Assembly (NCBI GenBank): GCA_022181065.1
Contig: BQMY01000105.1
Location: 1 to 41,867 of the forward strand
DNA length: 41,867 nt
Reading direction: 5' to 3'
Source: Melioribacteraceae bacterium
Lineage (GTDB): Bacteria; Bacteroidota; Ignavibacteria; Ignavibacteriales; Melioribacteraceae
In this document: in pieces, positions 1 through 41,867 of the stretch
How positions within the stretch are numbered: position 1 is the first letter of the stretch
Layout of the letters: each line of letters begins with the position of its first letter
Notes under the pieces: generated by a model
Databases searched by the model: none
The model's input: only the letters and a program-made list of their open reading frames with translations
What the model was told of the DNA's origin: nothing
Position numbers and translations under genes: made by a program

Positions 1-283
1 TGGGAGGGCGAATCTGCCTGTAGTGAAAGGAATCCAGAGATGCTGTATTGTCGAGAAATAACAATTAGAACCGATCCCCTCCGACGCGTCGAACCCTCCC
101 ACACCCCGGTGCGTAAACTTTGGCAAATGGAGGGGCTAAAACAATTATTGACACTAACTTGCTTTCAAAGTCCTTCCCAATTCTGAGGTTTGTAAACTTT
201 ACTAAAGGGAAGGATACTCCATAGGCGCACAGGTTTAGGATGGGTTCCTGGTGAGTGGTTTAAAAACTGGTTTCCCTCTTTCG
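1..283. repeat. Degenerate intergenic repeat block
   Basis: No gene is visible. The block holds decayed repeat pieces found elsewhere in the window. A 'ggaatccagagat...gtattgtcg' piece near 31-55 recurs at 29205-29230 and 29695-29720. A piece near 61-140, with 'gagggttcg' and 'cccctccattt' on the reverse strand, and a piece near 170-255, with 'ggaacccatcct' and 'ccttcccttt' on the reverse strand, both recur on the plus strand at 18720-18840. This looks like an intergenic repeat mosaic rather than coding or regulatory DNA. Confidence 0.6.
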
Positions 284-300
284 CACTAGTGTCCGGTTAA
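284..300 (+). repeat. IS terminal inverted repeat, left end
   Basis: A 17-bp end that matches the reverse complement of 1115-1131 except at two positions. It lies just beyond the transposase stop codon. Confidence 0.75.
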
Positions 301-1058
301 AAATAATTGAGTTCAAATTGAAGATCGTCCTTTTTGGTTGTATTATCGGGCGGAGGAATAAATAATTCCCAAACTCTGATCTTTCTCATCAAATTTGTCT
401 GCATCAGTCTTGCAATTATCTGTAAGGATTTATTAAATGGTAAGTTCTTCTGAGTTATCCTCAGCAATAAAAATGCTATCAATGCCGTAATGACCTGTAT
501 TTTCACTGCATTTTCTGATGTACCTAAAAATGTTTTTACCTTCAGGTTCTGTTTTACCCACTTAAAAAACAGTTCTATCTGCCATCTCCTTTTATAGAGT
601 TCAGCTATTTCTTCTGCACTTCTTTTCATATCATTAGTCAGTAAAATCAATGGGGTTTTCCCATCTCTTATAACAACCACCTTTCTTATTTCTTTGCTTT
701 GTTTTATTATTGACTTTGCCAGTAATCGGTTAAATACTTCTTCAAATATCTTGTAACTTCTCTTATTGTTTGCATCCGAGAGAGTAGAACGCTTTAACTG
801 ATTGCTGCCCAGATAGTAGAATTGTTTGTAATTCGAATTATAACTTGATACTAAATCTCTTAAACTATTTCTTTTTGTAAGCTGGTGATATAGTAATCCG
901 GTGAATTGATCCCGGCATCTTAATCTTCTTACCCGCTTATCTCCTGAATGTTTTTTTACTATTCTTTCAAATTCGTATCTCGGTATTTCTTGAGAAGTTG
1001 TGAGAATATTGTACTTTTGAACTGCATACCTGTTTTCCTTTTTTTTGAGTTTCGACAC
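297..1058 (-). pseudogene. IS4-family transposase lacking its catalytic core
   Basis: This 253-residue frame joins two recognisable parts. Residues about 20-113 resemble the DUF4372 N-terminal domain of IS4 transposases, including the RSTLSDANNKRS stretch. Residues about 125-215 resemble the C-terminal part of the DDE domain and keep the Y-x2-R-x3-E-x6-K signature (Y155, R158, E162, K169). Full-length relatives are near 370-400 residues. What is missing is the middle, which would carry the first two catalytic aspartates. The junction lies around residues 113-125 and is in frame. The start is a GTG at 1058 preceded by a weak purine-rich site. The protein cannot be an active transposase. It might persist as a DNA-binding fragment, but that is speculation. 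Confidence 0.8.
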
Positions 1059-1114
1059 CTCTAATTTAAGGAGTTCTTTTGAATCTAAACAGGTATGCTT
1101 TTTTTTATTTCTGC

Positions 1115-1131
1115 TTAACCGGACTCCAGTG
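1115..1131 (-). repeat. IS terminal inverted repeat, right end
   Basis: Partner of 284-300, with 15 of 17 positions matching in inverted orientation. It lies about 55 bp upstream of the transposase start, where the element's promoter would be expected. Confidence 0.75.
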
Positions 1132-1396
1132 CCTTTTTCAAGGGCATGACAAATATAAGGTTCCTGAGCCGCGTCGAAGAGCCGGGCAATGTTGGTGAGG
1201 CTGGTATTGACGGGTCTTCCCCGCTCTGCGGGAAAGGCGAGTACCTCAGCAACCCTTTATTCAAGGATTCTGATTTATATAGAATAGTCTAGAATTTTAG
1301 AATTTGCAATGTAGTTCAGGGTTTTACTCGTTAGATTTGGGAGACTCGGGGTAATAAACTATCACTTCACGTGCAAATATTTCAACGGTGTGATAA
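1132..1396. repeat. Intergenic repeat remnants between IS and aspS
   Basis: No reading frame was recognised. Around 1142-1180 the 'gggcatgaca ... aaggttcctgagcc' string matches the core of the 148-bp repeats at 29345-30125. Around 1186-1245 a piece with 'ttggtgaggct' and a small 'ccccgc...gcggg' hairpin resembles the reverse complement of the hairpin repeat at 19191-19251. The rest, about 1260-1390, is AT-rich with nothing I can name. Confidence 0.55.
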
Positions 1397-1425
1397 AAAA
1401 AGGAGGGTTGCTGACCCTCCTTTTT
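1397..1425 (-). terminator. Rho-independent terminator of aspS
   Basis: A perfect 12-bp stem (arms 1397-1408 and 1414-1425) with a 5-nt loop. Read on the minus strand it ends in a T run. It begins about 30 bp past the aspS stop codon. T runs flank the stem on both strands, so it could also stop transcription coming from the left. Confidence 0.85.
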
Positions 1426-1454
1426 AAGATTGCTCAATATATAATAGAAAATTA

Positions 1455-3221
1455 TTACCTTACTTTTACATGCAATTCTTTTAGTTGATGGTCACCCACC
1501 AGTGAAGGTGATTCATCCATAAGTGAAATACCGCTTGTGGTTTTTGGGAAAGCGATCACCTCACGTATTGAGTGCTCACCGGCAAAGATCATTACAAGTC
1601 TGTCGAAACCAAACGCGATACCGCCATGAGGTGGCGCACCATACTTAAACGCGTTCATGAGGAAGCCAAATTTTTCTTTTGCTTCCTCATCTGAAATGCC
1701 AAGAGCTTTGAACATCTGCTGCTGTAGTTTCGCGTCATGGATCCTGATACTTCCACCGGCGATTTCATGACCATTAAGAACAAGGTCATAGGCGCGTGCT
1801 TTAACTTCTCCCGGGGCGGTTTCCATTTTATCGATATCTTCGATGCGAGGTGAAGTAAACGGATGGTGCATTGCGTAAAAACGCTGAGTCTCCTCATCCC
1901 ACTCAAACAACGGGAAGTCGGTTACCCAAAGTAATGCCGGATCAGCGTCTTCTTTGACAAGATCAAGTCTGCGAGCCATTTCAAGACGAAGTGAACCCAT
2001 GATAGACAATGTTTTCGATTTTGGTCCGGAAAGAATAAATACCAGATCACCCGGCTTGGCATTCATATTATCTATAATTGACTGCTTTTCATCATCGGAA
2101 AGGAATTTCGCTATTGGGGCTTCAAGTCCGTCCTCTTTAACACGCATCCAAATAAGTCCGCCCGCACCGAGTTTTTTTACATAATCAGTAAGTACATCGA
2201 GTTGGTTACGTGTAAAATCCCCGCATCCTTCCGCCAGCAATCCGGTAATAATTCCATTATTTGCGATAGAATCTTTAAAGACTCTGAATTCGGAATCCTT
2301 AAATGCTTCATTTAATGTAACCATCTGCAGATCAAAACGAAGATCAGGTTTATCGGAACCATATTTCTCCATTGCTTCATCGTATGTAAGGCGTTTAACA
2401 GGAAGCTGTATATCGTAGTTTAACACTTCCTTAAAATATCTCTTCATTAGTGGTTCAATCATGGTGAAGATATCGTCCACATCAACAAAAGACATTTCAA
2501 CGTCTATCTGGGTAAATTCTAATTGTCTGTCAGCACGAAGATCCTCATCCCGAAAACATTTGGTGATCTGAAAATATCTGTCATACCCGGAAACCATCAA
2601 CAACTGCTTGTAAGTTTGAGGTGATTGCGGTAGCGCATAAAATTTTCCTTTGTGCATACGACTCGGAACAAGAAAATCTCTCGCGCCTTCGGGGGTGGAT
2701 TTCATTAGGACTGGAGTTTCAACCTCAACAAAAGAGTGCTCATCGAAATAATTTCTGGTTATTTGAGCCATTTTATGTCGAAGAAGCATATTCTTCTGCA
2801 TAGCTGAGCGGCGAAGATCAAGGTATCTGTATTTGAGCTTAATATCTTCGTGTACATCGATATCATCTTCGAGCGGGAATGGCGGGGTTTCAGAAGCGTT
2901 AAGAATCACAAGCTTGTCAACCATCACATCAATATGACCGGTTGGAATTTTATCATTATCGGTATCTGCCGGCCTTTTGCGTACAGTGCCTTCGATGGAA
3001 ATCACAAATTCACTTCGCAACTCTTTGCCAAGTTCGTGTGCTTCACCATTATAGGAAGGTTCAAATACCACCTGAGTAATTCCGTATCTGTCGCGCAAAT
3101 CGATGAAAATAACGCCACCGAGGTCACGGCGTGTATCCACCCAGCCGTTCAATACCACCTTTTTACCAATATCTGATTCTCTTAATTCACCACAAGTATG
3201 TGTTCTTTGATTAAACTTCAT
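1455..3221 (-). CDS. aspS: Aspartyl-tRNA synthetase
   Basis: This cytoplasmic enzyme charges tRNA-Asp with aspartate using ATP. At 588 residues it has the normal length for a bacterial-type AspRS. An N-terminal OB-fold anticodon-binding domain covers about residues 1-110 (GWVDTRRDLGGVIFIDLRDR). The class II core follows, with motif 2 seen as FRDEDLRADRQLEFTQIDVE and motif 3 as GIAFGFDRL near the C-terminus. The bacterial GAD insertion lies between them, about residues 290-420. The ATG at 3221 is preceded by an AGGAAA site. The gene stands alone, with a strong terminator downstream and about 280 bp separating it from the next leftward operon. Whether it also charges tRNA-Asn cannot be told from the sequence alone. 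Confidence 0.97.
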   Translation of the reverse strand: MKFNQRTHTCGELRESDIGKKVVLNGWVDTRRDLGGVIFIDLRDRYGITQVVFEPSYNGEAHELGKELRSEFVISIEGTVRKRPADTDNDKIPTGHIDVMVDKLVILNASETPPFPLEDDIDVHEDIKLKYRYLDLRRSAMQKNMLLRHKMAQITRNYFDEHSFVEVETPVLMKSTPEGARDFLVPSRMHKGKFYALPQSPQTYKQLLMVSGYDRYFQITKCFRDEDLRADRQLEFTQIDVEMSFVDVDDIFTMIEPLMKRYFKEVLNYDIQLPVKRLTYDEAMEKYGSDKPDLRFDLQMVTLNEAFKDSEFRVFKDSIANNGIITGLLAEGCGDFTRNQLDVLTDYVKKLGAGGLIWMRVKEDGLEAPIAKFLSDDEKQSIIDNMNAKPGDLVFILSGPKSKTLSIMGSLRLEMARRLDLVKEDADPALLWVTDFPLFEWDEETQRFYAMHHPFTSPRIEDIDKMETAPGEVKARAYDLVLNGHEIAGGSIRIHDAKLQQQMFKALGISDEEAKEKFGFLMNAFKYGAPPHGGIAFGFDRLVMIFAGEHSIREVIAFPKTTSGISLMDESPSLVGDHQLKELHVKVR

Positions 3222-3452
3222 TTTCCTGCCTGTTTTTAAATTTTAGTTCGAAAAATAGTTAAAAGAGATTATCTATACAAACCTTAAAAACTTGCACAAC
3301 GGACAAAAAAAAGTGCATTAAACAAACAGAGGGAGTTTTATTCCGGCAAAATGCAAAAATATCCGTCACCGCTATTCCGGTTGGATTATTTTATTCACGG
3401 GAAGAAAATATGCTATCCTATTACAAGGAGAGCGGTTCGTATAGAAATAAAA

Positions 3453-3477
3453 AAGGGAGGGCGATTAACCCTCCCTT
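3453..3477 (-). terminator. Terminator of the Omp28/TlpA operon
   Basis: The stem GGGAGGG/CCCTCCC (3455-3461 with 3469-3475), extended by two A-T pairs, has a 7-nt loop. On the minus strand a run of seven T residues follows. It lies about 25 bp beyond the stop of the last gene of the leftward operon. Confidence 0.85.
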
Positions 3478-3502
3478 CGGCGTAACCGTAAATTTTATAC
3501 AA

Positions 3503-5035
3503 CTAATAGAGTATAGTTCTCATTTTTAATTCTACACCACGAAATTCAGGTTCGTATCGGCAAACACCACCAATACAAATAGTTCCCGCCTGACGTGAAC
3601 CAACAGCAACAGCAACATCGGTGTGTTCCCATAATTTATATCCTACCTGTACAAAATTCCACATAGTGCGGATAACATTTCCGTCTTCAGGTTCTTTTGT
3701 CAGCATCTCTGAAACTAAACTGATTGACAAATCGGGTGAGCGAAGATATTCCAGCACCAACACATCATCGAAATATTTTTCACCTGTCTGAAGTTGTGTA
3801 GTCTGCTGATGTTCAGCTATCAGCTTGAATGTGTTAGTCGGATCGTGATAATATCTTACTTCCACTATAGGAGTGATTGCTTTCGTAAGAGTATAATATT
3901 CCTCTCCGTAACCTATCGCGAAAATTGTTGTTAACTTTTCAGACCAGCTATGCTGAACATTAAAATACAAATCTTCGTAATATTTTGATGATTCCCTGTT
4001 TAGTCCTCTCTGACGCTGGTAGAAGGAACCCTCGCCAAGTGTGTTTGTTAGACTGTAATTCGCGGTAACAGAAGTATAATCATTAAATGTGTAAGCAGCT
4101 TCGATCTGATAACCCTGCTCATTATTAACATTAAGTTCGGTGGTGTGTCTGTTCAGTAGAAGGTACTGCTGATCACGTTTAACTGCAGGTGGGGTATTAT
4201 AAGCTATCGTCTGATCCTGTGAAGTAAACGCGAAATTATCATATTTCTTATATTCAGCAGTAACACCAAGACCACCAAGATAAAAGTTCAAGTTAGCGTA
4301 AAGCCCGTCACCTACATATTTTTCGCTACCGTTAAAATTATTGTTGCTGATATCATCGTTGAACTTCATTCCGTATTCAGCGTAAAAATCAAAATTCCAT
4401 ATCGAAGGCTGCACACGCAGACCCGCCATTCTTGTTGGAGCTATATTACTATCATCAGGACGGTTAACCGCGAATGTACCACCCGCTTTCAGAAATTTTG
4501 CGAACTTGTACTCAAGGTCGAATGCGTGAAGCACATCTTTACGTTCTGCTGCGAAGTTTTCAGCCATTCCTGTTAAGCCAACGAGTTTCAAGCCGTTATA
4601 ATTAGCCTGAACATTCACACCAAGCAAATTATTATCAATACGAATATTCCTGTCTTCGTAACTTTTAAGTATCATTCCTCTCCCGAGAAGCTGATAAAAG
4701 TTACCCACAGTTATATTCATACCCCTTTTTTTATTGCCGATTTCGGCTTTAAGATATTTGTAAGCAATTTCGGCAAATCTGTCCTTTCCTCTGCTAACGG
4801 CAGCGTTGGGATCGTTCGGCTGGAAAATATCAAATCTGATACCTGATGAAAATATCCCGTATCGGTAATCAAGGTTAAACCAGTTTTCCAGGATTTCGGT
4901 TTCGTTGTCAACATCGTAGGAATATTCCAACTGATTCGACATTCCCATACCGGGAGGTAATTTAATATCACTTTGCGCATGAATAAAACTTGCTGACAGG
5001 ATCAATAAAATTGTGGTAAATAATGTCTTTTTCAT
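3503..5035 (-). CDS. DUF6029-like outer-membrane beta-barrel protein
   Basis: A 510-residue protein that begins with a clear signal peptide (MKKTLFTTILLILSASFIHA). The mature part is rich in alternating hydrophobic and aromatic strands and ends in a tyrosine after a short strand, typical of an outer-membrane barrel. I recognise the DUF6029 family of Bacteroidota from the overall pattern and from the near-C-terminal CxxGxC segment (ICIGGVC). Its function is not known. The frame is open back to a TTG at 5059, touching the upstream stop, but the ATG at 5035 places the signal peptide at the N-terminus and is preferred. It is the last gene of a seven-gene leftward run of thiol proteins and is followed by a terminator, so it may be the outer-membrane partner of that system. 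Confidence 0.7.
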   Translation of the reverse strand: MKKTLFTTILLILSASFIHAQSDIKLPPGMGMSNQLEYSYDVDNETEILENWFNLDYRYGIFSSGIRFDIFQPNDPNAAVSRGKDRFAEIAYKYLKAEIGNKKRGMNITVGNFYQLLGRGMILKSYEDRNIRIDNNLLGVNVQANYNGLKLVGLTGMAENFAAERKDVLHAFDLEYKFAKFLKAGGTFAVNRPDDSNIAPTRMAGLRVQPSIWNFDFYAEYGMKFNDDISNNNFNGSEKYVGDGLYANLNFYLGGLGVTAEYKKYDNFAFTSQDQTIAYNTPPAVKRDQQYLLLNRHTTELNVNNEQGYQIEAAYTFNDYTSVTANYSLTNTLGEGSFYQRQRGLNRESSKYYEDLYFNVQHSWSEKLTTIFAIGYGEEYYTLTKAITPIVEVRYYHDPTNTFKLIAEHQQTTQLQTGEKYFDDVLVLEYLRSPDLSISLVSEMLTKEPEDGNVIRTMWNFVQVGYKLWEHTDVAVAVGSRQAGTICIGGVCRYEPEFRGVELKMRTILY

Positions 5036-5059
5036 ATTTTGCTGTATTTGGGTTATCAA

Positions 5060-6373
5060 TTATTTATTCAGAATCATTTTACCGTGTAAAATTCCAAAAG
5101 AGGAAGAAATTTCATACAGATACAAACCGGAAGGTAGTCCCGCCGCGTTAAAATTAATGATGTTATCTCCGGCGGGTCTGTCAGAATAATTAAACTCTTC
5201 AATCTTTTCTCCGGCAATATTATAGACCGAAAATTTTACATCGCTAACTTCGGGTAATCCAAATTTTATAGTGGTTGATGGATTAAATGGATTAGGGTAA
5301 TTACCAGCAAGTCTGTAATCCGATGGGTTGTTAACTTTTACGGATTTAATACCGAGCACTTCTCTTTTTCCATCGAGATCAACCTGGGTAAGTCTGTAGA
5401 AATATTTGCCGTTGGATTTCGGATTGTCACTAAAACTGTAATAGCTGCTTTCCGATATGGTGCCTGAACCGGGAATGAAGGCGAGTTTTTCATAACTGCT
5501 TCCATCGGTCGATCTCGCGATTTCAAATCCTTTATTGTTCAATTCTGTGGCAGTTGACCACTCTAATGATATAATACCGGAATTATTATAGATATTGAAC
5601 GATTCCAGTTCAACGGGGATAGTTCCATCAATTACATCTACCGATATGGCTTGCTGCACATGTGCTTTCTGAAGCGGGATTCTGTGTTTATAAACAATTA
5701 CAGCAACACGGCAATTTTGCTCATCAAAATCTTCGGATATTGTATATTCACCATTATATGTCAGTTCATTACCTGTGTACCATGTTCCACCTGACCATAT
5801 CTCTTCACCTTGTGCACCGTTCAGCATAACTCTCGCTACATTATTGTGGACGAAATCGTCTCCACCCGGACAAAATTCACTTCCCGCCTGAGGTGAAATG
5901 ATGTTGTCCTCGAGGAGTACCAGACTTATATAATATGTTTCATCCAGGTCTTCGAGGGCGGAAGTAGTAACAGAAACTGATACTTTCCTTTCAGAGACAT
6001 TATACAGAGTAGTCGCTTCTATAGTAACCATAGGCGGAACACTCGACATATCCGTCAATGCTTCCAGCCAATCGATATGAGGCATAATTGAAGAAACACG
6101 GTCAATTATAGCGGCGGGTAAAGCACCAAATCCTAAATCCATCAGGATTTCGTTACCTTCAAATTGTGAAAACGGGTCTGCGCCACCCGAATGGTAAGCG
6201 ATAAAAATAGTATTCGGGAAAAATGGTGCTATATTTTCGTTGATCTCAAGATGCCCGCAAGCACATGATGTGCACCATGTGCCCGTCGCATATTCGAAAA
6301 CATTATTTCGGGAATTCTGACCTGAAAGAACAATCGCTGAAAAAAGTATCAGGAGTACAACAAGGTTTTTCAT
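5060..6373 (-). CDS. Omp28-like secreted thiol protein with T9SS sorting domain
   Basis: A 437-residue exported protein. A signal peptide (residues 1-18) is followed by an Omp28-type, thioredoxin-like domain (about 24-240) with the motif TGTWCTSCACGH, giving C34, C37, C39 and H41. About residues 255-345 form a beta domain (WSTATELNNKGFEIARS) that also occurs in the giant protein at 37506-41816. The C-terminal 85 residues are a type A T9SS sorting domain with NYPNPFNPST, normally cleaved during export. Unlike two paralogues in this operon it lacks the cysteine five residues before the first motif cysteine (alanine instead). It starts 12 bp after the TlpA-like gene. Expected location: cell surface or medium. 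Substrate and partner unknown. Confidence 0.8.
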   Translation of the reverse strand: MKNLVVLLILFSAIVLSGQNSRNNVFEYATGTWCTSCACGHLEINENIAPFFPNTIFIAYHSGGADPFSQFEGNEILMDLGFGALPAAIIDRVSSIMPHIDWLEALTDMSSVPPMVTIEATTLYNVSERKVSVSVTTSALEDLDETYYISLVLLEDNIISPQAGSEFCPGGDDFVHNNVARVMLNGAQGEEIWSGGTWYTGNELTYNGEYTISEDFDEQNCRVAVIVYKHRIPLQKAHVQQAISVDVIDGTIPVELESFNIYNNSGIISLEWSTATELNNKGFEIARSTDGSSYEKLAFIPGSGTISESSYYSFSDNPKSNGKYFYRLTQVDLDGKREVLGIKSVKVNNPSDYRLAGNYPNPFNPSTTIKFGLPEVSDVKFSVYNIAGEKIEEFNYSDRPAGDNIINFNAAGLPSGLYLYEISSSFGILHGKMILNK

Positions 6374-6385
6374 TAAATCTCCTGA

Positions 6386-6862
6386 TTACAACAAGTTTTC
6401 AATTTCTTTTTTCATCTCTATTTCATCACCTTTTTTGTACCCGCTATGCTGATAAACTATGTTGCCATCCTTATCAAGAAGGACAGAATGCGGTACAGTT
6501 TGGGCATAATATTTACGGGCTATTTCGCCATTTGTGTCGAGAAGAACGGTAAAATCGTATCCGTGCGATTTGATGAAAGGCTCAACCTTTGAAACACTTT
6601 TTTCTGAATCAACAGAAATAGCGACAATAGATACTCCCTTCTCGCCCATTTCTTCAATAATTTTATTGTAAGCTTTCATTTCTTCAACACAAGGTTTGCA
6701 CCAGGTCGCCCAGAAGCTCACTATTACGGGTCCGTCACCAATAACATCTGCAAGCTCAACATATTCACCTTCAAGGTCTTCAAGCATAAAATCTGGCGCT
6801 TTTTTGTCCTGAGCAAACATTACAAAAGCAAGAACTGCAAACAAGATTAAAACTTTTTTCAT
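6386..6862 (-). CDS. TlpA-like thiol:disulfide oxidoreductase
   Basis: A 158-residue periplasmic thioredoxin-fold protein. It has a signal peptide (about residues 1-17, ending MFAQ), the active site WATWCKPC (C55, C58), and the cis-proline loop TVPHS (P124), all expected of the TlpA/ResA group. Such proteins usually reduce disulfides in the periplasm, for example in cytochrome c maturation, or repair oxidised proteins. No cytochrome maturation genes are near. It is embedded in the operon of Omp28-like proteins with spacings of 12 bp on either side, so a redox role toward those secreted cysteine proteins is the natural inference. It has no sorting domain and therefore should stay in the periplasm. 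Confidence 0.9.
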   Translation of the reverse strand: MKKVLILFAVLAFVMFAQDKKAPDFMLEDLEGEYVELADVIGDGPVIVSFWATWCKPCVEEMKAYNKIIEEMGEKGVSIVAISVDSEKSVSKVEPFIKSHGYDFTVLLDTNGEIARKYYAQTVPHSVLLDKDGNIVYQHSGYKKGDEIEMKKEIENLL

Positions 6863-8350
6863 TTATTTCTCCAGAATCATTTTTTTCGTTTCGTTAAAGT
6901 CGCCGCTTGAAATGCGGTACAAATAAACACCACTTGTAAAATTGGAAGCATCGAAGCTAACCGAATGACTTCCTGCTTCGAGATGTCCGTCAATTAGTAA
7001 CGCAATTTCCCTGCCAAGAATATCATAGACCGCAAGTTTGGTAAATCCGGCCTCTTTAATGCTGAAATTTATCATGGTAGAAGGATTAAACGGATTAGGA
7101 TAGTTCTGATTTAATCTGTAATTCAGTTCATCCACCATGTTCTCAAACGATGTAATAACAGCGGATGCGCTAACATTTATTGTTTCTGAAAGTTGCGGAT
7201 GATCATGATCTTTTATCACAAGTTCAACACTTCCTGTTCCTGTGTTATTCATCGGGAAGAAATGGAGTGACAACTCACGTGTTTCACCCGGCTGAATTGG
7301 TGAACTCGCGAAATTGGATGTAGTCGAGATACTGTCAAGATCGGGAGGGAAACATACATCAAAGCACAAAGATGAAGTCCAGTCAGCGGGAAGATCATTT
7401 ACAGTTCTAACTATATCCATGGTTACAGGCGCATCTGAAGTATTTTCAATTTCTATATTATAAACTATTTCGCTACCGAGAGTATCTGTCTGTGTGGTAA
7501 AATCACCGGCAATCGCGAATGTGTTGCTTGTGATCGGTTCTTCAGCATGGGCTGTGAGTGTCATTGAATATGAATCATCGGCTGCAAAAGTATTTATCGC
7601 GTTAATGGAAACTTCGGCGGTACCTTCATTTTCGTTTGTGAACACATGTACTGAAAACTCACGTGTTTCATCTGGCTGGATGGGTGAACTACCAAACTCG
7701 GAAGATGTTGTAACGGTGTCAATAAAATCCGGGAAACAAACATCAAGGCATAATGATGAAAACCATCCATCAGGCATTGCATTATTCGCTTTATTAAACT
7801 CAAGCACAAGGGGTACCGGTGAAGTATTGTGAATATCGAACTCAAATACTATTTCCGCGCCGGTTGTGTCAGTCAACTCTGTCTGCTGAGTTTCAAATGT
7901 AAAAGCATGTGCGCCCTGAGCAACTTCGGTAGTAGAATAAAAACTATATATTGAATTATCCTGCGGATCATTCAAATCCATAATTTTTACGTCAACCTGA
8001 CCTGTACCGCTATTTTGAAGAGCAAACACATGAACAGAAAATTCGCGTGTTTCACCAGGTGTTAGCGGACTACTAAGGAAATCGCTTGTTGTCGCGACCG
8101 AATCAATAAAATCCGGGAAACATAGTTCAAAACAGAATGAGGACAGCCATCCGGTCGGAATGTCATTTCCGGTTCTTACAAAAGCCAATGTAAGATCGGA
8201 AGAGGATGTATTGGTCACTTCAACCTGAAATACCATTTCGCTGCCCACGGTATCTATACAGCTCATATTATGAACATCAACGTAAAAACTATTCTGCGCT
8301 AAAGTTGTTCCGGCAAAAATTATTAAAAGTAATACTAAAATCTTCTTCAT
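6863..8350 (-). CDS. Secreted protein with three cysteine-pair repeat domains and T9SS sorting domain
   Basis: A 495-residue protein with signal peptide (about 1-18), three tandem beta-rich repeats (about residues 20-140, 148-268 and 276-396), and a T9SS sorting domain (about 410-495, NYPNPFNPST). Each repeat holds the same centre: W-x-SS-x-C-x3-C-FP, then a stretch ending PGETRE or PDETRE, then H-F or H-V-F. The cysteine pairs are C73/C77, C201/C205 and C329/C333. A fourth copy of the domain sits in the next gene upstream (8400-9836). I do not recognise a named family; the fold looks immunoglobulin-like. Paired cysteines in every repeat, next to a TlpA gene and Omp28-type genes, suggest a redox-active or disulfide-stabilised surface protein. 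Confidence 0.75.
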   Translation of the reverse strand: MKKILVLLLIIFAGTTLAQNSFYVDVHNMSCIDTVGSEMVFQVEVTNTSSSDLTLAFVRTGNDIPTGWLSSFCFELCFPDFIDSVATTSDFLSSPLTPGETREFSVHVFALQNSGTGQVDVKIMDLNDPQDNSIYSFYSTTEVAQGAHAFTFETQQTELTDTTGAEIVFEFDIHNTSPVPLVLEFNKANNAMPDGWFSSLCLDVCFPDFIDTVTTSSEFGSSPIQPDETREFSVHVFTNENEGTAEVSINAINTFAADDSYSMTLTAHAEEPITSNTFAIAGDFTTQTDTLGSEIVYNIEIENTSDAPVTMDIVRTVNDLPADWTSSLCFDVCFPPDLDSISTTSNFASSPIQPGETRELSLHFFPMNNTGTGSVELVIKDHDHPQLSETINVSASAVITSFENMVDELNYRLNQNYPNPFNPSTMINFSIKEAGFTKLAVYDILGREIALLIDGHLEAGSHSVSFDASNFTSGVYLYRISSGDFNETKKMILEK

Positions 8351-8399
8351 GTTACACCTGGTAAATTTCCAAAATCAAATATTGTTTAATTATTAACAA

Positions 8400-9836
8400 T
8401 TATTTAAGTACCGACATTTTATTCGAGATCGTATTTCCTGTTGTGGTCAGTTTGTACACATAAACACCGGAGGAGAGATGTTCAGCGTTAAAACTAACTG
8501 AATGTGTACCGGCTGTGGTATAACCGCTGTAAACTTCAGCTACTTTCTGACCAAGCAGATTAAATACAGCAATTTCGGCATTACCCGCTTCCGGTATTTC
8601 AAAATTTATTGTTGTTTCAGGATTGAACGGATTTGGATAATTTTGCCCTAGTGAAAATCCGGCAATATTTACATCATCCTCAACAGAAACGAGCTTGATT
8701 GCGGTCGCAGTAACCGTAATAGTATCAACCTTATTACTATTTTCATGCTCTTTTATAGCCAGCTTAACTGTGCCGGTGCCTTCATTTTCTATTGAAAAAA
8801 AGTGAAGGGAAAGTTCTCTAGTTTCGCCCGGAGCAATGGGAGAACTCGCGAACATAGATGTTGTGGAGATCGAGTCAACATCGGGCGGGAAACAAACATC
8901 AAAGCACAATGATGAAGTCCAGCTATCAGGTAAATCATTCATTGTACGAATAATATCCATTGTAATTGTATCCTGCGCGGTGTTTTCAATTTCAACGTAA
9001 AATACCATTTCAGCGCCGAGTGTGTCGCTAAGCTCGGTGTTTTCATAACTTACAGAAAAGTGATCAGGCTCGCGGAGTTTATATTGCTCACCCTGCTGAA
9101 TTTCCGCGACATTTAGCGGAGAAGCGTTTTCATATACAAAAGCTACTATATCACAATTCATATCAATATAATTTTCCGATACGATCGTGCTTACTTCAAC
9201 GGTAATGGTGTCACCAGCTGCCCATACTTCACCATTATTCAGTGTATCGCCCAGAGCGCCATTTATCATATCTCTTACAACGTGGTCGTGGATATAATTT
9301 GAGCCGCCTGTGCAGCTTCCGTTACCGGTCTGAGCATAAACCAATCCGTTTTCTAGAAGCAGAACATTGAGGTAATAGTCGCCCGTAAGTTCTTCCAACG
9401 CGACAATATCAACAGTCATATTTAATTCGCGTGTTGCCGGATTGTAATCTAAATTGGAATTGATATCAACAGTTGCGGGCTGGTTCTTCTGATTTATCAT
9501 TCTTGCCGGCCACTGGTTCCTGCTGACCGGAGCAATAGTGCGATCTACAGTACCGCTTGGATATGAAGTCAATCCGAGCATACTCATCACTTCATTACCG
9601 TTAAAATTTTTCCAGGGATCTGATCCACCGCCGTGATAGGCTATCACAATGGCGTTTGGAACGAGTACATATACCTGATTTTCAATTACATCATGCCCGC
9701 AGGGACACCATTGGCACCAGGTTCCGGTACAAAATTCGAGTACGGGATTACGTGTTTGGGCATGTAAATCGGAGTATTGGCTGTTTGCCGAAAAAAATAA
9801 TACTACTACAAAAAAAAGTGTTTTGAAAAACTTCAT
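8400..9836 (-). CDS. Omp28-like secreted thiol protein fused to a cysteine-pair domain
   Basis: This 478-residue protein combines the two themes of the operon. After a signal peptide (about 1-27) comes an Omp28-type thioredoxin-like domain with EFCTGTWCQWCPCGH, giving C36, C41, C44, C46 and H48. About residues 258-380 form one copy of the W-x-SS-x-C-x3-C-FP domain (C311/C315), which is present three times in the next gene. The end is a T9SS sorting domain (about 395-478, NYPNPFNPET). The fusion ties the function of the repeat domain to that of the Omp28 domain. It lies 49 bp upstream of the three-repeat gene on the same strand, with no terminator seen between them. Confidence 0.8.
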   Translation of the reverse strand: MKFFKTLFFVVVLFFSANSQYSDLHAQTRNPVLEFCTGTWCQWCPCGHDVIENQVYVLVPNAIVIAYHGGGSDPWKNFNGNEVMSMLGLTSYPSGTVDRTIAPVSRNQWPARMINQKNQPATVDINSNLDYNPATRELNMTVDIVALEELTGDYYLNVLLLENGLVYAQTGNGSCTGGSNYIHDHVVRDMINGALGDTLNNGEVWAAGDTITVEVSTIVSENYIDMNCDIVAFVYENASPLNVAEIQQGEQYKLREPDHFSVSYENTELSDTLGAEMVFYVEIENTAQDTITMDIIRTMNDLPDSWTSSLCFDVCFPPDVDSISTTSMFASSPIAPGETRELSLHFFSIENEGTGTVKLAIKEHENSNKVDTITVTATAIKLVSVEDDVNIAGFSLGQNYPNPFNPETTINFEIPEAGNAEIAVFNLLGQKVAEVYSGYTTAGTHSVSFNAEHLSSGVYVYKLTTTGNTISNKMSVLK

Positions 9837-9908
9837 ATCTCCCCTTATTACGCGTACTACTTTGGATGAAAAAATATCGGGCGGGATTCATTTCCCACCC
9901 TGTATAAA

Positions 9909-11735
9909 CTATTTAAGAACTGACATTTTTTTACTAACGCTGAATTCACCCGCTGTAAGTTTATAAATATAAACACCGGATGACAATTTACCCGCGTCGA
10001 AATTAACTTCATGTACACCTGCATCCATTGTGCCATTATACAATTCGGTTACTTTCTGACCAAGAAGGTCATATACGCTCACGTTTACTTTTGCCATTTC
10101 AGGAATTTCAAATTTGATTTTTGTTTCCGGGTTGAACGGATTTGGATAATTCTGGTGTAATACAAATTCAGATGGAATTGTTACAGAGCTTACCGAGAAT
10201 GATCCGCCTGATTTAAGAATATAAGGTTCATTCGCTTTTATTGCTGCTTCTTCCCCTGCTGACTTGATCATCAAATCTGTACCGTTTGCGCGGATAGTAA
10301 GCGGATATTCCATTCCGGCAACATCAACATAATTGATATTGTTAAGCGACTCTACATATCTGCCCGAAGCAAATCTTACATCTATCGCGCCCTGTGGCGG
10401 AGCCGGTGGCATTTCGTATTTGTTTAGATCAACTGTCTGGTTAGTCAGATATAATTTTGCTGTTTTGGAATTAGCATCTGTTACAGTAATAAAAGGCCAT
10501 TTTTCATTAGCGGTAACAACATTTTCTTCATTACCATTTTTGGCTGTACCGGAGTTAAAATACATACTTCCGGCAGCGGTTGATTTAACCCAATAACCTT
10601 TACCCGGTTTGAGCATGGCGGTTGCCTGATAAAGTTCATCAAAACCAAAATATGATGATCCAACAATATCGGCGGGATCAGTTGTAATATCTACAATAGC
10701 TACAGTTGAACTGAACGGACCGATAAGATTCCAACCCGCGTTAAGACTTACAGGTTCTGTTGGTTCACTACCTTCAATATTAAGCGCTTCAAGTTCAGAG
10801 AATTTTGCCCAGTATCCTTTACCATTCTCAATTGTTGATACAGGGAAGTATCCGTTATCGAATTCATAAATATCTGAAATCGCGCTCTGGAAAATCGCCG
10901 AAGTACTCATATCACTTGCTTCTTTTGGAGCGGAAACTAGGTTCCATCCTTCATTAACAACAACATTAAACGAGTTGCTTCCAACAAGAGGATATTTCTC
11001 AGCCTGCTGAATTTCACTTTGTGCGAAAGGCGCGTTCTCTCTGTAAACCATAGCAACGACTTCGCAGTTACCATCAACAAAATCGTTAGAGATATAGTAA
11101 TCTGCTACTGAAGAATAAGTTTCACCGGTTGACCAGGAAACACCATTATTTAGCGAAACACCTTTTGCGCCATTTATCATGGCACGCACTACATGATCAT
11201 GCACGTAATTACTAGTTCCACCTGTTTGCGGGTAAACAAGTTTATCTTCCATAAGAATGAGAGAAACGAAATAATCACCTTCGAGGTCTTCAAGGGCTGT
11301 AACCGAGGCAATCATGTTCAACTGACGCGTAACAGGATCGTAAGATTTCAACAATTCAATTTCAACAGTAGGCGGGATATTTTTACGAGCATTCATCCGG
11401 GTTACCCATTCACCACGGCTGACAGGCGCAGATGTTCTGTCCGCAATTCCGGTTGGATACGCTGAAAAACCGAGATAAGTTCTGATCGCGCTTCCGTAAA
11501 AGTTGGCGTACGGGTCTGAAGAACCACCATGATAAGCTATAATGATGGCATTAGGCATTGCAGGTAAAATATCGTTTTCTATTATAACATGTCCCTGCGG
11601 GCAATAAACACACCATGTTCCGGTACAAAATTCGAGAACCGGATTTCTGGTTTGAGCATTTACATCACTCTGTGAAAACGCTCCGGCAAACATTATTAAA
11701 AAAAACAGGATAGACAAAGTTTTGGCTATCTTCAT
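9909..11735 (-). CDS. Omp28-like secreted thiol protein with GWNL-type domains and T9SS sorting domain
   Basis: A 608-residue exported protein with a signal peptide (about 1-27) and an Omp28-type domain with EFCTGTWCVYCPQGH (C37, C42, C45, H49). A region near residues 255-395 contains two GWNL units (EGWNLVSAPK and AGWNLIGPF) and two GYW units (KGYWAKF and KGYWVKS). The sorting domain covers about residues 525-608. The GWNL/GYW region recurs in the giant proteins at 32910-37187 and 37506-41816. Its start is supported by a strong GGAGG site just upstream of the ATG at 11735, so it may be translated well. Its N-terminal 35 residues closely parallel those of the 8400-9836 protein, indicating gene duplication within the operon. 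Confidence 0.8.
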   Translation of the reverse strand: MKIAKTLSILFFLIMFAGAFSQSDVNAQTRNPVLEFCTGTWCVYCPQGHVIIENDILPAMPNAIIIAYHGGSSDPYANFYGSAIRTYLGFSAYPTGIADRTSAPVSRGEWVTRMNARKNIPPTVEIELLKSYDPVTRQLNMIASVTALEDLEGDYFVSLILMEDKLVYPQTGGTSNYVHDHVVRAMINGAKGVSLNNGVSWSTGETYSSVADYYISNDFVDGNCEVVAMVYRENAPFAQSEIQQAEKYPLVGSNSFNVVVNEGWNLVSAPKEASDMSTSAIFQSAISDIYEFDNGYFPVSTIENGKGYWAKFSELEALNIEGSEPTEPVSLNAGWNLIGPFSSTVAIVDITTDPADIVGSSYFGFDELYQATAMLKPGKGYWVKSTAAGSMYFNSGTAKNGNEENVVTANEKWPFITVTDANSKTAKLYLTNQTVDLNKYEMPPAPPQGAIDVRFASGRYVESLNNINYVDVAGMEYPLTIRANGTDLMIKSAGEEAAIKANEPYILKSGGSFSVSSVTIPSEFVLHQNYPNPFNPETKIKFEIPEMAKVNVSVYDLLGQKVTELYNGTMDAGVHEVNFDAGKLSSGVYIYKLTAGEFSVSKKMSVLK

Positions 11736-11757
11736 GAGGACCTCCGATTAAATTAAT

Positions 11758-12732
11758 TTAATGGTTTGATCCGGCCTGGTAAATCTGCTTTGTGGAACTG
11801 TTCTGAACAAAGGCGACTACTTTTAATTTTGAAGTATCCCAGGCACCGTCAACCGCCTGCTCAAAATTGAATGTATAGATGCCGCTTTGGGAAATATTTC
11901 CAAGAGATTCACCATTATTCGAGGGAAGAACAGCACGCATTACATCATAGAATTCGGATTCTCCGTTGGGGGCGGAGTACTGAATTTCTGTTTCTACAAT
12001 GGCTGCGTACAATACGGAATTTGAATAATCTACACCGGATATATCAGGTATTTCCAGTTGTATATTTGTTTTGTAATTACTTCCAACTACATCACCGGCA
12101 ACATGAATTTCAAATGGAGCCGCGATGGTTAATTGTTGTTCTATGTTAGTTTTAATATCATCTTTATCGGTTGGAACGGGTTTAACTGTACCATCGAGAA
12201 TTACTGTTGGCGCAAAAAGTACATTGTAAAAACTCCGTCTGAAATCGCAATTGGAACTTGCCGCAAGATAAAAAGGATCATTCGGACCCGGAAAGTTTGT
12301 GGGGAATTTAACCGATAATAACTGATCACCAAACTCTCCCTTTAATTCCTCAATGTATTGGTTGGAAACTACACACGGAGCGCAGCTGGTGTTTGCGAAA
12401 TCTTCCAGCAAAACTACTTTTTGAATAGTTACAATCGACATGTCAATATTTACAGTTAATGGTGCCGTTTCTGTAACTGTAATGGTTTGCGGGGAAGCCG
12501 TGTAATTATCCTTTTCAAGTGAAATAACATAACTACCTACCGCCAGATTAATTGAGTCGGGAGTGTACAGATTTGTGAAAATGTCATCGATAAATATCTT
12601 CGCGCTATCAATATTAGATGTTATCACAACCTTCTGAGTTACAATATTTCCGGCAGGGTCAGTAGGAGGATTTGTTTCACAGGCGTAAATTAAGGATAAT
12701 AAGACAAAAGCAGCGTATTTAAGGAGTTTCAT
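11758..12732 (-). CDS. PEGA and Omp28-like lipoprotein
   Basis: A 324-residue lipoprotein. The N-terminus MKLLKYAAFVLLSLIYAC ends in a lipobox with C18 as the acylated residue. The frame is open further upstream to 12798, but this ATG at 12732 gives a proper lipoprotein signal. Residues about 32-98 resemble a PEGA domain (SAKIFIDD, AVGSYVISLEKDNY). The rest is an Omp28-type thioredoxin-like domain with C117 and C120 (NTSCAPC). It has no T9SS sorting domain, so it should be anchored in a membrane rather than released. It is the first gene of the seven-gene leftward run, only 22 bp before the next gene, which makes it a plausible membrane-tethered partner of the secreted paralogues. Confidence 0.75.
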   Translation of the reverse strand: MKLLKYAAFVLLSLIYACETNPPTDPAGNIVTQKVVITSNIDSAKIFIDDIFTNLYTPDSINLAVGSYVISLEKDNYTASPQTITVTETAPLTVNIDMSIVTIQKVVLLEDFANTSCAPCVVSNQYIEELKGEFGDQLLSVKFPTNFPGPNDPFYLAASSNCDFRRSFYNVLFAPTVILDGTVKPVPTDKDDIKTNIEQQLTIAAPFEIHVAGDVVGSNYKTNIQLEIPDISGVDYSNSVLYAAIVETEIQYSAPNGESEFYDVMRAVLPSNNGESLGNISQSGIYTFNFEQAVDGAWDTSKLKVVAFVQNSSTKQIYQAGSNH

Positions 12733-12970
12733 ATTCAATTTCCAATGGGAATTAAGTTTATTATACAGATTAAAATAATATTCATTATTTAGGAACACAA
12801 CTGATATTGTAGTATTATTTTCATTTTTGGAATATTTATTTAATATAAATGCATATTCCTTTCCAAGTTAATAAAAACCTAAACTAAAATGGAAGAGTTG
12901 TGCAAAACAATTTACATGTTAAAAGAAATATATCTTTTTTTAGCAGACAGATTGCACCTCTTTTAATTGC

Positions 12971-12998
12971 GGAAATATCCTGTGATAGTTATATTTCC
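12971..12998. promoter_or_regulatory. Inverted repeat upstream of the aldehyde dehydrogenase
   Basis: GGAAATAT at 12971-12978 is exactly mirrored by ATATTTCC at 12991-12998 with a 12-bp spacer. It sits 26 bp before the ATG at 13025, in the 292-bp gap between two divergent transcription units. Position and symmetry fit an operator, but an RNA hairpin in the 5' leader is equally possible. I did not identify convincing promoter boxes here. Confidence 0.35.
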
Positions 12999-13024
12999 TG
13001 AGTAAAGAATAAAGCGGACGAATA

Positions 13025-14593
13025 ATGGACAAAGATTTAATATCGATTCAGGAAGTCAGGGAACTTACCGCAAAAGCGAAAGAAGCCCAACTAGAATTCA
13101 AACATTACAATCAGGAACAGGTTGACAAGATTGTCAAGGCAATGGCGGAAGCCGGATTTAATGATGCTGAACGACTCGCTAAAATGGCACACGAAGAGAC
13201 CGGATTTGGTAAATGGCAGGATAAAAAACTCAAAAACGAATTTGGAACGCGTGATGTTTACGAATCGATAAAAAATCTCAAATCAGTTGGAGTAATTGAT
13301 ATCCTTGAAGATGGCGCGATTGTTAAAATTGCAGAGCCGATGGGTGTTGTTGCTGCTCTGATTCCTTCCACCAATCCAACTTCAACTGTGATGTTCAAAG
13401 CTATTATTTCTCTTAAATGCCGTAATTCCATGGTTGCCTCTCCCCATCCAAGGGCGGCAAAATGTACCGCGGAGGCATTGCGTGTTGTCAGGGAAGCCGC
13501 TGAAAAAGCCGGTGCGCCTAAAAATCTTCTTTTCTGTCTTGAAAATCCAACATTGGCAGGCACTGAAGAGCTGATGAAAAATAAAAACACAGCTGTAATT
13601 CTCGCTACCGGCAGCAATCCGATGGTAAAAGCGGCATACAGCGCGGGTACTCCTGCCTACGGTGTGGGTTCCGGTAACGTTCCTTCGTTTATCGAAAAAA
13701 CAGCAAATGTTGATAAAGCTGTTCGCGATATCATTACAGGAACCACCTTTGATAACGGAACTCTGTGTTCATCCGAACAGGCAATGATTGTCGATAAAAA
13801 CATCAAACAGCGTGCAATTGAAATCGCCAAAAAAGCAAAAGCATACTTTGTTAATAAAGATGAAAAAATTAAGCTTGAAAAAGCAGTTACTAAAGACGGC
13901 AGAATAAATGCCGATATAGTTGGCAAACCAGCTACATGGATTGCAGACTACTCCGGTTTTTCCGTTCCGGAAGATACTTCTGTTTTAATTGCCGAATGTG
14001 AAGGTGTTGGAAGAGATGAACCTCTTTCCATGGAAAAACTCTCCCCAATACTGGCTTTTTATACCGTTGACGGCTGGCTGGAAGGATGCCATAAATGTAT
14101 CGACCTTCTCAATTTTGGCGGAGTTGGCCATACAATGTCTATCCACTCCAATGACAAAGATGTAATCATGAAATTCGCCCTGGAAAAACCGGCATTCCGT
14201 ATTGTGGTGAATACACCAAGTTCTCTTGGCGCGGTTGGTTTTTCTACAGGATTGTATCCCTCAATGACTCTCGGAGTTGGTACATGGGGCGGTTCAATTA
14301 TTTCTGAAAATGTTACCGCCAAACATCTGATGAATGTTAAAACGCTCGCTTTTGAAACAAGAGCGTTAAATGAAGGCAACGCGCTTAAATCATTTGGCAA
14401 CAAAGTGGATGTAAATGTGCCCTCAAAAGGTTATCTCGGTACTATTGAGGAAAGGTTACTCGCAAGAGCCGGTAATCCTTCGGTTAATCCTTTTGTGAAA
14501 CAGACGAAACCGGCAAAATCGGGCAAACCGATTTATGGTTCCGGTATAACCGAAGATGAGATTGAAAAAATACTGAAAGAATTCAAAAGTTAA
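13025..14593 (+). CDS. Probable CoA-acylating aldehyde dehydrogenase
   Basis: A 522-residue cytosolic enzyme of the aldehyde dehydrogenase superfamily. It resembles the acylating branch (EutE, PduP, the N-terminal half of AdhE, SauS), which converts an aldehyde, CoA and NAD+ to acyl-CoA. The catalytic cysteine is C248 in FDNGTLCSSEQ. STNPTS (about 115-120) and GVGSGNVP (about 213-220) match the cofactor region of this branch. The body ends near residue 465, and a linker rich in K, P and G then leads to a charged amphipathic helix at the extreme C-terminus (residues 507-522, ITEDEIEKILKEF). Such tails act as encapsulation peptides in microcompartment enzymes, but no shell gene is in the window. 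The gene is monocistronic. The substrate aldehyde cannot be specified. Confidence 0.85.
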   Translation: MDKDLISIQEVRELTAKAKEAQLEFKHYNQEQVDKIVKAMAEAGFNDAERLAKMAHEETGFGKWQDKKLKNEFGTRDVYESIKNLKSVGVIDILEDGAIVKIAEPMGVVAALIPSTNPTSTVMFKAIISLKCRNSMVASPHPRAAKCTAEALRVVREAAEKAGAPKNLLFCLENPTLAGTEELMKNKNTAVILATGSNPMVKAAYSAGTPAYGVGSGNVPSFIEKTANVDKAVRDIITGTTFDNGTLCSSEQAMIVDKNIKQRAIEIAKKAKAYFVNKDEKIKLEKAVTKDGRINADIVGKPATWIADYSGFSVPEDTSVLIAECEGVGRDEPLSMEKLSPILAFYTVDGWLEGCHKCIDLLNFGGVGHTMSIHSNDKDVIMKFALEKPAFRIVVNTPSSLGAVGFSTGLYPSMTLGVGTWGGSIISENVTAKHLMNVKTLAFETRALNEGNALKSFGNKVDVNVPSKGYLGTIEERLLARAGNPSVNPFVKQTKPAKSGKPIYGSGITEDEIEKILKEFKS

Positions 14594-14595
14594 TT

Positions 14596-14865
14596 TTACT
14601 GGCCCTCGTTTGAGGGCTTTTTTATTCGGTGTGGAGACGCGTTCAGTTTATATTCGTGGTAACCCGCTTCGAACTCGCGATCAAGAAGTGATGCTGCCTT
14701 TTCTCCAAGAATATTATATACTTCGAGAGTTACTTTTACAGCTTCCGGAAGACTGAATTTTATTGTAGTCGCGGGGTTAAACGGAGTAGGGTAGTTCTGA
14801 TATAAAGCGAAATCTGTTGGCAGAGTTAAGGATTCAACAGTTATTATCAGAATTGTAAAAAGTGA
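14596..14865 (-). pseudogene. Fossil T9SS sorting domain
   Basis: On the minus strand this frame reads through a recognisable sorting domain: LPTDFALYQNYPTPFNPATT, then IKFSLPEAVKV, then VYNILGEKAASLLDREFEAG. It has no start codon: a TAA lies at 14866-14868. The usual last 25 or so residues (SGVYFY...KKMLLLK type) are missing, and the frame instead runs through the terminator of the aldehyde dehydrogenase. A short hydrophobic run (FTILIIT) precedes the domain and may be a piece of the lost signal peptide. This is the remnant of a deleted secreted-protein gene, not a functional gene. Confidence 0.8.
14602..14623 (+). terminator. Terminator of the aldehyde dehydrogenase gene
   Basis: The stem GCCCTC/GAGGGC (14602-14607 with 14612-14617) has a GTTT loop and is followed by six T residues. 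It starts 8 bp after the stop codon. Confidence 0.9.
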
Positions 14866-15080
14866 TTATAAAAAAGTTTGTCAATTTATTATTGGAAGAA
14901 AGGTGAAATTTGAATTGTACTGATTAGATTAAAATATCAAAATGAATTATTTTATTCAAGTACAAGATTTATAGTATTTTAAGAAACATTGAATATTTAT
15001 AAATTTATTCTCGATAGATGGAGTGATGGAAAGTTTCGAGGGAAAACTCCGTTTACTATCTAAAAATTACTGAGGGCGAA
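14866..15080. other. AT-rich gap without a recognised gene
   Basis: Nothing recognisable lies between the fossil sorting domain and the next gene. The last 40 bp presumably hold the leader of the gene at 15081, with GAGGG about 5 bp before its ATG as ribosome binding site. Confidence 0.5.
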
Positions 15081-16694
15081 ATGAAAATATTTATAATAAT
15101 ATGTTTCCTGGTTGGGAGCATATACGGGCAACACAATCAAACCAAATTCCGGAAAAACGAAGAAGTTTTTATTTCATCGGTTGATAAAGTAACTTCCATT
15201 GTTGATACTACAGTAATCGATTCCAGAAAAATTGACTCCACTCTATATCTGGACATGTTTTCACAGAAATGTACTGTGAATGTATCTATCGCTTCATTTA
15301 ATGAACCCATTTTATATGATTATGATAAAGATGGTCAGGGTGAGATATATGGCTTTTATTACAATAACATATCAATTCCTGATTCATTGGGTTTAATATG
15401 TAAAGAGTTCGATAAAGAAAAGAATCAGTTTTTACATCGACGTTCTTACCCCGATTCCGCTATGATTCCCAGAATGGTTGTCGATTTGGATAAAGACGGT
15501 TATCCTGAATTTTTGGCAAATACATTTCTTCAACCAGACTTTTCAGAAATATGGGCATTTACAAAGCCTGAAAATGACCCCCTTCCAATTGAGAGAAAGT
15601 TCACATATAATGCAAAGAATCAAATGAATGACCATTATTATATTGATTTGGATAATGATGGACTGGAGGAGTATCTATATCTTGATTTTGATGATAGTAC
15701 TATTGTAATTATGCGCTATAACCCACTTCTAAATAACTTTGAAAAAATCTATTCACATCATCCACCATTTCGTAATCCGGGAGGTGGATTTGGAATAGGT
15801 GATTTGGATGAGGATGGATACCCGGAGATAAGTTACGGTGATTTATGGGGAAACTATGTTATATACGAATATCAGGAAGGTGAGGGTTTTAAGGATATCT
15901 GGTATGGTACTGTTGAGACCTACAATGTGATACATCACTTTGTAACGAACGATATTAACGGCAACGGTAAAAAAGAGTTGTGGATAGGGGGAGACGCTAC
16001 ATACTACAATAAAACAGCAACCAGATTTACCTGTTTTGAAGCAACAGGTAATAACACATATGAACCAGTCCATGTAATTGATATTGACTGGATATTTTCA
16101 TTTTTCGCAGGAAACTCGTTCGCAAGTGATATCAATAATGACGGTAAGGAAGAAATCTTTTTGTGCCTGGATCAACACATCTTTATACTTGAGTATAATG
16201 AGGGTGAGTATGAAATATATTATACATTGAAAAATCCGAGAAGATTTGAATTTACACTATTCACCGGAGCAACAATTTTTGATATAGATAATAACGGTTT
16301 GAATGAATTGGTAATATCCGGTTATTGGTATGGAAATGAAGAAAGGTATGACTTTAGTACCTTGTACGAAATAAATCCCGGACTTGTAAGTGTAAATGAG
16401 GATAACATAATTGAGACATTACCTGAGGACTTCCAATTAAATCAAAATTATCCAAATCCTTTTAACGGTCAAACAAGAATAAGTTTTAATCTTCCGGAGA
16501 GAGGGCTGTTAGAGATAAGAATCTATGATACTCTGGGTCGGCTTGTTGATGAATTTTCAAAAGAATATGGAAGCGGCATTCATGAATACATCTGGAATAC
16601 AGATAAGTCTAAGAACCTTTCAACAGGTCTATATCTTATAAATGTTAAATATATGACTTTCAACAAAACGATAAAAACTATACTTCTGAAATAA
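15081..16694 (+). CDS. FG-GAP/VCBS-like secreted protein with T9SS sorting domain
   Basis: A 537-residue protein beginning with a signal peptide (about 1-16). The body contains seven short acidic loops of the type D-x-D-x-(D/N)-G-x2-E, for example DLDKDGYPEF, DLDNDGLEEY, DLDEDGYPEI, DINNDGKEEI and DIDNNGLNEL. These are calcium-binding loops typical of FG-GAP/VCBS beta-propellers. The sorting domain starts near residue 450 with NYPNPFNGQT, a slight variant of the usual NYPNPFNPST. Expected location: cell surface or medium; the ligand is unknown. It is a single gene with a good GAGGG ribosome site, 89 bp before the glycosidase-like gene on the same strand. Its context does not assign a pathway. 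Confidence 0.8.
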   Translation: MKIFIIICFLVGSIYGQHNQTKFRKNEEVFISSVDKVTSIVDTTVIDSRKIDSTLYLDMFSQKCTVNVSIASFNEPILYDYDKDGQGEIYGFYYNNISIPDSLGLICKEFDKEKNQFLHRRSYPDSAMIPRMVVDLDKDGYPEFLANTFLQPDFSEIWAFTKPENDPLPIERKFTYNAKNQMNDHYYIDLDNDGLEEYLYLDFDDSTIVIMRYNPLLNNFEKIYSHHPPFRNPGGGFGIGDLDEDGYPEISYGDLWGNYVIYEYQEGEGFKDIWYGTVETYNVIHHFVTNDINGNGKKELWIGGDATYYNKTATRFTCFEATGNNTYEPVHVIDIDWIFSFFAGNSFASDINNDGKEEIFLCLDQHIFILEYNEGEYEIYYTLKNPRRFEFTLFTGATIFDIDNNGLNELVISGYWYGNEERYDFSTLYEINPGLVSVNEDNIIETLPEDFQLNQNYPNPFNGQTRISFNLPERGLLEIRIYDTLGRLVDEFSKEYGSGIHEYIWNTDKSKNLSTGLYLINVKYMTFNKTIKTILLK

Positions 16695-16783
16695 AAGATC
16701 AATTATAGCTTACAGGATTTACTCTACGGATTTATCTCCATATATTTGGTTTACGAATGACCGACCATTATTCCGGAGAAAAA

Positions 16784-18250
16784 ATGAAAAAAGCTTTATT
16801 GCTGATTACAGCTATAGTTATAACCTTGTCGATTCAGGCAGAAAATCTGCCCAAACGTGAAGTAAGGGGCGCCTGGGTCGCTACTGTGGCGAACATCGAC
16901 TGGCCAACCACAAATAATATATCATCAGGTGAACAAATTAAAGAGCTCGTTGAGTTGTTCGACTCACTTAAAGCAGCGGGAATCAATACAATTCTGTTTC
17001 AGGTCCGAACAGAATGTGACGCGCTTTACGAATCACCTTACGAACCATGGTCTTACTGGGTATCCGGCGAGCAGGGAAAAGCACCCGAGCCTTACTTTGA
17101 CCCGCTTGAATTCGCGATTAATGAAGCCAAAATTCGAGGTATGGAGCTGCACGCATGGCTCAATCCGTATCGCGCTGTACGTGATGTGGAAGATTATGTA
17201 GTTGATGATTCCCACGTATCAGTTCAACACCCTGAATGGATTTTGCAGTTCGACAAACTTAAAATTCTCGATCCGGGGCATCCGGGTGTGAGGAAATTTG
17301 TACTTGATGTAGTTACTGATATTGTTACACGATACGATGTTGATGGTATTCATTTCGACGACTATTTTTATCCATACACCCCAATACAAAATGAAGACTC
17401 CCTTACTTTCGCGCACTTTAATCGTGGTATTGATTCCATTGATGACTGGCGGAGAAACAGTATAAATATCCTGATGGAAGATATTTATATTATGATCCAG
17501 GCAGTAAAACCGCATGTTAAATTCGGTATTTCGCCTTTCGGGATTATACTTAACGAATACGCTGATACCGACGGGTTCAACTCATACAATATTTTGTACT
17601 GCGATCCCCTTACATGGATAAAAGATAAAACGGTGGATTATATCAATCCGCAGCTTTATTGGGAAATGGACCACGACCGCGCGCCCTTTTCCAAACTACT
17701 TCCCTGGTGGGCATCTGTTAAAGGTGACAGACAACTATTTGTGGGTCATTATTCAAGCAAAATGGCGTCACGCAGGTATGAAGGAAATCCGGCAGAACTT
17801 GGTAATCAGCTGAGAATGTCACGACATCACGGTGCTGAAGGCTCGATATATTTTTCTGCAAAATCTATTTCACGTAACTGGAACGGATTGGCAGACAGTA
17901 TGAAAACCGACTGGTACAAGTATCCGGCAATTCCGCCAACAATGCCATGGAAAGATGCTGTAGCCCCCAACAACCCAAGGAATGTCAGCATTATTTCCGA
18001 TTCTGTTAACAGCAGAGTAGTATGGGAGGAACCGCAGCTCGCAATTGATGGAGAGCTACCATATTATTATGTACTCTATGGCAGTCCGGATAAAATTGAT
18101 ATTGAGAACCCGGCTCATATAGTTACATTCATTGATGGAAACAATTTCGAGTATGTAATACCTGAAGCGCAGAGATACTATGTGTTTTCGGTTTCAGCGA
18201 TGGATAGAATGCACAATGAATCAGAAGTTATAAAAGCTGTAAATAAATAG
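16784..18250 (+). CDS. GHL10-family glycoside hydrolase-like protein
   Basis: An exported protein of 488 residues. I start it at the ATG at 16784, which gives a signal peptide (MKKALLLITAIVITLSIQA) and has GGAGA at the right distance; the frame is open a little further upstream. The main domain matches the GHL10 (formerly DUF187) family: the opening REVRGAWVATVANIDWP, NPYRAV, and the strand GIHFDDYFYP, whose aspartates are probable active-site residues. A fibronectin-III-like domain follows (about residues 395-485). Family members act on polysaccharides or cell-wall glycans, though few are characterised. No sorting domain is present, so it is likely periplasmic or outer-membrane associated. 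Confidence 0.85.
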   Translation: MKKALLLITAIVITLSIQAENLPKREVRGAWVATVANIDWPTTNNISSGEQIKELVELFDSLKAAGINTILFQVRTECDALYESPYEPWSYWVSGEQGKAPEPYFDPLEFAINEAKIRGMELHAWLNPYRAVRDVEDYVVDDSHVSVQHPEWILQFDKLKILDPGHPGVRKFVLDVVTDIVTRYDVDGIHFDDYFYPYTPIQNEDSLTFAHFNRGIDSIDDWRRNSINILMEDIYIMIQAVKPHVKFGISPFGIILNEYADTDGFNSYNILYCDPLTWIKDKTVDYINPQLYWEMDHDRAPFSKLLPWWASVKGDRQLFVGHYSSKMASRRYEGNPAELGNQLRMSRHHGAEGSIYFSAKSISRNWNGLADSMKTDWYKYPAIPPTMPWKDAVAPNNPRNVSIISDSVNSRVVWEEPQLAIDGELPYYYVLYGSPDKIDIENPAHIVTFIDGNNFEYVIPEAQRYYVFSVSAMDRMHNESEVIKAVNK

Positions 18251-18290
18251 GAATAGCTTACCAATAAATTGGTTTTCGCAGGCAAAATTA

Positions 18291-18325
18291 TAAGAGGCGG
18301 GAAATGATTTCAAACCCGCTTCTTA
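18291..18325 (+). terminator. Terminator-like hairpin after the GHL10 gene
   Basis: An 11-bp stem including one G-T pair (18291-18301 with 18315-18325) and a 13-nt loop, about 40 bp past the stop codon. The T run after it is weak (CTCTTGCTTGG), so termination here is probable rather than certain. Confidence 0.55.
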
Positions 18326-18406
18326 CTCTTGCTTGGCAAAAATGCTATAAATGATGTGTTTTGAATGTCTTGAATGTCTTGAACAGGTACCCTGATTTAC
18401 AAGAAT

Positions 18407-18432
18407 AGATTTCCGGTCACGCCGGAAATGAC
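18407..18432 (-). repeat. Palindromic repeat, TTCCGG stem type
   Basis: The stem ATTTCCGG/CCGGAAAT surrounds a 5-nt loop, flanked by AGAT and ATGAC. It is the same element as the hairpins near 29434, 29582, 29924 and 30072, in the opposite orientation and with a different loop. Confidence 0.7.
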
Positions 18433-18992
18433 AAACTATTTTTTGTCATGTCATGCTTCCCGATAGAATAGGATGGCATCCAGTATTTTGTTTTGACATA
18501 AGACTTATGACGTTCGACTTACGACTATAAAAGGTGTCTGAGGCACTCGAAGACCCGTCCATCGGGGCAAAGACTAAGAGCAAAACCAGTCATAGTTAAC
18601 CTTTTCACCAATTCCCGGCCCTTCCCCGCATTGCGGGACAGGCGGTAAGATCATGGATATGGTTTGTGGTCATACCCTTTAATCCGCCAAATGCGGAGGG
18701 TATCTGGTTTAAGATTCACACAATAGGAACCCATCCTATATCCTTCCCTTTGTTTAAGGGAAGGACTTTTAAACGAGGAGATAGCAATTTTTTCACCCCT
18801 CCATTTACCAAAGGGAGGGTTCGCCGCGGCGAAGGGGGTGGGTTCTACTTGTTGTATCGCAATAATACTGTATTTCTGGATTCACGCCTGCTCGAGAATG
18901 ACAATTGACTGATAAACGGGAATGACTATGTGCTAATAAGCTTATTAATGGGTAGATTTCCGTTTTCACGGGAATGACATTACCCATTGTTT

Positions 18993-19020
18993 GTCATACT
19001 CACTTAGGCAGGTATCCAGT
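18993..19020 (+). repeat. Decayed palindromic repeat with GTCAT and ATCCAGT flanks
   Basis: The flanks GTCAT and ATCCAGT are intact, while the stem between them is largely lost. Only ATAC/GTAT still pairs. It shows that the flanks are conserved independently of the stem. Confidence 0.55.
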
Positions 19021-19138
19021 TTTTTACTTCCGCAGATTCTCCACAACTTTCGACCCTTCGATGTAACTCAGGGATCTTTTATTTGGCATGCCCTTCGCCG
19101 TGGCAAATCGATCGGGCATCCAGTTTTTAAAATAAAAA

Positions 19139-19159
19139 GGGATGGTCGGCGACCATCCC
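19139..19159 (-). terminator. Terminator downstream of yceI-like gene
   Basis: A perfect 10-bp stem (19139-19148 with 19150-19159), followed on the minus strand by a T-rich run. It ends the leftward transcript of the YceI gene. Stem and surroundings closely resemble the terminator at 37299-37325. Confidence 0.8.
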
Positions 19160-19190
19160 ATATATGAAAATTTATATTAGATTCTTTAGG

Positions 19191-19251
19191 GACGGCATAT
19201 GGTTCCCCGCGAGCGGGGCAGGCAGACTGGGCTCACCAACCTAATGCCGTC
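19191..19251. repeat. Large hairpin repeat, copy 1
   Basis: The arms GACGGCAT (19191-19198) and ATGCCGTC (19244-19251) are exactly complementary. The interior contains ATGGTTC, a nested CCCCGC/GCGGGG hairpin, and CTCACCAACCTA. The same outer arms and interior ends recur at 37223-37273. It lies between a gene end and a GGGATGG-type terminator, as the second copy does. Confidence 0.7.
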
Positions 19252-19301
19252 TTTACACCAGATGTCTTTTTGTATGAAAGGCACCAACCAACAGTTGCAA
19301 G

Positions 19302-19937
19302 TTATTTTACAGTACCAACCACATTAAATGTAACTTCGATATTTTCCGCAACTTTGTTACCGATAATATCGTTTTGTACACCATAATCTGAAAGTTTAAC
19401 ATTAAATTTTGAATTTACACCGAGAAGGTCACCCGGAGCGCGTTTTTTGGTATCTTCACTCTCTTTAAGATATATAAAGGTAACGGGAACGGAAATTTCT
19501 TTTGTAACTCCATGAAGAGTGAAATTACCTGTTGCAGTGCCCGAAATTTTATTATCCGCTTCAGATTTTACATCCTTCATACCGGTTAATTCGAACCTGA
19601 TTTCAGGATGTGTTTCAGCATCGAGCCAGTTTGGAGATTTAAGGTGACTATCCCTCAGGTCGATACCTGTTTGCATAGAGTTCACCTCAACTTTAACGTG
19701 CCCTTTTATTGTTTTTGCAATGTTGGTCACATCAAATGAAACGGTTCCATCAATTCCGTTAGCGGTACCGTTTATATCCTCTAAAGGTGTTGTGGAAAAA
19801 AATGTTGCCTGATTTCTGCCGGCTTTATCAAAAAATGTGAAAGTTTTTTCTCCCGACACTCCATTATTAAAGCCTTGCGCGCTCAATGAAAAGGTCATTA
19901 AAGCAAAAAATAGAACTGAAAAAATAAATCTCATCAA
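19302..19937 (-). CDS. YceI-family periplasmic protein
   Basis: A 211-residue exported protein with a signal peptide (about 1-20, ending LSLSAQ). The YceI-type lipocalin-like beta-barrel shows MQTGIDLRDSHLKSPNWLDA, HPEIRFELTG, TGNFTLHGVTKEISVPV and GVNSKFNVKLSDYGV, all in the usual order and at the usual family length. YceI proteins bind isoprenoid-type or other amphiphilic ligands in the periplasm, but the physiological ligand is mostly unknown. It is cotranscribed with the small membrane protein 11 bp upstream and ends before a terminator. The second methionine (19934) is an equally good start. Confidence 0.9.
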   Translation of the reverse strand: MMRFIFSVLFFALMTFSLSAQGFNNGVSGEKTFTFFDKAGRNQATFFSTTPLEDINGTANGIDGTVSFDVTNIAKTIKGHVKVEVNSMQTGIDLRDSHLKSPNWLDAETHPEIRFELTGMKDVKSEADNKISGTATGNFTLHGVTKEISVPVTFIYLKESEDTKKRAPGDLLGVNSKFNVKLSDYGVQNDIIGNKVAENIEVTFNVVGTVK

Positions 19938-19948
19938 TACTCCTGTAA

Positions 19949-20221
19949 TTAAGATGTTTGTTTATCCCGTTTAAGAAACATCATTATTCCACCCGCTACA
20001 ACTGTTATTCCGGTGATAATAAGAGTGTAGTCAAGTCCCCAGATAAATGTATCTACCCACTCTTTATTAGTTATACCAAGTTGTTTGTCGAGTTCGGATT
20101 GTGTTTCCACGAGCATTTTATATTTTGTGAAAATTTCGCCACCGTAAGCTATCCAAAGCAAAAAAGAGACAGCTATAATTGCGATTGTTACCAATAAAAC
20201 CTGTTTTTGTACCCTGTTCAT
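19949..20221 (-). CDS. Small two-helix membrane protein of unknown function
   Basis: A 90-residue protein not recognised as a named family. It has two predicted membrane helices (about residues 8-27 and 62-83) separated by a polar segment containing KYKMLVETQSELDKQLG. The C-terminus is basic (LKRDKQTS). It lies 11 bp upstream of the YceI gene on the same strand, so the two probably form an operon. YceI genes are often paired with small membrane proteins such as cytochrome b561, but no heme-ligand pattern is evident here. Confidence 0.7.
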   Translation of the reverse strand: MNRVQKQVLLVTIAIIAVSFLLWIAYGGEIFTKYKMLVETQSELDKQLGITNKEWVDTFIWGLDYTLIITGITVVAGGIMMFLKRDKQTS

Positions 20222-20430
20222 AAAACCTCTCTACTGGATATTACATCCTAATATAAGCAAACCGGTAAATGATTAAAATAGTTTAATTTTTGACCAATTC
20301 AGCATGAACTATTTTGATATGGAACAAAAATCAGGTTTCTATTTATAAAAGGAAGAAGGCGCCCACCAGTAAAGCCATATATGAGGATCCCCGGCTAAAA
20401 TTATTAATCCAGTTTTAGACAGAGGTAGCT

Positions 20431-21093
20431 ATGTTAAAAAAGAGCAAAAAAGCAGACCTGAAGTCAAAGTACACGCGATATGTTGAAATATCGCTTATCC
20501 TTGCTTTGTCACTCCTGATTCTCGCATTTAAGTATTTCCCGGAAATACAATCCGGAGAGAATTATGCACAGAAACCCCAGATATTGATTGACGTTGAGAA
20601 TGTAACGCCTACTCAGCAGAAAACAAAACCCCCGGAACCTGTTAAACCTGATCCCATAGCTGTACTTGCCAATGAAGATACCCCCCCGGATGATATTGAG
20701 TTTGAGGGTACTGATATCGATTTTACAAAAATTATTACAGCACCACCAAAATATTTTGAAGATGATGAGACCGAAGCAGAACCCGCAATCCCATATTTTG
20801 AAGTAGTTGAAAAAATGCCGGAACCTGTTGGCGGTATTGCGGGGATTCAGGAAAAAATAGCCTACCCCGATTTTGCTGTCAGAGCAGGAATTGAGGGGAA
20901 AGTTTATGTTAAAGCATATGTCAATATTAAAGGTGAAGTTGATAAAGTTGAATTGGTTAAAGGTATTGGAATGGGATGCGATGAAGAAGCAATGAAAGCA
21001 GTGAGCAGTACAAGGTTTAATCCCGGAATGCAGAGAGGTAAACCTGTTCCTGTGAAAATTACTGTCCCGATAAAATTTGTATTAAAAAGGTGA
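20431..21093 (+). CDS. TonB-family energy transducer
   Basis: A 220-residue protein with the TonB layout. It has a short cytoplasmic N-terminus rich in lysine, one membrane helix (about 22-38, ISLILALSLLILAFKYF), a proline- and acid-rich periplasmic linker (KPPEPVKPDP), and a C-terminal TonB domain (about 135-220). That domain shows YPDFAVRAGIEGKVYVKAYV, GCDEEAMKAV, RFNPG and PVKITVPIKFVLK. TonB proteins pass proton-motive force to outer-membrane receptors. No ExbB/ExbD or receptor gene is adjacent, so its partner is elsewhere. AGAGG precedes the ATG by 5 bp, and a terminator follows about 40 bp past the stop. Confidence 0.9.
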   Translation: MLKKSKKADLKSKYTRYVEISLILALSLLILAFKYFPEIQSGENYAQKPQILIDVENVTPTQQKTKPPEPVKPDPIAVLANEDTPPDDIEFEGTDIDFTKIITAPPKYFEDDETEAEPAIPYFEVVEKMPEPVGGIAGIQEKIAYPDFAVRAGIEGKVYVKAYVNIKGEVDKVELVKGIGMGCDEEAMKAVSSTRFNPGMQRGKPVPVKITVPIKFVLKR

Positions 21094-21132
21094 GTATGAT
21101 AATAATTTTACATTAGAAAATATGTTTTACGG

Positions 21133-21165
21133 CAGCTTCTCATCAGGGAAGCTGTTCTTTTTTTT
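21133..21165 (+). terminator. Terminator of the tonB-like gene
   Basis: The stem CAGCTTC/GAAGCTG (21133-21139 with 21148-21154), with an 8-nt loop, is followed by an almost pure T run. Confidence 0.85.
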
Positions 21166-21315
21166 GCCAGCCACTTGGATTCGAATCACATTTTAACTGA
21201 ATTAAGATATCCATCACATCAATAATTCAGCTAATTTCTTATTATTTGTTAGAAATTCAATACTATTTTAAGCTTAATTTTAATATATTGATTCATCCCC
21301 AATAGAAAGTGGAAC

Positions 21316-22029
21316 ATGTTCAGAGACAGAAGCGATTTGCTCGAAATAAATTACAAGTTTGAATTCGAGGATGGAAAAAGCACCGAGTTCAAGGTTTTTA
21401 TTGAGCCAAACACTCTTACTGTAGTAAGAACCATCAAGGAACCTCCACCTGAATGGACAAAAATGGAAAACTTTCAGTGCCCGCATTGTCCTCTCAACAA
21501 GGATGAGTATAAATACTGCCCGGTAGCGGTCAACTTGAAGGATGTTATTTCGTTTTTTAGTGATACTCCTTCGTATGAGAATGTTGTAGTTACTGTGGAA
21601 ACTATTGAAAGGACATATATAAAACATACCATGGTGCAGGATGGTGTCGGAAGTCTTCTCGGAATTTTGATGGCGTCGAGCGGATGCCCAATCCTGAGTA
21701 AATTGCGCCCCATGGTAAAATCACATCTTCCCTTTGCAAGCATCGAAGAAACAGAACAGCGGGTTTTTTCAAATTATCTCTTTGCGCAGTATATTAAAAG
21801 TAAAAACGGCACAACACCCGACTGGTCTCTTGAAGGACTTAAAAGTTTGTATTCCGATATTCAGGCGATTAACCAGAATATCGCGATGAAAATTGCCGAT
21901 CTCGAAGCCCTCGATACTTCTATTAACGCGGTTGTTGTTTTAAATAATTTCGCCGATACCGTAACTTTCTCTATAGATGAAGACGATTTATCCTATTATA
22001 AAAATTTATTTAAAGGCTGGATAGAATAA
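21316..22029 (+). CDS. Conserved cysteine-containing protein, possibly DUF6901
   Basis: A 237-residue soluble protein without signal peptide. Its diagnostic segments are FQCPHCPLNKDEYKYCPVA (about residues 54-72) and LLGILMASSGCPILSKLRP (about 113-131), followed by HLPFAS. I recall this pattern from an uncharacterised family found in several phyla, which I think is DUF6901, but the accession is from memory. Four cysteines in CPHCP, YCP and SGCP could bind a metal or iron-sulfur cluster; this is inference. The C-terminal third looks helical. No function can be assigned. It lies 68 bp upstream of a membrane protein on the same strand, and the two may be cotranscribed. Confidence 0.75.
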   Translation: MFRDRSDLLEINYKFEFEDGKSTEFKVFIEPNTLTVVRTIKEPPPEWTKMENFQCPHCPLNKDEYKYCPVAVNLKDVISFFSDTPSYENVVVTVETIERTYIKHTMVQDGVGSLLGILMASSGCPILSKLRPMVKSHLPFASIEETEQRVFSNYLFAQYIKSKNGTTPDWSLEGLKSLYSDIQAINQNIAMKIADLEALDTSINAVVVLNNFADTVTFSIDEDDLSYYKNLFKGWIE

Positions 22030-22096
22030 ATTCCTTATTTTTCTTTGAACCATCTTTCATCTTTTTTGGTTTTTGCTAAGAAAAACAGAGGAATTT

Positions 22097-22558
22097 ATGC
22101 AATATTATCCAATTTTGATCACCTTTCACATTGTTTTCGCCGGGATGTGGCTTCTGAACGCTATTATCGATTACAGATACCGTTCCAAAATATTAAGTGC
22201 GGAAAAAGGTCTTCTCAAAAACGCCTATATAAATGATTATCTTTCAACCACAAACCTTGTTGGAATATTAAGCTCAAGTGGAATTTTAATTACCGGCGTA
22301 ATTATGGTTCTCATGATGCCTCACTTCGGATTTTTTGAATTCACCGCAAATCACTGGTTGGTTAGCAAGCAGATAGTATTTATCGCTATTTACGCCGTTA
22401 TTTTCGCAATGCTGATACCGGCTTCGAAAAAATTGCGAGCTGCTGAAAATGATGAAGAACAGACAGGTGCCCTGAAGAAAGTTTTTTCTCTGCAAACCAC
22501 AATCAATGTAATGGTGGTACTAAATTTCCTCTTTGCGCTTTCAAGACATTTTATGTAA
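22097..22558 (+). CDS. Four-helix membrane protein of unknown function
   Basis: A 153-residue membrane protein. The start at 22097 is chosen because AGAGGAA lies at the right distance; the open frame extends 24 bp further upstream. Four hydrophobic segments are visible (about residues 2-20, 48-72, 84-105 and 130-150). The first contains TFHIVFAGMW, a histidine-bearing start similar to that of DUF2269/CopD-type membrane proteins, in which such histidines can ligate heme or copper. The match is loose. It sits between the cysteine-containing protein and dxr on the same strand. Confidence 0.65.
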   Translation: MQYYPILITFHIVFAGMWLLNAIIDYRYRSKILSAEKGLLKNAYINDYLSTTNLVGILSSSGILITGVIMVLMMPHFGFFEFTANHWLVSKQIVFIAIYAVIFAMLIPASKKLRAAENDEEQTGALKKVFSLQTTINVMVVLNFLFALSRHFM

Positions 22559-22560
22559 CA

Positions 22561-22601
22561 AGCCTCGTGTCTTTGTGCGGGTCTTTCCGTACATTAAGGC
22601 T
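22561..22601 (+). other. Possible RNA structure ahead of dxr
   Basis: An outer stem AGCCT/AGGCT (22561-22565 with 22597-22601) encloses a second stem TGTGCGG/CCGTACA (22574-22580 with 22587-22593, one G-T pair). No T run follows, so it is not a standard terminator. It may be a leader structure or coincidence. Confidence 0.3.
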
Positions 22602-22623
22602 AGCAAAAAATTAAGTATTTGAT

Positions 22624-23766
22624 ATGAAAAAAATATGTCTGCTCGGAGCATCGGGATCAATAGGTGAAAGCACCCTTGAAGTGGTAAGGAAGTATCCTGA
22701 AAAATTCAGTATCACAGCGTTAACGGTTAATACCTCAATAAATAAACTTCAAACTTACATCACCGAATTCGCACCCGAAGTAGTCGTTATAAGCGACGAA
22801 AAATCTGCTGAAAAGTTCCTGAAATCGTACAAAGGAAAGACTGAAATTTTAGCCGGAAGAGATGCCCTGAATAAAGTTACGGGGGAATATGATTACGATA
22901 TTCTTCTCTCTGCTCTTGTAGGATTTGCCGGTCTGGAACCAACACTCGAAGCTATCAAAAGAAAAAAGAGAATTGGTCTGGCAAACAAGGAAACACTTGT
23001 TGCCGCAGGAGAAATTGTGATGAAAGCGGCAAAAGAATCGGGTTCTGAAATTATTCCGGTAGATTCAGAACATAGCGCGATTTTTCAGTGTTTGGTTGGT
23101 GAGGATAAAGCCGGAGTTGAGAAACTTATATTAACAGCTTCAGGTGGACCTTTCAGGGAATATTCTTCTGATGAATTGAAAAATGTTTCCCTTGGTGAAG
23201 CTTTGAATCATCCAAACTGGAAAATGGGAAGTAAAATCACTATCGATTCGGCGACGATGATGAATAAAGGTCTGGAGGTAATTGAAGCCTACTGGCTATT
23301 CGGTTTGCCGCTAAGCAAGATTGAGGTAGTAGTTCACCCGCAGTCGATTGTTCATTCGATGGTAGAATTCGTTGACGGTTCAATTAAAGCGCAGTTAAGT
23401 TTGCCCGATATGAAAATACCCATACAGTACGCTCTCTCTTTTCCTGAAAGGCTGCCGGCGGATTATGTTACTACCCGTTTTCCGAAGCTGCGCGAACTAA
23501 CATTTTTCGAACCTGATCTTAAAAAATTCAGGTCACTTAAACTCGCCTTCAATGTTTTGGAACAAGGGGGATGCGCTCCTTGTATATTAAACGCGGCAAA
23601 TGAAGTAGCCGTAAATAAATTCCTGACAGATAAGGTAGATTTTTTGCATATTCCCGATATAGTTGAAGACGCTTTATCCCATTTTGAAAATCATACTTAT
23701 CCCGATTTTGAAACCATTACTGAGTATGATCGTCTTACAAGGGAGTATGTTGATAATAAATACTAA
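22624..23766 (+). CDS. dxr: 1-deoxy-D-xylulose-5-phosphate reductoisomerase
   Basis: This cytosolic enzyme carries out the second step of the MEP isoprenoid pathway, converting DXP to MEP with NADPH and a divalent metal. At 380 residues it is the standard length. The NADPH site is the N-terminal LGASGSIGEST. The catalytic metal and substrate residues lie in PVDSEHSAIFQ (about residues 146-156), LTASGGPFRE, and HPNWKMGSKITIDSATMMNK, followed by KGLEVIEA. It is followed after 18 bp by rseP, a gene order common in many bacteria. It confirms that the organism makes isoprenoids by the MEP route. Confidence 0.97.
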   Translation: MKKICLLGASGSIGESTLEVVRKYPEKFSITALTVNTSINKLQTYITEFAPEVVVISDEKSAEKFLKSYKGKTEILAGRDALNKVTGEYDYDILLSALVGFAGLEPTLEAIKRKKRIGLANKETLVAAGEIVMKAAKESGSEIIPVDSEHSAIFQCLVGEDKAGVEKLILTASGGPFREYSSDELKNVSLGEALNHPNWKMGSKITIDSATMMNKGLEVIEAYWLFGLPLSKIEVVVHPQSIVHSMVEFVDGSIKAQLSLPDMKIPIQYALSFPERLPADYVTTRFPKLRELTFFEPDLKKFRSLKLAFNVLEQGGCAPCILNAANEVAVNKFLTDKVDFLHIPDIVEDALSHFENHTYPDFETITEYDRLTREYVDNKY

Positions 23767-23784
23767 ACTGGAGAAACACTCTTA

Positions 23785-25140
23785 ATGGATTATGCTTTTT
23801 ATTTTATAGTAACAATACTGATTCTTGTCTTTATACATGAATTGGGTCATTTTCTTGCCGCGAAGATCTCGGGTATGCGGGTAGATGTTTTCGCTATCGG
23901 TTTTGGCAAAAGATTATTTGGATATAATAAACTTACTGGATTTACTGTTGGCGATCTTCCGAAAGATTTTGACGGGCAGGGGAATACCGATTACCGTTTG
24001 AGTCTGCTTCCGCTTGGCGGATATGTTAAAATAGCCGGAATGGTTGATGAAAGTTTTGATAATGATTTTGTTGAAAAAGAGCCAAAGCCTGATGAATTCC
24101 GATCAAAATCAACTATCGCAAAACTCTTTGTAATTACAGCCGGCGTAATGATGAATCTTACTCTTGCCATACTGATTTTTGCGGGAATAAATTTCTTCCA
24201 GGGAAGAATGATTTACGACACCAACGAAATTGGCGTTATACCACCAAACAGTATAGTAGCGGAAGCGGGATTTAATACCGGCGATAAAATATTAAAAGTG
24301 AATGAAGTTCCTGTAAGTAACTGGGATGAACTTACCACAGCCATTCTTATTGAACATCTTGGTTCCGATTTGGATATACTCATTGACAGAAATGGTAACA
24401 AGGTTACTGTAGATTTACCGAGTGAGTTTGTGCAAGAAAACTCGAAGGAAAGTTTCTTTCTGCCGGTAGGACATACTAAACCATATATCCCGAGTGTGAT
24501 GGAAGATTCTCCTGCTGAAAAAGCAGGGCTCCGGGCCGATGATGTGATACTTAGTCTTAATGGTGTTGAAATAAACTCGCACCTCGAAGCTATTGAAATT
24601 ATTAAATCGAATAAAAACAATGAAATTCCGGTTATGTTGCTGAGGGGAGAGGATACTGTTAAAACCGCTGTAACACCCGGATATGACGGTATGATAGGTA
24701 TTGCGATCGGACATAAGTACCTTGGACCATATTCATTCAAGTCATACGGATTTTTTGCATCCTTCTCTCAAGCGATTACAAATATCGGGCAATATACTTA
24801 TCTAACGCTCACAATGATCAAAAATGTGATTGTCGGCAAGGCTGAGATGAGCAATACGTTTGGCGGACCAATAAAAATCGCGCAATTTGCGGCTGATTCG
24901 GCTGATCGTGGAATTACATCTTTTTTGAGTTTTCTCGCTATGCTTAGTTTATCACTCGCGATACTCAATATGCTTCCTTTCCCTGTGCTGGATGGGGGAC
25001 ATTTTGTCATAATTCTTGTTGAGGGAATAATAAAACGCGAGCTTCCTGTCAAAGTTAAAATAGCGATTCAGAATGCCGGATTTTTTATATTACTTATGTT
25101 GATGGCGTTGATAATTTATAACGATATCTTAAGTCTATAG
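23785..25140 (+). CDS. rseP: RseP-type site-2 membrane metalloprotease
   Basis: A 451-residue inner-membrane zinc protease of the M50 family that performs intramembrane cleavage, for example of anti-sigma factors or leftover signal peptides. The zinc ligands are in HELGH (residues 18-22) and in the LDGGH motif (D403). Two PDZ domains are visible at about 145-215 (GVIPPNSIVAEAGFNTGDKI) and 235-300 (SVMEDSPAEKAGLRADDVI). Membrane helices lie at the N-terminus, near residue 115 and in the C-terminal 80 residues. The gene follows dxr closely and is ended by a strong terminator. No sigma factor or anti-sigma factor is adjacent, so its substrate is not indicated here. Confidence 0.95.
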   Translation: MDYAFYFIVTILILVFIHELGHFLAAKISGMRVDVFAIGFGKRLFGYNKLTGFTVGDLPKDFDGQGNTDYRLSLLPLGGYVKIAGMVDESFDNDFVEKEPKPDEFRSKSTIAKLFVITAGVMMNLTLAILIFAGINFFQGRMIYDTNEIGVIPPNSIVAEAGFNTGDKILKVNEVPVSNWDELTTAILIEHLGSDLDILIDRNGNKVTVDLPSEFVQENSKESFFLPVGHTKPYIPSVMEDSPAEKAGLRADDVILSLNGVEINSHLEAIEIIKSNKNNEIPVMLLRGEDTVKTAVTPGYDGMIGIAIGHKYLGPYSFKSYGFFASFSQAITNIGQYTYLTLTMIKNVIVGKAEMSNTFGGPIKIAQFAADSADRGITSFLSFLAMLSLSLAILNMLPFPVLDGGHFVIILVEGIIKRELPVKVKIAIQNAGFFILLMLMALIIYNDILSL

Positions 25141-25162
25141 AAAAATCTGATAAAATTTTGTG

Positions 25163-25192
25163 AGCCGGGTCTATTTTATAATAGATCCGGCT
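25163..25192 (+). terminator. Terminator of dxr-rseP
   Basis: A 12-bp stem with one G-T pair (25163-25174 with 25181-25192) and a 6-nt loop, followed by a T run, 22 bp beyond the rseP stop. Confidence 0.88.
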
Positions 25193-25231
25193 TTTTCATT
25201 TTAAACATGAAATTGTAATTGGTGTGGTTTC

Positions 25232-26065
25232 TTACTGTAGCTTAACTCTTACCGCAAGATTTAATGATTCTCTTCCCGGCATGAGTTCAAACATATTGGG
25301 TAGTGAATCATCCGACAAATAATGATCGTAAAGAAAGTATGAGATGATTGTGCCAACAGCCGCGCCTGTGAGTACATCACTGAGATAATGTTTTTTATCT
25401 TTTATTCTGCTGTAACCAACGTAAGATGCCCATCCGAAGCAGGCGGCAAAACTGGCTGACTGAAAGAGCGTTCGTAAATCAGAATTATGAGCGGTTACAC
25501 TCCACTTCTCAAAAAAATCACGTGATGTGAGGAAAAAATAGGTCATCGCCGAAAATGTAGTAGCTGTATGACCGCTAAAAAAGCTGCGGTTATTTGAACC
25601 GTCAGGGCGTTCCCGTTTCACAAGGTTTTTTACCCATTCAGTGAGTGTATATGTATAAACAAGTGATTTTCTAAAGAGGAAGACACGTTTGAAAGATTTA
25701 TCAGAGATTGAATTTTTATCTATTAAACCGGAGATGTAAGTACCTGCCAGTCCGCCATAAAAAAGAATGTCGGGAATCATATCCTTATTCATGCTGCCTA
25801 TACTGAAATTACCACTAATTCCATAACTATTGGAAAAATCACGTTCAAATGTGGCGGGGTTGAGATTGATTTTATCGCCGATGTTGGAGGGATTAATTTG
25901 ACTGCGGTAAATAAATGCCAATCCAACAGGTATATCATACCATTCGGAAACTTCTGTCAATCCTTCATACAATTTTATGTTGGTTGACTGAAAAGCACCA
26001 TACCGTTCATAATTCTGAGCACATACAATACCCGTAAAGAACAACATCACAATGACAAATTTCAC
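25232..26065 (-). CDS. PAP2-type acid phosphatase
   Basis: A 277-residue exported or membrane-associated phosphatase with a signal peptide (about 1-16). The three PAP2 motifs are present: KNLVKRERP (KX6RP), SFFSGHTA, and SRIKDKKHYLSD (SRX5HX3D). In the second motif phenylalanine replaces the usual proline before SGH. The nucleophile and acid-base histidines are both kept, so activity is expected. Such enzymes remove phosphate from lipid phosphates, undecaprenyl pyrophosphate or soluble phosphoesters. It is the last gene of a leftward operon, 15 bp after the CotH-type kinase gene and behind a porin gene, which suggests a role in handling phosphorylated compounds at the envelope. The exact substrate is unknown. 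Confidence 0.9.
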   Translation of the reverse strand: MKFVIVMLFFTGIVCAQNYERYGAFQSTNIKLYEGLTEVSEWYDIPVGLAFIYRSQINPSNIGDKINLNPATFERDFSNSYGISGNFSIGSMNKDMIPDILFYGGLAGTYISGLIDKNSISDKSFKRVFLFRKSLVYTYTLTEWVKNLVKRERPDGSNNRSFFSGHTATTFSAMTYFFLTSRDFFEKWSVTAHNSDLRTLFQSASFAACFGWASYVGYSRIKDKKHYLSDVLTGAAVGTIISYFLYDHYLSDDSLPNMFELMPGRESLNLAVRVKLQ

Positions 26066-26080
26066 ATAAACACCGGTTTG

Positions 26081-27196
26081 TTAAAAACTATTCAACTCTG
26101 CTTTAATTTCATTATACCTGTTGGTAATGAAATTTTTAAGCTGACTCATCTCATTATCGAAAATATATCTTCCTTCTTTACCAAGATACGGATCAAGCTT
26201 GTAAGCGTCTTTGATCTGCGTCGCATAGTTATCAATTATCGGGAAAAGGAAGTTTTCGTTAAAATAAAGATTGGCAATCTGATTTACAAGAGATTTATAT
26301 ATGACCCTGTACTCCTTGTACTTAAACAAGGTTCGGATGATTTCGTTATCACCAAAAGCTCCAACATTTGCATCAAGACTGAAACATTTATCAAAATCCC
26401 ACGGAATTACTTCGAAGGGGGCATCATAATTTGATTTTAACAGGAGAAAATTGTTTGTAAACGCGTCATAATTATTCAGCAGTGAAGTGAGCGCGTGATA
26501 TTTGAGATAGTTTTCAACATCAAGATGATTTTTTAGTATGGCGAGTTTTGTTGAGTCGGAATAAGCCTCATCCAAAGCATGAAATAGCTGATAAAGTGAG
26601 GAGTAATTGTCATCTTTGGGTATCTCCTTGTCAATTACATATTCTGGAATAAATCCCCCGGCGAGTGAAAACTTTGTATCAAAACTCAATTTATAGAGTT
26701 CGCTATACTTGTGACCGCGTTTATCGAAAAAAGCGGAATCTATCCGTTCAATCATCGGATATAATCCCTCATCGTGATCATTTATTCTAATAAATACTGA
26801 ACGGGCAGAATGTGTTTTCAAACCAACTGCCTCATACAATTTTATCGCGAGGAGTGTATTCATTCCTGTGCGGTCATATACCTGCGAACTGAGGTTAAAT
26901 GTTTTTAGTCCGTCAATCGCTCCATGTTGTAAAGAAACTTTAAAACCCCATCTCGGGTGATACTTCGATCCTGAGCCGGCAGAACGGAGCGTTGCGGTGT
27001 ACACATAATCTTCGAAGTGAACTTCAACCGGTATTTCGGTATTGAGTATTTTATTGGCGCGCAATTTTGAAAGAGATTCCGGTTCAGCGTAAATATTCAT
27101 TACAGGTACACCGGTGAGGTTTTCAGATGGTGAAACAATCACATCCTTGTTGCACGAAACCAAAAAAAGGAGCAATATTGCCAAAAGATATTTCAT
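26081..27196 (-). CDS. CotH-kinase-family lipoprotein
   Basis: A 371-residue lipoprotein: the signal ends LLLFLVSC, so C15 is the predicted acylation site. The CotH kinase domain fills the rest, with RWGFKVSL (about residues 83-90), GLYPMIERIDSAFFDKRG, NNYDAFTNNFLLLKS, and the acidic PWDFDKCFS, corresponding to the metal-binding aspartate. Spore-coat CotH is an atypical protein kinase, and other members are predicted secreted kinases. Its start overlaps the porin stop in TAATG, so the two are translationally coupled. Combining a surface kinase-like protein, a porin and a phosphatase in one operon suggests phosphate chemistry at the outer membrane, which is an inference. Confidence 0.85.
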   Translation of the reverse strand: MKYLLAILLLFLVSCNKDVIVSPSENLTGVPVMNIYAEPESLSKLRANKILNTEIPVEVHFEDYVYTATLRSAGSGSKYHPRWGFKVSLQHGAIDGLKTFNLSSQVYDRTGMNTLLAIKLYEAVGLKTHSARSVFIRINDHDEGLYPMIERIDSAFFDKRGHKYSELYKLSFDTKFSLAGGFIPEYVIDKEIPKDDNYSSLYQLFHALDEAYSDSTKLAILKNHLDVENYLKYHALTSLLNNYDAFTNNFLLLKSNYDAPFEVIPWDFDKCFSLDANVGAFGDNEIIRTLFKYKEYRVIYKSLVNQIANLYFNENFLFPIIDNYATQIKDAYKLDPYLGKEGRYIFDNEMSQLKNFITNRYNEIKAELNSF

Positions 27197-28191
27197 TAAA
27201 ATATCACCTGAAATTCTAGCACCACACGTGATTCTTTTGTGGAGTAATTTTCATCAAACTCGGTTTTGGTAAATCTCATATCCGCGTTGAGTCGTATTCT
27301 TATCTCTTTGTCGATATAAAAATTGCTACCTAACACACCCTGAATAATATGTCTGTCGGAAATATCAGATTCAGGCACAAAATATCCGGCAATAAATACA
27401 GGTTCAATATCTTCGAGGAAAGATCCATCTATCACGAATTTGCGAGCGAGCATAGTTTTAACTCCGACAGCGAAGACAGTATTTTCCTTCCCTGCGAGCT
27501 CCCTGATTCGTCCCTCAACGGGATCCTGCGCATAGACCGCTTCAATGTTAGCATCAAACTTTTTGGTTCTGTAGGCAATATCAGCCGCGAACCCCGAAAC
27601 CTTAACAGGAACATCCCCGCCGATAGCCTGATACATATAGTTTCCACTAACAGCAAGATCATCATTGAAATGATAAGATACTCTGCCCGTTACCGCGCTT
27701 CCGGATGAATTGTCTTTTGATAATGAAAGGAACCAGGAATATGGAAACTCAGACTTATCATCATCATATTCATAATATGCCATAATCGCTACGGAGCGGG
27801 AACCATAACCAAGTTGGGATATCCTCTCCTGAACGATACTTCTGTCAATAGTCCACAACTTTTCCCGATTCATCATATATTCATAACCAAACGGACGTTT
27901 TATATGTCCGATCTTTATATTATACCACGAATCAGATTCATACTTCGCGGAGAATTCGCGCAATTCAACAGATTTATCGATGTTATTTCCCCTGAAATCG
28001 AGTTGGGCTTCAAATCCTTTCTTGAGATTAAATTCCGCCTGAAGTTTTCCTTCGTAATAAGTTTCCTGATTGGGGTTATTCAGACGATTACGGTCAAAAA
28101 ATCGGAATCCCGTAGCGCCATATCCCGAAAACTCGATATTTTGAGCAAACGATATGGCTGATATCAGCAACAAAAGTAAAATCTTCTTCAA
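27196..28191 (-). CDS. Porin O/P-like outer-membrane protein
   Basis: A 331-residue outer-membrane beta-barrel with signal peptide (about 1-16, ending ISFAQ) and a C-terminal phenylalanine. The segment KIGHIKRPFGYEYMMNREKL, followed by WTIDRSIVQERISQLGYGSRSVAI, matches the characteristic region of the OprO/OprP (phosphate-selective porin) family; the length is slightly short. Members of this family in Bacteroidota are not always phosphate-specific. It is the first gene of the porin, CotH, PAP2 operon, overlapping the next gene by one base. It is transcribed away from the TetR regulator at 28482, with a repeat element between them. Confidence 0.8.
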   Translation of the reverse strand: MKKILLLLLISAISFAQNIEFSGYGATGFRFFDRNRLNNPNQETYYEGKLQAEFNLKKGFEAQLDFRGNNIDKSVELREFSAKYESDSWYNIKIGHIKRPFGYEYMMNREKLWTIDRSIVQERISQLGYGSRSVAIMAYYEYDDDKSEFPYSWFLSLSKDNSSGSAVTGRVSYHFNDDLAVSGNYMYQAIGGDVPVKVSGFAADIAYRTKKFDANIEAVYAQDPVEGRIRELAGKENTVFAVGVKTMLARKFVIDGSFLEDIEPVFIAGYFVPESDISDRHIIQGVLGSNFYIDKEIRIRLNADMRFTKTEFDENYSTKESRVVLEFQVIF

Positions 28192-28356
28192 TTACACCTC
28201 AAGCATTATATAAGGAGCTAATATATTAAATTATGACCAATATTTACAGGTACAAGGAGATCAACCATATACAATATTTGCAAATAATTTATTATAATTT
28301 ATACTTGAAGAATCCCCGGTTGGTGGTGTAGTGATAAAAGTATCTCGTAACTTATT

Positions 28357-28396
28357 GTCATGCCCTTCGCCTCGGCGAATAGATCGGGCATCCGGT
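28357..28396 (+). repeat. Palindromic repeat, nested GCCC/TTCGCC stem type
   Basis: Flanks GTCAT and ATCCGGT enclose GCCC/GGGC and a nested TTCGCC/GGCGAA hairpin. The same element, with a decayed inner stem, lies at 19087-19124. It is placed in the divergent gap between the porin operon and the TetR gene. Confidence 0.75.
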
Positions 28397-28472
28397 TTTT
28401 TATAAATTGAATTGGTTAAAATCTAATAATTAATATAAAAATGTTGATTTTTGGCTGAATTATTAATTTAGT

Positions 28473-28477
28473 GGAGG
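28473..28477 (+). promoter_or_regulatory. Ribosome binding site that selects a TTG start
   Basis: A GGAGG sequence ends 4 bp before the TTG at 28482. No in-frame ATG or GTG lies nearby at a suitable distance, so the TetR gene should start with TTG. Confidence 0.75.
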
Positions 28478-28481
28478 CTAC

Positions 28482-29114
28482 TTGCCATACAGGCAGACCG
28501 AGCACTCACGCAAAAAGCGTGAAGAAAGAAAACGAAGTATTATTGAAAGCGCGCGTGAACTTTTTTCTTCTACCGGTTATGAAACTGCAACCGTCAAGGA
28601 TATTGTTGATGGCGCGGGTACATCTATTGGTAATTTTTATTTTTATTTTCAGACCAAGGAAGAATTGCTCCTCGCGGTCGCGAAAAATATAAATGATTTT
28701 GTTTTCGATGAAATTGATACTCTCGCCAAACCGGAATACTCATCGGAACTTAATTCCGCGATATATATTTACGTCTTTACAAAACACTGGTATGACAACC
28801 TCGAAATCGCGCGAGTGCTGATCCAGGGAAAGATTGAGGTGGATACCCGCAACCGTCTCTTATACATGCACAAGGAGAAACTGGCTGAACTGACAAATTC
28901 CGGGGAGAAAGTAGCCGATAAATTCCCGCTTGAAATTATTATTTCGGCGTGGCAGAGCATCTGGCTCGGTGTATTGGAATTGAAACTCCACGATACCGAA
29001 AATAACTCCAACGATTACTGGGCATTTATAGTGATCGACCTCTCCCTTTCCGCAGCAGGACTAAGTAAAGAAGAGATAGCGGAAACAAAGGAAAAGATGT
29101 TAGAGCTGATTTAA
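28482..29114 (+). CDS. TetR/AcrR-family transcriptional regulator
   Basis: A 210-residue DNA-binding regulator. The N-terminal helix-turn-helix domain (about residues 9-60) shows SIIESARELFSSTGYETATV, KDIVDGAGTSIGNFYFYFQTKEELL, in the standard TetR arrangement. The C-terminal ligand-binding half is helical and not assignable to a particular inducer. The start is a TTG with a strong GGAGG. It is a single gene, divergent from the porin, CotH, PAP2 operon with a 290-bp gap. TetR proteins often control a divergent neighbour, so that operon is a reasonable but unproven target. I saw no obvious palindromic operator apart from the repeat element at 28357-28396. Downstream lies about 1 kb of repeats without genes. 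Confidence 0.9.
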   Translation: MPYRQTEHSRKKREERKRSIIESARELFSSTGYETATVKDIVDGAGTSIGNFYFYFQTKEELLLAVAKNINDFVFDEIDTLAKPEYSSELNSAIYIYVFTKHWYDNLEIARVLIQGKIEVDTRNRLLYMHKEKLAELTNSGEKVADKFPLEIIISAWQSIWLGVLELKLHDTENNSNDYWAFIVIDLSLSAAGLSKEEIAETKEKMLELI

Positions 29115-29187
29115 CACCGTAAATATTTTTTATTGTTGATGAACTGTCTGCCTCCCGACTCTATCGGAAGTATGACAGAAATAGGCT

Positions 29188-29677
29188 GTCATTCCTGCGC
29201 AGGCAGGAAGCCAGAGATATCGTATTGTCGTGATATCGTAATAATAATCCACCCCCACGCTAGTCGATAGTCATATGTCAGAAGTCTGTAGTTAAAAACG
29301 AAAAAACAAAAACTGTATGCCCAATCAATTCACCCTGGCGAAGAGCATGATAAACAAGGTTCCTGAGCCTGTCGCCTGTCAAAAGATTAAAAACTGGATA
29401 CCCGCGTTCGCGAGTATGACAATACGGCATTAGTTTGTCATTTCCGGCTTGACCGGAAATCTATTCCCCAAAAACAAGGCGCCCTTGTCGGGGCATGATA
29501 AACAAGGTTCCTGAGCCTGTCACCTGTCAAAAGATTAAAAACTGGATACCCGCGTTCGCGAGTATGACAATACGGCATTAGTTTGTCATTTCCGGCTTGA
29601 CCGGAAATCTGTTCCCCAAAAACAAGGCGCCCTCCGAATGTGGCGGATTCAAGGTTGTGACAATTAAAACTTAATAC
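29188..29677. repeat. 490-bp compound repeat, copy 1
   Basis: The leading part (29188-29344) contains a TTCCTGC/GCAGGAA hairpin with GTCAT flank. Two tandem 148-bp units follow, from 29345 and from 29493. Each 148-bp unit holds the CGCG-type palindrome (GGATACCCGCGTTCGCGAGT) and the ATTTCCGG hairpin. The whole 490-bp unit is repeated almost unchanged from 29678. No coding frame was recognised. Confidence 0.85.
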
Positions 29678-30130
29678 GTCATTCCTGCGTAGGAAGGAAT
29701 CCAGAGATATCGTATTGTCGTGATACCGTAATCATAAGCCACCCCCACGCTAGTCGATAGTCATATGTCAGAAGTCTGTAGTCAAAAACGAAAAAACAAA
29801 AACTGTATGCCCAATCAATTCACCCTGGCGAAGAGCATGATAAACAAGGTTCTTGAGCCTGTCGCCTGTCAAAAGATTAAAAACTGGATACCCGCGTTCG
29901 CGAGTATGACAATACGGCATTAGTTTGTCATTTCCGGCTTGACCGGAAATCTATTCCCCAAAAACGAGGCACCCTTGTCTGGGCATGATAAACAAGGTTC
30001 CTGAGCCTGTTGCCTGTCAAAAGATTAAAAACTGGATACCCGCGTTCGCGAGTATGACAATACGGCATTAGTTTGTCATTTCCGGCTTGACCGGAAATCT
30101 ATTCCCCAAAAACGAGATGCCCTTGTCGGG
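29678..30130. repeat. 490-bp compound repeat, copy 2
   Basis: Starts exactly 490 bp after copy 1 and again contains two 148-bp units (from 29835 and 29983). It differs from copy 1 by scattered single-base changes and ends with GGGCATGATAAAAG close to the radA stop codon at 30146. Copy 1 has about 50 extra bases after its second unit that are replaced here by that short end. Confidence 0.85.
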
Positions 30131-30145
30131 GCATGATAAAAGTTT

Positions 30146-31495
30146 TCACCTCAGCAGTAAATCAGCTATTTCCTTGAGTGATTTTACAGGGTAGCAATAC
30201 TCGGTGAGGTTTTTATCAATTACGGAAAGATTTGAGAATGGTACGTACAAGTTGGTGTAGCCGAGCTTAACCGCTTCGGATATTCTCTTATTTATGTTGG
30301 CAACGCCGCGTATTTCTCCACCAAGTCCGACTTCACCGAGTATTACAGGTTTATTTTTTGGGGTTATTTCCTTCATGTTAGAGGCGATCGCCATACAAAC
30401 CGCAAGGTCAATTGCTGTTTCTTCAATTCTGATACCCCCCGTTATGTTAAGGAAGACATTAAACGCGGAAAGTTTCAGTTTATATCGTCTTTCCAGAACA
30501 GCGAGAAGTATTGATAACCTTTTATAATCAAATCCGGTGGCAACCCTTTGCGGATTTCCATATTGCGCGGGTGTTACAAGTGCCTGTACCTCTATCAGAA
30601 TTGCTCTGCTCCCTTCAAGCGTAGAAGTAATGACAGAACCGGATGCTTCAGCGGGACCGTTGGAGAGAAATATTTCACTCGGGTTTTTAACTTCCTTCAA
30701 TCCTGCTTCGAGCATTTCAAAAATGCCAATTTCATTTGTGCTGCCGAAGCGGTTTTTCAACGAACGCAGGATACGATAACTGCTGTTTTTATCTCCTTCG
30801 AACTGAAGCACGGTATCAACGGTGTGTTCCAGAATCTTGGGTCCGGCAATGCTCCCTTCTTTTGTTATATGTCCCACCAGCACAACAGGTACACCCGTTT
30901 TTTTAGCGATATTCTGCAATTGATACGCGCTTTCACGTATTTGAGTTATCGAACCGGGAGTGTTGTCATAATCGGGATGGAACATAGTTTGAATTGAGTC
31001 AATTACCACAAGATTATAATCTGATTTTTCAATCAGCTCACTTACGGCTACTACATTTGTTTCAGGAAGCAATTCTATAGTTGGTTTGTTGATATCAAGT
31101 CGGGAAGCGCGGAGTTTTATCTGCTGTAAAGATTCCTCGCCCGATACATACAATATACGGCAATTCAGTTCACCCGCTGTTTGTAATACCAGTGTTGATT
31201 TACCTATCCCGGGATCACCACCAAGCAAAGTAACCGAACCGGGTACAAATCCCCCTCCGAGCACGCGATCGAACTCTGAGATTCCGGTAATGAGTCGTTC
31301 ATCCTTTTCGCTGTAAGTAATTTCCGATATTTTAACAGGTTTAAGTGAGGTTGTAGTTTTTGAAGTTTTCGGATTTTTGTGTACAGTCTCCTCGGTGAAG
31401 CTGTTCCATTCGCCGCATTCAGGGCATTTACCCATCCATTTGAGCGATTCATAACCGCAAACCGAGCAGATATGTACTTTTTTTTCCTTTGCCAT
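30146..31495 (-). CDS. radA: DNA repair protein RadA/Sms
   Basis: A 449-residue cytosolic protein that acts as an ATP-driven branch-migration helicase in recombination. The N-terminal zinc finger has C10, C13, C24 and C27 (CSVCGYESLKWMGKCPECGEW pattern). The RecA-like ATPase has Walker A GGDPGIGKST (residues 92-101) and the RadA-specific KNRFG motif near residue 247. The C-terminal Lon-like domain includes GLGGEIRGV. The length is typical. Its ATG overlaps the stop of the Mla-type ATPase gene in TGATG, indicating translational coupling. Downstream are repeats rather than a clear terminator. Confidence 0.96.
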   Translation of the reverse strand: MAKEKKVHICSVCGYESLKWMGKCPECGEWNSFTEETVHKNPKTSKTTTSLKPVKISEITYSEKDERLITGISEFDRVLGGGFVPGSVTLLGGDPGIGKSTLVLQTAGELNCRILYVSGEESLQQIKLRASRLDINKPTIELLPETNVVAVSELIEKSDYNLVVIDSIQTMFHPDYDNTPGSITQIRESAYQLQNIAKKTGVPVVLVGHITKEGSIAGPKILEHTVDTVLQFEGDKNSSYRILRSLKNRFGSTNEIGIFEMLEAGLKEVKNPSEIFLSNGPAEASGSVITSTLEGSRAILIEVQALVTPAQYGNPQRVATGFDYKRLSILLAVLERRYKLKLSAFNVFLNITGGIRIEETAIDLAVCMAIASNMKEITPKNKPVILGEVGLGGEIRGVANINKRISEAVKLGYTNLYVPFSNLSVIDKNLTEYCYPVKSLKEIADLLLR

Positions 31496-32226
31496 CAGAA
31501 GCCGGTTCTGCTCAGAAAGTTTTTGATAATTTCATCATCGGAATTTTTTAATTCTTCCGGTGTTCCATGGAAATAGATTTTGCCCTTGTAAACCATCGCC
31601 ACCCTGTCGGCAATTCTTTTTACGCTGAACATGTCGTGAGTAATTACGATAGAAGTAACACTCAGTTTTTCGTTCAATTCTTTTATCAGATCATCAATAG
31701 AATCAGACATCACAGGGTCAAGCCCTGTTGTAGGTTCATCATATAGCAGATATTCAGGATTGGTTACGAGAGCACGAGCGAGTCCAACACGCTTGCGCAT
31801 ACCCCCCGAAAGTTCGGAAGGTTTCAGCTTTTCAATTCCGGGCAAACCAACGAGCTCAAGTTTCTCTGACACAAGGTCTTTTATTTTATCTACAGAAAAC
31901 CCGAAATCGTTCTCTACAACCGGGAGTTCAACATTTTCCTCAACGGTGAGTGAATCAAATAGCGCGGCTCCCTGGAAGAGGTACCCGAATTTTCGGCGAA
32001 CTTCATATAATTCTTTTGGCTTCAGCTCGGAAATTATTTTTCCATTTACCTTTACTGTACCTTCATCAGGCTCCAACAGTCCTACAATATGTTTCAGCAA
32101 AACCGATTTACCGCTGCCGCTGCCTCCAATTATGGCAAGAGCTTCGCCATTATGGATATCGAGGTTTACTCCGGTGAGTACATCTTTATTTTCAAACTTT
32201 TTGTGCAGGTTTGTAATTTCAATCAT
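31495..32226 (-). CDS. MlaF-like ABC transporter ATP-binding protein
   Basis: A 243-residue ATPase. It has Walker A GGSGSGKS, the Q-loop region FGYLFQGAALFDSLTVEENV, signature LSGGMRKRVGLARAL, and Walker B LLYDEPTTGLDP with the H-loop THD. The LFQGAALFDSLTV and SGGMRKRV forms are typical of the MlaF/Ttg2A group, which powers phospholipid transport between the membranes. I place the start at the ATG at 32226; the frame is open to a TTG at 32253 inside the preceding gene. It overlaps that gene by 8 bp and radA by 1 bp. Unusually, no MlaE permease or MCE-domain MlaD gene is adjacent, so its membrane partners must be elsewhere. Confidence 0.88.
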   Translation of the reverse strand: MIEITNLHKKFENKDVLTGVNLDIHNGEALAIIGGSGSGKSVLLKHIVGLLEPDEGTVKVNGKIISELKPKELYEVRRKFGYLFQGAALFDSLTVEENVELPVVENDFGFSVDKIKDLVSEKLELVGLPGIEKLKPSELSGGMRKRVGLARALVTNPEYLLYDEPTTGLDPVMSDSIDDLIKELNEKLSVTSIVITHDMFSVKRIADRVAMVYKGKIYFHGTPEELKNSDDEIIKNFLSRTGF

Positions 32227-32686
32227 TTTCGACCGTTGATTTCTTAAATCCAAACTTACGCAAGTTTTTATTATTTATCAGCGAAATTTCAGCAACTAAC
32301 GAATCGCTTCTGACAAATGTATATCGGATTTGCTGAGGGTAATCATGCTCGCTATTAACGAAAAGCGCGGTGGTATCGTTTGCTTCAGTGAGTTCAAATA
32401 GTGCGGGATATTTATTCTGTGAGGGATGTGCCATATAATACCATGTGTTGCGAGTTTTGAAGAGTGTTAATAACTCGGCATCAAGATGACTGCTTTCCGG
32501 ACGCGTTGTTGTCAACGCAAAACCTTCATAAAAATTGTCGCCGGTTTTTCCCCATGTTTCAACTGTTCCACCTTCACCTTTTTGTAATACCCATTGATTT
32601 TCAAGTTTTTGTAAAAACTTTACAGGAATATCTGTTTGGGCACAGGTAACTGAAACCACAATGGTCAATATCACAAGATACTTCAT
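32219..32686 (-). CDS. DUF6265-like exported protein
   Basis: A 155-residue protein with a short signal peptide (about 1-16, ending VTCAQ). It has the pattern of the DUF6265 family: an opening KLENQWVLQKGEGGTVETWG, a middle containing LFELTEANDTTALFVN, and the conserved SEHDYPQQIRYTFV. These are small beta-rich exported proteins of unknown function. It is the first gene of a leftward set with the Mla-type ATPase and radA, overlapping the former by 8 bp. The coupling may be positional only. Confidence 0.75.
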   Translation of the reverse strand: MKYLVILTIVVSVTCAQTDIPVKFLQKLENQWVLQKGEGGTVETWGKTGDNFYEGFALTTTRPESSHLDAELLTLFKTRNTWYYMAHPSQNKYPALFELTEANDTTALFVNSEHDYPQQIRYTFVRSDSLVAEISLINNKNLRKFGFKKSTVEND

Positions 32687-32909
32687 CTGCTTCTCATAAG
32701 AAATTATGCAAAAATGTGATTTAAACTAAAATATGTAATTCCATAATAAAAAAGTCATTAATTAGTTATTGCTATTTAGATATTATATCCTAATATTAAA
32801 ATTTAAGACTCATCATATTTTTAATCAGGAATTGAAAGTGTCACCACACCGAAAATTTGAGCATTTCAACAAATTAAAATTAACCAATCTATTAACAAAC
32901 GGGTAAATT

Positions 32910-35900
32910 ATGTACAAAAAAAATCCCCATTTTTATTCTCCTTTTAACAAGATTTTCACCTTTTTTATCTTGTTGATGATGGTATCCGGCGCGAATTTAT
33001 TCGCCCAGATTAGCGAAAAAGGCACTCCTAAAAGTTTTGAGAATTCACTCGAAGGTATTGTCCCTACAGTTTATATGCAGGATGTTGATCTCGACCGTTA
33101 TCTTGCCGAAGATCAGGAAGATGCTGACGATAAAGATATTCCATTTCGTTTTGGCGCGCAGATCGACGTAGATTTTTCAATGACCAATTCCGGTATTTGG
33201 TCTGATTTACCGGATGGCGGAAGAGTATGGCGACTCAGCATCAAATCAGAAGGCGCATACTCCCTGAATTTGCTTTATGACAATTTTTATATGCCGCAAG
33301 GCGCGCAATTTTTCCTTTATAACCAGGATAAAAGCTCTGTTCTTGGTGCTTTTACATCACAGAACAACAAAGAACATGGAAAGTTTTCAACCGGTCTTAC
33401 CGCCGGTGATGAAGTAACACTTGAATATTACGAACCGGCAAATGTTTTCGGACAGGGTGTAATTGAAATCTCACGGGTTGTACACGCCTACCGTGATATT
33501 ATGAACCACATCACGCATGAAGGTTTCGGAAGTTCGGGAAGTTGTAACAACAATGTTAACTGTCCCGAATCTGAAGGCTGGGAAAACCAGATTCGTTCTG
33601 TAGCCATGATTCTAACAGGGGGTGGTTCAAGAGTTTGTTCCGGCTTTATGGTAAATAACGTACGCCAGGATCTTACTCCTTATTTCATGACCGCTAATCA
33701 CTGTCTTGGTGGTAATGACTCATGGATTATCATGTTCAAGTACCAAAGTCCGAGTTGCGAAAATATTGACGGACCTACAAACTTCACAGTTCAGGGTACT
33801 GACCTGTTGGCGAGCAATTCTTCTTCGGATTTTGCTCTATTATTGTTAAATGAATCACCACCGGAAGATTATGAAGTTCATTATGCCGGCTGGAATGCTG
33901 TTGACGAAGCATCAACAAATTCTGTTGGTATTCATCATCCGTCAGGTGATATTAAAAAAATCAGCTGGGATAATGATCCCGCTACTTCAAGTGATTATGA
34001 TCCATCACCATATCTTCCAAATTCTCACTGGGAAGTTACTGCGTGGGACGATGGTACAACCGAACCCGGTTCTTCAGGTTCACCTCTGTTTGACCAGAAT
34101 CATCGTGTCACAGGTCAGCTTCATGGCGGTTGGGCTTCCTGTACCTCAATCACAGAAGATTATTATGGTAAATTTTCAATGTCATGGGATTATGGTTCCA
34201 CTCCTTCAACACGTTTGAAAGATTGGCTTGACCCTGATAATACAGGTACTTTGGTACTTGACGGATGGGATCCTACAATTGGCGAACCCGATTTTATCCC
34301 CCCAACTCCAATAGTTGATCTTGTTATTGATGATGTAACTTCAAGCGAAGTTATGATATCATGGACTGCCCCGTATGATACTTCATATGGTGGTGTTAGA
34401 GCTTATGATATTCGTTATTCAACTACTGCCATTACTGATACTAATGATTTTTACAACGGTACAATGGTTGATAACGCGCCTGTTCCGGCAGATTCAGGTG
34501 AAACTCAGAGTTTTACAATTGGTGGTCTTGAATTTGCTACTACATATTATATAGCTATTCGTTCGAGGGACATGTTTGACAACTGGTCTGAACTTTCCAA
34601 CGTTGTTATGGACGCAACTTATGACGCACCGGAAATTTCTGTAACTCCTGCTTCAGTACATGTTGACCTTAACCCGGGTGGTTCAGCTACCGAAAATGTG
34701 AATGTCGCCAACGTATCACAAGGTAACTCCACACTCGATTATATGATTGAGCTGGCGAATAATACATTCCCGAATACAGACGCTGTAAAAGTAAGACTAA
34801 TACAGAAAAATGAAACAGTTTCTACCGAACAAGCAGTAAAAGGAAATGATATAGCCAAAAAAGGTAGCTCTGTAAAGGGCGCAGGCGGTCCTGATATGTT
34901 CGGTTACGAATGGATTGACAGTGATGAAGCAGGTGGACCCGAATATATCTGGGAAGATATCTCAACTACCGGAACCGCTGTAACAGACTGGATCCCAACA
35001 GGTACTTTCAATGAACTAGATGAAGGTGTTGCCGGACCATTCGATCTCGGATTTAATTTCAAGTTTTATGGTATTGAGCAGACTGACGTATACTTCGGAA
35101 CGAACGGCTTTGTTACTTTCGAAAATATTACGATGAACACCTATACAAATGATGAGATACCTGATTCCGATATGCCAAACAGTATTATTGCTTCTGTATG
35201 GGATGATATGGATGGCGGAAATGGTGGAACCGTATATTATCAGCAAATGGGCAATAAATTTGTGATCCAGTACGACAACTGGGGTGAATATTTTGGAAGT
35301 GGTACCTTCACTTATCAGGTTGTGCTTTACTCATCGGGTAAAATAATGCTTTATTATAAATCACTTACCGGTGATTTGAATTCTGCAACCGTCGGAATTG
35401 AAAATGCTGATGGTTCTGATGGATTACAGATGGTTTATAATTCCGACTATCTTCATGATGAACTTGCTGTGAAAATTTCGGCTGAACCAGACTGGCTGCA
35501 GCTTGGTAATATGGAGGGTCGTCTTTATAACGGAAACAGCGTGGATGTTGAATTATCATTCAGCGACGATGATTATCCGCAAGGCGATTATTCAATGGAT
35601 GTGATCATTACATCAAATGATCCTGATATGAGTGAAATTGTTGTACCTGTTACCATGACACTTGGTGAAGGTGGCGGCGCGACTGATTGGTCCGCTGACA
35701 TCTCCGTTTATGACGCCGGTGGTATGGAAAACGGACTCATTATTACTTTTGGTCAGGCACAAGGCGCGACTGACGGACTGGATGCCGGATTTAACGAATT
35801 TGAATTACCTCCGGTACCTCCTGCAGGTGTATTCGATTCAAGATTCATACTACCAAATGATATACCAAGTTTAACTGATATTCGCGCTCTCGAGGGTGAA

Positions 35901-37187
35901 TCTGCTACATGGGAAATGACATTCCAGCCCGGTGGAACCGGATATCCCGTTACACTGGCATGGGATTCAAACGATCTTCCTGATGGTTCGTGGAGATTGC
36001 AGGATCCATTCGGCGGTGTAATAGTTGACGTAAATATGAAAGACCAGTCGATGGTTGAAATTTCAAACACATCAGTTACCGCTTTGAATATAGTTTATTC
36101 ATCACAAATGATGATTGAAATGAGCATGGCTTCCGGCTGGAATCTAATGTCGATTCCTCTTGAAATGGATGATATGGCTGTTTCCCAGAACTTCCCCGAA
36201 GCTACTTCACCTGCATACGCATACGAAAACGGTTATGTAACCGCTGATGACTTTGCTATGGGTGTTGGTTACTGGTTGAAATTCGACGCTCCTGTTTCTC
36301 ATGAAATGTGGGGTCTCCCATATTATGAACCAGTTGCTGTAGCAGACGGATGGAATCTTATCGCGTTTTATCAGGACGCAGTTCCTGTGACGAACGTTAC
36401 AAGTAATCCTGCGGGAATAGTTAGCTCGATGTTCTTTGGTTTCGACCAGGGTTACTATACCGCGGATAACCTCGAAGCGGGAAAAGCATATTGGGTTAAA
36501 ACAAGTGAAGCCGGCGAATTGAGTTATTCAGGTGCTGCTCCTAAAAAGGGTGAAACAACACTGCCTTCACTTAACAAAGAAGGTTGGAAAGCTATCACTA
36601 TCCGTGATGCAGATGGTCGTACATCAACCTTGTACGCATCTGACGATGAGCCGGGAATTTTTGCTGAACTTCCACCGGCACCACCTGCAGGCGTGTTTGA
36701 TGTAAGATTTAAATCTGGTAAAATGGCTGAGAAGCTAACAGCGGGTCAGAGTATCTCAATTTCAGGCGCTACATATCCTGTAGTTATCAGCGCTGATTTG
36801 GATGTGAGCCTGTTTGCCGCTGGTGAGAACGCTACACTCAAAGCGGGTGATTCATATACACTTACGCAGGATGTATCATCTGTTGAAATCAGCACAGTTG
36901 AAATTCCGGATGAATTTGCTCTTGAGCAGAATTATCCCAACCCGTTCAACCCGAGTACAAAGATCAAGTTTGCTGTCCCTGTAGATAGTAAGGTAACAGT
37001 AACACTTTACAATATGTTGGGACAGAAAGTAAAAGAGATAGTATCACAGAATTACAGTGTAGGTCTTCATGAAGTTGAGCTAAACGCAAGTGAACTTGCT
37101 TCAGGTATGTACATTTATAACATTTCCGCGCAAGGCGTTGATGGCAACAATTTTGTTGACACAAAGAAGATGATGCTTATGAAGTAA
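32910..37187 (+). CDS. Giant lysyl-endopeptidase-like protease with T9SS sorting domain
   Basis: A 1425-residue secreted protein. A longer-than-usual signal sequence (about 1-33) is followed by a trypsin-like serine protease domain. Its triad is visible: H264 in MTANHC, D307 in SSSDFALLLL, and S389 in EPGSSGSPLF, a pattern typical of Lys-C-type lysyl endopeptidases. A fibronectin-III domain follows (about 470-560), then an Ig-like stretch, a domain with TYTNDEIPDSDMPNSIIASV (about 670-820), a further beta region, a GWNL/GYW region (from about 1076) and the sorting domain (from about 1335, NYPNPFNPST). It is likely an extracellular endopeptidase; specificity for lysine is not proven. It is followed by a hairpin and a terminator. 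Confidence 0.85.
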   Translation: MYKKNPHFYSPFNKIFTFFILLMMVSGANLFAQISEKGTPKSFENSLEGIVPTVYMQDVDLDRYLAEDQEDADDKDIPFRFGAQIDVDFSMTNSGIWSDLPDGGRVWRLSIKSEGAYSLNLLYDNFYMPQGAQFFLYNQDKSSVLGAFTSQNNKEHGKFSTGLTAGDEVTLEYYEPANVFGQGVIEISRVVHAYRDIMNHITHEGFGSSGSCNNNVNCPESEGWENQIRSVAMILTGGGSRVCSGFMVNNVRQDLTPYFMTANHCLGGNDSWIIMFKYQSPSCENIDGPTNFTVQGTDLLASNSSSDFALLLLNESPPEDYEVHYAGWNAVDEASTNSVGIHHPSGDIKKISWDNDPATSSDYDPSPYLPNSHWEVTAWDDGTTEPGSSGSPLFDQNHRVTGQLHGGWASCTSITEDYYGKFSMSWDYGSTPSTRLKDWLDPDNTGTLVLDGWDPTIGEPDFIPPTPIVDLVIDDVTSSEVMISWTAPYDTSYGGVRAYDIRYSTTAITDTNDFYNGTMVDNAPVPADSGETQSFTIGGLEFATTYYIAIRSRDMFDNWSELSNVVMDATYDAPEISVTPASVHVDLNPGGSATENVNVANVSQGNSTLDYMIELANNTFPNTDAVKVRLIQKNETVSTEQAVKGNDIAKKGSSVKGAGGPDMFGYEWIDSDEAGGPEYIWEDISTTGTAVTDWIPTGTFNELDEGVAGPFDLGFNFKFYGIEQTDVYFGTNGFVTFENITMNTYTNDEIPDSDMPNSIIASVWDDMDGGNGGTVYYQQMGNKFVIQYDNWGEYFGSGTFTYQVVLYSSGKIMLYYKSLTGDLNSATVGIENADGSDGLQMVYNSDYLHDELAVKISAEPDWLQLGNMEGRLYNGNSVDVELSFSDDDYPQGDYSMDVIITSNDPDMSEIVVPVTMTLGEGGGATDWSADISVYDAGGMENGLIITFGQAQGATDGLDAGFNEFELPPVPPAGVFDSRFILPNDIPSLTDIRALEGESATWEMTFQPGGTGYPVTLAWDSNDLPDGSWRLQDPFGGVIVDVNMKDQSMVEISNTSVTALNIVYSSQMMIEMSMASGWNLMSIPLEMDDMAVSQNFPEATSPAYAYENGYVTADDFAMGVGYWLKFDAPVSHEMWGLPYYEPVAVADGWNLIAFYQDAVPVTNVTSNPAGIVSSMFFGFDQGYYTADNLEAGKAYWVKTSEAGELSYSGAAPKKGETTLPSLNKEGWKAITIRDADGRTSTLYASDDEPGIFAELPPAPPAGVFDVRFKSGKMAEKLTAGQSISISGATYPVVISADLDVSLFAAGENATLKAGDSYTLTQDVSSVEISTVEIPDEFALEQNYPNPFNPSTKIKFAVPVDSKVTVTLYNMLGQKVKEIVSQNYSVGLHEVELNASELASGMYIYNISAQGVDGNNFVDTKKMMLMK

Positions 37188-37222
37188 AATAGTGCTGAGT
37201 GCTAAGTACTGAGTGCATAGTA

Positions 37223-37273
37223 GTAGAGACGGCATATGGTTCGAGAGCCTCACCAACCTAATGCCGACTCTAC
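37223..37273. repeat. Large hairpin repeat, copy 2
   Basis: The arms 37223-37235 and 37261-37273 pair at 12 of 13 positions (core CGGCAT/ATGCCG). The interior ATGGTTC...CTCACCAACCTA matches copy 1 at 19191-19251. It begins 36 bp after the stop of the protease gene. Just before it, 37193-37220 holds short tandem-like GTGCTAAGTACTGAGTGC sequence. Confidence 0.7.
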
Positions 37274-37298
37274 TGAAGAAACATAAATATTTTCACAG

Positions 37299-37325
37299 GG
37301 GATGGTCACTGGCCATCCCTTTTTT
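37299..37325 (+). terminator. Terminator of the giant protease gene
   Basis: The stem GGGATGGTC/GGCCATCCC (with one T-G pair) has a 3-nt loop and is followed by six T residues. It is the counterpart of the terminator at 19139-19159. The rest of the 318-bp gap, 37326-37493, is AT-rich with nothing recognised except the AGGAGG site before 37506. Confidence 0.85.
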
Positions 37326-37505
37326 ATTTGCTTTTGATATGAGGTTTTCAGCAGATACAAATTACAATTCCCCCGTCTCCAACGTAAAGCCATAAAATAG
37401 TACATCAATTCAATATCAATTAGGAATAATTCATTTTTTATAATTTAATTATTTATTATCTTATCTTTATTATTCCCCAAATAACAGAAACTCAGGAGGA
37501 GACAG

Positions 37506-40500
37506 ATGAGTAAAAAAATTCTATTTCTAATTCTTCTTCCAATGTTGCTTTTTGCCCAAATCGCTCAAAAAGCACCGGTCAAAATGGAAGAACTCCCCTC
37601 AGGAACAGAGGGTAAATACACAAAAGTAGCGGGCGTACCTTTCACTGAGGCAAACTACATGCCTGTCGATTTAATGCCGAACGTTTACGGTCCGGCAATC
37701 GGGGCGTTAAATCCTGCCGCTTATGATCCCGCGACTGGTACAGCCATGATAGTTCACAGAGGTGATATCAGTTATGCGGCCGGATCGGGTGAATTATGGT
37801 ATAATTACTCAACCGATAACGGCGTTACATGGAATCGGTCAGCAACAAGTGTTAATGGGATAAATAGTCAAATATTGGGCAGATACCCTTCAGCAGCAAT
37901 TTTGAATCCTACCGGATCATCAAACATAGCTGATGTTATGGGTGTTTTTGCTTGGCCTGAATTAAATGCTGATCCGGTTCAATTCCAACACATTGGTTTT
38001 GCAGGTGATTTGGGACTGGATGGAGTTGATTTTGCCGGAATAACTAATAATGGAAGTCCAACCAGTACACCATTTTACAGTTCACAAGTGCCTGTATGGA
38101 ATCATATAGATTTTAACAGCAACGGATATGTGATGTGGGCTGCGGATAATCAGGATAACGCCGGAATAACCATCTGGACCACAACAGATTATTCAGATAT
38201 TCAAATGTATGAAGCTTTCCCATCTTCCGATTTTGGTGATAATGGAAATATCACTCTTGGCGGTGTTTCTCACAATGGTGTAGCTTATTATGGAGTAATG
38301 GGGTCATTTGCCGAAGGTTTCGTTGGAGATGGAGGCTGGGGAATCGGTTTTTCCAAGTCATCCAACAATGGTGCTTCATGGGAAGCCTGGAATGTGGTTG
38401 ACTGGACACAAATTTCCGCAACAGCTGAATTTACCGGACTTTGGGATTACAAGAAGAACGATGGATTTATTAGCTATCAGGGTGATATAAATGTTGATAA
38501 AGATGGCTATGTTCATATTGTTACCGGTTTAACCAAAATCGATACTAATGTTTCATTCGAGTATGGTGAAAATGCTCTCGTAGAATTTTTTGAAACTGCA
38601 AATGGATGGGACGCTAAAATAATTCTTGAAGGTGATTTGCTTACAGACTCTACTTTTACTCAGCATGAAGGAGTAGCCCTCGGACAAATGGGACCATCTG
38701 TTTATCTCGCTTTTGATGAATCAAGAGAGTTTATGGTTGCCCAGTGGGTTACACATGATGGCAACGCACCATATTTCTGTGACATTTATATGGCTTACAG
38801 AGGTTTGAATGATACGGAATGGAGTGCTCCGATGAATCTTACAAATACTCCAAACGAAAATGAAAATAGCAGTCACCTTGCACCATCTCTTGCAACAGTT
38901 GGCAATGGACATTATAATGCATTCAGCTACTATTTTTATCCTGAGGGTTTTACCGGCGGATTCGATCCTCCCTTAACAGACCCAACTGTGATTTATAATG
39001 CCGCAGTGGATATATTTGCCACACCATCAAACGTTACACCTATTGGTGATGCCATAATTGATGCCAACAATGATTTTATACCGGATAATTTAGGTCAGGA
39101 ATTTACAATCCAGGGTGTAGTGCTTTCAACCAATATACAGGCATCTTCTGACAGATTTTCTTACCATATTGCCGATGAAACAGGTGGTCTGATCATCACT
39201 AAAGGAAGTGAACCGGGTGGTGGTCCTTCATATAATTTTGGTGATAAAATAATCGTAACAGGTACATTGGATCAGTATGCAGGCGCAACCCAGCTTGCGC
39301 TTGACGCTGATCAGCTTGCGGGTATTCAGCTTGTTTCCACCGGTAATGAAGTGACCCCGATGGTTCTCACAATTGAGGATTATTTGGCTGATGCTGAAGG
39401 CTATCAGGGAATGTACATTAAAGTTGAGAATGTTAATAAATCACCTGACTCAGATCCATGGCCTGAACCGGGCAGCTGGGCAAACTTGACTATTGAGCAG
39501 AATGGTTCAACATTATTGCTAAGAATTGATAATGATACAGAGTTGGACGAATCTCCCGAACCAATGTGGCCTGCGGATATTTCAGGCGTTGCTGGACAGT
39601 TTACATTTAGTTCTCCTCCTAATGACGGGTATCAACTTGCTCCTCATTTTATCAGTGAATTTGTGCCCGCAGGTGTAACACCGATTGGTGAAGCTATAAT
39701 CGACGCAAATAACGATTTTATACCTGATAATCTCGGAATGGAGTTTACCATCCAGGGCGTTGTACTTTCTACAAATATTCAGGCATCTTCCGACAGATTT
39801 TCTTACCACATTGCGGATGAAACCGGTGGTCTGGTAATTACCAAAGGAAGTGAACCGGGTGGTGGCCCTTCATATAATTTTGGTGATAAACTTATTGTTA
39901 CAGGTACGTTGGATCAATACTCCGGAGCGACACAACTTGCGCTTGACGCAGATCAGCTCGCTGGTATTCAACTGGTTTCCACCAGTAATGAAGTTGTTCC
40001 TATGATACTTACGATAGAGGAGTACTTGGCTAATGCTGAAGGTTATCAGGGTATGTATATCAAAGTAGAAAACGTAAACAAAACTCCCGACTCTGATCCA
40101 TGGCCTGAACCGGGTAGCTGGTCAAACTTAACTATTGAACAGAACGGCTATACAGTAGTATTAAGAATTGATAATGATACTGAATTGGATGAGTCACCCG
40201 AGCCATCCTGGCCCTCAAATATATCAGGTGTTGCCGGACAGTTTACATTCAGTTCTCCTCCTAATGACGGGTATCAGATAGCACCACACTATATAACTGA
40301 ATTTGAACCTGCAGGTTTTTCTTCTCAAATAGCAGTAGATGCCGGTTGGAATATTTTATCTGTACCATTGGTTGAAGATGATATGACAGTTTCCGGTTTA
40401 TTCTCTTCTTTGGCTATATCCAATGCATTCGCTTTCGACAACGGCTACCAAACAGCTGATGAACTTGAAGTTGGTCAGGGCTATTGGGTGAAATTCGACG

Positions 40501-41816
40501 ACACCTTTTTATTTAATGTCGATGGAATGGCATATATCGAACCAATCCCGGTCAGCGAGGGCTGGAACCTTGTAGGACCGTTTTACTATGATGTAGATGT
40601 AGCCGAAGTAACTACAGAACCCGCCGGTATTATTACCGGTAATTTCTTTGGTTATGAAGAAGGTTATAATAACGCTTCAACTTTAAATCCCGGAAATGGA
40701 TATTGGGTTAAAACTTCTACATCAGGTTTATTAATGTTACCAATGCCGGTTGTTGGCAAAAAAGGTAACGACACAGAAATGGAATCACCAAACGAAGACG
40801 CGCTTTACACAATCAGTGTTGCAACTGCTGACGGTGCAGCCGGTTCTTACGAACTTATGCTTGGTATCGATCCAGCCGCTACTGATGGTATTGACAGTGA
40901 CCTTGGTGAAACTGAACTCCCTCCATTGCCACCTGCAGGTGTGTATGACGCGAGAATGATACTCCCTGACGGTACAACAGGTTCTCCTGCTGACTACCGT
41001 ACAGGTGATAACAACTATACAGGTCAGGTTACCTACACAATGAAATATCAGCTTGGTGACGGTGGTGCATCTATGACTCTTGATGTAGATATCCCTGAAA
41101 TACCGGGAACAGTAACAATGACAGTACAGGATCCTTTTGGCGGAGTACTTGTTAATGAAGTAGTAAACGAAGGTGGTGGTCAGGTAGTGGTAACAAATAC
41201 ATCACTGACAGAACTAAAACTTATCGTTGACTACAACGCTCCTATCCCTGTAGAGCTATCCTCATTCGCTGCTAACGTGGTTGGTGAAACTATTCAGTTG
41301 GCATGGGAAACAGCCACAGAGACCAACAACAAGGGATTTGAGGTAGAGAGAAGTGAAGATAACGCGACATTCACAAAAGTGGGCTACATGGATGGTAACG
41401 GAACCACAAGTGAAAAACAGAGCTATACCTTCACAGACCATCATGCGGTATCAGGAACATACTACTACAGATTACGTCAGATTGACTTTGATGGAACATC
41501 AAGCTACAGTGACGCAGTAGAGGTAGATTTTGTACCAACAGAATACAGTCTGGGTCAGAACTATCCTAATCCGTTCAACCCGAGTACAAGGATCAAGTTT
41601 GCCGTACCTGTAGATAGTAAGGTTACGGTAACACTTTATAATATGTTGGGGCAGAAGGTAAAGGAGATAGTATCACAGAACTATAGTGTTGGTTTACATG
41701 AAGTTGATTTCAACGCGAGTGAGCTGTCAAGTGGTATGTACATCTACTCAATCACAGCGCAGGGAGTTGACGGAAGTAATTTCGTTGACACCAAAAAAAT
41801 GATGCTGATGAAATAG
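37506..41816 (+). CDS. Giant multidomain T9SS substrate with twin 214-residue repeats
   Basis: A 1436-residue secreted protein with a signal peptide (about 1-19) and a strong AGGAGG site. Residues about 50-490 resemble a sialidase or BNR-type beta-propeller (LWYNYSTDNGVTWNRS). Two consecutive near-identical repeats of exactly 214 residues follow (about 510-723 and 724-937), with EFTIQGVVLSTNIQASSDRF and GDK(I/L)IVTGTLDQY. They resemble OB-fold nucleic-acid-binding-like modules such as those associated with YhcR or DUF5689. A GWNL/GYW region starts near 946, and a beta domain (WETATETNNKGFEVERS) near 1250. The sorting domain starts near 1350 and is almost identical to that of the upstream protease. 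No catalytic residues can be assigned. Confidence 0.8.
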   Translation: MSKKILFLILLPMLLFAQIAQKAPVKMEELPSGTEGKYTKVAGVPFTEANYMPVDLMPNVYGPAIGALNPAAYDPATGTAMIVHRGDISYAAGSGELWYNYSTDNGVTWNRSATSVNGINSQILGRYPSAAILNPTGSSNIADVMGVFAWPELNADPVQFQHIGFAGDLGLDGVDFAGITNNGSPTSTPFYSSQVPVWNHIDFNSNGYVMWAADNQDNAGITIWTTTDYSDIQMYEAFPSSDFGDNGNITLGGVSHNGVAYYGVMGSFAEGFVGDGGWGIGFSKSSNNGASWEAWNVVDWTQISATAEFTGLWDYKKNDGFISYQGDINVDKDGYVHIVTGLTKIDTNVSFEYGENALVEFFETANGWDAKIILEGDLLTDSTFTQHEGVALGQMGPSVYLAFDESREFMVAQWVTHDGNAPYFCDIYMAYRGLNDTEWSAPMNLTNTPNENENSSHLAPSLATVGNGHYNAFSYYFYPEGFTGGFDPPLTDPTVIYNAAVDIFATPSNVTPIGDAIIDANNDFIPDNLGQEFTIQGVVLSTNIQASSDRFSYHIADETGGLIITKGSEPGGGPSYNFGDKIIVTGTLDQYAGATQLALDADQLAGIQLVSTGNEVTPMVLTIEDYLADAEGYQGMYIKVENVNKSPDSDPWPEPGSWANLTIEQNGSTLLLRIDNDTELDESPEPMWPADISGVAGQFTFSSPPNDGYQLAPHFISEFVPAGVTPIGEAIIDANNDFIPDNLGMEFTIQGVVLSTNIQASSDRFSYHIADETGGLVITKGSEPGGGPSYNFGDKLIVTGTLDQYSGATQLALDADQLAGIQLVSTSNEVVPMILTIEEYLANAEGYQGMYIKVENVNKTPDSDPWPEPGSWSNLTIEQNGYTVVLRIDNDTELDESPEPSWPSNISGVAGQFTFSSPPNDGYQIAPHYITEFEPAGFSSQIAVDAGWNILSVPLVEDDMTVSGLFSSLAISNAFAFDNGYQTADELEVGQGYWVKFDDTFLFNVDGMAYIEPIPVSEGWNLVGPFYYDVDVAEVTTEPAGIITGNFFGYEEGYNNASTLNPGNGYWVKTSTSGLLMLPMPVVGKKGNDTEMESPNEDALYTISVATADGAAGSYELMLGIDPAATDGIDSDLGETELPPLPPAGVYDARMILPDGTTGSPADYRTGDNNYTGQVTYTMKYQLGDGGASMTLDVDIPEIPGTVTMTVQDPFGGVLVNEVVNEGGGQVVVTNTSLTELKLIVDYNAPIPVELSSFAANVVGETIQLAWETATETNNKGFEVERSEDNATFTKVGYMDGNGTTSEKQSYTFTDHHAVSGTYYYRLRQIDFDGTSSYSDAVEVDFVPTEYSLGQNYPNPFNPSTRIKFAVPVDSKVTVTLYNMLGQKVKEIVSQNYSVGLHEVDFNASELSSGMYIYSITAQGVDGSNFVDTKKMMLMK

Positions 41817-41867
41817 TATCAAATGATACTTAAGGAAAGAAAATAAGAACAAATTTAGTGGTCAACC

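Follow-up and report, generated by a model that had tools for sequence, protein, structure and literature searches.

What does a bacterium do with a TlpA-like thiol reductase that is encoded beside several exported thioredoxin-fold proteins and an outer-membrane beta-barrel? The question is raised by seven consecutive genes on the minus strand of contig BQMY01000105.1, spanning 12732 down to 3503 in the window (the whole analysed stretch of 41,867 nucleotides from a Melioribacteraceae bacterium). The original prediction read these genes as an operon serving either a dedicated redox route for cysteine proteins bound for the type IX secretion system (T9SS) or a surface thiol relay. In the following, the parts of the locus, their conservation, their studied relatives and the possible roles of the whole are considered.

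The seven genes and their products

Gene coordinates and Pfam matches confirm seven genes on one strand in the predicted order (Table 1). The genes and their order therefore stand, but two details of the predicted layout do not. The intergenic gaps, in the order of transcription, are 22, 72, 49, 0, 12 and 0-24 bp, with genes 4 and 5 abutting, so that the range is 0-72 bp and not 12-72 bp. Also, the claim that no internal terminator exists is wrong as worded, since a GC-rich hairpin followed by GATATTTTTT lies inside the 72-bp gap, right past the stop of gene 2. This hairpin may be an attenuator or a chance occurrence; the pattern scan returned 23 terminator-like sites in 16 kb against 13.5 expected. 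The terminator predicted at 3453 corresponds to a terminator-like hairpin downstream of the last gene.

Table 1. Features of the locus, with coordinates in the window
Feature	Coordinates	Strand	Basis
Gene 1, predicted lipoprotein, PEGA and Omp28 thioredoxin-fold domain, motif SCAPC	11758..12732	-	Pfam
Gene 2, Omp28 domain (WCVYC) and T9SS type A sorting tail	9909..11735	-	Pfam, TIGR04183
Hairpin, terminator- or attenuator-like	9879..9900	-	Gene 2/gene 3 gap; pattern scan; -15.8 kcal/mol
Gene 3, HBP35/Omp28-type thioredoxin (WCQWC), one PorA-N-like domain and T9SS tail, fused	8400..9836	-	Pfam, AF2
Gene 4, three tandem PorA-N-like domains (CFELC, CLDVC, CFDVC) and T9SS tail	6863..8350	-	PorA-N profile, Pfam
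Gene 5, TlpA/ResA-like thiol-disulfide oxidoreductase (WCKPC)	6386..6862	-	AhpC-TSA 101.8, Redoxin 92.3 bits
Gene 6, Omp28 domain (WCTSC) and T9SS tail	5060..6373	-	Omp28 66.7, Por_Secre_tail 37.0 bits
Gene 7, DUF6029 outer-membrane beta-barrel	3503..5035 (alternative TTG start 5059)	-	PF19494
Terminator-like hairpin past gene 7	3452..3478	-	Pattern scan; -19.0 kcal/mol

Genes 1, 2, 3 and 6 exceed the Pfam cut-off of Omp28 (PF11551, 34.9 bits), the first three with 51.9, 68.6 and 96.6 bits; against NCBIfam lipoprot_Omp28 (NF033782) the four reach 47.9, 81.3, 96.4 and 70.9 bits, all under the curated cut-off of 150. The CxxC is kept in 92 of 98 Omp28 proteins. Gene 1 also matches PEGA (26.4 bits), and its lipobox (SLIYA-C) and SCAPC motif were both read by eye from the sequence. 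Genes 2, 3, 4 and 6 exceed the Pfam cut-off of Por_Secre_tail (42.9 bits for gene 2, which scores 46.2 bits with TIGR04183, and 44.1 bits for gene 4) and, by a C-terminal sorting domain over the TIGR04183 / PF18962 cut-off, they are predicted T9SS type A cargo. The AF2 model of gene 3 (pLDDT 93.1) matches HBP35 (5y1a, Z 25.5), the PorA N-terminal domain (6kjk, Z 12.8) and the C-terminal domain (CTD) of PorU (6za2, Z 10.6).

The original prediction had described gene 4 as a protein of cysteine-pair repeats. The repeat is real, but a further copy in gene 3 and its identity with the N-terminal domain of PorA had been overlooked. Judged by sequence profile against PDB 6kjk (E 1.3e-6) and by the gene 3 model, the repeat is a PorA-N domain. 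A PorA-N profile built without any sequence of the window matches gene 4 three times (E 6.4e-30, 4.1e-29 and 1.4e-27) and gene 3 once (E 3.8e-28, with CFDVC at residues 311-315). The PorA-N domain, the cysteine pair and the CTD that mark PorA are all found by sequence and fold. Among 37 PorA-N domains the sole invariant columns are the cysteines C53 and C58 (37/37), and 34 of 38 PorA-N proteins carry a T9SS tail. The window has a multiplied surface end, with four Omp28 and four PorA-N domains, one pair being fused in gene 3; Omp28 is likewise fused to a cysteine-bearing PorA-N domain at two other loci (L080 and L092).

Gene 5 belongs to the TlpA-like class, with AhpC-TSA and Redoxin over their Pfam cut-offs and the WCKPC motif, and its product is predicted to be soluble and periplasmic from a signal peptide or hydrophobic N-terminus read by eye. 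It falls under the cut-off of each NCBIfam model that it matches (ResA 109.8/170, StoA 78.1/210, TlpA 67/230 and DsbE 62.2/123.15 bits). Two DsbD-type genes are found in the same genome.

Gene 7 matches PF19494 with 217.1 bits (Pfam cut-off 27) and encodes 510 aa, modelled by AF2 (pLDDT 93.9, pTM 0.87) as a barrel with 24 predicted strands. A CxxGxC motif (CIGGVC, residues 487-492) forms a hairpin preceding the last strand, in the last barrel loop, which the model predicts to be extracellular. The motif is kept in 80/80 loci, and both of its cysteines are among the 16 invariant columns of an alignment of 69 sequences. Within the barrel, conservation peaks in L3 and L12, two loops predicted to be extracellular, at 3.30 and 3.32 bits against a mean of 2.22.

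Conservation of the gene set in other genomes

We collected 80 named loci with the barrel alone as query, and used 315 distant genes as background. In 64/75 loci (background 0/315) the barrel gene is immediately preceded by a co-oriented TlpA gene, which is missing from this position in 11, while Omp28 directly follows the barrel in 50/77 loci (background 3/315) and is missing there in 27. Among the 67 loci for which two upstream genes and one downstream gene were called, TlpA is accompanied by Omp28 on both sides in 16 and by Omp28 on one side in 34; nine have TlpA only, five Omp28 only, and three neither. In a draw by phylum (39 loci), TlpA was directly upstream in 25, one gene further in one, adjacent and divergent in five and absent in eight. 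A T9SS tail occurs in 30/44 upstream Omp28 proteins versus 0/50 downstream ones, and a PorA-type gene within five genes of the barrel in only 34/80 loci. TlpA, the DUF6029 barrel and Omp28-type proteins (lipoprotein, T9SS cargo or both) are encoded together, PorA-type proteins less often.

One barrel family, f26, retains TlpA and the barrel and has TlpA-type proteins where Omp28 would stand: a protein of 172-196 aa (CPHC/CSHC) occurs in 14/16 loci, and a second, with a T9SS tail and a length of 265-274 aa, in 13/16. Locus L075 has both, the small one with a lipobox recognised by eye. The CPHC motif, which we take to be DsbA-like, makes an oxidising direction possible.

The families are also correlated across genomes. 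Omp28 was present in 37/38 genomes with strong DUF6029, 0/17 with weak DUF6029 and 3/143 without it, and in a second draw in 178/181 genomes with DUF6029 versus 9/66 without. PorA-N was found in 26/38 genomes with strong DUF6029 (12 lacking it), 0/17 with weak DUF6029 and five of 143 without, contrasts that may be somewhat inflated because the profiles for TlpA and PorA-N derive mostly from genes in the vicinity of barrels and may undercount distant types elsewhere. PorV, in turn, occurs in 173/198 genomes. Since PorA-N follows strong DUF6029 (against 5/160 of all other genomes, with this barrel-derived profile) and the PorV family is found in most genomes, the sequences suggest a closer tie of PorA-type proteins to this module than to T9SS at large. 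When other FCB genomes were searched for TlpA next to DUF6029 and Omp28-type genes, the result was thus strongly positive in both order and co-occurrence, and the proposal of a dedicated thiol system or surface thiol relay is consequently well supported as a genetic unit.

Studied relatives of the parts

As originally predicted, no description of this gene set was found in open-licence papers. Three of its parts, however, have studied relatives in Porphyromonas gingivalis, namely HBP35, PorA and Omp28. HBP35 (PG0616) has the same fold as residues 24-256 of gene 3 (rmsd 2.4 over 220 residues), and both carry a CxxC and a T9SS tail. According to the available part of PMC2907840, HBP35 is located at the surface, its thioredoxin activity depends on its CxxC, and it binds heme with no positive oxidative-stress result, so that a heme role is possible. 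It was described alone, while gene 3 also has a PorA-N domain; the words operon, Omp28 and TlpA have 0 occurrences each in PMC2907840. The accessible HBP35 literature names no source of its electrons, and the conserved gene set joins HBP35-type surface thioredoxins and DUF6029 with a periplasmic reductase.

PorA (PGN_0123/PG2172), of 246 aa with one Ig-like domain and a CTD, resembles relatives of about 240 aa and shares its domain and cysteine pair (LCfgqC in the alignment) with genes 3 and 4, the latter differing in having three domains. PorA of P. gingivalis is reported to relay a surface signal to PorXY-SigP (PMC7712824), a role known only for PorA; the words disulfide and redox do not occur in the PorA paper. 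The Omp28 lipoprotein (PG2173, PDB 2r2c) is similar in sequence (E 1.6e-6) and fold (Z 12.0), although the window copies score under the family cut-off and three of the four have T9SS tails. Its locus number adjoins that of PorA (PMC9722745, as excerpted). The locus number of HBP35 is not next to that of PorA. As far as their accessible text goes, the HBP35 and PorA papers link neither protein to a barrel or to TlpA.

Gene 5 shares fold family and WCxxC with TlpA, ResA and CcmG. The partners of those proteins are cytochrome c or oxidase subunits, whereas here they are outer-membrane and surface proteins. Pneumococcal Etrx1 and Etrx2 belong to a Gram-positive host, with no outer membrane to cross and no barrel. 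The likeness to them is one of idea, that of lipoproteins of the thioredoxin family that are exposed at the surface and have a redox partner, as presented in the available part of PMC3914529.

A possible thiol relay and its alternatives

Taken together, the gene set suggests transfer or sensing of redox electrons across the outer membrane of these cells. We give nearly even chances to reading the locus, with the mechanism below, as an enlarged version of a thiol-handling module that is conserved in the FCB group and works at and across the outer membrane. A DsbD-type protein of the inner membrane would hand electrons from the cytoplasm to the soluble TlpA, which in turn would transfer them, at the large DUF6029 barrel with its CxxGxC hairpin, to surface thioredoxin domains, that is, the Omp28 lipoprotein and the HBP35-like T9SS cargo. 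These would set the state of the PorA-type cysteine pair and perhaps of other surface disulfides. In this sense, the cell could use the module to reduce its surface or to sense the redox state there, with a coupling to T9SS activity, given that P. gingivalis PorA serves that system as a signal relay at the surface. This would be a surface thiol system, probably a trans-outer-membrane relay, linked to PorA-type T9SS signalling.

Gene order, co-occurrence, the kept cysteines, the conservation of L3 and L12, family f26, the T9SS tails, the fusions, the activity of HBP35 and the two DsbD-type genes all count for the module. Against it count the loci without TlpA, Omp28 or PorA-type neighbours, the incomplete pairing of PorA-N with DUF6029, the lack of a tie of HBP35 or PorA to a barrel or TlpA in the accessible text, the possible heme role of HBP35 and oxidising direction in f26, and the fact that PMC8754138 (in the part available) counts PorA of P. 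gingivalis among the essential components of T9SS. For the relay itself, it is a point against that the cysteine hairpin is predicted to be extracellular and TlpA periplasmic. A more specific form, which we regard as somewhat unlikely, is that DUF6029 is a conduit across the outer membrane for thiol electrons or small folded thiol proteins. TlpA would lie on the inner side and surface thioredoxins on the outer, the invariant redox hairpin would sit in the barrel, and PorA would be a redox-read signal protein reporting the surface state to T9SS. If true, thiols would be relayed across the outer membrane, and this would supply the missing link from PorA at the surface to PorY in the inner membrane.

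The position of TlpA directly upstream of the barrel and the cysteine pairs of the partner proteins would also fit maturation, in which TlpA, acting in the periplasm, would keep or set right the cysteines of the barrel and of the PorA-type and Omp28 proteins ahead of insertion or T9SS export, their later surface role being unrelated to electron transfer across the membrane. CxxCH proteins are the classical client type of ResA/CcmG-like proteins, and at one locus (L084) a T9SS-tailed protein with five CxxCH precedes the TlpA-barrel pair. We consider this explanation unlikely; it leaves unexplained why this same module should direct thioredoxin-fold proteins with an intact CxxC to the surface, and why other thioredoxins replace Omp28 in family f26.

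Other explanations start from the barrel. Its fold neighbours include the alginate exporter AlgE and Occ porins, a role of DUF6029 in polysaccharide secretion has been raised from the HHpred similarity of Wzi-like barrels (PMC9603273, in its available text), and HBP35 helps growth at low heme (PMC2907840, available part). DUF6029 could then be a transport barrel for polysaccharide, heme or metal, the thioredoxin proteins being accessory surface receptors or protectors. This appears quite improbable, as a section heading of PMC9603273 speaks of 18-stranded barrels against the 24 strands predicted here, the cysteine hairpin is among the invariant features, and the recurrent neighbours are thioredoxins.

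Usher barrels are 24-stranded and pass Ig-like pilins. In fold comparison, the usher pores FimD/PapC rank near the top for the barrel model (3ohn, Z 19.3, 370 residues) and resemble it in overall fold and size, although no relation to them was found when the barrel was compared with PDB sequences. PorA-N resembles the FimH lectin domain (PMC7712824, in the portion available), and DUF6029 could be a protein pore of its own, exporting small folded Ig-like proteins such as PorA without the Sov/SprA channel while the thioredoxins handle the cysteine pair. We hold this to be very improbable. PorA was found bound to PorV-Sov, with exit through Sov expected (PMC8754138, available part); DUF6029 is only barrel-sized, its 510 aa leaving little room for the periplasmic domains of ushers; and likeness in size and fold shows no function. 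Finally, the genes could be hitch-hikers in a stable neighbourhood without joint function, in line with the parts missing at some loci. This is hardly credible, as the families are correlated across genomes besides being adjacent, fusions exist, and other thioredoxins occupy the same place in family f26.

Operon architecture and domain content

The seven-gene order listed in the original prediction agrees with our gene and domain calls, which are mechanical ORF picks whose starts and, in a few cases, strands may be wrong. The gaps, given there as 12-72 bp, measured 22, 72, 49, 0, 12 and 0-24 bp. The terminator claimed past the final gene corresponds to a terminator-like hairpin, and the absence of an internal terminator, also claimed, does not hold because a second terminator-like hairpin lies inside the gene set, in the 72 bp that separate gene 2 from gene 3. 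The transcription of genes 1-7 as a single unit is plausible.

Features of the window, with predicted domains of genes 1-7
Feature	Coordinates	Strand	Remark
Genes 1-7	12732-3503	-	numbered in transcription order
Genes 1, 2, 3, 6			Omp28 domain, above Pfam cut-off
Genes 2, 3, 4, 6			T9SS type A tail (Pfam)
Gene 5			TlpA/ResA-like oxidoreductase (Pfam)
Gene 7			DUF6029 (Pfam)
Terminator- or attenuator-like hairpin	9900-9879	-	directly 3' of gene 2 stop codon, inside operon
Terminator-like hairpin	3478-3452		downstream of gene 7
253-aa ORF	297-1058		transposase-fragment-like (by eye), near operon's downstream end
1425-aa ORF	32910-37187		T9SS-like tail near-identical to that of the 1436-aa ORF (by eye)
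1436-aa ORF	37506-41816		T9SS-like tail near-identical to that of the 1425-aa ORF (by eye)

Multi-Ig proteins predominate among the whole-model Foldseek neighbours of gene 3 (predicted model, pLDDT 93.1), and a second structure comparison was relied on instead. Residues 24-256 form an HBP35-like part, the middle part resembles PorA (6kjk; Z 12.8, rmsd 2.6, 116 aligned) and the C-terminal domain is PorU-like (6za2, Z 10.6). The middle, PorA-N-like domain occurs in three copies in gene 4, which also matches DUF1573 (27.9 bits; cut-off 26.1). When a profile of 37 such domains was compared with the PDB, 6kjk was the sole significant match (E 1.3e-6; runner-up E 0.39) and its cysteine pair (LCfgqC) was retained in the alignment, C53 and C58 being the only invariant columns among the 37 domains. 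In the seven relatives examined, the domain had no significant Pfam or NCBIfam model besides those of the T9SS tail. Omp28 is fused to a PorA-N domain that carries cysteines in gene 3, at L080 and at the KSB1 locus L092. A scan of viral contigs with gene 3 gave 26 loci; among the matches listed, none begins before residue 302 and most fall in the T9SS tail. A weak resemblance of gene 4 to the selenoprotein OS_HP2 (E 0.007) was discarded, being absent from seven relatives at E 0.1.

Conservation across genomes

A barrel-alignment scan of named genome contigs gave at least 564 relatives, and the best 80 loci were fetched, favouring relatives of the window. They include Ignavibacteria, Kapaibacterium, KSB1, Eisenbacteria and Zixibacteria records together with many Bacteroidota, the closest to the window barrel being Ignavibacteria-type. 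The check proposed with the original prediction, a search for TlpA beside Omp28-type genes and DUF6029 in other genomes, came out positive in this best-80 set, where positional counts take only loci with a gene called at that place (75, 77 and 70 of 80). On the same strand, TlpA lies directly upstream of the barrel in 64/75 loci, with a TlpA-profile match in 0/315 genes at a distance of six or more, and Omp28 lies directly downstream in 50/77, against 3/315 distant genes. In the 67 loci of the set with two upstream genes and one downstream gene called, TlpA occurs with Omp28 on both sides in 16, with downstream Omp28 in 22, with upstream Omp28 in 12 and alone in 9, while downstream Omp28 stands alone in 5 and neither is found in 3. 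A sample of the phylum (39 loci, excluding the window and 16 of the weaker loci, which were covered in the survey of barrel family f26) has TlpA immediately before the barrel in 25 loci, at a distance of one more gene in 1 (arranged as in the window) and beside the barrel in divergent orientation in 5, while 8 loci have no TlpA there. These draws overlap, since L061/L085 and L048/L137 look like identical contigs. In eight loci, mostly of rumen Bacteroidales (L103, L104, L111, L113, L117, L130, L140, L151), a DCxxC protein of 482-518 aa stands two genes before the barrel, and the TlpA profile matches 7 of the 8. In the Zixibacteria locus L094 (CP070839.1), the domain that follows the PEGA-like repeats is of TlpA type and not Omp28, as judged by eye and by the TlpA profile; its PorA-N-like domain ends, by eye, in a membrane-anchor-like C-terminus and not in a T9SS tail.

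The co-occurrence of Omp28 with DUF6029 was also found across genomes. When matches are split by us into strong and weak, the latter being family f26 and G183, Omp28 is present in 37/38 genomes with strong DUF6029, 0/17 with weak and 3/143 without it. A second draw of 247 genomes, several of them shared with the first, has Omp28 in 178/181 genomes with DUF6029 against 9/66 without, in our reading of two tables. PorA-N domains occur in 26/38 strong, 0/17 weak and 5/143 remaining genomes, and within 8 kb of the barrel in 18 of those 26. Since the PorV family, a mark of T9SS, is present in 173/198 genomes, PorA-type proteins appear to follow DUF6029 rather than T9SS as such, as far as the profile sees; this is a lead and no proof, because the profile was built near barrels and PorA has been called essential for the P. 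gingivalis T9SS (PMC8754138, in part). Four genomes of the first draw (G049, G057, G174, G186) have a PorA-N-like domain and no DUF6029 or Omp28 match. The genome carrying the window (4.9 Mb) holds two more Omp28 genes, G000:C111:21285-21716 and G000:C121:30046-30513 (L201, L202), with no TlpA, barrel or PorA-N neighbour in the stretches read, the first copy standing at a contig end. Codons flagged as possible selenocysteine in Omp28 matches of G031 (TGA) and G041 (TAA) are the last codons of called genes (L061 gene 5; L039 gene 4), and therefore terminal stops.

Within the best-80 set, a T9SS tail is found in 30/44 upstream Omp28 genes, 34/38 PorA-N genes and 0/50 downstream Omp28 genes, which have a lipobox-like motif in 33/50 (Fisher p values for the sorting-tail contrast, as for co-occurrence, ignore phylogeny). 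The phylum draw differs, with several downstream Omp28 proteins bearing a T9SS-like tail motif (e.g. L064-L066, L068-L070, L072, L074). The fullest layout consists of a PorA-type gene, often divergent, a T9SS-exported thioredoxin, a periplasmic TlpA, the barrel and a thioredoxin lipoprotein; all five are present in Brumimicrobium mesophilum (L135), its Omp28 cargo tail being read by eye. Family f26 retains the barrel and TlpA, with CKPC in the TlpA of the 15 f26 loci surveyed. Of the 16 loci in that survey, 14 have a TlpA-type protein (172-196 aa, CPHC or CSHC) downstream, and 13 have a T9SS-tailed one (265-274 aa); one of the pair is missing from L185, L186 and L197, and both from L198, which belongs to another family. 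In the f26 example L075 a lipobox can be read by eye in the small protein, and the tailed one scores as Redoxin plus Por_Secre_tail. Of the indirect evidence, this second thioredoxin family at the place of Omp28 points best to thioredoxin chemistry as the thing that matters.

The DUF6029 barrel

The predicted model of the barrel (mean pLDDT 93.9, pTM 0.87) has 24 long strands by our count. Short turns lie at one end of the barrel and the long loops, for the most part, at the opposite end. The long loops would be extracellular because the C-terminus is taken as periplasmic. Loops L3 (114-136, 3.30 bits) and L12 (482-497, 3.32 bits) are the most conserved segments (mean 2.22), and L12 carries the CIGGVC hairpin. 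The pattern C..[GN].C is present in the final 60 residues of all 80 of the best-80 relatives, and both hairpin cysteines are invariant in two alignments (n=39 and n=69). The 69-sequence alignment, A3, covers the window together with 68 of those 80 loci, omitting L089, L091 and L092 (split or truncated), L099, L101, L111, L113, L117, L129, L130, L140 and L153; alignment A1 omits L051, whose barrel frame is broken near its end. The nearest folds tie, namely an usher (3ohn; Z 19.3, 370 aligned, rmsd 4.4) and an Occ porin (3szv; Z 19.4, 305 aligned), ushers spanning a larger share of the model. These are large barrels in general, therefore no kinship is claimed from folds, and the sequence found no relative in the PDB.

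Possible thiol route and its alternatives

The conserved gene set, which is real and widespread in the genomes compared, the cysteine pairs, the predicted folds and the predicted sorting signals are directly supported, and we give high weight to the reading of the locus as a thiol module. Its families are known and their combination is new; as far as our searches reach, it has no name or description in the open-licence literature. We infer a route in which a DsbD-type protein would hand electrons to soluble TlpA, from which they would reach surface thioredoxins, either through the barrel or at it, and then the cysteine pairs of PorA-type proteins. The window's genome has two DsbD_TM genes. The weakest step is how TlpA would meet the cysteine hairpin, whose predicted position is extracellular; the lumen of 24 strands may give enough room. 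In P. gingivalis the genes near PG2173 may, as a guess, be those of the barrel and TlpA.

Such a trans-membrane relay has about an even chance against its rivals combined, namely a role in maturation, a transport barrel and a pore for PorA export. For transport, a polysaccharide secretion role has been raised for DUF6029 in the one open-licence paper found to name it (PMC9603273, in part). As regards export, mutants of the T9SS machinery have PorA on their surface according to the excerpts of the PorA paper (PMC7712824), and PorA is described as a major partner of Sov-PorV (PMC8754138, in part). The reverse of the relay, surface oxidation sensed inward, fits the anatomy equally well. When PorA, a surface protein of 246 residues, is lost, SigP and T9SS components decrease, and other factors should link PorA to inner-membrane PorY (PMC7712824, in part); "disulfide" and "redox" have no occurrence in that paper. 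PG2173 is named as an Omp28 lipoprotein, one locus number off PorA PG2172 (PMC9722745, in part).

The P. gingivalis protein HBP35 is exported by T9SS to the surface, and its thioredoxin activity needs its two cysteines; in the passages covered, its authors suggest surface redox upkeep, with no positive oxidative-stress result, and a heme role is reported (PMC2907840). The passages covered in the HBP35, PorA and Omp28 literature make no mention of a barrel with TlpA. Omp28 and TlpA are named together in two open-licence papers, by their titles on H. pylori and Brucella. In the accessible text of PMC10434189, iron-regulated T9SS and TlpA genes are listed, and Omp28 and HBP35 never occur. Surface protection and iron handling are proposed for an HBP35-like protein of Muribaculaceae in a 2026 preprint (PMC13404670, in part). 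The gene set would tie surface thioredoxins to DUF6029 and to the PorA signal of T9SS, in a way open to test. As a separate observation, a T9SS-tailed protein with five CxxCH heme motifs stands immediately upstream of TlpA and DUF6029 in an Ignavibacterium-type locus (L084, 5550-7451).
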